Shown here: one piece after another, positions 1 through 64,000 of the stretch
Layout: the number at the start of each line of letters is the position of its first letter
Position numbering within the stretch: position 1 is the first letter of the stretch
Source of the DNA: Zychaea mexicana
Taxonomy: Eukaryota; Mucoromycota; Mucoromycetes; Mucorales; Lichtheimiaceae
Reading direction: 5' to 3'
NCBI RefSeq assembly: GCF_025766255.1
Contig: NW_026516799.1
Location: forward strand, 1 to 64,000
DNA length: 64,000 nt
Program-made: the position numbers and the translations under genes
The notes under the pieces: generated by a model
Told to the model about the DNA's origin: nothing
What the model saw: the letters and a program-made list of their open reading frames with translations, nothing else
The model's database searches: none

Positions 1-959
1 ATACATCTTTGCTTGTATGTTTCCAAAAGAGCCACCATCGTCATAATTAAAAATTAGTGCTAGATACCGTCTTTCTTTTAATGGTGCTGTGTATTAAAAA
101 AAGTATCGGCTGGCATAGAGCATATTCAAACAAGTTCGCCTGTACGTGCAATGGCGTTTGCTAATGTCAGAATACAACGGCTTTGACAGCAATTGAAATG
201 ACCATTGATGAACTGTGTAAAAGTTGTGTTGTGTATTCGTTCGTCAAAGTTTTTTAAACATGTTTGAGTGCTGTGGATACGATTGCCGCCTAGCCAGAAT
301 CCAGGGTCATCAGTCGTCATTTGAAATTAATTTGGGTTCGTTTGGGTCATCGCTGCTAAATTGTCCGTTCGTTACGGACTATTCGACCAATTAAATGTAG
401 CAGATGGTATGGGAGCACTATTTATCCAGCCGCCAATCATTGCAGTTGCTCATTGGTCAGATTCCGGGGTCAATCCGGGGTCATTCATCGCCACTTGAAT
501 ACAAACTTAGGGGTCATCGTTATTATAACGTCTTTAAAGTCAAATTACAGCAGCAAAGCTTATAGAACGTAGTATACTACTAGCAACTTCCATTAACCAG
601 ATTTTCACATACGAACATGCATCGGAACCGCAGACGGCACATTTACCAACAAGTTTCAAGTTTAAAACATCTCGAGCTGTTTTTGTATTTCACACGGCAA
701 CAGAATCTCATTCCACAAAATACCAATTTATTACAGCATGCTAATATTATACACTCAAAAAATGTTATTGCTTCCTTACCTGCGTATCGCCGTTGCTTTC
801 CACAGAGCCCTCGAAAAATATAGCTTTACTGTCATTATATCCATGGTATCCTTCTCATCCTTACCTATGTGATAATGGGATATCGCCAGGCCTGGATCCT
901 TGTAGTAATCCTCATTTGCTTCAGGCCGCTCTTGATCTATAATAATCCACACGCTCTTT

Positions 960-1925
960 TCACCGCAGTTGCTCGTCGATAAGACGTGGTAGAAACACCA
1001 GATCAGCATCGTCACGTCCGTCAGCGCGTCCTTATTGTACTATGCTAAACGGTTCGTTATTTGGAGTACTGGATGGTGAGATATGGCCGTGCGGGAATCG
1101 CTCCTTTTTGGCTGACTTTGCTGTATATGTATATGATCCGCAATAAAAGTGCACGCGTAGCGTTCCTGGCTGTTGCTCGTCGACATGGTATGGTAGAGAC
1201 ACCAGACCACCGGCGGCACGTTCGTCTGCTCGTCCTGATTCTGGCACACTAAGCGGTTCGTTATTTGGAGTACTTGATGGTGAGATATCGTCGTGCGTGA
1301 ATCGCTCTTTTTTTTTGGCTGACTTTGGTGTGTATATATATGATACACTATAAGTGTACGTGTAGCGTTCCTGGCTGTTGCTCGTCGACATGGTATGGTA
1401 GCGACACCAGACCACCAGCGTCACGTTCGTCTGCTCGTCCTTATTCTGGCACACTAAGCGGTTCGTTATTTGGAGTACTGGATGGCGAGATATCGTCGTG
1501 CGGTGATCGCTCCTTTTTTAGCTGACTTTGGTGTGTATATATATGATACACTATAAGTGTACGTGTAGCGTTTCTGGCTGTTGCTCGTCGACATGACATG
1601 GTAGAGACACCAGACCACCAGCGTCACGTTCGTCCGTGCGTCCTTATTTTGCCATGCTAAGCGGTTCGTTATTTGGAGTACTGGATGGTGAGATATCGTC
1701 GTGCGGGAATCGCTCTTTTTTTTGGCTGACTTTGGTGTATATGTATATGATCCACTATAAAATGCACGTGTAGCGTTCCTGGCTGTTGCTCGTCGACATG
1801 GTATGGTAGAGACACCAGACCACCAGCGTCACGTTCGTCTGCTCGTCCTTATTCTGGCACACTAAACGGTTCGTTATTTGGAGTACTGGATGGTGAGATA
1901 CAGCCGTGCGGGAATAGCTGGTGCT
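960..1925. repeat. ~205-bp tandem repeat array, about 5 units
   Basis: The landmark GGTTCGTTATTTGGAGTACT recurs near 1051, 1255, 1460, 1665 and 1868, giving a period of 202-206 bp. Each unit also contains a T-run followed by GGCTGACTTTG, a TATATATATGATCC segment, CACGTGTAGCGTT, GTTGCTCGTCGACATG and a segment ending CGTCTGCTCGTCC. Units differ by a few per cent. No coding function is evident. Confidence 0.9.
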
Positions 1926-2999
1926 TTTGTCTGCCAATTTGCCTGATTAAAAAAAAAAGAAATAAACACGCACCGCCGTGGCTGATGTTACTTGAACAAA
2001 AGCTAATGCAACATAATCGACGTTGTCATTTCGTTACTCGCGTCCTCGTTTAACGTAAGAAAAAAAGTGATCTGTGCTGTAAAGACTTGTGCAAGTTTTA
2101 CTACCTTGATGTTGTAGTCATGCTGTGATGCAGGCAAGTCAACGCCTTTGTAATTAAGTTTGACCGTTATAATTATCGGGTGCCGTAGCTTCCGTTGGTT
2201 GTAAGGCTTGTTGCTGTGGTGCTGCTGTTGCTGCTGGAGTAGGTTGCCGCCCTCGTCAAATGGCTAAGTTTCACAATTACTAGTAGTAAAAGAGATTAGA
2301 TCATTCGCCATCACAATGCCACTTTTCTTTTAACAACTTGACATCTCAGAACTAAATACCTTGTTTTTGCAAGCGCACTTGCTTCAATATGTTTTGAATA
2401 AAGACGGCAGTAAACGAGTGTGTTATGGAGCAAAAATAAAATAAAGTGGAGCTGGCTCTTCTGCTATTTTGCTGTCTTGCTCATCATGTTCTGGTAATTT
2501 GATTGGCCAAAACCCGGGGTCAGGCCGGGGTCGTCCGTCGCCACATGAACTGAAATCTCGGGGTCATCGGGGTCACTCGTTATTATTGAGCCTTCAAAGG
2601 CAATTTGCAGCAGCAACGCTGTATATACCGGGGGTATGCTCCAGGAACTTTCACAGATTGGAATATAATATACAAACATGCATCATAACCGCAGATGCCA
2701 CATCCATTAATGAATTTTTCAGCTTAAAGAGTATAGAGCACCTTTTGCACACTGCACGACAACAGAATCTCATTTTATAAAATACCAATTTATTAAAGCA
2801 TGCTAATACTATGCACTCTCTATTACTTCCTTACCTGCACATAAGCGTCACCACCACAGAGCTATCAGAAAAAACCAGCTTTGCTACGATTATCTCCATT
2901 ATATGCTTCCCATCCGCATCTATAAAACAACGGGATATTGCTATGTCTGGATCCTTGTCGTACTAATGACTTGCTTGAAGCACCTTTTACATATAATCC

Positions 3000-4175
3000 G
3001 CACGTTCTTTTCACCGCAGTTGCTCGTCGACATAGTATGATAGAGACACCAGAATCAATATCGCCACGTTCGTCTGCTCGTCCTTATTCTACTGCAGTGA
3101 ACGGTTCGTTTCTTTGGAGTACTCGATGGTGAGATATCGTCGTGCGGGTATCGCTCCTTATTTTTAGCTGACTTTGGTGTATATATATAGGATACACTAT
3201 GAGTGTACGTGTAGCGTTTCTGGCTGTTGCTCGTCGACATGACATGGCAGAGACACCAAACCACCAGCGTCACGTTCGTCTGCTCGTCCTTATTCTGGCA
3301 CACTAAGCGGTTCGTTATTTGGAGTACTGGATGGCGAGATATCGTCGTGCGGTGATCGCTCCTTTTTTAGCTGACTTTGGTGTGTATATATGTGATCCGC
3401 AATAAAAGGTGCACGTGTAGCGTCCCTGGCTGTTGCTCGTCGACATGATATGGTAGAGACGCCAGACCACCAGCGTCACGTCCGTCTGCGCGTCCTGATT
3501 CTGGCACACTAAGCGGTTCGTTATTTGGAGTACTGGATGGTGAGATATGGCCGTGCCGAAATCGCTCCTTTTTTTGGCTGACTTTGGTGTATATATATAG
3601 GATACACTATAAGTGTACGTGTAGCGTTTCTGGCTGTTGCTCGTCGACATGGTATGGTAGAGACACCAAACCACAAGCGGCACGTTCGTCAGCTCGTCCT
3701 GATTCTGGCACACTAAGCGGTTCGTTATTTGGAGTACTGGATGGCGAGATATCGTCATGCGGTGATCGCTCCTTTTTTAGCTGACTTTGGTGTGTATATA
3801 TATGATCCGCAATAAAAGGTGCACGTGTAGCGTTTCTGGCTGTTGCTCGTCGACATGACATGGCAGAGACACCAGACCACCAGCGTCACGTTCGTCAGCT
3901 CGTCCTTATTCTGGCACACTAAGCGGTTCGTTATTTGGAGTACTGGATGGCGAGATATCGTCGTGCGGTGATCGCTCCTTTTTTAGCTGACTTTGGTGTG
4001 TATATATATGATCCGCAATAAAAGGTGCACGTGTAGCGTTTCTGGCTATTGCTCGTCGACATGACATGGCAGAGACACCAAACCACAAGCGGCACGTTCG
4101 TCAGCTCGTCCTGATTCTGGCACACTAAGCGGTTCGTTATTTGGAGTACTGGATAGTGAGATATCGTCGTGCGGG
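3000..4175. repeat. ~205-bp tandem repeat array, about 6 units
   Basis: Same unit as the array at 960-1925. The GGTTCGTT landmark recurs near 3097, 3309, 3514, 3719, 3925 and 4130. The last three units are nearly identical to each other, suggesting recent local amplification or homogenisation. Confidence 0.9.
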
Positions 4176-4854
4176 AATTGCTGCCTTTTTGTTTTGCCAG
4201 TTTACCTGATAAATAAAAAGAATAGACACGTACCGCCATGGCTGATGCTACTTGAACAAAAGCTAATGCAACATACTTGACGTTGTCATTTCATTATACG
4301 CGCCCTCGTTTAACGTAAAGAAAAAAGTGGCGTGTGTTGTATAGACTCGTGCAAGTTTTGCTGCTTTGATGTTGTAGTGGTGCCGCAGTGCATGCAAGTC
4401 ATTTGCGATTGTAATTAACTTTGACCGTTATTATTATGGCGTGCCGTAGCTTCCGTTTGTTGTAACAGTTGTTGCTGTAGTGCTGCTATTGCTACTGGAG
4501 TACGTTGCTGTCCTCGTCAAATGGCTAAAAGTTTCAGCAATTGCTACTAGTAAAAGAGAGTAAACCATTCGCCATCCCAATGCCACTGCTCCTCTAGCAA
4601 TTAACATCCCAGAAACTAAATACCTTTTTTTGCAACCGCTCTTGCTTTAATATGTATAGTATAAAAAGCGGTAGTAAACGAGTGTGTTGAAGAGTAAAAA
4701 AAAAAATAAGTAATAAAAGAAGTGGAGCTAGCTCTCCTGCTATTTTGCTGTCTTCCTCACCACTTTCTCTTAATTTGATTGGCTAAATCCCGGGGTCAGG
4801 CCGGGGTCATCCGTCGCCACTTGAATTGAAATGTCGGGGTCATCGGGGTCACTC

Positions 4855-4905
4855 ATTTTCGCTGTGGCGACTTCGTCGCCACACCGAAAATGATTCTAGG
4901 TTATT
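4855..4905. repeat. Terminal hairpin of the A repeat family
   Basis: GTGGCGAC-TTC-GTCGCCAC is a perfect 8-bp stem with a TTC loop. It is extended by outer arms CATTTTCG and CGAAAATG and followed by GATTCTAGG. The homology between copies A1 and A2 stops right after this sequence. A half copy (ATCGCCACGCC then AAAAATGATTCTAGGG) lies near 5212-5237. A hairpin followed by CTAG resembles a Helitron 3' terminus, but no Rep/helicase gene of that class is visible, so that reading is only a suggestion. Confidence 0.7.
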
Positions 4906-7130
4906 GATCGTAGATAAAAAAAGCGAATGATATGGAAACGATGTCGCCATCTCGTTCCACTTTTGTATCCAAGTATGTTGAAAAACCGGTCTATACAGGC
5001 TAGTGCACGCTATGTCGCCTTTGTACTGTAGTTTTTCTGATCGCGCTTAAATCGTCAAGTTAATTCACTCTGACCGTTCTCTTTTATCTCTCAAAGCAAG
5101 TGATGGACAATGTTGTGTGTTCATTGAGTGGCGTTTTTTGTGTATAATGTTGCTGTTCTTGGCGATTGGCATTGGCTTTTGCGACTAGTTGACAAAAGAA
5201 TCTTTCACTGTCATCGCCACGCCAAAAATGATTCTAGGGACTGTGTTGATGGAAGCAAATTTTCTCTTTTTTAAAATAAACCAAACCAAGCACAGAACAA
5301 TATTGTATAAAGAGCGTACACACCTTCTCGCAAACTCACGCACTTTTCTACTGCCCCCACTGGAATCGTCAGCTTGATTGTTTCTGGATGACGCTTCTAC
5401 AACAAATTTTTTGGAACTGACCGCCTTGCAGCAACTACAACATATCCATATCAAAACGACCAAGCTTACGCAACACTCGTGTTCACAGCACGCGAATTTA
5501 TACAGAAACGATTGCAGACGACCATTTAGCAAACGCTGTGTACAACCCGTTGCATCCGTCGTCATAAATTGCTTGAATCAGCAAACACGGAGAAACTGCA
5601 CCACAGATGCGTGCATTTCCGGCGACAATCTGAACGATAAATGTAGCTCACTTTTTTTTTTCGCAAACGACTTTGACTACGCTCACAGAATATGTCCAGC
5701 CCGGTCGGAAAGCAAGAGACATTGTTGTGATGCAGCAGTGACGCCATCTTTCTTTGATTCATCGGTACACCAGCAAACGAGCTCATAGCATGCTTGTTTA
5801 TTCTCCACCAAGCACAGCCAAAAGCAATTACAATTGCTGCACGTCCACATCAACGCCACATTAGCAACAAGTCGGGTTTCTCAACAACCACTGCTATTTT
5901 TGCCACGAACTTTCTTTGATGGTCGGTTATCATTTAGAAGGTAAGCAATTTATTTATGATCGCTATTGATATCAGTACATAATAAAAGTTTTGCAACGGA
6001 CAACAACTACAAGTCTTGTGTATGCTGTGGATTTGACGTACGTGGGGGAACAGGCGTTGGGATTTACTGCAAGAAAGAGAAGGCTTAATGGATGACAAAA
6101 GGCTGTTATTTTATTTGCCTTGCAGTGCCTGGTAACCGATTGCCCATGTGCATGTGAGAAAAGAAAAGTATTTTAATCAGTAGGCCGTACACAGTACAAT
6201 AGACTTTTTTTTTTAATAAAGAAGGGCGTATTCGTTTTGCGAAAGACTAGGAATGCGGTCTTGATACAGCCATTCTCGTATATACTGTAGTATGCCTTAT
6301 TCAAGCTCTGACAACAGCTTGATATTTTCCTTTCAACAACCTTGACGATTACGACGATGCGATAGATTCGACATTGTGCACTTGCTTTGTGACAACCAAA
6401 CCGACGATTCAACGCACACCTTATACTTGCAAATAATGCCGTGATATACAACACAGCTACAACTACCTACACGTGAGCACACACTTTTCTGTAGTTTTGT
6501 GACGAGAATCAGACGACGGCATTGAGGTTTGTGGATGAGTCATTTCACAAGCAGTAAATCGTACACTCTGAGGGAACAACAACCGTGCGTAGATATCAAT
6601 CTCTTTTTACACCTCACAAATACCGTTCAGTATGATTACATACGCGTCCACTGTGTCTCTCAAAGCACTTTCTTTTGCGCAACCCCAAAGACAGTTTAGG
6701 TAAAGTCTAGCTTCCAAACCGTTGATCTTTATTTAAAAAAGCAAAGTATAGCAACGTTTCTACTATGGCCACCGCATCCATCCGTCACAGCCATGTATCC
6801 ACGTATATGCCGCACAGAACCAACACAGATACGAACCATCTCCATCAACAGCCATCCTTGCATAATACCTCGTAAATATATATATGATGCTATCTCCTCC
6901 TGTCATAAACGGCACAAGCTCAAGCAAAAAGAGTATCTTCTCCAAAACCAGAAGCATCTTCACACGGATAGACAATCAACGGACGACCTTGTACTCGTGC
7001 TACAAAACAATCATATTAAGACCATCAAACACAGTCAACCTACCACTAGTGCCAAACAGCATGACGCCGGTCAGTAGAGTCGCAAGCATATACAAGTGCT
7101 TATGCTATTGAAAGTTCGATCGTGGTTTTT
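4906..7130. other. No convincing gene; unique or highly diverged spacer
   Basis: Open frames here are short (longest 136 codons at 5378-5788 and an antisense frame of similar size). They have low-complexity composition, no recognisable motif, and overlap each other on opposite strands. I treat them as chance frames. Apart from the half hairpin near 5212 I see no structured feature. Confidence 0.5.
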
Positions 7131-7189
7131 TTTTAGAAACAATTCACAAGCTGCATCACTATAAAAAAGTAATAACTTACATTTTTGCG

Positions 7190-9760
7190 AGCACAACAAC
7201 AGCAGGAATCAAGAACGAAGAGCGGCAGCACTGAGGCAAAACAATATGTGCTGTTTAGTGACGTACAATAGGCACCTCGATGCTGAGACGTGTAGGAATT
7301 ATCAAGTATCCGATAAGAGCCAAGCAAGAGAGATGCCGGACAGAGTCAACAGTAACAATACAGGAATAAAGAGTTTGGTCCAAGGATCGTCCATTGCCGT
7401 CAAGCGAATGCCACGTAGAAGAGCACAGCAAAATGAGAGATGCGTTTCAATCGAGGGGCGTCCAGTGAAGTTGAAAGAAAAAGTGCGAGATGGGTAATAT
7501 TCGAGTGCTGTTCGAGTGGTGAGATGTGAAAAAAAAAATATAGGACGAGTGTCGTTCGAGTGCTGTTCAAAAGAAACGTGAGATGCGGCAAAGCTGGATT
7601 CTGATGGAGCGTGTGCAAGATGGCATGGAGCAGTTCGAGTGTTGGAATGGCGGCGAGCAGAACATAATAAAAAACAAGTAGAGAAAAAAGAAGTGAAGGA
7701 GCGAAAGAGATGCAGAAGCTACCTTTCGTTTAGAAAAAAATTTTTTTTTGGGGAGTGCTGTACCTTCGGAAAAAAGGGGGTGTGCTTATTGGCTGCAGAT
7801 GATATCCCCTTTTCGCCTTGCCTTGTCGTTTTCGCACGCACCTTCTGCCTTTACCTTGCCATCGCTCGTTTTTTCGTCTGTGCTTGTCATTAACACTTCT
7901 TTAATAGTCCCTTTTTAGAAATTTTGGTATCCAAAGCGCTTTGGTCACTGTTAATTCACTTTTCCTTGCTAAAAGGTGTCCATCAGACACTGCTTAGAAA
8001 GTTTGAGTCGCGACTCAAATAATTACTAGAGCGGCAAGAACCATCATTGGTTATCAGGTCCACTCGGGATCATGACCTTTACTATTACTTATCAAATACA
8101 CGTACACATACATACAGCATCCAAGAAGTATATAAAATAGCCAACAAATAAAACAATTCAAAATAAGAGGTGGTGGAGAAGAAGAAGAGAGTCCCATATA
8201 CATCCAAGCTCATCAATTGGAAACTCTAAACCCGGAACCTTAGTAAACCCGGACCAGGACTTGCGCGTTCGACTAAACCTGCTCGCTCACTGGCGTTCGC
8301 TGCCAGGCCCCTAAACCCGTTGCGCTTAATACCCTTCTTTTCAACCTATTGAGTGCCTTAATGCCCCACGATGTCCTATGTTCTTGGGTAACATAGCTGC
8401 CGGACATCTGGCCAATGCAGCAGTAAGATCTGTTGGATCGCTTGAACAAAGCGGTTGCAACTGTGTGTGTAAGCAAGAAGCCTGTATAAAATGCTGCTGT
8501 TCCTGATTTTTTTTCACAAGCATCTGAACTCCACAACTACAAGCTCTAACGACGACGTATTCGATACAACTTGTTGCTGATGTTCTCTTTTCAATGATTT
8601 CACTCTCAACTGGGGAAATGCAGTGTCTTACTCAGGAAATACACAGACCGGTCATTTTTATTCTATAGTATCTCCTTCATCATTATAGCAACACCAGATA
8701 TTTCACTCATCAACTTCCACTCATTGGATTTTCATATACTAACATGCAACAGAACCGCAGATACCACATTTACTAATGTATTTTCAAGCTTGAAGCATAT
8801 GGAGCTGTTTTTGCATATCAAACGACAACAGAATCTCAATTCATGAAATACCAGTTTATTAAAGCATGTTAATACTATATAGTCAAAAATGGTATTGTTT
8901 CCTTACCTGAAGATAACCACCACTTCCACACCGCAATAAAAAAAGGAACCAGCTTTGCTATCTTTATATCCTTGGTATCCTTCTCTTCCTCACCTGTGTA
9001 ATAATGAGATACCGCCATGCCCGGATCCTTGTACTAGTACTCATTTGCTTGAAGCCGCTCTTGCTCTAAAAATAATCCGCACACTCCTTTCACCTCTGTT
9101 GCTCGTTGACATGACGTGCTAGAAACACCAAACTGCCATCGTCGCCTTTGTCCGCACGTCCTTATCCAGCCGCTGTAAACCAATGGTTAAATATATTATT
9201 CGATGGTGAGATATCGTCGTGTGTGAATAGCAACTTTTTAGCTGAATTTGGCGTATATAGATGATCCACTATATAATATCCGTGTACCATTGCTGCTCGT
9301 GCTCGTGGATAAGAGTTGCTAGAGACACCGGACCCGTATCGTCGCGTTTGTCAGCCCGTCCTTATTTTTTTTCTGTCACAGTAAACGGAACGTTAATTGG
9401 AGTACTCAATGGTGATATATAGCCGTGTGCGAATAGCTGCTTTTTTTTGCCAGTTTGCCTAATTAAAAAGAATAGACACTTACGGTCAAAAGAAGAAAAC
9501 CGGCCTTAACTTCGCGGACTGCTGCAAGTTTTACTGTGCTTGTGTTGTTGTCACGCTGAGATACTCGCAGGTCATTCAACTGGCAATTTCATTATTCCAA
9601 TTAGTTGTAATGGCAGAGATGTTGCGTCCGTTTGTTGTAAAGTTTGTTGCTAGAGTGCTGCTGTTGCTGCTGATGTATGTTGCTGCTCTCGTCAATAACA
9701 ATGCTGCGGCAGTTGTTACTACAAAGGAAAACACAATAAAAAAGTGGTCGAGTCCATCCA
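7190..9760. repeat. B-type repeat unit 1 (about 2.56 kb)
   Basis: The block repeats in the same order and direction about 2562 bp downstream: for example the ACGTACACATACATACAGC segment is at 8099 and again at 10661. The unit has a GAGTGTCGTTCGAGTGCTG-rich part, an A/T-run (A7T8), two perfect palindromes, a block ending near 8400, then diverged versions of the A-family region including one decayed 205-bp unit (about 9060-9430). No gene is recognised in it. Confidence 0.8.
7930..8020. repeat. Two perfect palindromes within the B unit
   Basis: CCAAAGCGCTTTGG (near 7931) and TTTGAGTCGCGACTCAAA (near 8003) are perfect inverted repeats of 14 and 18 bp. Both are preserved in unit 2 (near 10493 and 10562). 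Between them lies TTCACTTTTCCTTGCTAAAAG followed by GTGTCC, a motif also found at 14425-14455 and 14515-14545. Their role is unknown. Confidence 0.75.
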
Positions 9761-11800
9761 CAGTAGGAACAAAGAATCCACTGAGACAAAGACTATGTGC
9801 TCTTTAGTATCATATACGTAAAATACAATAGCCATTCCAGTGCTGAATTTTGTAGAAAATGTTCAAGTACCTGATGAGGGCCAAGCAAAGAAGAAAACGA
9901 CGCCGGACAGAGTTGACGTTATCAACACAGAAATAAAGAGCTTGATCCTGGGATCATAACATCATAGCAAAATGAAGGACAGAGACCAGGCCATTGTCAG
10001 AGATGCAATTCATTTGAGGGCCATTCAGAGGTGTTGAAAAAAAAGTGCGAGATGCGTAATATTCGAGTGTTGAGAATAAAGAAAGCGTATACGACGAGTG
10101 TCGTTCGAGTGCTGTTCAAAAGAAACGTGAGATGCAGCAAAGCTGGATTCTGATGGAGCATGTGCAAGATGGCATGGAGCAGTTCCAGTGTTGGAATGGC
10201 GGCGAGCAGAACGTAATAAAAAACAAGTAGAGCAAAAAGAAGTAATAAAAAGTGAAAGAGCGAAAGAGATGCAGAAGAGACCTTTCGTTTAGAAAAAAAT
10301 TTTTTTTTGGGGAGTGCTGTACCTTCGGAAAAAAGGGGGTGTGCTTATTGGCTGCAGATGATATCCCCTTTTCGCCTTGCCTTGTCGTTTTCGCACGCAC
10401 CTTCTGCCTTTACCTTGCCATCGCTCGTTTTTTCGTCTGTGCTTGTCATTAACACTTCTTTAATAGTCCCTTTTTAGAAATTTTGGTATCCAAAGCGCTT
10501 TGGTCACTGTTAATTCACTTTTCCTTGCTAAAAGGTGTCCATCAGACACTGCTTAGAAAGTTTGAGTCGCGACTCAAATAATTACTAGAGCGGCAAGAAC
10601 CATCATTGGTTATCAGGTCCACTCGGGATCATGACCTTTACTATTACTTATCAAATACACGTACACATACATACAGCATCCAAGAAGTATATAAAATAGC
10701 CAACAAATAAAACAATTCAAAATAAGAGGTGGTGGAGAAGAAGAAGAGAGTCCCATATACATCCAAGCTCATCAATTGGAAACTCTAAATCCGGAACCTT
10801 AGTAAACCCGGACCAGGACTTGCGCGTTCGACTAAACCTGCTCGCTCACTGGCGTTCGCTGCCAGGCCCCTAAACCCGTTGCGCTTAATACCCTTCTTTT
10901 CAGCCTATTGAGTGTCTTAATGCCCCACAATGTCCTATGTTCATGGGTAACATAGCTGCTGGCCATCTGGCCAATGCAGTAAGATTAGGCGGATCGCGTG
11001 AACAACAGCATTTGCATCTGTGTCCGTGTAAGCATGGAACCTGCATACCTGCGGAAATGCTTCTGTTCCTTGTTTTCACAAAATTCAGCTCCACAATAAC
11101 AAGCTTCAACGACGACGTATTGATGCTGATGTTCTCTTTTTAGTTTGCAGGTTTAATTCTTCAACTGGGCAATCCAGTGTCTCTTACACAAAAAATCCAC
11201 AGACCGGTCTTTTTATTTCCATAGCGTTTCCTTCATCACTATAGCACTATAGCGTCAGCAGAAATTGTAAAGATCACATACCGATTATTTTTTGTCTAAG
11301 CTTGAATAGTCTGCTGGATCTAAGCCTGGATCTGTGCAAAGATGATATGAGCAGGACGATGGATTGCCTATTTTTTTTTGGTCGTGAGACATAGATTCCA
11401 AAGTGATCGGTGCTGTTGCTGTTCGGTGTGATGGGATCTTTGTTTGTATGTTTATACAAGTTGCACCAACAATATAATCAAAAAATTAGTACTGGATACC
11501 GTCTTTGTTTGAATTGCTGTGTACCTCTCCTTTTCTTTACAAGAAAAAACACCGGCTGGCATAGAACATATTCATACGAGTTCGTATGTACGTGCAATGG
11601 CGTTGTTAATATCAGAAAACGCCGGTTTTGACCAGCAATTGGAATGACCACTGAGGAGTTGTGTAAAACGTGTGTTGTATATTCGTGCGTCAAAGTTTTA
11701 TATGTGTTCGAGTGCTGTGGGTACCACTGCCGCCTTAGTTTTCTCATTTTGATATGATAAACACGCGTGGCCAACACTCTGTATATATTACATCGTTGCA
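9761..11800. repeat. B-type repeat unit 2
   Basis: Near-identical to unit 1 between about 10090 and 10950 (homologous to 7540-8400). After that it becomes closer to the B3/A2 copy: 11150-11460 matches 29665-29890, and 11410-11640 matches the start of the A family. The patchwork indicates repeated unequal exchange or conversion between family members. No gene is recognised. Confidence 0.75.
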
Positions 11801-13560
11801 GGCGTGAAGATCTGCTAATCGTCATCCAGAGAAATTGTTGTATGCAAACATTCGTGAGAAGCACATGGTGTCAGTGATATCAGTAAAAGTGTATGCTGAG
11901 TTGTCAGAGATGCTTGTACGATCGATGGCTGGGAGCGTTCGTGATATTCATGATTTTTAGAGCTGTGCTGTTCTTTTTCAGCAGCACAGTCACTCAAAGA
12001 CAGCATGATCATGGTTCACCGTCATATTCATATGTATACGCTGATAATCAAGCCAAGTTATAAAAAAGAGATCCTTCTGTTTTTATTTCTTTTACTGGTG
12101 CCCTCACACAATCCGTCGTATCAGCAATCCGACAAAAGAACTGCTGTTCACAGCACATCTTCTAACCCGCTCAAAACATTATGCTTTCTTTTCAAAATTG
12201 ATCGTCTTTATTCAAAATTCTATTCTTCTAGTCCAACACTGTTGCCTTCAGCACACCAAGACCGGCACTCGAATTATATACCCCCATCACTCATCTACCA
12301 TCAGCATGCCCATCACAATTAACTAAGCACAACACATCCTGCCCAGCAATCACTCTTGACCACTTACCTGGATCCTCACACATAACAATGATACAAAAAC
12401 GTAGTATCTACATTACAAACCACCGCCGCAAGTTAGAATATGGCTCAAGCTGATCCAGCAATACACATACACCAAAAAGTAAAGTACCTTATCACACCAA
12501 CAGCATATTGATATGGCTACACGATCAACGGTCTTGCACCTGTTCCATAAACAAACAAAATAATCGCCCATCCAAATTCCTCTGCCACCGTCACCAATAC
12601 CCACAATGGCCGCCGTCAATGATCGCGCGTGTACATGCACTTGTTCATCCTATCAATCATTCGTACTATTTAATAAAACAATCCACAAGTGCTAACCAGC
12701 TAATATAAAGGAAGATCTTGAATTAGAAAAACTTACCATGTGGATCATAACTTCGGCAAACGCATGTGTCCGAACAAAAGCAAAGTTCATCCATGGAGAG
12801 CCACAGCAACAACACAGTCTCAGCCTTGATCTTGATAAATCCAAAACGGCGATGAAGGCATACAGCTTAAGCATACACAGGAACGCTATGAGAACAGGTC
12901 GTCCGTTTGAAGCGGCAGAGCAGCATCCATGCGTAGCATCTTTGGTAAGCACAAGAAAACCAAAACCAAGTCCATCAAGCAAAGGAGCCTTGGAAACAAG
13001 CACGCCAAGAAGAGCCACAATACGTCAAGCAGAGTTCAAGACACCCACGGAAAAGAGTTCGTCTGCACAATGAGTAGAATATCCAACACGTCCCCGATCT
13101 TCGGTGGCAAGAGAATTGCGAGATGGAGCAAGTCAACGTATACGACAGCCAAAAAAACCAGAGTACGGATTGCAGGTAACAGAGCAACATGGGCGCCGGC
13201 ATTGCTGGATTCTATTATACAAGAGCAGAATAACGTCACCATAGATGGCAGCCAGCACGATTGACGATAGTGACAGGAGAAAAAAACGTTCTGTTGAAGG
13301 CAAGGACAGAGCAGCCATAGCAAGTAAAGATGACAAAGACGCGTAATGTTCGAGTGGCGTAAAGTGAGATGCAGCAAGCGTGACCAGATGGCATGAAGGT
13401 CGTTGAAAGATGAAGCAATGTTGAGTAATAGTGAGTAGCAAAAGAACTTTGGTAAAAAAAAAAGGCAAAGTAAAAAGTAAAGCAGGAAGAAGAGGGAAGA
13501 AAAGAAAAAAAAAGAAAGCGAAACAGCAGCGTACCCCTTGCTTCAGGTATATATACCGTT
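11801..13560. other. Diverged B-type spacer, no gene recognised
   Basis: The part from about 12740 to 13560 resembles the start of a B unit (GTGAGATGCAGCAAG and AGATGGCATG motifs as at 7600 and 10140). Open frames of 60-158 codons overlap one another on both strands and show no domains. I see no supportable gene. Confidence 0.4.
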
Positions 13561-13839
13561 CTGGGGCCCCGAGCCCATCGGAAGAAGATGCTTTCCCATA
13601 CATGCAGTGGTGGTAGTGGTAACCATGACAACCGCGGCTTTACCCCTTTCAACCCTTTTCCCATGCTTCCTTTCTTTACTTTACTGCTTTTGCTACGCCC
13701 TTCCTTTTCCATTACTCCTCCTTTTACTTTTCGCTTCTTCTTGTTTACGCTTCCCTTTTCGTTTTCATGCTGTCACTCCGCTCGACTTATTCTTTCTTTT
13801 TTACGTGTGCTACGTTCTTCCCTTTTCGTTCACTCTTGT

Positions 13840-14400
13840 CATTTTCCCACCCATTCCCTTTTCGTTACCATGGTTCCCTTTTCGTTACCATGGTTCCCTT
13901 TTCGTTTCCGCGTTCCCTTTTCGTTTCCGCGTTCCCTTTTCGTTTCCGCGTTCCCTTTTCGTTTCCGCGTTCCCTTTTTGTTCAGTCTTGTCATTTTCCC
14001 ACCCATTCCGTTTTCGTTCACTGCTTGTCATTTCCCCCCCCCATTCCCTTTTCGTTCACTGTTTGTCATTTCCCCCCGTTCCCTTTTCGTTTCTACGTTT
14101 TTCTTTTCGTAACCATGGTTCCCTTTTCGTTTCCGCGTTCCCTTTTTGTTCAGTCTTGTCATTTTCCCACCCATTCCGTTTTCGTTCACTGCTTGTCATT
14201 TCCCCCCCCCATTCCCTTTTCGTTCACTATTTGTCATTCCCCCCAGTTCCCTTTTCGTTTCTACGTTTTTCTTTTCGTAACCATGGTTCCCTTTTCGTTT
14301 CCGCGTTCCCTTTTTGTTCAATCTTGTCATTCTCCCACCCATTCCTTTTCCGTTACTATGTTCCCTTTTCGTCACCGCGGTTCCCTTTTCGTCCTCTTCC
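13840..14400. repeat. Pyrimidine-rich minisatellite
   Basis: A ~17-19-bp unit (TTCCCTTTTCGTTTCCGCG and variants with GTTACCATGG or GTTCACT) is repeated across the block. A higher-order segment of about 130-140 bp is duplicated (13950-14110 versus 14130-14290) and contains C-runs of 8-10. This produces a 310-codon Phe/Pro/Ser frame that is a by-product of the repeat, not a gene. The array abuts the 3' end of helicase gene C1. Confidence 0.9.
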
Positions 14401-14424
14401 AAAAAGAGTTTGTCATTGTCATTT

Positions 14425-14560
14425 TGCTTTCCCCTGCTTAAACGTGTCCGACATAGATTTAAAAATCTAGTCATTGACCAAATAAAGTTTTGGTCACTGT
14501 TTGGTCACTGTCATTTCACTTTTCCCTGCTTAAATGTGTCCGACATAGGTTTATAATAGA
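14425..14560. repeat. Duplicated ~40-bp edge motif (GTGTCCGACATA)
   Basis: CCCTGCTTAAACGTGTCCG then ACATAGATTT (near 14432) recurs as CCTGCTTAAATGTGTCCG then ACATAGG (near 14524), with GGTCACTG repeats between them. The same GTGTCCGACATA occurs at 29150, just before the B3 repeat, and a relative occurs at 7965. It marks edges of repeat families. Confidence 0.6.
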
Positions 14561-17500
14561 GAAAGTAGAAAGGGGTAGCAAAAAGATATACAATATACTG
14601 ACCTTTTGGGGTATGGCAAATCGAACATGTCTGCGCGTTTGGATATCCAAAGCAGGTATACGAGTAAGGATCTAACTCGGATTGGATTGTCTTGCGTATA
14701 CATACACTGTTGTTTATCTTCCGTCGGAAACCTGCCCAAGTGCTTTCGTCGTCGTTATTAGGGTCACTGTGATTGGACATCTTACTTGCCAACAGGACAC
14801 AAAAAGCGACTCTTCCATCACGTCCGGCACGTCCTGTTTCTTGGGCATAATCTAAGACTGAGGCCGATCCGGATACATGTACAACAAGACGGATTGACGG
14901 ATGATCAACGCCAGTGCCAAACGCGTTTGTTGCAACAACAATTGATGTATTGCCATTGAGAAAATCTTGAGTGATACGGATCTTGTCTTCTTTGCTGTGG
15001 CCACCATGGAATGCCTGAACATTGTTACCGAGATACGGCGAAAGGTGTTTGCGTAACATTAAAGTCCATTGCTCAACAGATTCGCGGCTGGTACAATAGA
15101 CTATGCATGAGTCGTTTGGTGCATTCAATGTTTCTGTCATCCATTTCAATGTAGCCTTGCGCTTGTCATTCCCTGCGTCTTCGATTATGTACTTGAGGTT
15201 CTCGCGCACAGTGCATGCTCGGATTACATTGAAGCTGGTACCAAGGCAAATGGATAACTCTTTCTCCATACTAACAGGCAAGGTGGCAGTCAAGCAAATC
15301 AAAGGTACTTGCACAGTACGCAACCATAATAGTTGATGCATTGATTGGCGGTAATCGGCAGACTGAACAGCAAGATGAGCTTCGTCCAAAACGACCCGGG
15401 AAATCTTTCCACTGCTATGCGCAAGTCGAAGAAAAGCAGCAAAACGACTAGTCGCAGCCTGTTCGACGGAAACCAATAGAAGCCTCGGTAGCTGTTGTAC
15501 TGCTGACATGCTGTTTGTGTACTCGCCACATGAGACATTCAGGTCTTTGACGCGTTTGATGACGTCTGCTGCAAGGGCAACGAGAGGCAGAACAAGAACC
15601 GTCGTTTGATTTTCCTTCATTAGCGGCGCAAGGTATACCGATGTTTTTCCACCACCGGTCGGAAGCACAACCAAAAGATCATTCTGTCCCAGTAAAGCAT
15701 GTTGAATTGCGACTGCTTGTGCCGAAGACTTGAACGATGCCATAGGCGCATTCAATGACAGCCGTAACGCTTCCAAAGCCTGTAGACCGATGTCTATGCA
15801 AAAAGAAAAGCATGCATAAATATAACAGTTCTCATACAAAACAACATCTTTTACACACATACACGTATATACATATATGATAACATTAAGAAAGAATATA
15901 TTATACATACTATTGTCAACCACGTCTGTACAATCCGGAGACAGATCCGGTGCTGGCGGCGTATTCACCAAGCGTCGTACTGTATTCTCAATTGTTAATT
16001 ACTGTTCAAACTGCAACAATGCGACTCGTTCACGGATAGCCTGGTTCTCTCGATGATATGCAGCCACAGCTAGATCTTGTTTTGAGGCGGCTGTTCGCAT
16101 TGCTTCCGTCACTGCAGAGAAATCATAAATGCCTGGTCCGACACCTATAAAATATGTAAAACGGATATGTAAATATAAGTATAAAATTTCGATATGAGGA
16201 TAACACATATGTGCGATAAAAATGAAGCAAAAAATGACACCAAAAGCAAACATACCCAGCAAATCCTGCCACTTTGCAGACAAATGATAATATTCGAAGG
16301 CAGTTGTTGCATCAAGATGTCGTGGGTCCTGATCGGAACGCGAGTAAAACCGACCAGCAACTTCGCTGCTATGACCAGCTTGAAGGTCAGCCAGAGTACT
16401 GTCTATAGTCGGTAATTTCATGATATGTTGTCTTGCGAAGGCGATGGATATATGCCGGTACTGTTGCCATGTAACGCGGTAACCTAACTCCGTATTCCAT
16501 ATTCTTGAAAAGGTACCTCGTAAGACATCAGGTGACACCGGTTCTCCATGGCGTATTACAAGAGTAGAGCTGGTAACAAAGGATATGATTCCATCGGGAG
16601 ACGTATGGACGTGTCCAACAAACATACTATTACAAAAAGTTGAGGAATGAGTAAAGGTTCGCCAATGTATATTTTGATATTTGATGTATGGTATATGATA
16701 AACATGATGACTACTGACCTTTCGATAGGTTTCACAAAAACCAAGTACTTGACAAATGCGCGCGATAAGATAGGAGGTAAGACCTGGCAACGATTTGATC
16801 AAGACCTTTTAGTTCGCGAGTCTTTTGATAATGAGTGACGATCATGATAGACTGGTATGCATTTGACCAATATAAATGGCGGTCGGCGTCGTGCGTGTTT
16901 CTTGTCAGTAGCGTAGCGATCTCTGAACATCGCGCTGTCTGCCCGTATGTCATATGCATCGCGACGAAAAGAAGCATTTGCAAATGCTCAACCCTCTTGA
17001 TGTATGTTGTAATAGCAGCTCTGTTCCAGTCAACGTCGACACCATCGATACCGTCGATGTATGTTTCGTGTAATTTGGGATCGTTCAATATTTTACGCAA
17101 TACATACTGATAATGGCTGTGCAGGTCGTTGCGCTCGTCGTACACGAATGAATACCCGATTGTGGTATTGTTCGGCTCATCATACAGAGCAAGGTAGGAG
17201 TTGTTACTGATGCCCAATATCACATCGAGACTGATACCGTGTGTCAGCATGGCTATTTCGTTTTCAATTTTCTCATAATGCTACTAGCAAGATGTGATAT
17301 ATGATGGAGCTTGACAGTTTCACACGAGTCAGCCAAAGTCACTCGGTAAAGTTTCCTTTTGCGGACCAGAATATGTAAGGCAAGCGGGAATCATTTGCCA
17401 CTGATGTCGATGCAAGACGGCTTATTTCAACAAGTGCACCAAATGGAGTTGCATGGGCATCCATGAGGAAAGGAGCATACGTTTGTTCGAGTCTTCAGAA

Positions 17501-19037
17501 AAACAATAGTTAAGTTACTGTAAACGTCATGGAATATTTGTTCATGATAAAAAAATGTATATAGACATGGATACTTACTTCTCTAAAGCATGATCGACTT
17601 CGGACGGCTGCATGATGTCACATAAGACCACGAGTCGTAACCAATACTTCAATTTTGCGATGACCGGGGTTATATCACGGGTAGGAACAAACTTGCCAGT
17701 GTAATCCAATGAGTTGATTATGAGGAACCGTATGAGCACGTAGCCAGAGGGAGGGGTGTTCAGCAGCTTTTTTTCCATGAGCGCGATCAACATCATTTTG
17801 TGAATTAACCGTCGTGCACTTGTATACTGCCGTTCCACATCTGGTCTTTTCGTTTCAGCGGTGGCAACAAGGACAAGAGATTCAACAAGACTGGTTATTG
17901 CGATAGGCGGAGACAGCAAATACAATGACTTGTTATACCTGGATCGGATCAAGAACAATATGAAATGTACACCAGTAGTAGCATACTTGTGGACGCTACC
18001 ATCGCCTCCTAGTTTCTGGAAACCAACCTTGGGCACTCGTTCCTGCGCACTTGTGAGCATATATTGGACGAAGAGGCGATGTTAGTCATTCAGACAAGAA
18101 GAATACAAAATAACAATATCAAATGAGAAAAGAAATTACAGTATACATACACGTCATGCATCAGTAAGCGCCGGACAAAGTAGTCCATCGAATCAATATT
18201 ATTGTGCATACAGTCAAAATACAATCGCACGGCCTTTATAACGTATTGCAGTATAGCGTCGCCTGTATCAACTGGTTTCATAAGGTCGACCAGGTCTTGC
18301 ATAGTCGCACCTATGAGAGAAACAAATTATATCAGAGCTTTTAGTATAGAATTCATTATTCAAAAGCGCAATATCATGACTAATTGAAGCAAACGGTTTT
18401 TCATCATTACCAGTAAAGCACCAATCGGCGACATAATGATTCCACTTGAGATGAGAATAAAACCAGCTTAGAAGGCGGTTGTCGCTGGTGATGGGCCTTC
18501 CTTCATCTGCAGTCGGTGGAGCAATCGAAGATCCAACATTCATGATTACTTGTTGCATAACTGGTGCTAACTCGTCTGAGACGTCAGCACAATCGTCGTT
18601 ACCACACGTGTCAGCATTCATCACGACCGTTGTGTCGTCCGCGCCATAGCATTCCTTCGTGTGCCGGTGCAAGTTGCTTATAGATGCTGCTGTATATGTA
18701 GCGGTACAGTGTATACAATGAAAAAGGTCGTCAGCGCCCCGTTCAATCACAATTTTCTCACCTATAAAACACAACAAAGCCAAGCATTTGAAATTATTAG
18801 TAGAGCAATATTAGCTTACTGTTCACTTTTAAACAAGGAAGGAAACAACAATATATAGCATGACACAAAAAAAAACGAAAAAGACTTACCATCGGGATAC
18901 GTGACAGTTGCATTCTTCTGATGGGCGATACGAACATGACGTTCACGATCGTATTCGCTAGGAAACAGAGCACCACATCCAGCATGGCTACATTCAAATG
19001 TACGCATATCAACAGGTGAGATGGGCGAGTTGGACAT
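14511..19037 (-). pseudogene. Zinc finger - tyrosine-recombinase-like - RecQ helicase, copy C1 (decayed)
   Basis: Eight exons can be drawn (minus): 19037-18890, 18761-18411, 18310-18153, 18042-17579, 17492-16719, 16626-16256, 16144-15911, 15793-14511, with GTAAGT/GTATGT-type donors and in-phase joins. Exons 1-2 encode two zinc fingers (C-x4-C..H-x4-H and C-x2-C..H-x3-C). Exons 5-6 carry tyrosine-recombinase-like motifs ARCSEI, YRHIS and GHSS-x6-Y. Exon 8 is a full RecQ-type helicase core: PTGGGKT, DEAH, TATLP, QETGRAGRDGR, then a Cys cluster (CFGY..CSICH). Breaks: single-base deletions versus copy C2 near 17272, 17340 and 16781, and a TAA where C2 has CAG (about 16001). The frame ends near the minisatellite, so the C-terminal domain seen in the plus-strand relative is missing. 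RecQ-like telomere-linked helicases of fungi are the closest known class; the recombinase assignment is my inference. Confidence 0.8.
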
Positions 19038-19544
19038 TGTAAAGAATAAGGATGTTATAAAGCGAAGCAGATAAGCGATGATAAAATGTAATGGAGTATG
19101 ATTAGTAAAATATGGCTTCATGACCGCGGCCTTTTATACTTTTTTTTTCTTTTTACAACAATGAGTAGAAGTCTCTATCCACTATGACAGTTCCATACAA
19201 CAGCTTATCAAGAAAGCGGCGATTACAAAGCAACGGGACGATTGGAAATAGAGGATCAGCTAGAAGCAAAAGTGGATTAGCGATAGCTATTATCGATAAA
19301 CTGTAATCTAATGACATCATTTCTCCTTTTTTTAGGAAAATAAGGGTAGAGGCGAATATGTGATGAGAAGTTGAATAGTAATCGATATGATCAACCATTA
19401 ATTGTAATTCGGTCAGCATGAAAAACAAATGAGAGAGGTTCGCCTAATGAGTCTAATAGTAGATATAGTCGACATACCATGAAACCAATAGTATCATAGC
19501 TGCAGTTTGTTTATTTGGGAAAATGGATGCAGTGAGCTTTTGAA

Positions 19545-19770
19545 AAAAAGGGTCGATCACAAAAGAGGGTCGATTAGTAATAAGAACGCTTGTAAATTGT
19601 GAATTGATTAGTAACAAGTTTTTACAAGAAAGGGTTCAGAAAAAAAAGTAGGGTTCAGAAAAAAAAGTAGGGTCCAGTTGAAAAAAGGGGTCAACAACTT
19701 GTGACAAATTTACGGGAATTAAGGGTCTGTGTGAAAAAGGGGTTTGTGCGAAAAAAGGGTCGGCTAATAT
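19545..19770. repeat. GGGTC / A-run interspersed motif cluster
   Basis: Between 19545 and 19770, GGGTC, GGGTT or GGGGTC motifs, mostly preceded by A-runs, occur about nine times in the same orientation (AAAAAAAGGGTCGATC, AAAAAAGTAGGGTCCAG, AAAAAAGGGGTCAAC, AAAAAGGGTCGG). It is repeated in copy C2 near 45383-45580. The regular G-strand bias resembles a binding array or degenerate telomere-like repeat; function unknown. Confidence 0.6.
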
Positions 19771-22700
19771 CAGACATGATCAACAAACTATTTATTATTG
19801 ACAACATAGCAGCAACTGTTATACAACACAAGTTCGGTATTTTCCCATAAGATTTGCGCCTTTCACTTTTCAGGGTGGCGTCGTTTACAATGCAAAATAT
19901 ACAGCAATGGGCCGCCAAGTAAAAAAAAACATAACTCGCGTAGATAAACGACAGCACCTGGACCACTTTGCGGCTGGACCTTCTTTTTTTAGTTCATCGC
20001 TTTCAATCTCATATACTGCAATTTACAACGCAAATTATTGTATCAATGTATACAAATCGAGTTGGTCTTGCATTTTTTAGAGCAAATGTATGTCCTATTT
20101 TACATGGGTAAAGGATCACGCAGCAGCAGTATAGGGTACCTCTCTGAACAACGCGTCATTCTGATTTATAAGCTGATATGAGGACCACTGTGCGGTATAT
20201 ATTATGCCTTTTCCAAGCACGTATACAAGTAAGGCAATATAATCATGGTGATCATATTTACTTTTGTTGACTGTCAGCAGCAGTATCATATGATAGATAT
20301 AGTATCAAGCTCTTGTTTCCTTCCTCATTTACAATGATTTGAATCGCAATATCGATGAAGCTAAGCATCATGATCAGCAGTGAAATCAACAACGTCATAT
20401 AAACATTGTGGTAATTGTAGACTGGATTCACATCAAAGAAAACAACAACGTCATAAAGTTACTGTAATAAGTTTAGACGTAGACAACAACAACAACGATA
20501 AAGAGATTGGTCTAATTACGCCATCGTAATGTATATCGATTCTCACATATAAGAGTGAATATGTAATAACCGTTACAAATTACAATAATAAAGTTTATAG
20601 TATAGAAGTACTACATCGTACGATACTGTTTTATGCGCTTCTTACTAATGCCACATACAACATAGCATGTGCACGATTCGGTAGTTTGCTTGGTACAGAA
20701 AAATTATGCAATTGGTACTGAGCTATTTTTGCTTGTACTTTTATGTTCTTTATACGGATAGGTGCATATGAAGATGGCGAGACCAGATTCAGACAACATC
20801 AACAAGATACTAATTATTCAATTAGATCAATTGCATCATTTCATTGATCTCATGAAGGATATGGATATCTCTGTTGAGTAAAAAGCAATTATCAACTTTT
20901 TGAATAATTACATATCAACTTGTTCTGTGTATAAAGATGCAAAGATTGTAGCGGTAATGATGTAGTTGTATATATGCATTTAACCTTATATTGATGTGGA
21001 AAAAGCCGAATGATATCATCTATAGTAGAATCTTATAACAGCGATCAACATGAGGTACTGATTATTCTTCACATTAGTTATTTCGATAACGACATCATTA
21101 TATCGATTCTTTCTGCTACATATATAGCATTTAATATGGTGGTATGCTTCAACATACTGCTGCGGTATAACTATTATACAGTATATAGGCGATTGCCGTT
21201 TTGTTTGAGCTGGTCTATTAAAAGAATTGGTTGAAAGGTATGTATCATATTTCACAAGAGATGTTTGCAAAATGACTATATGCAAAAAAACCATGACGAA
21301 AGTTGGACTGAAAATTGAGTATAGATAGATGCTACCGTTTTTTTTATGGGAGGGGGCCAGTGTTTTGAATAAAATTATTACAATTTGCAACAGTGAATCT
21401 TTATTCTTTGACGAAGTGTTCATCGTCAACAACAATGATACTCAATTTACAGTAGATGCCATCGTCAAAATGATCCAAGATTGCAAATTAAAATGAATTC
21501 AGAGCGCTACTATGAAAGATATGAAGTACGGAGAATTGAGAATTTGTTTTATACGTAGATGTAACATATAAAGATATATGTTAAGCACTGCTCTCGAAGC
21601 AACTTACTGCGTTATTTCTTTTTTTCAGGAGCATCGAACAATAATGAAATGGCCAACAAGGCATTGACGATGACGATTACGTTGGCCAGAACTTTAACTG
21701 CTAGTGATGTTGGTAGAGGAGGAAAAAGGTACTGGAAGTATTGTCGGTCACTGCTAGTTGACACACGGATATATAGATTTAGCATTCGCATTTTTTCTCC
21801 GTGAGCGCAAGCATTATTCAACTAGTTTGACAATTGCAAATGGCAAGATCGTGAAAGGGGCTCTTAATCCAAACAGCAATACCGAAAGTGAGAATGAAAA
21901 TTCTGTAATGCTATCATAATATGTATTATTGCTATTCTAACTTTCCTAATGTTTATTTTACTGTGCATCCATTTTTTTCATTTGAATGATATTGGCGTTA
22001 TATGACGGACGCAGATTGTCAAAAACAGAAGAATGCTCTTAGAATGATAATTACATGCGTTTATTTCTCATCCTCGCTGATCAATAAAGAAACCGTGTAT
22101 TGATAAATGTGAAAGGAGGTTTTATTGAGAGAGAGCCTAATACCCTTTTGTAACGCTATGTACTGAAAGAGCTGGTTTGGTGATGTTGACGGTATATAAA
22201 AATTGTTCTACTCTGCTTTATCTATTGTTAATAGAAGGTGTCGTGGTACTAGTTGTGCTTGGGACTTTGACCGCTTTTACAATTCCTGCAATCACAATTA
22301 TGTTTGTAGTTAGATATTCTGCAATGGTCGATTGGGATCTTACACTTGGCATGCTGTATACATTGACACAATGAAATGGGTAAAAACGTCTGTCCCTTAA
22401 GTCGCAGTATTTCAATAGCAGCAATTACGAATGCAGTGTATGGCTTTCAAACTTAATATCATGAACGGTGGTGTACGTCGTCAATTAGATCAAGGAGCAC
22501 GGATAAGCTGTGAATAAGGACTAACCACATTGACTGTTTCAAATTCAAAGTGTATACTTATATAATATGTTATAGTATACTTCTATATCGTTATGTACAT
22601 GCTGTCGTTTCATTGAGCACGATTAGCGATAAATCCGCTGGAGAAATGCTGTTATATATACATTACATTCACGACAGCATAATATTAATATTATTGGTAC

Positions 22701-22959
22701 AAGGTGTATAACCCTCTTATAGAATTCATCTATCATACATAGTCCACTGTGAATTGTGCTTATGCGCCGTTTATCTACATAGTGTACAGCTAGAGATAAA
22801 ACTATTATTGCATTGAATACGCTTATCATAGCAGTGTGATGTGAGAAGATATGTTTTGATAATATTGCATTTGAAGTAGGCTGTATTTGTGCTACATCAT
22901 ACTTTTGCTACATTATATATTGCTTTGTGGTCGCAACATGCATTTTTTATTACATCGTG

Positions 22960-23245
22960 TCTTACTACACCATCTTTGACTATGCCGTATTTCTACCACG
23001 TAGTGTTCTACTACATCGTCTTCAACTACGACGCATCTCTATTACGTCGTATTCTACTACATCGTATTTCTACCACGCCGTCTTTTACTACGTCGTCTTT
23101 TACTACGTCGTCTTTTACTACGTCGTATTTCTACTACGTCGTCTTTTACTACGTCGTATTTCTACTACGTCGTCTTTTACTACGTCGTCTTTTACTACGT
23201 CGTATTTCTACCACGTCGTCTTTTACTGCGTCGTATTTCTATTAC
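22960..23245. repeat. TACTACGTCGT minisatellite in C1 arm
   Basis: A 15-16-bp unit (TACTACGTCGTCTTT or CTACTACGTCGTATTT) is repeated about 15 times. The equivalent array in copy C2 (51895-52150) is shorter and more diverged, so the array has changed length since the duplication. Frames through it encode Tyr/Val/Phe-rich repeats that are not believable proteins. Confidence 0.85.
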
Positions 23246-23363
23246 CTCTTGTTTTTTATATGTCGTTGTCTTAAATATGATATGTACTGAGAATAGATAC
23301 TATGTATTCAACTTGAGATAGTGCACTAGTAATGAACAATATAGACGTATTTTTTTGAAAGGA

Positions 23364-23419
23364 TAATACGTCCGTATTACACAGATAAAAATACGATCGT
23401 ATTAATACGTCCGTATTAA
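23364..23419. promoter_or_regulatory. Cluster of TAATACG-N2-CGTATTA inverted repeats
   Basis: Three inverted repeats lie within 56 bp: TAATACG-TC-CGTATTA (23364-23379), AATACGATCGTATT (23390-23403) and TTAATACG-TC-CGTATTAA (23402-23419). They sit 22 bp upstream of the helicase ATG at 23442 and at the right end of the duplicated segment. In copy C2 the third site has changed in both arms (ATATG-TC-CATAT), keeping its symmetry. A recombinase site, an operator or an element end are all possible; this is inference from position and symmetry. Confidence 0.5.
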
Positions 23420-23441
23420 ATAATACGATTTCATTAATAAA

Positions 23442-26400
23442 ATGGACGTGCAAACTATATATGCAGACAACGAACGATTGACAGATCCAGCATTCCACGA
23501 CGCCCAGCGTACGATTGACCGGTAATTATCATGACACTTATTCTTTATTGTCTTTTTTTTTCATGCCAATTCTACTTTTATTGAAATACCTACCTTTCTT
23601 CTTTCTTATTAGTGAGCAAGCACGGGATATTATGTTCTGGCTTCGTGATGGTGTTCCCACTGCCATGAATATGTTTCAGGAAACTATGAGAACCGCAACA
23701 CTGGCAACAGGCGACCATCCACCCGAGCCCACCATCTTCATTGAAGATGACAACTACTTGTCCATGCAGTATCGTCCAACACGAGCTATTGTCAGTCTGT
23801 CCAGCCTCCAGATTGCTGCCTAGGATCTCCTCGTTAAATGTCGTGTGCAATTGGAGGAGCACGTGTTGCGAGGATATCGTTTGCCTGTCCCTTTTACCTC
23901 CACCAGTTGCAACATCGTCGACCAACAAGCTAGTGAAGATCCATCTGTTGATTTTTTCACTGCCTCGGGTAACCCTACTGCTGATCCTGCCTACCTCACT
24001 GCTTTAATGTTCCACTTGGCTACCCAGTATTCGGACGAGTTCATCTCCTATGTCGCACCCAACAGTACTCTAGTTTGGAAGCTCGACAGCCTCTATCGGT
24101 GGCTAAACCAAGCGCGAAAATTAATCATGATGATTATGGTCCTTGTCCATATTACCAGTGGCCAGCCAGCACGCGGTGAGGAACTCGCAGCCACCACCAT
24201 CCGATGTACTGCCCTTGGAGCCAAGCGTGGCATGTACTGGTACCGCGGCAAGATCATGCTTGTCCAATACTACTACAAGCGCCGTTCTCGAGGAACTGCC
24301 GACCGGTACATTGCTCGTTTTCTTACAAGAGAATTGAGTGATATTTTGCTGCACTATCTTGTCTTGGTTCGCCCATTTGAACGGTATGCATTACTTTGAT
24401 AACTTTTGGCTATTGCTGGTCGATGATTTGCTGAACTGTTGTTTCGAATTATTTCTAGGGTAGCGTTTTCGGAAACGCATAGTGGTGACAGTGCTGATGC
24501 CGGCGTTGCAAACTACCAGAACTTTCTCTTCGTCGCCAACGGCAACGTTGTCACGAGCAGAGATTTGAGCCGATCACTGTATGAGTATGTGTCATCTCAA
24601 CTTATTTATATGTTACCAAGAAAAATAAAAAAGTAAAACCCAACATCTACAAGAAATACTTACTTGTTTTCTTCTATTAGGCACCTGCGAACGTATGCCG
24701 GTGTTGGCCTTGGCCTCCAAGCATACCGCCAAGTTGCCACGTTCTTCATGCGCCACCACCTCCAACGCGGCCGTGCTTTCTTACAAAGCACAGAGGAAGT
24801 CGACAATGAACCCGACACTGGCGACAATGACGGCGTTGACGATCAACAACAGGACCAAGCGCGATCTGTCACTCGTGGCATTCGCCATGTCAATCCCGAA
24901 TTTTATGACTTGCAGGCAGCACACAGCAGTTCGGTTGCTGGCATGTTTTATGCTCGCACCACAAATGATTTTCGGTATTTGTCGTCGGAATCCATACATG
25001 AGTTTGACCTCTGTTCTCGTGAGTGGCAGGCCTTGTTGGGTATGTATCAACGTCGCTGTTCACATAAAGAAATAATAGATTACGTGATTAATTATGCAAA
25101 TGACAAATATATAGGCATTGATGACCATATTGCCGCACCCATACCCTCTCATCCTCAACAACAACCATCGCACCAACCGCATCAACAACCACCTCAACAA
25201 CAGCAACAATCTCTTGCCCTTGCTCCTCCTCTCTCACCGTTGCCTGGAATGGTGAACAGCTTGCTTGCCTAAGCAGCTGAACGATTTGTCGTGGCCATAC
25301 ACGAAAAAACAACCAAGAACATATCACCAGTCATTGAATACAAGCGTACGTTTTCTCTTATCCTCCTATGCCCTTTTCTCTGCTTTTTACTTATCTTCTC
25401 TCATCTTTATAGCCGTCCTTCCTGAGCATGTCAGTGGCTTGCGTCGGTTCCTCGGCAATGACTCTGCCTACTTTCGTTCCCTTGAACAGGGCCTTGCTCT
25501 ACCTTTGATTGTAGAGCGAAAATTGGACCTGCTAGTTGTCATGCCAACCGGCATGGGCAAAAGCGTGCTTTTCTCGGTTCCCCCTTTCCTGGAAAACGGC
25601 AAGCTTTCGGTCGTCATCGTCCCCTTAGTAGCACTGGTCAAGGACTACGAGCGTCGCTTGGTGCGAGCAGGTTTACGGACCGCATTGTGGCAATGTAAGT
25701 GTTTTTCTTTATGGAAAAAAAAAAGAGTATTGCTTTGTATTAGTATGCCATTTATCAGTTTAAACTCATTATCTTTACATTAATCAATATAGCCGGCGCC
25801 CCTACTATGCCCAACGCACAGGTGCTGCTGGCACCAGTTGAAGCTGTTGCCTCTGCCCCTTTTGTCCAGTTCTGCTTGGAGCATGAAAGCCGAATCTCCC
25901 GTTTTGTCGTCGATGAGTGCCACCTGGGCATGACATGGCTATCCTTCCGCTTCGCCATGGCCAAGCTCACTGTTCTATGCGCCATCCCTGTCCCTCTTCT
26001 CCTTCTCACAGCCACCATGCCGCCGTCCATGGAAGATCGAGCCCGTATCTTTTACGGCTGTAACTTTGCAACAATTCGCGCACAGTCCACATCGTGGGTA
26101 AACCTGTCGTACCAAATCCATCCCTTGCCCAGCAACATCGCCAACAATATCGCATTCAACACATTGGCAGAATCTTTGCGTGTTGTCTTTCCCAACGAAC
26201 GCAGTATTGTTTTCTGCAAGACGGTACAGGATGCCGAAACGCTCTTTGATGTTTTGAATGGTGGATATCAAGACTTGGCTCCACGACTTTACCATGGCCA
26301 GCTCCCAGAGACAGCCAAAGACGAGGCTCAAGACGGCTGGATGTCCGACGGCGGCATTATGGTCGCGACCTCGGCGTTCGGTATTGGCATTGATGCTCCT

Positions 26401-28328
26401 GATGTGTGGAAGGTGTTCCACTGGCGGTTACCTTACAGTTTGTTGGATTACGCTCAACAAACGGGTCGCGCAGGTCGTGACGGGCAAACTTCAGTGTGTC
26501 GGGTGTATTATGTCGAAGACAGAGAACGGAGCACCATTGAGAGAAACAAACAGAACCAGGAAGTCGAATCCAGCATCAGCGACGCAGAAGAGATGCTTGC
26601 GTTTGCAAAGGTAAAACCTAAAATTTAAAGAAGGAGATACAGTTGGGAGGTTAATCTATTTGCGTTTGCTAATATACAATCTTTTATAGTCCAACACATG
26701 CATTCGTTTCAAGTTACAGCAATATCTCGACGGTCGCCCATCCTTGAACTGTCTTGCCGACAGTGAAGCTGTGGAGTGTGGCATCTGTCACGACTTATCA
26801 CAACAACCACACCATGAATCTTCCTTGTCATTGTCTGTTCGGTCAGCCAATGCCCTGCAAACACAGACGCGGCAAGAAGTTCCATTTGATCTGCCTGCCC
26901 CTTCACATGTAAGTCAAGTATATGTTTTTGTAGCTTTATTGTTTAGAGGTTCAATTTTTACTCATCGTGTATATATTTTACTTGTCACACTTACCAGCCT
27001 CCAATGCAACGACGACGACAGCAATCACCACCTGCCCTCCACCCTGTTGCTGCCTTTGTACACGCGCAGGTTGAATGAAAGAAGTCCCGGCACACCTACT
27101 TTCTTTTGTATCTCAGCACCAAGTGCTCGTTACACAGTAAAAAAAATATCATTAAATACTACAGACGCAGGGCTATCAGATGATATAAATTTGATTCCAT
27201 AAAAGGCAATGGTGGTGATACAGGAATTACTCAAAAAACTGGAAATTTTATAGATAAAGTACAAAATATCTTCTACTATCTATCCTTTCCCTTTCTACTT
27301 CTTTTTGTACTAGGACCAGGCTAGTAGTCATTGTCATCTATATTATTATAAATAAACATAGCTTGATGTTAGTATCAGTAATATTAGCTTAGGTATTAAA
27401 GAATAATAAAGGACACTGTTTATGAGACACTTGTAGGCAAGTGCTTAGAATGATTACAATCATTCTAGAATTTCGACTACCGTCTCAAAGACCAGCTACA
27501 CCTTCAAAAAAATCAAAGACTTTTTCTCGGACCACCCCTATTTATAATGATCATTATCTTTTATTTAAAAATAAAATTTAAAAATTAAATTATATTTTAA
27601 GAATAAAAAAAATTATAATCAATAAATTATTAAACAGTCTTCTATGCTCAAGTTGGTTTTCAGCCCATTTCTCCTTTTTTGGTATATGTTTGAAACTCCG
27701 ACGTACCTTTTATGGGATTCAGTGACGTCAATTTTACTATATCGGGTATTTTTACGTTACACAGATTTACTTATATATATACTACTTATATACTATATAT
27801 AGTGCGCGCCGTGTTTTCTTTCATAGATCCGTTACACCTTACGACGATCATTCGCAGCACGACTACTGCAAAAGGTGCTTCACCAAGCATGGTTTATATG
27901 GCATGTGCCTCACCTATAAGTATGTAGCCTTAATACCAAGTTCTCGTATTTTCTTTTTTTTTTCTTTACTAACCTGCGTTCAATTATTCTGTACTTTGCT
28001 TCACAGGCGCTTAATGTGTTTCAAATGTGGCCTGCCATTCAATCATCCCCTCTATCACGGCAATGGTGAGGAATGCAATGCGCTGATCAGGAACGCTGTG
28101 TTGCCAGCCTGTTGGGCTATCTTTCAGAGCGAGGACACCGAGGATCAAGAGTGGTTAGTCGTTGCATACAACGCTATCCATCGCTCCAACCAGCACCAAA
28201 AGACAGATCCATTCCCGGCAACCAAGACAGCATTCGCTCAGTGGTTATCAGACAAGGATGACGGCAGCCATGTCAACAATGCGATGAAGCTATTTGATAA
28301 GATAGTTTCTGAGCTTCTTTCTTGTTAG
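23442..28328 (+). pseudogene. Tyrosine-recombinase-like - RecQ helicase fusion (third, divergent copy)
   Basis: Exons fitted by phase and splice signals: 23442-23521, 23613-24383, 24459-24584, 24681-25039, 25115-25345, 25413-25694, 25793-26610, 26690-26908, 26998-about 27078, then 27827-27919 and 28007-28328. Recombinase-like motifs: GQPARGEEL, YYYKRR, AYRQV and AHSS-x6-Y. Helicase motifs: MPTGMGKS (I), DECH (II), TATMP (III), QQTGRAGRDGQ (VI), then a Cys cluster ending CGICH. The last two exons encode Cys/His motifs (CKRC, CFKCGLPF..HGNGEEC), which I infer to be the C-terminal domain. Stops in frame: TAG at 23821 and TAA at 25270, both explicable as C-to-T changes, and TGA near 27076. It lacks the zinc-finger exons of the other copies, because the C1 duplication ends just after its ATG. 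The 27.1-27.8 kb gap may be an insertion or long intron. Confidence 0.75.
27090..27826. other. AT-rich stretch with paired hairpins inside the helicase gene
   Basis: The coding signal stops near 27078 and resumes at 27827. In between are two adjacent hairpins, CACTTG-TAGG-CAAGTG (27428-27443) and TAGAATGAT-TACA-ATCATTCTA (27446-27467), and a nearly pure A/T tract (about 27555-27640). No long frame. It could be a remnant insertion such as a solo LTR or organellar fragment. Confidence 0.45.
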
Positions 28329-28354
28329 CCATAGCTTCTCTTTTTCTCTTCCCT

Positions 28355-28361
28355 CTTTCTT

Positions 28362-28417
<56 letters not shown>

Positions 28418-28475
28418 CTCTTTGTCTTTCTCTCTCTCTCTTTCTCTTCTCTTTGTCTTTCTCTCTTTGCTTTTT
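28355..28475. repeat. CT microsatellite
   Basis: An uninterrupted (CT)n tract of about 50 bp (near 28362-28411) is followed by TTTCTCTTCTCTTTGTC repeated twice. It lies just downstream of the helicase stop codon. Frames through it are Arg/Glu or Ser/Leu runs and not genes. Confidence 0.9.
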
Positions 28476-29140
28476 TGTCATATTTGACCTTTTTACAATA
28501 ATAAATATATATACTACCACACCTCTTCGTTACTGTGCCCATCCTTGATTACATTGCTAGTTCCATCGGAACAGCTTTCTCATTTGGACGTGTCCTGAGC
28601 TTATTATTTAAGAGCGTCGTAATCTGTATCTATGGTGACTTGAGAAACTACAGACATTGATTGTTGCAACTCTGGCAATGGCTGCAGTGAAGCAGTGTAG
28701 ATACCATCTAGTGTAGATACACGTCATAAGCCAACCATTGTATCCTCACAACGGTATATCTAACGAGCAGCTCCAAACTAACATCGTCGTCGTTGATCAT
28801 CATCGTTGTCGCCTTGCCGTTGAATAGGAACTATTACAGTGATGTCAAACGGTGTTGCTCCTTCCAACATTCAAAAGTTGCTTGACTTCGGCTGTTACCT
28901 TTTGCCTTTTTTTCACAGATACCAGTTTCCAGTCATTTCATATCATGTTGGTAAAGAATTATTTTTGTTGGAAGTTGCCGACTTCACTACTACAAAAAAG
29001 TACTTTTACAATTGACAGTGGAAAGAAGGTGAATGCGATACGTTTTGTAGTGGGAAAGTATTAAAACAGAACCCACAGCACACCACCATCGCCGTAGCTT
29101 TTTTCTGCTAAAACAAATGCGGCAAGTGCCATTCACGTTA
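28476..29140. other. No gene recognised
   Basis: About 650 bp between the helicase 3' end and the next repeat copy. No long open frame, RNA gene or strong repeat was found. Near 29150 it ends with the GTGTCCGACATA edge motif that also occurs at 14440 and 14532. Confidence 0.4.
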
Positions 29141-30904
29141 TCTGCTAAATCGTGTCCGACATAAGCTTATCATCTCTCAATACACGTACAAATACATACA
29201 GCATTCAAGAAGTATATAAAATAGCCAACAATAAAACAATCCAAAATAAGAGGTGGTGGAGAAGAAGAAGAGAGTCCCATATACATCCAAGCTCATCAAT
29301 TGGAAACTCTAAACCCGAAACCTTAGTAAACCCGCACCAGGACTTGTGCGTTCGACTAAACCTGCTCGCTCACTGGCGTTCGCTGCCAGGCCCCTAAACC
29401 CGTTGCGCTTACACGCCCTTCTTTTCAGCCTATTGAGTGCCTTAATGCCCCACGATGTCCTATGTCATCAGTAGCGTAGCTGCTTGAATCATGACAATGC
29501 AGTAAGATTAGTCGGATTGCGTTAACAAAGCGGTTGTATCTGTGTCTTTATAAGCATGAAGCCTGCATATAAGCGGAAATGCTTCTGTTCCTTATATTCA
29601 CAAAATCCAGCTCCACAACAACAAGCTTCAACGACGACGTATTATGTTTATGTTCTCTTTTTAGGTTACAGGTTTTATTTTTAATAAGCAATCCAGTGTC
29701 TCTTTCACAGGAAAAGCCACAGACCGGCCTTTTTATTCCCTTGCAATCAAATAGCGTTTCCTTCATCACTATAGCATCAGCAGAAATAGCCAAGATCACA
29801 TACCAATTATCCTTGTCTAAGATTAGATAGTTTGCTGGATCGAAGCCTATATGTGTGCAAAGATGATGTGAGTAAGACTCCTGTTCGTAAGAAATAGATT
29901 CGAAAATGATCGGTGCTGTAGCTGTTCGGTGTAATGGGTATGATATATACATCTTTGCTTGTATGTTTCCAAAGACCACCATCGTCATAATTAAAAATTA
30001 GTGCTAGATACCGTCTTTCTTTTAATGGTGCTGTGTATTAAAAAAAGTATCGGCTGGCATAGAGCATATTCAAACAAGTTCGCCTGTACGTGCAATGGCG
30101 TTTGCTAATGTCAGAATACAACGGCTTTGACAGCAATTGAAATGACCATTGATGAACTGTGTAAAAGTTGTGTTGTGTATTCGTTCGTCAAAGTTTTTTA
30201 AACATGTTTGAGTGCTGTGGATACGATTGCCGCCTAGCCAGAATCCAGGGTCATCAGTCGTCATTTGAAATTAATTTGGGTTCGTTTGGGTCATCGCTGC
30301 TAAATTGTCCGTTCGTTACGGACTATTCGACCAATTAAATGTAGCGGATGGTCTGGGAGCACTATTTATCCAGCCGCCAATCATTGCAGTTGCTCATTGG
30401 TCAGATTCCGGGGTCAACCGGGGTCATTCATCGCCACTTGAATACAAACTTAGGGGTCATCGTTATTATAACGTCTTTAAAGTCAAATTACAGCAGCAAA
30501 GCTTATAGAACATAGTATACTACTAGCAACTTCCATTAACCAGATTTTCACATACGAACATGCATCGGAACCGCAGACGGCACATTTACCAACAAGTTTC
30601 AAGTTTAAAACATCTCGAGCTGTTTTTGTATTTCACACGGCAACAGAATCTCATTCCACAAAATACCAATTTATTACAGCATGCTAATATTATACACTCA
30701 AAAAATGCTATTGCTTCCTTACCTGCGTATCGCCGTTGCTTTCCACAGAGCCCTCGAAGAATATAGCTTTACTGTCATTATATCCATGGTATCCTTCTCT
30801 TCCTTACCTATGTGATAATGGGATATCGCCAGGCCTGGATCCTTGTAGTAATCCTCATTTGCTTCAGGCCGCTCTTGATCTATAATAATCCACACGCTCT
30901 TTTC

Positions 30905-32035
30905 ACCGCAGTTGCTCGTCGACATGGTATGATAGAGACACCAGATCAATATCGTCACGTTCGTCAGCTCGTCCTTATTCTACTGAGTAAACGGTTCGTT
31001 TTTTGGAGTACTGGATGGTGAGATATGGCCGTGCGGGAATCGCTCCTTTTTGGCTGACTTTGCTGTATATGTATATGATCCGCAATAAAAGTGCACGCGT
31101 AGCGTTCCTGGCTGTTGCTCGTCGACATGATATGGTAGAGACACCAGACCACCGCGGCACGTTCGTCTGCTCGTCCTATTCTGGCAACTAAGCGGTTCGT
31201 TATTTGGAGTACTGATGGTGAGATATCGTCGTGCGGAATCGCTCCTTTTTTTGGCTGACTTTGGTGTGTATATATATGATCCACTATAAGTGACGTGTAG
31301 CGTTCCTGGCTGTTGCTCGTCGACATGGTATGGTAGGACACCAGACCACCAGCGTCACGTTCGTCTGCTCGTCCTTATTCTGGCACACTAAGCGGTTCGT
31401 TATTTGGAGTACTGGATGGTGAGATATCGTCGTGCGTGATCGCTCCTTTTTTAGCTGACTTTGGTGTATATATATGATCCGCATAAAAGTGCACGTGTAG
31501 CGTTCCTGGCTGTTGCTCGTCGACATGATATGGTAGAGACACCAGACCACCAGCGTCACGTTCGTCTGCTCGTCCTGATTCTGGCAACTAAGCGGTTCGT
31601 TATTTGGAGTACTGGATGGTGAGATATGCCGTGCGGGAATCGCTCCTTTTTTTGGCTGACTTTGGTGTATATGTATATGATCCACTATAAAATGCACGTG
31701 TACGTTTCTGGCTGTTGCTCGTCGACATGTATGGTAGAGACACCAGACCACCAGCGCACGTTCGTCTGCTCGTCCTTATTCTGCACACTAACAGTTCGTT
31801 ATTTGGAGTACTGGATGGTGAGATATGCCGTGCGGAATCGCTCCTTTTTTGCTGACTTTGGTGTATATATATATGATCCACTATAAATGCACGCGTACGT
31901 TCTGGCTGTTGCTCGTCGACATGTATGGTAGAGACACCAGACCACCAGCGCACGTTCGTCTGCTCGTCCTTATTCTGGCACACTAACGGTTCGTTTTTGG
32001 AGTACTGGATGGTGAGATACAGCCGTGCGGGAATA
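30905..32035. repeat. ~205-bp tandem array in copy A2, about 6 units
   Basis: Same unit as at 960-1925; landmarks near 30984, 31192, 31393, 31595, 31796 and 31988. Many units lack single bases present in A1, for example GGCAACTAAGCGG against GGCACACTAAGCGG, and CCACCGCGGCACG against CCACCGGCGGCACG. Confidence 0.9.
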
Positions 32036-33124
32036 GCTGTGCTTTTGTCTGCCAATTTGCCTGATAAAAAAAAAGAAATAAACACGCACCGCCATGGCTG
32101 ATGCTACTTGAACAAAAGCTAATGCAACATAATCGACGTTGTCATTTCGTTACTCGCGTCCTCGTTTAACGTAAGAAAAAAAGTGATCTGTGCTGTAAAG
32201 ACTTGTGCAAGTTTTACTACCTTGATGTTGTAGTCATGCTGTGATGCAGGCAAGTCAACGCCATTGTAATTAAGTTTGACCGTTATAATTATCGGGTGCC
32301 GTAGCTTCCGTTGGTTGTAAGGCTTGTTGCTGTGGTGCTGCTGTTGCTGCTGGAGTAGGTTGCCGCCCTCGTCAAATGGCTATAGTTTCACAATTACTAG
32401 TAGTAAAAGAGATTAGATCATTCGCCATCACAATGCCACTTTTCTTTTAACAACTTGACATCTCAAAACTAAATACCTTTTTTTTGCAAGCGCACTTGCT
32501 TCAATATGTTTCGAATAAAGACGGCAGTAAACGAGTGTGTTATGGAGCAAAAATAAAATAAAGTGGAGCTGGCTCTTCTGCTATTTTGCTGTCTTGCTCA
32601 TCATGTTCTGGTAATTTGATTGGCCAAAACCCGGGGTCAGGCCGGGGTCGTCCGTCGCCACATGAACTGAAATCTCGGGGTCATCGGGGTCACTCGTTAT
32701 TATTGAGCTTCAAAGGCAATTTACAGCAGCAACGCTGTATATACCGGGGGTATGCTCCAGGAACTTTCACAGATTGGAATATAGTATACAAACATGCATA
32801 ATAACCGCAGATGCCACATCATTAATGAATTTTTCAGCTTAAAGAGTATAGAGCACCTTTTGCACAATGCACGACAACAGAATCTCATTTCATAAAATAC
32901 CAATTTATTAAAGCATGCTAATACTATGCACTCTCTATTACTTCCTTACCTGCACATAAGCGTCACCACCACAGAGCTATCAGAAAAAACCAGCTTTGCT
33001 ACGATTATCTCTATATATGCTTCCCATCCGCATCTATAAAACAACGGGATATTGCTATGTCTGGATCCTTGTCGTACTAATGACTTGCTTGAAGCACCTC
33101 TTACATATAATCCGCACGTTCTTT

Positions 33125-33690
33125 TCACCGCTGTTGCTCGTCGTAAAGACATGGTAGAGACACCAGACCATCATCGTCACGCCAGTCAACTCGTCCTTAT
33201 TCTACTGCAGTAAACGGTTCGTTATTTGGAGTACTGGATGGTGAGATATCGTCGTGCGTGAATCGCTCCTTTTTTTGGCTGACTTTGGTGTATATATATG
33301 ATCCACTATAAAATGCACGCGTACCGTTCCTGGCTGTTGCTCGTTGACATGATATAGTAGAGACATAAGACCACCAGCGTCACGTCCGTTTGCTTGTCCA
33401 TATTCTGGCAAACTAAGCGGCTCGTTATTTGGAGTACTGGATGGTGAGATATCGTCGTGCGTGAATCGCTTTTTTTTTGGCTGACTTTGGTGTATATATA
33501 TGATCCACTATAAAATGCACGCGTACCGTTCATGGCTGTTGCTCGTTGACATGATATGGTAAAGACACAGACCACCAGCGTCACGTTCGCTGCTCGTCCT
33601 TATTCTGGCAACTAAGCGGCTCGTTATTTGGAGTACTGGATAGTGAGATATCGTCATGCAGGAATTGCTGCCTTTTTGTTTTGCCAGTTT
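33125..33690. repeat. ~205-bp tandem array in copy A2, about 3 units
   Basis: Counterpart of the A1 array at 3000-4175 but with half as many units, showing copy-number change between the two long repeats. Landmarks near 33214, 33419 and 33618. Confidence 0.85.
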
Positions 33691-34322
33691 ACCTGAGAAA
33701 TAAAAAGAATAGACACGTACCGCCATGGCTGATGCCCTTGTAGAAAGTAATGCATATACTCGACGTTTCACTTGTTATTCGCACCTCGTATACCGTAAAA
33801 AAGAAAAGCGGCCTGTACTGTGCAGGCTGGTGCAAGTTTTGCTGCTTTGATGTTGTAGTGGTGCCGCAATGCATGCAAGTCATTTGCGATTGTAATTAAC
33901 TTTGACCGTTATTATTATGGCGTGCCGTAGCTTCCGTTTGTTGTAAGGCTTGCTGTAGTGCTGCTGTCGCTGCTGGAGTACGTTGCCGCACTCGTCAAAT
34001 GCTATAGTTTCAGCAATTGCTAGTAATAAAAGACAGTAGACCATTGACCATTACAAAGCCACGATTCTTCCAGCAAATGAACATCCCTTGAATAAGATAC
34101 CTTTTTTTTGTAAGCGTCCTTGCTTTAATATATATAAAAAAAACGGGCAGCAAGCGAGTGTGTGCATAGAAGAACAAAAAAAAGTAAAAAAAAGAGGAGC
34201 TGGTTCTCCTGCTATTTTGCTGTCTTGCTCATCACGTTCTGGTAATTTGATTGGCTAAATCCCGGGGTCAGTCCGGGGTCATTCGTCGCCACTTGAATTG
34301 AAATGTCGGGGTCATCGGGGTC

Positions 34323-34373
34323 ACTCATTTTCGCTGTGGCGACTTCGTCGCCACGCCGAAAATGATTCTAGGA
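34323..34373. repeat. Terminal hairpin of copy A2
   Basis: GTGGCGAC-TTC-GTCGCCAC within outer arms CATTTTCG and CGAAAATG, then GATTCTAGG, as in copy A1. The following sequence (ATGATAAGG) differs from A1 (TTATTGATC), placing the repeat boundary here. Confidence 0.7.
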
Positions 34374-34597
34374 TGATAAGGTAATGTGAAAATTTAGTAA
34401 AGGGTATGACAAGTAGAGTACAATCAGTGTAGAGGGTAATTTTTGATAAGTAATATGTAATCGTCTTAATAACGGCGGCCTGGAATATTGATTCCAACTA
34501 AACTACGGGCCAAAACATGTGTTTGATATGCGGGCATCACAATAGATTGAGATTGGTCATCCAAAGAATCATTCAGATCTGATAATGGAGCTACTTG

Positions 34598-37500
34598 CTA
34601 TACTGGCTCACTTGAAAATAACCGCAGTACTAGCTCATTATTTTCCACCTTTGCAAATTGTGATTTTGCGATTGTAGGGAGGAATCTGACACCATCGAAT
34701 GATGTATATAGTTTATGTGCAAATGCATCTGCATCTGCACCTCTATTATTCTCCAAAAGGTGGCGTGTAATGATAATATATGCGGCTCGGGATGCAAAGT
34801 TTGAGTATGGCCCTTTTTTAATTTGTATATACGCCACAACATTAATATCTGTTAGAGGTGGATATATGTTTAGTATAGCATCAGATGGAAGTGTGGTTGC
34901 CCTACTAGGTTTAACTACATTCTCCTATTTTAGAGCCATTTTTGTCATTGTTAGTATATCTATATATTCACAGTAAATATAAAGAATTATTGCTTACAGT
35001 AAATACATCGGAATTTCCCCACAAAAGTGTTCGAACGTCAACTGATTATGCATGTATCGAGGGCTTTTGAAACGGCTAGTATAAGTAACAGGGGTGCTAT
35101 CTTGATTGGATCGCCGGCGCGTACCATCTTGTTTACTTAGTTTTGCCCATATTTCCTTTGGAAGTTCATTCCGTAGGTATGTTATCATATCATCAGTAAT
35201 ACCATCTTGAGTATAATCAAGCACTGATGTAATAAAGGCCGTATTATTGAGGTACTGATCCAAGTAGTGTCTGTTAATAGGTACTGGCTGTAGATGAAAG
35301 GTACGATCCTCTATTAGTAGAGGAGTGGTTGTTGGTAAAAGAGAAGTTTCTAATCTCTCTATTGCACGATGACCTGAATGGACCTCTATCCATGTTTGTG
35401 TATCAAGTATAGCCGCAAAGTACTCCAAGTTGAATGGATGTTCTATGTATAGATCACCATGAAAGCTAGTAGTCCAGATATCTACCATAAAGAGCAGGTT
35501 TGATACAGGGCATGCAAACTTTTCAACTATACTTTTTGTCAAATCCCATTTTAAATGATGGGGTGGACGAGAAAATAGAGAGGAGACCAAGTAGGCCATT
35601 ATTGGATATGCAGAGAGCCGATCTAGGCGATACTTTAGATCACGTTGAATCTGAAGACTATTGATTGCATACTCAATAGCATCCATATACATGCTCCAGT
35701 AGGAAGCAATGTCATTAGATGTTTCCCAGTGTAGATATTGACGACATTCCCTACAAATACATATAATTTAATAAGAATCAATTATTTTTTGCCAATAAGT
35801 ATACATACTAGATATATAAGTATAACATACCAGACACGATGATGCACTGCATCAATATTTACTAATGCACTTGCAGTAGACATGCGAAGCTCTAACCGAG
35901 CACCCCAATTTCGGTTGCTAATTCCGATACATGAATCTTGGATAAAGCGCTAAGTAGAATCATTTAAGTTATTTCAGTATATACATTCAAAGTAATTATA
36001 TTCTAATAATCATAATGATAATACCTTATAAGCTCTCAAGGGTTGCCCCCCATTAATGAGCAGCTCTGGTTTGCAATCAATTCCAAAGCGGTAGTTATCT
36101 TGTCCAGGGTTGTAAAATGGTTGCTTTATCTTGTGGTATGCAACAATTTTTTTTATGCCTTGCATTGACTGTTCTTGTGGCAAAGACTGTCCTTTTACAG
36201 TATATTGAAAGCCTGATAGAGACTTCCAATTTGATAAAGGGTCATGCCTATAGTTACTTTTTGTCAATGTAACATCTCCGAGGAAGCGCCGTATGAAGTC
36301 TGCATGACCACCGAATGCACAGTCACTACCAGTAGCACTCCATAACCCAACTAAAGGGGTATGTGATACTAGATGAAACTCGAACCCTAAGTCAATCGTT
36401 GAGTCCCGAGGATTAACTGTATACCAATTAATATCCGAAAATGAACTGCCAAGGTCCAAGTGAAGGTCTTCATATGGATGCTTTAACCCTATTCCTTTGG
36501 TATAAAAGAAAAAGCCTTGAAACCGAGCTACCCTCCGATCTTGGCTACTACTAGTAATCGACCTCATAGTCTCACATAATTGCTGGCAATGTACTGGAGG
36601 GATATATGTACCATACAGATTATGATGACCTCTACAATTCTGCAGCCTATACCCATCAGTATGATATGAGATACCAAAGTTATTACAAATGAATGCAGGT
36701 AAGCATTGGTGCATCGCAGGACAGAGAACAAGGTCTACAAAGTCTGAGATAACCTCTGTAGTAATCTCTTTACTAGATGTCAATGACATATTATCACCAT
36801 ATAGTCTTGGAAAGTAGATTGAGGTCTACACAATATTGATATTAATATCTACATTCACTATTGATAGAAATATAAGATGTTGTAAAACATTTTACTATAC
36901 CTTGAACCTATTATTGTATCCAAACTCTGACCAAGTAATAGGTATGGAACTTTGTTTAAAGGAATGGATTTTCCACGTCGAGACCCTTGGTTAACAATGT
37001 AACTCATCGTTACTGTTTGTTTGATCTTGTATTTATGCGGACGAAGGGTTATTGAAAATGGACCGGCTGCAGGTATTATTTTTGTCTGGAAATCCATTGA
37101 GTCAATATTATAATGGAAATTCAGGTCTACTTGGCGGCTATTAGATAGTTTAACAGCAACCAGTAGGTTGTCCTCATCTTCAACAACAATGCCCGCAAAC
37201 ATTGCCTCTAGGAGTGCATATTCATCGAGCCCTTGGCATAGTCGAACAAATGTATTGAACGTTACAACCCGGTTTACTATATAATTAATAGCTATATATA
37301 TTAGTATAATATATCTATTAATGACAGCATAATATAATATATAATAACGTACAGTTTCGTATGTCCAAAATTCGCTCTTGGAACTGCATGTGTAGATTTT
37401 CTGGTTGATACCGATACATCGAGTTACGAATAACAGTAGTTGCTTCTTCATCTTCTAACTCATTTTCTTCAGATTCATCACTATCTTCATCAGTACTACT

Positions 37501-38460
37501 AAAGATATAATCTGAATCACTATCTGACTTGGAATCAGAATTTGAGCTTAGTGAGCTGCTACTACTAGAGCCACTACCAGAACTATGAGAATTGGAGTCG
37601 CTACTCGAGTGAGAATCTAAATAAAACAAAAACGTTAGAGATGTCTTAGAGTATACTACATTCAGTTTTAGATCATTAGTCAATACTAACTGTCTAAATT
37701 ATCACCATGGATAGTAACAAATTGACCACCTAGTGGTCTCATAAATCGTATGGTATCTGCAGCAAAATCAAAAGCTACCAACAATAAGACAAATGAGCTA
37801 TTAGTATTAGTAAATGTGCTAATCCGATTATATCTTTGATTAAAATAGTAATTCTTACCAAATGGGTCTACAACTAGTGGTAGTGAATGCTGTGACGGAT
37901 GTACTGTATTCTCATTCTAGCTAGAAATAGTAATATTATCTATTCCTATGTCTAATGAGTGTGTTGAAGATTGTCTTTCAAGGATGGGTTGAGCCTGTAA
38001 TGATGTCTCAGACCCTAAACAGCGGCGTTCACCTAATAGAAACATTATGTAGGAACATATATTAAAACCCTTAAATATATAGATGGTATAAGCTAAACTT
38101 ACTAGGTCGTTCATCACTAAGATGTTCTTCATTCCCACGTTCTCTTATCGATTGGTAAAGATTATTGGGTAAACGCCTTATCATCCTAGTAGATGGAGTA
38201 GCACTTATTACTTGGCTGTAGGCTACATTGACATTGCTATCAAATGTACCATCAGATACTGGTCTACGTGCAAGGATTATAGAGTAATATTTAGCTTGAA
38301 TAGTTTCTTGAAATTAAAAGTAGAGTGGTGCCTTTTTTTAAGGATATAGAATTATGAGCTTACATAAACGAATAGGGCGGGTTGGTCTAATATATTGTCG
38401 CAGAGGTGTATTAGAATGTTGCCCACTACTACTAGAAGAGCCTTGACTTGTACAATACAT
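34598..38460 (-). pseudogene. Ten-exon gene of unknown function (large acidic-linker protein), with one nonsense codon
   Basis: A spliced gene can be followed on the minus strand: 38460-38364 (ATG), 38294-38103, 38032-37859, 37774-37691, 37616-37353, 37276-36901, about 36825-36025, 35949-35831, 35750-34998, 34904-34598 (stop), coding for roughly 1050 residues. Exon 5 is a Ser-rich then Asp/Glu-rich linker. Exons 6-10 are folded-looking and lack signal peptide or membrane segments. Exon 7 contains a DLGFEFHL segment and exon 8 RFIQDSC and NRNWGARLELR. I do not recognise the family. A TAG at 37918-37920 breaks exon 3; reading through continues in frame, and CAG-to-TAG would explain it. The phase at the exon 6-7 join is unresolved. 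Being single-copy between two duplications, it may be cargo or a transposon gene. Confidence 0.6.
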
Positions 38461-38539
38461 CGGAAAACTCTTTAGTATTTCTACCAACTAAGGTTTATAT
38501 ATGTAGAGAAGTAGAGGTAGTTGATAAATGGAGGTTAAG

Positions 38540-38770
38540 CTATAGATGGCCACGTTAAAGACCAGTTCTGCTATAGCAACAACAAGATATGTAGAGGTAA
38601 AGGTTATAGATGCAGTGATTTTCAAATATAGATAGCCACGTTGAAGACCAGTTCTGCTATAGTATCAAGAATTTATATAGGGATAGAGGTAGAGATAGTA
38701 GATAGATAGATTTTCATCTATAGATGGCCACATTGAAGACCAGCTCTGCTATAGCAAGTGAATTTGTTTG
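38540..38770. repeat. Three ~90-bp tandem repeats upstream of the unknown gene
   Basis: Blocks starting near 38540, 38626 and 38718 each read ATAGATGGCCACGTTGAAGA then CCAGTTCTGCTATAG with few changes, at spacings of 86 and 92 bp, and mostly begin and end with CTATAG. They lie 80-310 bp upstream of the ATG at 38460 (minus strand), so they may be promoter elements. Confidence 0.65.
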
Positions 38771-39297
38771 ACCACGTTTGAGTGAGGTTTGGTCTAAAAG
38801 CTTATATGTAGTTATATGCTGGCAAGGGGTAAAGTTCTGCTTTTCAACAACCTCTCCCCTATATATCCTTGGGGTGGTCCACCGACCTTTCTGCCTAAAA
38901 GTTAGTGTAATTTGATAGAGCTCTATCATAGCTTTCATAGGAGCTTTCATACTACTTTAGAAATCGTTGTATCTTTTCAACCAGTGATGCTAGAGCAACA
39001 TAACTAAGTGTTTTAGAATCAGAAAGCTATAGTTCTATAACAACATTTTAATTTCAAACACTGTACATTCGGTACTCCTTCGCTGTATGAATGCACAGTG
39101 TGTACTAAAAGTTTATTTACAAAATTAAACTTCTGGAGGTCATAGAGATATCAAATATATTGAATAAACTACCTCTTTCTTATCTTCTTTTTACTAGTTT
39201 GCCGATGTTCTGCTTTATACATATGGCATACCTTAAGAGCAAGCATTTACATATGCTGTTATGCATATATTCTACTAAATTGTGAGTAATAGTACTA
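38771..39297. other. No gene recognised
   Basis: AT-rich spacer with one 78-codon frame (38714-38950, minus) that lacks a recognisable motif. No repeat or RNA gene was seen. Confidence 0.35.
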
Positions 39298-39307
39298 ATG
39301 TAATACT

Positions 39308-40164
39308 AGGGGTCGTAATTAGACAGGTTGGGTTGGGTCAAGGGTCTAACCAGTTGACCTATAGGTCAAAAAAACACTGACCCGACCTCACCTATTAGAC
39401 CTGACGGGTCAAAACTCAGGTTAGCGGGTCAAGACTGATTTCGGTATGATGATGAAGGAAGTGTCAATCAATTTGAACTTGAGTACTCGAAGTGCAAAAT
39501 TCTATATATATATATATATATAGCTCTCCAAGATGATGGCATGCAAATTCCTGGCAGTGCTAGCAACATCTACTTTTAAAGGTAAAGGGTTTTGTACCAT
39601 CACAAAAGAATTCGCTTGGGCTCACATGTATTACTGTAAAGAAAGCATTATGGTTAAAGTGTGGTTGAAAATCGACTTCCCTATATGCCCCTAATCCTTT
39701 TCCTTTTCCCTTTGCTTATCACTTCATCCTTCTACCCTTCGTTTTCTTTTCTCAATTCCTTTTCAGTCTTTTGTCAAATCTCGTCTCTTACTGCCACCCT
39801 CTATAGTCCGTTCTCATTGTACTATTGCTACTTCTTTACTCCTTTTAGATATATCGCTTATAGCTTACTTATCCTTTACTCTTAAATATAAAATATAATC
39901 CCACAATAAAAAGAATTTAAGTCCATTTTATGTTATAGCTCTATAGCAGACATATTGACAACTACATCCTATAATATAATGATGCTTCCCAATAAGAAGA
40001 TTAACTACTTGAATACAAGTACCTTATACATATTATATGTATATACGGGTCACAATGAGTCAATGGGTTGAGTCAACGGTTAGACGGGCTGACACGTAGG
40101 TCAGAAAAGCATCAAACCCGACCCATAGACCTGTCCTCAACCTGTAGGTCAGATTGCGACCCCT
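39308..40164. mobile_element. Non-autonomous TIR element with 10-bp target duplication
   Basis: The ends AGGGGTCGTAA (39308) and TTGCGACCCCT (ending 40164) form an 11-bp terminal inverted repeat with one mismatch. ATGTAATACT flanks both ends (39298-39307 and 40165-40174), a perfect 10-bp target duplication. The terminal ~120 bp at each end are rich in GGTC, GGGTC and GACC motifs forming imperfect subterminal inverted repeats. The interior has a TA microsatellite near 39506-39521 and no transposase. The 9-10-bp duplication points to Mutator-like elements; length 857 bp. Confidence 0.8.
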
Positions 40165-40381
40165 ATGTAATACTACTCAATCCTTTGACTTTGCTATTAC
40201 CATCCACATTCTCTTCTAAATGACAATGCTACTGCTATTCACATCCTCTTTTATAGTTTAAAAATAGGGTGTAGTTATACTAGTCTCACTGCATAGTAAT
40301 AGTTTTTGAACAAAAGAATGATTTTTATGTCTAGTTTTACTTTAAAGCTTAATAAAACTGAATATTGCTCGCTAAAAAAAA

Positions 40382-40464
40382 TAGCGGCTGCAGGAATCGG
40401 ACCTGCGCCTTCCAAAGCCTCAACCGGAATGGGGAGACGCCTTAGTCCACTCGACGATGGCAAC
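40382..40464 (-). tRNA. Class II (Leu/Ser-type) tRNA-like gene, probably a pseudogene
   Basis: On the minus strand a clear A box (GTCGAGTGGACTAAGGCG) and B box (GGTCCGATTCC) are spaced for a long-variable-arm tRNA. The T stem GCAGG/CCTGC is perfect. A run of eight T follows directly, a good Pol III terminator. The acceptor arms (GTTGCCA and AGCCGCT) do not pair well and the anticodon arm is ambiguous, so the anticodon cannot be assigned. Degenerate tRNA or tRNA-derived sequence. Confidence 0.5.
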
Positions 40465-40933
40465 ATACTAATACATTTCAGCCATTGCATTACTGCTATA
40501 CCGCACAATTATAAGAAGGGGTGTGACTGCCATACTTCTGGAGTGTATGTTTAGACCAAAAATAAACTCACAAAAATAGTTTTCTATATAAGGCAGCTTC
40601 AGTGGCTATGTGACTGCTATTGCCGTTTTAGTATGTTGTTGCTATATATGGTAGGTATATGTACTGCAATTTCTAGTGCTTTAGCTACAATATTGCACCT
40701 TCTAGAGGTCTTAATTCACCTTAAATAAAGCCACTTTCAGTGATTTTTATACATCCTCATATGTAATGTCTAAAATAAGCAATGTGACTGTCTTTTATAA
40801 AAACATATTTAGATGTATATGCATCATATATATATACCTACAAAGTTTCATAGCAATAGCAATAATAATAGATGAGCTATGGTACATGAAAGGAGAGATA
40901 CTTAAGGATGGATTAACTAAAAAACACCTATAT
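40465..40933. other. No gene recognised
   Basis: Spacer between the tRNA-like gene and the left junction of duplication C2. No open frame with a recognisable motif. Confidence 0.35.
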
Positions 40934-43900
40934 ACTATGCATGAGTCGTTTGGTGCATTCAAAGCTTCTGTCATCCATTTCAATGTAGCCTTGCGCTTGT
41001 CATTCCCTGCGTCTTCGATTATGTACTTGAGGTTCTCGCGCACAGTGCATGCTCGGATTACATTGAAGCTGGTACCAAGGCAAATGGATAACTCTTTCTC
41101 CATACTAACAGGCAAGGTGGCAGTCAAGCAAATCAAAGGTACTTGCACAGTACGCAACCATAATAGTTGATGCATTGATTGGCGGTAATCGGCAGACTGA
41201 ACAGCAAGATGAGCTTCGTCTAAAACGACCCGGGAAATCTTTCCACTGCTATGCGCAAGTCGAAGAAAAGCAGCAAAACGACTAGTCGCAGCCTGTTTGA
41301 TGGAAACCAATAGAAGCCTCGGTAGATGTTGTACTGCTGACATGCTGTTTGTGTACTCGCCACATGAGACATTTAGGTCTTTGACGCGTTTGATGACGTC
41401 TGCTGCAAGGGCAACGAGAGGCAGAACAAGAACCGTCGTTTGATTTTCCTTCATTAGCGGCGCAAGGTATACCGATGTTTTTCCACCACCAGTCGGAAAA
41501 GCAACCAAAAGATCATTCTGTCCGAGTAAAGCATGTTGAATTGCGACTGCTTGTGCCGAAGACTTGAACGATGCCATAGGCGCATTCAATGACAGCCGTA
41601 ACGCTTCTAAAGCCTGTAGACCGACGTCTATGCAATAAGAAAAGCATACATAAATATAACAGTTCTCATACAAAACAACATCTTTTACACACATACACAT
41701 ATATACATATATGATAACATTAAGAAAGAATATATTATACATACTATTGTCAGCCACGTCTGTACAATCCAGAGACAGATCCGGTGCTGGCGGCGTATTC
41801 ACCAAGCGCCGTACTGTATTCTCGATTGATAGCTGCTGTTGAAACTGCAACAATGCGACTCGTTCACAGATAGCCTGGTTCTCTCGATGATATGCAGCCA
41901 CAGCTAGATCTTGTTTTGAGGCGGCTGTTCGCATTGCTTCCGTCACTGCAGAGAAATCATAAATGCCTGGTCCGACACCTATAAAATATGTAAAACGGAT
42001 ATGTAAATATAAGTATAAAATTTCGATATGAGGATAACACATATGTGCGATAAAAATGAAGCAAAAAATGACACCAAAAGCAAACATACCCAGCAAATCC
42101 TGCCACTTTGCAGACAAATGATAATATTCGAAGGCAGTTGTTGCATCAAGATGTCGTGGGTCCTGATCGGAACGCGAGTAAAACCGACCAGCAACTTCGC
42201 TGCTATGACCGGCTTGAAGGTCAGCCAGAGTACTGTCTATAGTCGGTAATTTCACGATATGTTGTCTTGCGAAGGCGATGGATATATGCCGGTACTGTTG
42301 CCATGTAACGCGGTAACCTAACTCCGTATTCCATATTCTTGAAAAGGTACCTCGTAAGACATCAGGTGACACCGGTTCTCCATGGCGTATTACAAGAGTA
42401 GAGCTGGTAACAAAGGATATGATTTCATCGGGAGACGTATGGACGTGTCCAACAAACATACTATTACAAAAAGTTGAGGAATGAGTAAAGGTTCACCAAT
42501 GTATATTTTGATATTTGATGTATGGTATATGATAAACATGATGACTACTGACCTTTCGATAGGTTTCACAAAAACCAAGTACTTGACAAATGCGCGCGAT
42601 AAGATAGGAGGTAAGAACCTGGCAACGATTTGATCAAGACCTTTTAGTTCGCGAGTCTTTTGATAATGAGTGACGATCATGATAGACTGGTATGCATTTG
42701 ACCAATATAAACGGCGGTCGGCGTCGTGCGTGTTTCTTGTTAGTAGCGTAGCGATCTCTGAACATCGCGCTGTCTGCCCATATGTCATATGCATCACGAC
42801 GAAAAGAAGCATTTGCAAACGCTCAACCCTCTTGATGTATGTTGTAATAGCGGCTCTGTTCCAGTCCACGTCGACACCATCGATACCGTCGATGTATGTT
42901 TCGTGTAATTTGGGATCGTTCAATATTTTACACAATACATACTGATAATGGCTGTGCAGGTCGTTGCACTCGTCGTACACGAATGAATACCCGATTGTGG
43001 TATTGTTCGGCTCATCATACAGAGCAAGGTAGGAGTTGTTACTGATGCCCAATATCACATCGAGACTGATACCGTGTGTCAGCATGGCTATTTCGTTTTC
43101 AATTTTCTTCATAATGCTACTAGCAAGATGTGATATATGATGGAGCTTGACAGTTTCACACGAGTCAGCCAAAGTCAACTCGGTAAAGTTTCCTTTTGTG
43201 GACCAGAATATGTAAGGCAAGCAGGAATCATTTGCTACTGATGTCGATGCAAGACGGCTTATTTCAACAAGTGCACCAAATGGAGTTGCATGGGCATCCA
43301 TGAGGAAAGGAGCATACGTTTGTTCGAGTCTTCAGAAAAACAATAGTTAAGTTACTGTAAACGTCATGGAATATTTGTTTATGATAAAAAAATGTATATA
43401 GACATGGATACTTACTTCTCTAAAGCATGATCGACTTCGGACGGCTGCATGATGTCACATAAGACCACGAGTCGTAACTAATACTTCAATTTTGCGATGA
43501 CCGGGGTTATATCACGGGTAGGAACAAACTTGCCAGTGTAATCCAATGAGTTGATTATGAGGAACCGTATGAGCACGTAGCCAGAGGGAGGGGTGTTTAG
43601 CAGCTTTTTTTCTATGAGCGCGATCAACATCATTTTGTGAATTAACCGTCGTGCACTGGTATACTGCCGTTCCACATCTGGTCTTTTCGTTTCAGCGGTG
43701 GCAACAAGGACAAGAGATTCAACAAGATTTGTAATTGCGATAGGCGGAGAAAGCAAATACAATGACTTGTTATGCCTGGATCGGATCAAGAACAATATGA
43801 AATGTACACCAGTAGTAGCATACTTGTGGACGCTACCATCGCCTCCTAGTTTCTGGAAACCAACCTTGGGCACTCGTTCCTGCGCACTTGTGAGCATATA

Positions 43901-44873
43901 TTGGACGAAGAGGCGATGTTAGTCATTCAGACAAGAAGAATACAAAATAACAATATCAAATGAGAAAAGAAATTACAGTATACATACACGTCATGCATCA
44001 GTAAGCGCCGGATAAAGTAGTCCATCGAATCAATATTATTGTGCATACAGTCAAATTACAATCGCACGGCCTTTATAACGTATTGCAGTATAGCGTCGCC
44101 TGTATCAACTGGTTTCATAAGGTCGACCAGGTCTTGCATAGTCGCACCTATGAGAGAAACAAATTATATCAGAGCTTTTAGTATAGAATTCATTATTCAA
44201 AGGCGCAATATCATGACTAATTGAAGCAAACGGTTTTTTATCATTACCAGTAGAGCACCAATCGGCGACATAATGATTCCACTTGAGATGAGAATAAAAC
44301 CAGCTTAGAAGGCGGTTGTCGCTGGTGATGGGCCTTCCTTCATCTGCAGTCGGTGGAGCAATGGAAGATCCAACATTCATGATTACTTGTTGCATAACTG
44401 GTGCTAACTCGTCTGAGACGTTACCACAATCGTCGTTACCACACGTGTCAACATTCATCACGACCGTTGTGTCGTCCGCGCCATAGCATTCCTTCGTGTG
44501 CTGGTGCAAGTTGCTTATAGATGCTGCTGTATATGTAGCGGTACAGTGTATACAATGAAAAAGGTCGTCAGCGCCCCGTTCAATCACAATTTTCTCACCT
44601 ATAAAACACAACAAAGCTAAGCATTTGAAATTATTAGAGAGCAATATTAGCTTACTGTTCACTTTTAAACAAGGAAGGAAACAACAATATATAGCATGAC
44701 ACAAAAAAAAATGAAAAAGACTTACCATCGGGATACGTGACAGTTGCATTCTTCTGATGGGCGATACGAACATGACGTTCACGATCGTATTCGCTAGGAA
44801 ACAGAGCACCACATCCAGCATGGCTACATTCAAATATACGCATATCAATAGGTGAGATGGGCGAGTTGGACAT
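40934..44873 (-). pseudogene. Zinc finger - tyrosine-recombinase-like - RecQ helicase, copy C2 (3'-truncated)
   Basis: Exons match copy C1: 44873-44726, 44598-44248, 44147-43990, 43879-43416, 43329-42553, 42460-42090, 41978-41745 and 41627-40934 (cut). Exon 5 is open throughout, unlike in C1. Recombinase-like motifs ARCSEI, YRHIS and GHSS-x6-Y are intact. The helicase keeps motifs I (PTGGGKT), II (DEAH) and III (TATLP) but loses IV-VI at the duplication junction. Two nonsense changes are visible against C1: TAT to TAA in exon 3 (near 44056) and TGG to TAG in exon 4 (near 43481). So the two copies are broken at different places and neither is intact here. Confidence 0.8.
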
Positions 44874-47800
44874 TGTAAAGAATAAGGATGTTATAAAGCG
44901 AAGCAGATAAGCGATGATAAAATGTAATAAAGTATAATTAGCAAATTATGGCTTCATGACCGCGGCCTTTTATACTTTTTTTTTCTTTTTACAACAATGA
45001 GTAGAAGTCTCTATGTACTATGACAGTTCCATACAACGGCTTATCAAGAAAGCGGCGATTACAAAGCAACGGGACGATTAGAAATAGAGGATCAGCTAGA
45101 AGCAAAAGTGGATTAGCGATAGCTATTATCGATAAACTGTAATCTAATGACATCATTTCTCCTTTTTTTAGGAAAATAAGGGTAGAGGCGAATATGTGAT
45201 GAGAAGTTGAATAGTAATTGATATGATCAACCATTAATTGTAATTCAGTTAGCATGAAAAACAAATGAGAGAGGTTCGCCTAATGAGTCTAATAGTAGAT
45301 ATAGTCGACATACCATGAAACCAATAGTATCATAGCTGCAGTTTGTTTATTTGGGAAAATGGATGCAGTGAGCTTTTGAAAAAAAGGGTCGATCACAAAA
45401 GAGAGTCGATTAGTAATAAGAACGCTTGCAAATTGTGAATTGATTAGTAACAAGTTTTTACAGGAAAGGGTCCAGAAAAAAAAGTAGGGTCCAGTTGAAA
45501 AAAGGGGTCAACAACTTGTGACAAATTTATGGGAATAAAGGGTCTGTGTGAAAAAGGGGTTTGTACAAAAAAAGGGTCGGCTAATATCAGACATGATCAA
45601 CAAACTATTTATTATTGACAACATAGCAGCAACTGTTATACAACACAAGTTCGGTATTTTCCCATAAGATTTGCGCCTTTCACTTTTCAGGGTGGCGTCG
45701 TTTACAATGTAAAATATACAGCAATGGGCCACCAAGTAAAAAAAAACATAACTCGCGTAGATAAACGACAGCACCTGGACCACTTTGCGGCTGGACCTTT
45801 TTTTTTAGTTCATCGCTTTCAATCTCATATAATGCAATTTACAACGCAAATTATTGTATCAATGTATACAAATCGAGTTGGTCTTGCATTTTTTAGAGCA
45901 AATGTATGTCATATTTTACATGGGTAAAGGATCACGCAGCAGCAGTATAGGGTACCTCTCTGAACAACGCGTCATTCTGATTTATAAGCTGATATGAGGA
46001 CCACTGTGCGGTAGTTTGGTCGATCAGCATATATATTATGCCTTTTCCAAGCACGTATACAAGTAAGGCAATACAATCATAGTGATTATATTTACTTTTG
46101 TTGACTGTCAGCAGTAGTATTATAGTATCAAGCTCTTGTTTGCTTCCTCATTTACAATGATTTGAATCGCAATATCAATGAAGCTAAGCATCATGATCAG
46201 CAGTGAAATCAACAACGTCATATAAACATTGTGGTAATTGTAGACTGGATTCACATCAAAGAAAACAACAACGTCATAAAGTTACTGTAATAAGTTTAGA
46301 CGTAGACAACAACAACAACGATAAAGAGATTGGTCTAATTACGCCATCGTAATGTATATCGATTCTTACATATAAGAGTGAATATGTAATAACCATTACA
46401 AATTACAATAATAAAGCTTATAGTATAGAAGTACTACATCGTACGATACTGTTTTATGCGCTTCTTACTAATGCCACATACAACATAGCATGTGCACGAT
46501 TCGGTAGTTTGCTTGGTACAGAAAAAATATGCAATTGGTACTGAGCTATTTTTGCTTGTACTTTTATGTTCTTTATACGGATAGGTGCACATGAAGATGG
46601 CGAGACCAGATTCAGACAACATCAACAAGATACTAATTATTCAATTAGATCAATTGCATCATTTCATTGATCTCATGAAGGATATGGATATCTCTGTTGA
46701 GTAAAAAGCAATTATCAACTTTTTGAATAATTACATATCAACTTGTTCTGTGTATAAAGATGCAAAGATTGTAGCGGTAATGATGTAGTTGTATATATGC
46801 ATTTAACCTTATATTGATGTGGAAAAAGCCGAATGATATCATCTATAGTAGATCTTATAACAGCGATCAACATGAGGTACTGATTATTCTTCACATTAGT
46901 TATTTCGATAACGACATCATTATATCGATTCTTTCTGCTACATATATAGCATTTAATATGGTGGTACGCTTCAACATACTGCTGCGGTATAACTATTATA
47001 CAGTATCCAGGCGATTGCCGTTTTGTTTGAGCTGGTCTATTAAAAGAATTGGTTGAAAGGTATGTATCATATTTCACAAGAGATGTTTGCAAAAATGACT
47101 ATATGCAAAAAAACCATGACGAAAGTTGGACTGAAAATTGAGTATAGATAGATGCTACCATTTTTTTATGGGAGGGGGCCAGTGTTTTGAATAAAATCAT
47201 TACAATTTGCAACAGTGAATCTTTATTCTTTGACGAAGTGTTCATCGTCAACAACAATGATACTCAATTTACAGTAGATGCCATCGTCAAAATGATCCAA
47301 GATTGCAAATCAAAATGAATTCAGAGCGCTACTATGAAAGATATGAAGTACGGAGAATTGAGAATTTGTTTTATACGTAGATGTATAATATAAAGATATA
47401 TGTTAAGCACTGCTCTCGACGCAACTTACTGCATTATTTCTTTTTTTCAGGAGCATCGAACAATAATGAAATGGCCAACAAGGCATTGACGATGACGATT
47501 ACGTTGGCCAAAACTTTAACTGCTAGTAATGTTGGTAGAGGAGGGAAAAGGTACTGGAAGTATTGTCGGTCACTGCTAGTTGACACACAGATATATAGAT
47601 TTAGCATTCACATTTTTTCTCCTTGAGTGCAAGCATTATTCAACTAGTTTGACAATTGCAATTGGCAAGATCGTGAAAGGGGCTCTTATTCCAAACAGCA
47701 ATACCGAAAGTGAGAATGAAAATTCTGTAATACTATCATAATATGTATTATTGCTATTCTAACTTTCCTAATGTTTATTTTACTGTGCATCCATTTTTTT

Positions 47801-48601
47801 CATTTGAATGACATTGGCGTTATATGACGGACGCAGATTGTCAAAAACAGAAGAATGCTCTTAGAATAATAATTACATGCGTTTATTTCTCATCCTCGCT
47901 GATCAATAAAGAAACCGTGTATTGATAAATGTGAAAGGAGGTTTTATTGAGAGAGAGCCTAATACCCTTTTGTAACGCTATGAAAGAGCTGGTTTGGTGA
48001 TGTTGACGGTATATAAAAATTGTTCTACTCTGCTTTATCTATTGGTAATAGAAGGTGTCGTGGTATTAGTTATGCTTGGGACTTTGACCGCTTTTACAAT
48101 TCCTGCAATCACAATTATGTTTGTAGTTAGTTATTCTGCAATGGTCGATTGGGATCTTACTTTTGGCATGCTGTATACATTGACACAATGAAATAGGTAA
48201 AAACGTCTGTCCCTTAAGTCGCAGTATTTCAATAGCAGCAATTACGAATGCAGTGTATGGCTTTCAAATTTAATATCATGAACGGTGGTGTACGTCGTCA
48301 ATTAGATCAAGGAGCACGGATAAGCTGTGAATAAAGACTAACCACATTGACTGTTTCAAATTCAAAGTATATACTTATATAATATGTTACAGTATACTTC
48401 TATATCGTTATGTACATGCTGTCGTTTCATTGAGCACGAATAGCGATAAATCCGCTGGAGAAATGCTGTTATATATACATTACATTCACGACAGCATAAT
48501 ATTGATATTATTGGCACAAGGTGTATAACCCTCTTATAGAAATCATCTATCATACATAGTCTACTATAAATTGTGCTTATGCACCGTTTATCTACATAGT
48601 G
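44874..48601. other. Duplicated non-coding arm, copy C2
   Basis: Collinear with 19038-22780. It holds the GGGTC cluster (about 45383-45580) and the same short AT-rich frames as C1; no gene is supported. Differences from C1 are mostly single transitions and small indels. Confidence 0.5.
45383..45580. repeat. GGGTC / A-run motif cluster, copy C2
   Basis: Counterpart of 19545-19770 but with one AAAAAAGTAGGGTTCAG unit fewer and AGAGTCGATTAG where C1 has AGGGTCGATTAG. The difference shows unit loss or gain since duplication. Confidence 0.6.
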
Positions 48602-48603
48602 TA

Positions 48604-51600
48604 TGGTGCCCGTTACCTAGAAACGTAAATTTTTGGACCAATTTTTGATGTTTTATTTCAGCTTTTTTCACTTATACAACCTACTTTTTTGGCTTCATAG
48701 AACGATAGAGAGAGGCTCAAAGAGCAATTCTATGAAGCGTTTATATTTACTTACAGGCAAAAAAAATTGAGAAATAAAGCGTCGAAGTTGGGGTAGATTC
48801 GAAAATTTAGCAGAGGATTTTGTCAGAATGTCCACCCCACCATACACTAGTGTATGACATTGAATCGGCGATCTCCATATTAGGAAGGTAGTGTAACATT
48901 AGTGATAAGCGCCGGTGCAATATATACCTCAGCCTTCCAATCAACATTGACTGTAATGGTGCCATGTAAATTATAAGTAGGATGACAAAGTTTTATTGTT
49001 CCTTCTTCTTCCAAAACATTCCATACAATGGGGAGACTCAACAAGCGCCAGAAGCACCTTAAAAGCATGCAAGAGTCAAAGAACACACTCAAGTAAATTT
49101 CTTGTGCATTTAAAGAGAACTGTCAGGCTTTAAGAATCATTTGAGAGTAGTTTGTTTACATTAAGTCATCCTACCCCTCATTACTAGCGTTAATGAGCCT
49201 ACTTGGGTACCACTTGTGGATAACGTGAACGAAAGTGAATACAATGAGCTTTTCGATTTCGACGATGAAATGTGGGAGGATACTGCCGAAAGTACCAATC
49301 AAGACGCTGCTGATGCAGAGGACTGGCAGCTGCTTGGAGTTTCTGCAACAACCTTAGTAGATTCTGCCACCAATTTGAGTCTTGAGTGGAGAGATGGTGC
49401 TGATGACTACCTTCCAGACTATAGAGGTGTGATTGACTTATTTCTTCTAGTTTGTTTGTTGACTGTTTTATCTTCTTACTGCAGTCGTTTCCAAATACAA
49501 GAAATGGCAAAAAAACTGCACAGCGCCGTCGTAGAAATGCAAGAGAGCTCGCTGCATCGGGTAAAAAGCATCGAAAAATAACAGAGTTCTTTGCTGCGTC
49601 ATCGACCACTGATCCATCGTCATTGTCAGCTGCAGATGAAGTCTTGATCGTTCTCGAAGATCAATCGCTAATGAAGGAGAGACATGCGGCTTTGCAACAA
49701 CTGATGCAGACCAGCAAAAACCAGCAGTCGCCATCAGGCCAAATGAAGCCATACGATGTCCTATGGTACAATTGTGTCTTGCAATTCCTGGGATATCTAA
49801 TCGAGCACCAAGGCCAAAAGAAACAGAAAATCGTCGAATCTGAAAGAATTGCGAAACAATTAGGTGGTGGTTCCATACAGTATTTGGGTCGGGCAATCAG
49901 ATCGTGGACCAAATCATATGTTCTCACTAGCGAAGTAACTGCTCATCGCCAAGGCAAGCATTCTAAGCGAATTTCTCTGCTTGCCGATGAGGATATCAAG
50001 CTTGCAATTTGCAAGTGGATCAAAGAGCAGCCCCCACAGCAAAGAAAAGTGGAGCTGATCAGAAAAAAATTGCAAGAAGATATCATCCCACGAAAGCTTG
50101 GTTTGCTGGTATCGATTGGTGAAAGAACAGTTGCGAGAGCTTTGCACTTGTGGGGATACAAATTCCGAAAAAATATGAAGAATGTACGTATGAATGCTTT
50201 TTACCATTTGACTATCTATATACATTGAGTGGATATATCGGCTGAACGGATTTAGAAGTTGAGTGGATGTAAAGATCAGCAGATATTGTAGGCTGAGCTC
50301 AGATTCTTTTATAAGTTTTTTACGATGGCCACGAAAGAGATGATGTGGTGATATATAGAAAGGAATGGACCAAGAGATTGCTGACATACGCCAAAAATAT
50401 GGTCACATACACCGGCGAGAGTATGGAAATCGAGTGTGTTCCGGACACTGTATGTAATGGCGATACCCGTTATGTGTTAGTTACATATGACGAGTGCATT
50501 TTTTACTCAAACGACGGTGTCAAATCTGCATGGTTCACTGAGGAAGAAACCGTGTTGACACCTAAAAGTCAAGGTCAATCTATAACGATTTCTGACTTTA
50601 TGTGCCCCTGCCATGGATCGTTGAAGATTGATCCAGATGATGAAAGATTTAGTGATCTCCAATGCAGAAATCCAGAGCAATCTTCTATCCTGGTGCAAAT
50701 AGGGACGGCTACTAGACTAGCATGAATATAGTGAAGCAATTACGCGAGCGAGCCATCCCTATCTTCAATGCACTACATGGAGACGATAGCATTAGTATGT
50801 GCACGTGAAGGGAGAATATTATATATTACTTGATTTTGAGTTTTTAACGATCGTAAGTAGCTGTTTTCTGCTTCGACCAGAGTAGCAATCATAACGCGTT
50901 TGCACCAGATGCGTTATGCGTTAATAGAATGAGTCTGCATCCCACAGACGCGGATGCCGATCCTGGCAACCATTTTAAGTCCGGATGGTTTTATACCGAG
51001 CTCTCCGGGTATGGGAGGGTACCAAAGCCGCAAAACATGTATTTTAAAGATGATAATGGACAACTGAAGTTTAAAGGCATCAAAAGAGTAAGTGATCATA
51101 TTTTTTTAGCTTGAAGCTAATGCCGATATATATGTTTTCTGTGCACTAAGATCTTGTCCTGTATCTATCATTTATAAAATGGTTTAGATCTTGCAAGAGT
51201 GTGGCGCATGGATTCCTGGTCTATTGTTGACATGTAAGAACAGCCCTGGTACATCTGATAACCGCTGTTGCGCTCGTCATCTTCTTGGGTCCCATCCTGA
51301 TTTTCGGAGACAGGTGACAGCTCTTGCAGAAACTGTTGAAAATGCTGGCCATGTATTCGATCTGTATCCCAAGTTTCATTGCGAATGCAACTTTATTGAA
51401 AGATACTGGGGTGCTGTAAAGAGATTTGCCAGGGAAGAATGTGATTATAGCTTCAGATCCCTCTCCCAAAACATTACACAATATTTAGATAGCATTCCTT
51501 TAGCTATGATACGTCGCTTTGAGCGAAAAGCATGGCGTTATATTGACGCATATGAGAAAGGACTCACTGGACGAAAAGCAGAAAAAGCCATGAAGAAATA

Positions 51601-51739
51601 TAAATCCCACCGGCGAATTTTCTACATTGATGATCTCACAGATGAAGAATAAATATCGCTAGCTAAAAATAGAAGTTTATAGAGGCAGAAATTAAAAATT
51701 TTGAAATGTCCACTTGTCGTTTCTAGGTGGCGGGCACCA
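48604..51739 (+). mobile_element. Tc1/mariner (IS630-type) transposon, 3136 bp
   Basis: The element begins TGGTGCCCG and ends CGGGCACCA. The outer 22 bp are inverted repeats with two mismatches, both ending in ACCTAGAAACG. It is bounded by TA on each side (48602-48603 and 51740-51741). Copy C1 has the empty site (GTGTACAGCTAG near 22778), which proves insertion after the duplication or into one copy only. TA target and TIRs are typical of the Tc1/mariner superfamily. A transposase gene occupies its middle. Confidence 0.95.
49198..51652 (+). pseudogene. DDE transposase of the Tc1/mariner element (inactivated)
   Basis: Coding pieces: about 49198-49427 (acidic N terminus), 49489-50185 (basic, helix-turn-helix-like DNA-binding region with repeated Lys/Arg), about 50323-50800, about 50875-51090 and 51188-51652, separated by small introns (for example GTACGTATG after 50185). 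The catalytic block has YDGHERDDVV, TYDECIF (first D), FDQSSNHNAFAPDAL (second D) and HCECNFIERYW (final acidic E). This is the D-D-E layout of IS630/Tc1/mariner enzymes. A frameshift near 50680 and a TAG in the FYPGANRDGY segment (near 50715, where Trp is usual) inactivate it. Exact exon 1 start and first intron are uncertain. It would cut and rejoin DNA at TA sites. Confidence 0.85.
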
Positions 51740-51894
51740 TACAGCTAGAGATAAAACTATTATTGCATTGAATACGCTTATCATAGCAGTGTGATGTGAG
51801 AAGATATGTTTTGATAATATTGCATTTGAAGTAGGCTGTATTTGTGCTACATCATACTTTTGCTACATTATATATTGCTTTGTGGTCGCAACAT

Positions 51895-52150
51895 GCCATT
51901 ATTTATTACATCGTGTCTTACTACACCATCTTTGACTATACCGTATTTCTACCACGCAGTGTTCTACTACATCGTCTTCAACTACGATGCATTTCTATTA
52001 CGTCGTATTTTACTACGTCGTATTTCTACCACGCCGTGTTTTACTACGTCGCATTTCTACCACGCCGTGTTTTACTACGTTGTCTTTTACTATATGGTAT
52101 TTCTATTACGCCGTGTTTTACTACGTCATATTTCTATTACCTCTTGTTTT
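51895..52150. repeat. TACTACGTCGT minisatellite, copy C2
   Basis: Diverged counterpart of the array at 22960-23245, with units such as TACTACGTCGCATTTC and ACGCCGTGTTTTAC. Shorter than in C1. Confidence 0.8.
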
Positions 52151-52354
52151 TTATATGTCGTTGTCTTAAATATGATATGTATTGAGAATAGATACCATGT
52201 ATTCAACTTGAGATAGTGCACTAGTAATGAACAATATAGACGTATTTTTTTGAAAGGATAATATGTCCGTATTACACAGATAAAAATACGATCGTATTAA
52301 TATGTCCATATTAAATAATACGATTTCATTAATAAAATGGACGTGCAAACAATA

Positions 52355-52949
52355 TATTATTAAATGGTGGAAGCGTCGACGTCGATGGTAAAAGGAATCG
52401 GCAAAATGATCATGTGCGTTTGGAGCAAGAACAAAGACAAGAAAGGCCTTCGTTTTTACCACAATGCTATACCAACGAACACACACACGCGCACACATAT
52501 ATGTATATCTAATATGTACGTTCGTTCTTACCTCCATCTCACCATATATATTATAATTACGTGGTGATACCAACTTCATCTCGAATCGCTGTTACAGTTG
52601 TGTCTATTGGAATTGATTTGAGCAGGTTTGACAGTGACCGTTAGTATAAAAGTGCAGATGCTTATTTCTGCCGCAAATCGTAATTACTCTCCCTGTGCTA
52701 TTTACTACCGCTCCCCGTTCTCAATGAGCTTTACGATGTACAGATGCACTTTCATAGTTACCTTGTCTCAAGATGAATGGCAGACTATGTAGTTACAATG
52801 CTTTTTTTTGATCGCTGACAAAACATATACTGCTGCATTCAATTTTTTCTCCAAGTCCCTTTATTCTGTGCCTGCTTCCCTTCACCTATCTGACTTTCAA
52901 AAAAATTGAAAACTGGAGGGGGCCAAAGTTAAAGTCAGGGCAGAATAAG
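52355..52949. other. No gene recognised
   Basis: Sequence after the C2 right junction. The 137-codon minus frame (52166-52579) crosses the junction and has no domain. A small frame start (ATGGACGTGCAAACA) inherited from the duplication ends in TAA within nine codons, unlike at 23442. Confidence 0.4.
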
Positions 52950-53480
52950 GAACTTGAGGGTTACCCCCCCTTATGACATAATGGTGTTATGCTGAAAAAT
53001 CAAATTCTCAGCAAATTTGCTCAAAATTCAAATTCTCAGCAAATTTGCTGAAAATTCAAATTTCAGCAATCCTCATTTTTCCGACAGGGTTAGCCCCCCT
53101 TATGACATAATAGTGTTATGCTGAAAAATCAAATTCTCAGCAATCCTCATTTCCTCATTTTTCCAAGCAATGTTAGAAATCACATCCTGTGCGGTCACCT
53201 CACGGGTTGACTCTAATGAAGGACACTAATGGTTCTCCTTATCACTAATAGTGTCATGAATATTTCTTTATATATTAATAGCTCATTCCATTCACCACCA
53301 TATATAAAGTTACCCTTTCAGGGTTAAAAGCTTCCTTCGGGAGCTAACTTTATATATTCATCATAAGGACAAAGGTATGTGGTGGTGTTGGTGTACCAAC
53401 ATGATGGAAAGGTAAACCTTTCTCATCAACCACTACCACTAGAGTTTTAATCTATAACAATTAATTTAGCAATAAATTGA
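52950..53480. repeat. Hairpin-dense segment with direct repeats
   Basis: A ~50-bp block (CCCCCCTTATGACATAAT then GTGTTATGCTGAAAAATC) occurs at about 52966 and again at 53094. Other hairpins include CAGCAAATTTGCTG, GACACTA..TAGTGTC (near 53222-53255), GTTGG-TGTA-CCAAC (near 53384) and GATG-GAAAGG..CCTTTC..CATC (near 53402-53426). The best one is the nested structure at 53301-53356. The texture resembles mobile hairpin elements of fungal mitochondrial DNA. Confidence 0.6.
53301..53356. repeat. Three-way-junction (double hairpin) element
   Basis: A perfect 12-bp outer stem, TATATAAAGTTA (53301-53312) with TAACTTTATATA (53345-53356), encloses two hairpins, both with TTC loops: CCCT-TTC-AGGG (53313-53323) and AGCTTCC-TTC-GGGAGCT (53329-53345). 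The architecture matches what are called double-hairpin elements in some fungal mitochondrial genomes; assignment is by shape only. Confidence 0.65.
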
Positions 53481-53802
53481 TAATTAATTTTAGTTATTCC
53501 TTCCACTGTCAAGCGTTCAAATAAAAATCTAACTTTGTTGATTTTTAAATGAACTGGGCGTCGTCGTACCTCCTAGCCTGTTTTAAATTAATTATTTAAG
53601 GATATAACAGCTTATACAATTTAAAAAGGTTTATATAAAACCTAAACCTTTTGAAGAATTATAAATAAAAAAAGTTAAAAAAATCTTAAACATTTAAAAA
53701 ACAAAAAAGTTATAATATAATTTTTTATTTTTCCTAAGCATGTTTAAACAATGATATATCTTTAATTAATAAAACAGTTAAAGGAATTACAGTTAAGGAT
53801 TA
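53481..53802. other. AT-rich insert with 75-bp repeat block
   Basis: Very AT-rich stretch. Its left part (53506-53580, CTGTCAAGC.. to ..CCTAGCCTG) is repeated at 54601-54675 in the same direction at roughly 85 per cent identity. No coding frame. Confidence 0.6.
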
Positions 53803-54590
53803 ACCCTCATCAAGGTCATTGCTTAGGCTTGCTTCGTTGCTTGATGACACCTCCGACCAAGTACTGTCCCAGTCTGTATCCGATCCGCCATTGCCACTAG
53901 CGCTGCTACAACTATCGTCATCGCCGAAAGTATTGTCATCACCACCAGTTTCGCCATCACCATCGCTATCGTAGCCATACGCCTCTCCAGCTGCCACCGT
54001 ATGAATCATCGCCGATGGACCTGTCGCGATTGTCTTGTTGCCTCAACCATGTAAAAACTTGAGCCCATCACGGATGTCCGCGTATGCCCTCTTATCTAAG
54101 GCCAACCAATGAGCAAGGCTCAAACCAGAATCAACTTGCTTCAGCCCCTCCCAGATGTCTACTTGGTCAAGCTTGATCAGTAACTTATGTGGGGGTTGCC
54201 GTTTCCTTGGCGCCTTGACTGCCTTCTCTTTGCTACTACTGGTCCCGCCATTCTTGCCGCTCTTGTTGTTGCCACCACTACTGCCATTGGGTTAGAGCAT
54301 GGGCAAATTCAATGGCGCTATCACATTCTTGCCTTTCTTGTCCGCCCGAACATTCGATACCAACAATGTTTCCGACACACTGCACTTTTGTCCAATGGCA
54401 TAGACATCGACCGCCTCCACTATGTGCATACCAGACGACGACGGAACCTTGTTTTCTTCATTATTTCTTATTGGGGAAGGGGAATTCGATTAGACGACAG
54501 TGTTCCTGCCTACTACCACCCGTTGCCATTTCCCTGGTCAGAGAATAAACAATATCTATATTTGTTGTTATAAATAACAACATTATGATA
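53803..54590 (-). pseudogene. Ty3/gypsy gag-protease linker fragment (element 1)
   Basis: A minus-strand frame runs through a basic Gly/Asn/Ser/Lys-rich stretch, a segment with DIWEGLKQVDSGLSLAHWLA and RDGLKFLHG, then an acidic Asp/Gly/Ser tail. This arrangement is familiar from gag-to-protease linkers of fungal Ty3/gypsy elements (from memory, not searched). It is interrupted by stops that fit C-to-T changes: TAA near 54286 and TGA near 54042. No protease active site is reached before the AT-rich insert. It continues the gag frame at 54850-55709 but is split from it by a second AT-rich insert. Confidence 0.55.
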
Positions 54591-54848
54591 TTTTATTATT
54601 CTGTCAAGCATTCTAATAAAAATCTAACTTCGTTGATTTTTAATTGAACTGGGCGTTTTCATTCTTCCTAGCCTGGTTTTTCCCAAACATAATGGTTGAG
54701 ATTAATCCTAATGGTTGAGAATTTTATAGGGTTTGAGAAATTATTTTTTTTAAACAAAAAATTAATTTCATTATTTATTATAATCTCTTTAAAATTATAT
54801 TATCTATAATTCTTTATTTATTTTTTATTTTATTAAAAACATAATACT
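54591..54848. other. AT-rich insert within element 1
   Basis: About 250 bp of AT-rich DNA beginning with the repeat of the 53506-53580 block and splitting the retroelement reading frame just after its zinc knuckle. No coding capacity. Confidence 0.6.
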
Positions 54849-54849
54849 A

Positions 54850-55709
54850 AGGTTTATCTTCCGTCCTTATGTATAAGACTCGGACACTGCGTCGATATAT
54901 GGCCTTCTTGGTTACAGTTCCAACATTTGGGTGGGGGCCCTTAGTGGGTATTTGGGAGGGGTTCTTCTGTACTGCTGCGAGGGTCCAAGTTGTAATTGTA
55001 AGGCATGCAGACCTTCCGCCACTTGCGTCAACAATGTGTGTGTTTGCGACACCGAATCCTCTGGCGCCAAACTTAAAGGTGCCGCCCTGCCTGACGAAGC
55101 CATGCTGCTACCCACCACCTTGACTTCAAACTTTCTTCTTGATGCCACACCACTCGCCACCGAGACATCCAGGCTGCATAAATACTTGCTCCTTGCATTC
55201 TTGATGCATATTGCCTTATCTACCGCCACTTTCCATGACGTTGCCACCGCTGATTCTTCCATGCGAAATGTGATTTCTGGATCAATAGCTTGGATGAAAT
55301 AATGGACTTGGTATGACTCCTCAGCTAACCCAACCAGAGAAAACAGCTCCTGCAACTTATATGCGACATCCTCGACAGTTTTGCCTTGGTCTTACTTTAC
55401 GCATTCGATTTTCGCCCACTATGTCTCTCGATGTTCAGCTGAAATAAACCGCACCTTAAACGCCTCTTCGAATGTTTCCCATGTAACAATGCTATCTTCG
55501 AGTGGCACCCACCAGAGCTCAGCTTGCCCCTTCAGATGCGAGGCCGCGATGAGCAACACCTCAGTGTCGGACAGGTTGCCTCATTGCCAGAGACGTTGAA
55601 CTTGGCGAAGCTACACCATTGGATTCTCGCCCAAACCGGAACCAGAGAAGGAGTCAGGCGACGAGATAAACTTGAATATCTTGTTGTTTACGGAATCGGT
55701 TTCGTTCAT
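54850..55709 (-). pseudogene. Ty3/gypsy gag (element 1), broken
   Basis: A gag-like frame starts at ATG 55709 (minus). It includes a retrotransposon-gag-type segment (GQAELWWVPLEDSIVTWETF and KVRFIS), a GKTVEDVAYKLQELFSLVGL segment, and ends in a zinc knuckle CWNCNQEGHISTQC (C-x2-C-x4-H-x4-C, near 54855-54905). Two in-frame stops between 55350 and 55440 (CAG/CAA to TAG/TAA type) and at least two frameshifts, one right before the knuckle, prevent translation. Gag would coat element RNA in virus-like particles. The element's 5' LTR lies immediately upstream. Confidence 0.75.
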
Positions 55710-55770
55710 TGTTGTTGATGCACGACACGGTCTTGTTCTTCAAATGATGATCCCAGTCGACCCCCCAAAT

Positions 55771-56717
55771 TGACACGTGTGGTGTTTGGAAAAGGACAAA
55801 AGGTAGTATATAAAAGGGAAAAGGTAGAAAGGGGTCAGAGGAATAGGGTTGGTATGCAGTAAAATACAAATAGACAGAATCCAGAAAATAAAAAGGAATC
55901 AGGGGTATGATGAACGCGAAATACAAATACACAGAAACACAATTACAATAACGGCAAGTTCCACTTCCAGTGTCAATTGTCAATCCATGAATATATGTCT
56001 GAAAACGCTTAATCTTTATTTTATCATGGGGTTAATCCCCTTTTATACACCTTGTCAACTGGGCGCGCTCAGCCGAGAATGACGCCAGGCACAGAGGACA
56101 ACAATCTCTATTAGGTAGTTTGGACAGAGTAGAAGACGGAAAAATAGGGAAATGGATATAGCAATGTCTATATGATGGATGGAAACATAAGAGAGAGAGT
56201 ACGATGGAAAATAAGAGGGGCCATGAAATTATAGGGTCATAGTAACAAGGTGAGGGTAATAAGGGAAAAGGACAACAGAGAATAATATAAACTGCGTAGG
56301 GCAGGTAGCATGAGTACATGAGAGAGTATAATATGGAAAATAAGGATGGATAGAAATATAAGGGACGGGTCCTATTAAAAGAAGCATAAAGAAGAAATAA
56401 TATTCGGCGCCTATAGCTGGCACGATTTAGAGTTGAAAGAATGTAAAATGACGTGAGAGGAAATGACAGAATTATTTATAGAAAAAGAGCTAAGGGAAAT
56501 AAGAAAAATAAAGAGAACTGACAAAAAGGGAAAAAGAAGTATGATAATCCCTAGATGGGGGGTGCGAGAAGAATTGTGGGGAGTTGGGGGGAACCTGTGG
56601 ATCGGATGACCATCGCCGGCAGAAAGATCTGCCACCGAAATTGCCTATGATTGGCCGAAGCCAGAATTCGTTCGTCGGAAATGAATGAGGCCGAGAAGTC
56701 CCAGACACTTCGTGTCA
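55771..56717 (-). repeat. Probable 5' LTR of gypsy element 1
   Basis: Read on the minus strand, the block starts TGACACGAAGTGTC (56717) and ends CACACGTGTCA (55771), giving 7-bp inverted termini TGACACG/CGTGTCA. Just inside is TGGGGGGTCGACTGGGATC, a plausible tRNA primer-binding site beginning TGG. A TATA-like TATATAAAAGGG reads on the plus strand near 55808. About 947 bp. No second LTR was found, so the ends are inferred from termini and gag position. Confidence 0.55.
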
Positions 56718-56728
56718 GTTAACATATT

Positions 56729-56801
56729 GGGGATGTAGCTCAAATGGTAGAGCGCTCGCTTAGCATGCGAGAGGTACTGAGATCGATGCTCAGCTTCTCC
56801 A
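56729..56801 (+). tRNA. tRNA-Ala (anticodon AGC)
   Basis: 73 nt fold as a cloverleaf: acceptor GGGGATG/CTTCTCC (one mismatch, one G-T), D arm GCTC/GAGC, anticodon stem CTCGC/GCGAG with loop TTAGCAT, T arm CTGAG/CTCAG and discriminator A. A box TAGCTCAAATGG is present; the B box GAGATCGATGC deviates slightly from consensus. A T5 run follows at about 56832. The LTR of element 1 ends 11 bp upstream of the mature 5' end, and another gypsy LTR lies downstream. Confidence 0.9.
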
Positions 56802-56866
56802 GTTTCTAGTTACTTAGCTTAACTAGCTATAATTTTTCCGTTTTAGCGGCGCAACACTTTTACTAG

Positions 56867-57253
56867 TGTCGTCCTTTTTGTAAGATTGTACCACGAAGAA
56901 TAATGACGACCCACGAAGGAATAAAAACGGAGGGGAGACCACAAAGAAATAAGACCACGAAGGTATATGCACAAAGATAGATAGGTTATTAGATGCTCTT
57001 TTTATTCAATCAAGTTGACCCATATTTATACTATTTCTACAATTATAAATATACATTTATACTGCTGCGGATATGATGATGATGATTACAATGATAAGCT
57101 GCGGATATAATAATAGCTATGAATAAAGGTATGACTCCGACGATTAGTGTTGCGCAGTAAAGAAGTATAATAAGTGGGCAGCTGCGCAACTTGATGACCG
57201 CAGTAAAAGAAATATGTACAGTTATTAATATAACCGAGTATTGTGCAACGACA
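56867..57253 (-). repeat. Probable 3' LTR of gypsy element 2
   Basis: On the minus strand a purine tract GGAGGGAGGGTAA (polypurine primer site) is followed by TGTCGTTGCACAA at 57253; the block closes with GGACGACA at 56867, so the termini TGTCGT/ACGACA are 6-bp inverted. It directly follows the integrase stop codon at 57270. 387 bp. The partner 5' LTR is not visible upstream of gag. Confidence 0.65.
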
Positions 57254-57269
57254 TTACCCTCCCTCCAAA

Positions 57270-58288
57270 CTATTGGTCAGCCTCGACCAATTCAGGGGTA
57301 GAGTATTCTTGGATCAAAGTGCGGGCGGCGGCATGAGTGGCTACAGGATCAAACCAAGGAGACATGGGCGCTGATTTACTATGGATAGGGCGAAGTCGGT
57401 CTGTATGGACCCAAGATCTATACTCCTTGTCATTAAGGTCCTTGACTTTGTAGGTATCAGTATCTAGGTTGCGATCGAGAATAATGTATGGCCCTTTCCA
57501 GTGATATTCCAGACTAAGTTTCTGTTCGTGGCGCATAAGAACTTGATCACCAACAGAAAAAAATTGATGTTTTAGTATGGAATCCCAGATAGCCTTGTCT
57601 CGTTCGGCATTGGCTTTTAATCATGCCGCTGCATCAGCACGGGCTTCTCTTAGTCGGATAAGGGCTGGTTTGCGTGCATTCTCCAGATGTTCCAGGTCGT
57701 GATCTTGATCCAATGCTTGAGTAACCAAAGGTGGTAGGATATCACTAGGAAGTCGGGGTTCGACACCATATACCATAAAGTATGGACTAATTCCGCTGGT
57801 TCGATGTTTGTAGATATTGCTTGTAAACACGGATTGTGACAAAAACTCATCCTACCTATGGACTTCGCCATTAACATATTTTCAGAGCATTTGCTTCAGA
57901 ATGCCGTTGGTACGCTCAACCTTGGAATTTGTTCTTGGATGGAAAGCGGATGTCAACTTGTGATGGACTTGACACGACCTAGGTAAGAGTTCAACACCTT
58001 GGACATAAAATTGCTACTGCAATCAGTGCAGATTTCCACAGGACTTGAGAATTGCATGAGAATGGCGTCATAAATAAAATCTGCAATAGCTTAGCCAGTG
58101 GCATCGGCTACTGCACGCGCGATCGTCCAGTTAGTGGCATAGTCAACGGCGACAAGAATCCAGTGATTGCCCTTAATTGTACGTGGTAATTCGCCGATAA
58201 AATCGAGGTACCAGTGAGCAAATGGTGCAGGAACGTCCAAGGGTCGCATGGGGGCATGATGGGTGCCACGGTCGGCATTAGCACCGAG
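57270..58288 (-). pseudogene. gypsy integrase (element 2)
   Basis: Reading past the TAG at 58289, the catalytic core shows HWYLDFIGELP and VAVDYATNWTIA (first Asp) and ICTDCSSNF (second Asp), then the SGISPYFMVYGVEPRLP segment typical of this family, and a C-terminal part with FSVGDQVLMR, WKGPYII and WVHTDRLRP. At least four breaks: stops near 58090, 57857 and 57620 and a shift near 57960-57990. The listed stops fit CAA/CAG/CGA to TAA/TAG/TGA. Integrase would insert the cDNA. Confidence 0.8.
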
Positions 58289-60208
58289 CTAACACTGGGG
58301 GCAATTGTGGAGCCAGTCTTGAATGTCTTCCTTCATATTTGGCCACCACCAGCGCTTCTTAATGATATCGTACAGTGTAACTTTACCAGCATGCCCTAAA
58401 CTAGTATGATAATGTTGTACAAGATCGGCGCGACGGGCAAACAACGCGAAACGAATTTCTTGAACCTCAGATCCAATCTTGACTTTGCGAAAAATTTGGT
58501 GTTTCCTGACCAAGAACTTATCACGGTATTTATTGAGGAGATCCTTGTATGTTGCTGGCCACTTGGATTCGGCAAAAATGTAAAACTTGGGCCAGTCAGA
58601 TTCCTCAATAGCTTTCATGGCATACAAATATCCAGGCTCAGTTGGTGCTTCAGCAGGGGTATAATCGGGACCATCCCAGCGAGACAGCAGGTCAGGGACA
58701 ATGTTTTCCTTTCCTTTCTTGTACTGAATCTCAAGGTCGTAGAGTTCCAGCTCAGCCATCCAGCGTGTGAGGCGTGGTGGTAGCAGCTTGTGACGAGAAC
58801 GGAAATACACCAGTGGGTGATGGTCGGTGCGAACAACAAAGTTTCGGCCTTCAACAAAGCAGCGCCAGGTGCGTAGAGCATGCAATATTGCCAATAGTTC
58901 ACGTTCTTGAGCAGGCATGTTGTGTTCGGCAGATGATAGTTTCTTTAACTCATATGCTATCGGATGCATTTTGCCATCCTCCCCTTCTTGGAGTAGTACC
59001 CCTCCAACAGAATAATCAGAACTATCCACCTCGATCACATAGGGTTTCACAGGGTCAGTAGTCATGCAGGCTTTGATTTCCTCGAAAGCGGTTTGGCAGT
59101 CAGGTGTCCACGTAATTGCTCGTTTCTTTGCTCTAGTGCCCTTCATCAAGTCAATCAAGCACGCCGTAATCGAACTAAACGCACGAATAAAACGACGGTA
59201 ATGGGAGCAAAGACTAATGAACTGACGTACTTCTTGAACATTTTTTGGGACTGGCCATTCTTGAATTGCTTTGACCTTCGACACTGACGGCGAAATACCA
59301 CTAGCAGAAACATAGAAACCAACGAACTCCAACTCGGTCTTGTAAAATTCGCACTTCTTCTTGTTTGCCACGAGTTTGGCATCTCGTAACAGGCTAAGGA
59401 CGGTGGCAACATCACGGTCGTGGTCCTCTTTGGTCTTGCTGAAAATCAGAACATTGTCTAAATATAGCAGACAGCATTTATCGATATAATCACGTAGGAC
59501 CCCATTGAGTACAGCTTGGAAAACAGACGGCGAATTACGAAGGCCAAATGGGAGCACAGTCCAGGCGAACGAACCATAACGCGTATTAAAAGCTGTCTTG
59601 GGAATGTCTTCTTCACGAATATGCACTTGGTGATATCCAGATTTTAGGTCAATGCTTGAAAAATAGCGGGCCTTTGACAAGCGTTCTAGACATTCATCAA
59701 TGCATGGTAGCGGGTGTGAGTTACGCTTGGTGACCTGGTTGATGGCACGATAGTTGACACAAAGACGCAGCGACCCGTCTTTTTTGCAGACGGACAGGAC
59801 TGGGGCACCCCAAGGCGAAGCAGTTGGACGGATCAGACCCAGAGTGAGCAACTTGTCAAGCTGTTTGCACAACTCATCGAGTTCAAGTGGACTCATCTTG
59901 TATAGTGGGCGATTGATGGGCTCAGCATCGCCTGTATCAATCGCATGGCTAACATCTCAGACTGGTGGTAAACCAGGGAGCTTGTCTTGGAATACCTCTA
60001 GATACGCTTGATAGAGCTGTTGGGTTTTGTCTTGGTGGGGTGGCTCTGCCCCTTCTCCTCGATCGTCAGTAAAGAAACATAGGAACAGCTCGTCAACTTG
60101 GCTCCGCTTGGTCAGTCGGGTTAGCTGTCGATGAGAAATAAGGTAAGCTAACTCAGGAGTGCTGTGTGGATACTTTAGTTGGAGCAAATATTGGATATCA
60201 TTGACTGC
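58289..60208 (-). pseudogene. gypsy reverse transcriptase - RNase H (element 2)
   Basis: The long frame (59956-58289) has RT motifs in order: [58 protein letters not shown], the catalytic box YLDNVLIFS, and [10 protein letters not shown]. RNase H follows ([32 protein letters not shown]), then the start of the integrase zinc domain (H..H..CPQC). The normal YxDD active site reads YLDN: the second Asp is lost, a G-to-A change, so polymerase activity is not expected. An upstream TGA near 59956 falls where Arg is usual. It ends in TAG at 58289 directly after CPQC. Confidence 0.9.
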
Positions 60209-60211
60209 GAA

Positions 60212-60735
60212 CTACCAAGTGTCTTGATCCCAATCAGGTACTGGTTTCATGCGTTTGATCCAATCACGGCCCAAAATTAAATCAAACTTGGTGTTCAACA
60301 CAAATGCGGATACATCATGATGGAAACCGGCAGCATTCAGTGACAATGTTACAGCGCGATCAATAGAGAACATATGACCACCTGCTGTTTCGACTTCTTG
60401 GCCAGGAACAGAGCGAACAGGGCAACCAGCAGCCAAACGAGGGGAGACATAAGATGCGGAAGTGCCACTATCCAGCAATACATCAATCGGTTTCCCATTG
60501 CAGACCATGTTGTACAGGGTAAATTGGTGTCTTTTATTGAGTATATAAATTCGATGTGTCTAATATCATCCTCGAATACCTTCCATTCCTCCTCCTCCCC
60601 AGCAACTAGGGTATCATCCGACAGGTCGATCAATGGCAGCTGGTTTTCTCGAGCTGAAGTGGGGACGGACTCAGAACCAGGACCAGAAACACCCGAAGAA
60701 CCTTGACTAGATGCATCAACTATGTTAAGGGATGG
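60212..60735 (-). pseudogene. gypsy aspartic protease (element 2)
   Basis: Retropepsin-like: DVLLDSGTSASYVS carries the D-S-G active-site triad and FDLILGRDWI is the conserved second motif. It would cut the Gag-Pol polyprotein. An upstream acidic linker lies in another frame, so there is a frameshift near 60510, and a TAG ends the frame at about 60210 before RT. Confidence 0.75.
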
Positions 60736-60741
60736 ATACAC

Positions 60742-61290
60742 GTGCGAAGAGCCTCCCTTTAAGCTCGACGCACTTTGCCTTTTAAATCCTTGCGAGGCGG
60801 AAATGAACCAGAGCCAGGGTTCGAACTACACTTGCCTTGTGGTGGTGAGGGACAATCACGAGCGATATGGCCCTGACCATTGCAGTTATAGCAACGGCGA
60901 GGGCGACGTTGTTGGCCATAGGTACTAGTGTAGTTATGACGGCTATCAATAGCATCCAACTCCATGGGGGTGGGTCCATCATAGGCAGCTAGTACGGCAA
61001 TGGAGGATGACTGGGTGACCTGGTGACCATGGCCATTGGATGAAGGCCGGATGGGATCACGAATACCAGCAGTATACTTATGGACAGCCTCAAATGTCTC
61101 AGCAGCATTGTACGCAGCCACCAACAAACTAGGTTCCTGAAGCAACACCTATACACGTATGTCATAGGAAAGACCCTAGATAAACTCGTGAATGGCATCT
61201 TCTTCGAGTATACTAGACAAGTCAAGCATAGTATTCCAAAATTCAGTTACGTACTCACGAATGGTTCCAGTCTTAGGGGATAAGTCGGTA
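60742..61290 (-). pseudogene. gypsy gag C-terminal part (element 2)
   Basis: The frame contains a gag segment (EYVTEFWNTMLDLSSI), then Pro/Ser-rich linker and a zinc knuckle CYNCNGQGHIARDC (C-x2-C-x4-H-x4-C, near 60855-60897), ending in a basic tail. Two TAG stops near 61150 and 61171 interrupt it, each consistent with CAG to TAG. The N-terminal half is missing beyond 61290. Confidence 0.75.
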
Positions 61291-62195
61291 TCAAAATGAT
61301 TTCTAGAAATTTAAAGATATTTATATTAATGTAATATTTTTGAATTTTGTGTTAATAATTTTTTTACGTTAAAGTTTTTGTTATAATTAAAATATATAAT
61401 ATTCATATTTAAAAAGAATTAAAAACTTATACTTTATAATATAAATTGTTAACTATTTTTTTTTAATTTTAAATTTTAACTTTTATATTTTATAATATAA
61501 TTTTTAAAACATTATAAGATTTTAAATTCATGTTTATACATTTATTAAAGATTTAAAACATAATTATATTAAACAAAATAATCAATAAAATTATTACAAT
61601 AAATTAAAAACTAATTAATATATAAATTCATTAATTCTGATTTTGTTAATTCATAAAGAAATAATTTTAATTTCGAAACCAAAAAAGACATAGTCTCCCC
61701 TCATAATTATTTTTATTTTATGTAGCATATATTTGAAAAGTTAATGAATAACGTCAGCTGTTATTGTAATAAACTTTTTATCGCCATAGCTAAATCTAAT
61801 ATTCCTCCATTATATATATATATATTTTTAATTTTTATTTTTTTTTATTTTTTTGATATTTATAGATTGTTTTCTCTCTTTTTTTTCTTTTTTTTTAGGT
61901 ACATGTAGTTTACTATGTTGAGAACATAGAAAATCAGGTTTATTGTCACCAATATTTGTTCTTATTTTCCGATAACGTATATATCCTTCTTTTTTTCCTC
62001 TTTTATAAACATATGAATATATATTATTACTGCTATTGATATACCAAAAATAGTTTGTTTTTGTTTCTTCCAATTTTTCCTTTATGATATTTTTCATTAG
62101 TTTTTGTTTTTCTTCTTTCAAATCACATAGAATTTCATCATCAAAATATTTATCCATAACTTGAGTCATGATATCTTTCATTGAGCTTATCATAG
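61291..62195. other. AT-rich insert (about 900 bp)
   Basis: Composition switches abruptly at both edges to strongly A/T-rich with long A and T runs. It truncates the gypsy gag on the left and borders the Harbinger region on the right. It holds one open frame (61828-62193). Confidence 0.7.
61828..62193 (-). CDS. Lys-rich 121-residue protein of unknown origin
   Basis: ATG at 62193 preceded by an in-frame stop; 121 codons to 61828. It is rich in Lys, Glu and Ile. A central segment YVYKRGKKEGYIRYRKI followed by FLCSQHSK resembles, by eye, small Cys/His zinc motifs common in proteins of large DNA viruses and of AT-rich genomes, but the first two Cys positions are replaced by Tyr/Arg. The tail is poly-Lys-like. 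It may be a transferred or decayed fragment, or chance in AT-rich DNA. No function assigned. Confidence 0.35.
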   Translation of the reverse strand: MISSMKDIMTQVMDKYFDDEILCDLKEEKQKLMKNIIKEKLEETKTNYFWYINSSNNIYSYVYKRGKKEGYIRYRKIRTNIGDNKPDFLCSQHSKLHVPKKKEKKERKQSINIKKIKKNKN

Positions 62196-62451
62196 GTTGC
62201 TCTCATTTCACTCCGAACAGAGAACACCATACCCTAATATAGCAATGGCAAATACATTTTCCGTTCTCCTTCCAAAAGAGGGCTTCTCGGAGGCCTCCAA
62301 TTTTGGTAGTGGCTTCTCCGATGGAAAGGCCTCCGTGGTGGCTCGCTCGGATCGATATAAAAGGAAACTGTCACTTTCATGAATAATAAAAGTATTGAAA
62401 GAAAAATACACCCTCTATTTTTCATCTATTTTATCTGCTTTTATCATAAAA

Positions 62452-63907
62452 ATGAACAATATTCCACCATCAGCTATTATTCGCCGCCCAACGCACAATC
62501 ATCTTGAAGAAAAAAGACGTCGTCGAGCAGCATTCATCAAGCTCTTGACGCAACTTGTAGCACCCGCCATAGGAATGCTTCCTTCGGTCAATGCGAACAT
62601 CGTCGCAGCTTACGCTGGTTCGCCGCATCATTTTCGAGCAGCCAAGATCCCAAGAATTCACAGCACGGAATATTGGACATTGACCCACTCGAATCTTCGC
62701 GATGACGACGGTCCTGGCAGCTATAAATATCATTACCGCATGCGCAAATCCATATTAGAATGGCTTGTCAATACTTTGTCTGTGCATCAGGAATTTGTGT
62801 CAGAGTCATCAAGAATGACACCAGTTTATATTCAAGTCTGCTGCATACTATGGCGTTTTACAAATACTCACATTGGATACAGAATGTTTGAGACGCAATT
62901 TGGCTTTTCTCAAGGATCGTACCACAACTTTACTGTGCGATTCATAAAAGCTATTTGCGACATCCATGGCTCCAAGATCAGGTGGCCACGCTCTCCAGAA
63001 GAAGCCCGTGAAGCTTCCAACGCCTTTTCTTTGCCCTCCGGTTTACCTACCTCTCGAGATGCCTCAGCAAGGCTGCAAGGGGCGATTGGAGCTATGGATG
63101 GCAAGCTCGTGGTGATCCACAAACCAACGAAGCAAGGTCAATGGTACTTTGACCGCAAACTGCATCACTTGATAAACTTGCTTGCTGTATGTGCTGCAGA
63201 TGGGCGCTTTACTTTTATTGACGTGGGTCAATCAGGTACAGTAATCTATAAGAGATTTATTAATGTCTTGAACATACACGTTGCTAACTGCAACTGCATC
63301 ACAAATATATGTTCACTAGGGCGAACTCACGACGCCCGCGCTTTCAATAACAGTGCGTTCAATACCAGACTGCTGAGTGATCCTGAACAATGGTGTCCTA
63401 ATGGAACATACATTCTTGTCGGTTAGTAGTCCTGTACTTTTGATGTTCTACAGCTTTGCTTATATTCTGCATTTGAACCTATTCATAGATTCTGCTTTTC
63501 CTCTGCGGCCAACAATCATGACGCCATATCCTAGCTCATCAACTGATCCCGCGGAAAAGCGATTCAACAAAGTCCATTCTTCAATGCGAATGGCTATTGA
63601 GCGAGCACTCAGTCGTCTTATTTCCCGGTAGAGGTTCATGCGACATTACATGTACCTCTTGGATCATACAAACCTGACGCTGGTGATTTATGCCTGTTGC
63701 ATACTCCATAATATCTGTATCGAGCAGCTCGATCCGCACTCTGACGAACTGTTTCCATTGAACACAGAAGAGGATGAACAAACCGGACGTATATCAATAA
63801 TAGATACTGATAGACAGTCTAGTGCTAGAGAAGACAGTACGAGGTTGTTTGCACAAGGGCGTCAGAAACGCGATATGCTTAAAGAATCATTGTCCTCAAA
63901 TCAATAA
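62452..63907 (+). pseudogene. PIF/Harbinger-type (HARBI1-like) transposase with one stop codon
   Basis: Exons 62452-63235, 63320-63421 and 63489-63907, joined in phase; intron 1 has a GCTAAC branch site. The DDE nuclease signature is present: QGAIGAMDGKLV (first D), GQSGRTHDARAFNN (second D, restored across intron 1), FPLRPTIMTPYP and MRMAIERALSRL (final E), then YACCILHNICIE near the C terminus. These are hallmarks of Harbinger nucleases (DDE_4 class). A TAG at 63629-63631, possibly from TGG, interrupts exon 3 after LISR. A TATA-like element lies at 62355. The partner Myb-like protein usual in this family is not seen, and the TIRs were not located. Confidence 0.85.
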
Positions 63908-64000
63908 ACGCAATACCTTATACATTGCTCTAGTAATCGCTCTATATCTTTAGATATTGACGTGAAGTGCTGCTTAGTACTAAAAGTTCGTGTATTAAAT

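Follow-up and report, generated by a model that had tools for sequence, protein, structure and literature searches.

Do the RecQ-type helicase genes found at this locus also encode a tyrosine recombinase (YR), and could the resulting protein move or rearrange its own repeat unit? The window analyzed here, i.e., the whole stretch of 64,000 nucleotides, represents contig C42 of a 50.3 Mb genome assembled in 305 contigs, and three copies of such a gene (C0, C1, and C2) were recognized in it. Our data indicate that the recombinase-helicase fusion is real.

Structure of the Three Gene Copies

The genes and their modelled parts are the following:

14511..19037, minus strand: C1 gene, with two zinc-finger-like motifs, a YR domain, and a RecQ helicase; decayed (frameshift and stop)
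23442..26908, plus strand: C0 gene, a decayed YR-RecQ helicase gene (splice model; copies on contigs C158 and C27)
23442-23521, 23613-24383, 24459-24584, 24681-25039, 25115-25345, 25413-25694, 25793-26610, and 26690-26908, plus strand: the eight modelled exons of C0
25413..26610, plus strand: RecQ-type helicase core of C0 (Walker A near 25556, DECH near 25912)
27831..28328, plus strand: C-terminal region of C0, where Cys/His pairs look zinc-binding by eye
40930..44873, minus strand: C2 gene, a 97% duplicate of C1, with two in-frame stops and the helicase truncated at 40930
44873-44726, 44598-44248, 44147-43990, 43879-43416, 43329-42553, 42460-42090, 41978-41745, and 41627-40930, minus strand: exons of C2

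In the splice model of C0, the introns are GT-AG and the reading frame is open after splicing, apart from two in-frame stops (TAG at 23821-23823 and TAA at 25270-25272). The copies of this gene on contigs C158 and C27 are 99 and 95% identical to it, respectively. Both lack the first stop, and both start differently from the C0 of the window. The ATG at 23442 had been taken as the start of C0 and turned out not to be native: it lies in the neighboring C1-type repeat, which extends to about 23462 and whose end recurs at three other places. Also, about 760 bases, absent from the two sister copies, separate the C-terminal Cys/His region from the rest of the gene. C1 and C2 are 97% alike over 7.7 kb. 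Decay, in the form of stops or a frameshift, is common to all three copies of the window. The RecQ-type helicase core was found with Pfam in C0 (DEAD, 1.2e-13; Helicase_C, 1.4e-12) and C2, and with Foldseek in the relative P0005.

Several repeats and frames were observed around these genes. Satellite arrays with a unit of 200-206 bases are located at the start of the window (968-1919 and 3019-4190) and downstream of C0 (30911-32038 and 33130-33677), and the C158 copy is likewise trailed by similar arrays. Three open frames on the minus strand (34994-37454) adjoin satellite arrays. On C158, zinc-finger-like frames (L039:2898-3553, minus strand) lie divergent from the C0-type gene, as C1 and C0 do in the window. 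Repeat units resembling GTTCCCTTTTCG directly follow the 3′ end of C1 (13854-14392). Examination by eye suggested another transposon for an open frame at 49437-50228, inside a stretch that breaks up the C2 unit in comparison with C1, as well as a Gypsy-type retrotransposon frame with reverse transcriptase and RNase H (58289-59956) and a Harbinger-type nuclease-like frame (62383-63426).

Conservation of the Recombinase Residues

The first-pass annotation had read a tyrosine-recombinase signature ahead of the helicase in all three copies. The residues were located and found to be conserved, and those of C0 are encoded at these positions:

24172..24174, plus strand: Arg of box I (GQPARGEEL), in 14 of 14 diverse sequences and 121 of 121 relatives
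24277..24279, plus strand: Lys (YYYKRR), in 14 of 14 and 121 of 121
24727..24729, plus strand: Arg of box II (LQAYRQ), in 14 of 14 and 121 of 121
24922..24951, plus strand: His and nucleophile Tyr (HSSSVAGMFY), in 120 and 121 of 121 relatives

The Tyr codon (24949-24951) stands nine residues past the His codon (24922-24924, in QAAHSS). In box II of C0, a Q is present three residues ahead of the Arg, where a His is usual. The claim that C1 and C2 carry the same motif set was confirmed, as C2 presents GQTARCSEI, HYQKTR, QQYRHI, and GHSS-x6-Y within 42779 to 42178 (minus strand) and C1 presents this set within 16944 to 16344 (minus strand).

The residues R-K-R-H-Y were invariant in an alignment of nine sequences (six from this genome and three public proteins), and again in 14 more diverse sequences (R172, K207, R295, H339, and Y348 in the numbering of P0005). 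Among the public relatives (122 proteins, one of which was dropped for its short match), they were kept in 121, 121, 121, 120, and 121 of 121 sequences, so that R and Y, whose conservation had been proposed as a test, were never lost. In these same relatives, the residue three before the box II Arg was A in 81, Q in 31, and H in 3. The His or Lys that the YR superfamily would have at this site of box II has therefore not been kept. This position varies in tyrosine recombinases, and type IB topoisomerases also have R-K-R-H-Y and no box II His.

The exon that encodes box II and H..Y was matched at least 33 times in the genome, window copies included, and a stop was present inside the match in 8 of the 33. 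These matches, together with the conservation of R-K-R-H-Y in the 14 and the 121 sequences, place the motif set of C0 beyond chance. Exon alignments of the genome copies covered 32 distinct loci. The box I Arg was R in 30 of 31 covering rows (L018 has Q), the Lys was kept in 31 of 31, and H and Y were each kept in 30 of 30. For the box II Arg, 24 of 27 rows had R; the three others (L004, L006, L007) are C0-type and apparently misaligned there.

The ratio dN/dS was calculated between genome copies for 14 chosen pairs. It was finite for 12 pairs in the box I exon (0.06-0.21 in 11 pairs, 0.37 for C1/C2) and for 13 pairs in the H..Y exon (0-0.21 in 12 pairs, 0.6 for C1/C2), values that include several saturated synonymous distances and some short stretches. 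Judged from these codon comparisons, the YR-helicase protein is under purifying selection across most of the compared copies, and selection looks relaxed in the C1/C2 pair.

Fold and Profile Comparisons

A predicted structure had been named as a further test, and the AlphaFold model of a helicase-free relative does present the predicted catalytic fold of tyrosine recombinases. In the fold comparison (VIA), the best 35 of 50 rows were YR or topoisomerase IB structures (Xer, Cre, integron integrase, lambda Int, FLP, type IB topoisomerase). The best Z values were those of Xer and Cre, ahead of the topoisomerases, and human and variola topoisomerase I were among the matches; the comparison speaks for the families in its list and does not argue against others. 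This model has a pLDDT of 67.7 overall with a poorly modelled H..Y segment, a segment which is of low confidence in both the helicase-bearing and the helicase-free models. With Foldseek, the helicase-free model gave XerA first with an E-value of only 0.4, and the best 50 rows for the helicase-bearing model of P0005 were all helicases.

Pfam and PDB sequence HMM searches with the YR sequences gave no recombinase match. The proposed profile check came out in two ways: no DUF3435 or DUF3504 match was obtained in nine YR sequences at E-values up to 10, the Pfam integrase model likewise missing the domain, and the YR profile comparison was positive, with a P of only 0.0026 for the larger YR-domain profile. 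Compared with the YR profile, six PF00589 loci from elsewhere in this genome gave no match (P 0.25 and 0.63); they did match the Xer profile (P 6.6e-9), and the profile built from them is thin. When the genome was searched for OrsD, DUF3504, and DUF3435, no match was obtained, but the control genomes gave none either, so that these negatives carry no weight. Residue conservation, profile comparison, and the modelled fold support a putative tyrosine-recombinase-type domain fused to the RecQ helicase.

Phage-integrase-type frames (PF00589) were also observed elsewhere in the genome (L129-L134), and are perhaps DIRS-like. None of the 13 PF00589 matches of the genome coincides with a YR-helicase locus.

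Affiliation to the Telomere-Linked Helicases

A region search with P0001 retrieved 189 proteins. Among the 120 listed, OrsD (PF12013) was present in 76, helicase domains were present in nearly all, and an integrase domain was annotated in none. The named relatives among the matches listed belong to Hortaea, Friedmanniomyces, Pyrenophora, Alternaria, Plenodomus, Cladosporium, Didymella, and Penicillium. A profile search retrieved 580 proteins (120 listed), and one relative from this search, under a plant name, is probably a contaminant. The YR profile was present in 153 of 153 proteins, all originally found by searches with the YR domain. It is contained in P0153 from Pyrenophora, named telomere-linked helicase 1 by its source, which presents GQPARGPE, YHKG, GYREM, and QAGHTSHVAGLVY; this protein was found with alignment A4, which includes segments of C0 and C2. 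The N-terminus of C2 has two zinc-finger-like motifs, and its OrsD score was no better than that of shuffles. The sequence TTAGGG repeated four times is absent from the assembly, and 32 of the 33 genome matches (one left out) showed no bias toward contig ends (KS P 0.24).

On the basis of these similarities, C0, C1, and C2 are assigned to the known OrsD-RecQ / telomere-linked helicase (TLH) family and not to a new class. The earlier suggestion that no described class joins a tyrosine recombinase and RecQ thus falls as regards the family and seems to hold for its recombinase half, which appears to be unrecognized in the literature searched. TLH genes at fungal chromosome ends have been reported since at least 1998, according to a title in the reference list of PMC10532341, and this source describes UTASb of Ustilago as a conserved core, an OrsD domain, or both. 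The reference list of PMC11893274 includes a 2009 TLH paper with a novel TLH-specific motif in its title, and this 2024 source itself still calls TLH function unclear. No report of a recombinase in TLH, and no paper pairing telomere-linked helicase with tyrosine recombinase, was found in the literature searched, which left most subscription journals outside its scope.

Termini and Flanking Sequences

Two features of the window bear on mobility:

19038..23462, no strand: 5′ flank of the C1-type unit, with terminus ...GGACGTGCAAAC then A/T-rich bases
52300..52362, no strand: C1-type terminus on the C2 unit, adjoining sequence present without the terminus on contig C72

The first-pass annotation supposed an element integrating by site-specific recombination. 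Two observations agree with it: the copies are dispersed, and one precise end recurs at four loci. Indeed, the C1-type terminus at position 23462 of the window is found again at C42:52357, C114:52003, and C206:1247, with unrelated DNA beyond it at each of the four loci. The 5′ flank of C1 is collinear to the terminus twice in C42 and, with nested insertions, in C114. For three of the four loci, the DNA past the terminus is known elsewhere without the unit. For one locus, its un-inserted relatives on C158 and C27 fall within the first exon of a C0-type gene; for another, those on C119 and C211 immediately precede an exon of a further YR-helicase gene; for the third locus, the relative is on C72. 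Short tandem repeats with a TACTACGTCGT-like unit were observed just inside the terminus (22951-23245 and 51912-52150).

The remainder of the claim was not borne out, as no second end, crossover core site, target duplication, or complete filled and empty pair was found. The left flanks of the C0 and C2 targets were not found beside the unit in the window, nor were those for C119, C72, and C158 in the window and the examined loci. Since a single end is known, we do not claim a two-ended insertion and, since the other end and the displaced left flanks were not found, we do not claim a complete one.

The upstream flanks of the C0-type copies on C42, C158, and C27 differ. The copies of two contigs are 98.9% identical over 8 kb, and no element ends were detected within 8 kb around two near-identical copies. 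The copy on C242 is an internal fragment. On C158, a YR-helicase unit lies between direct repeats that measure at least 1836 bases and are 99.6% identical (C158:14660-16495 and 28225-30060; L039 and L126), the second running to the contig end. These repeats could mark the end of an element, belong to a tandem array, or result from homologous recombination. Mobility of the YR-helicase unit is best described as partly supported.

Proposed Function and Alternative Explanations

We hypothesize, with a probability of about 0.68, that C0, C1, and C2 are OrsD-RecQ/TLH members with a divergent tyrosine recombinase, R-K-(A/Q)-R-H-Y, which acts on its own repeat unit, either to move or to rearrange it. 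A specific DNA sequence would be bound by the N-terminal part together with the YR domain, the YR tyrosine would cut one strand, form a 3′-phosphotyrosyl link, and allow rejoining to a partner duplex, and the attached RecQ motor would unwind or branch-migrate the junction. A single YR-RecQ protein could in this way move or rearrange the unit that encodes it. Catalysis and transposition by this protein are likely.

The main rival is a topoisomerase-like host activity, namely a host enzyme with the YR/topoisomerase IB fold that performs nicking-closing or telomere recombination for chromosome ends and does not move its gene. The human and variola topoisomerases I among the fold matches are consistent with it, as is the absence of the box II His, which gives the residue set of topoisomerase IB. 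Also, a TLH-type helicase is upregulated in telomerase-negative survivors of Ustilago, according to PMC10532341. Nevertheless, Xer and Cre, not the topoisomerases, gave the best Z values, and many decayed and variable copies with a recurrent terminus and unrelated flanks look element-like, so that we consider a host enzyme unlikely.

Somewhat more improbable is a YR domain retained as an inactive DNA-binding module, the copies having been dispersed through homologous recombination, either subtelomeric or ectopic. The long segmental homology between two contigs and the 1.8 kb direct repeats around the C158 unit would fit such a history. The window copies are broken, and the long homology would permit spread by ordinary recombination. 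However, sequences that diverge elsewhere have kept R, K, R, H, and Y unchanged, residues which an inactive module would not need. Finally, a coincidence of motifs in a helical region unrelated to tyrosine recombinases is very improbable given the fold comparison, the profile comparison, and the conservation, despite the weak Foldseek score and the Pfam and PDB sequence searches without match.

A divergent recombinase moving or rearranging its own unit would give TLH genes a testable biochemical activity and might account for their being repeated and variable. The YR half suggests how TLH-type genes may move or rearrange DNA. A wider reading, which we advance tentatively and at slightly less than even odds, is that TLH as a whole, in several Ascomycota and in this genome, are YR recombinase-helicases with an in-built motor, whose cutting and rejoining of DNA takes place at, or close to, chromosome ends, and which move themselves and reshape subtelomeres.

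Comparison with Known Systems

The C0 family has the fold and the R-K-R-H-Y residues in common with Xer/Cre-type tyrosine recombinases. It differs from them by a box II His changed mostly to A or Q, by its fusion to RecQ, and by being missed by the Pfam integrase model. The recombinase-helicase fusion would join the known eukaryotic elements using tyrosine recombinases, i.e., Cryptons, Starships, and DIRS. However, DUF3435 and DUF3504 were unmatched in the nine YR sequences, and no reverse transcriptase was found in C0 or C2 with Pfam, unlike in DIRS. Cryptons, Starships, and DIRS are not known to carry a RecQ helicase, and a Crypton identity (a YR protein without helicase) was rejected since a helicase is present in C0 and C2.

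KolobokH and Academ transposons carry a RecQ helicase, as the C0 family does, and the Academ transposase is DDE-type. According to PMC9587614 and PMC3627910, which describe the transposon-borne RecQ of both, KolobokH is confined to fungi and its transposase is DDD/E. A KolobokH or Academ identity was rejected, as Pfam, searched to E-values of 10, assigned no DDE family to C0 or C2. As for the telomere-linked helicases (UTASa and UTASb of Ustilago, TLH1 of Magnaporthe), no recombinase is mentioned in the descriptions consulted, and they are, like the C0 family, many-copy RecQ helicases.
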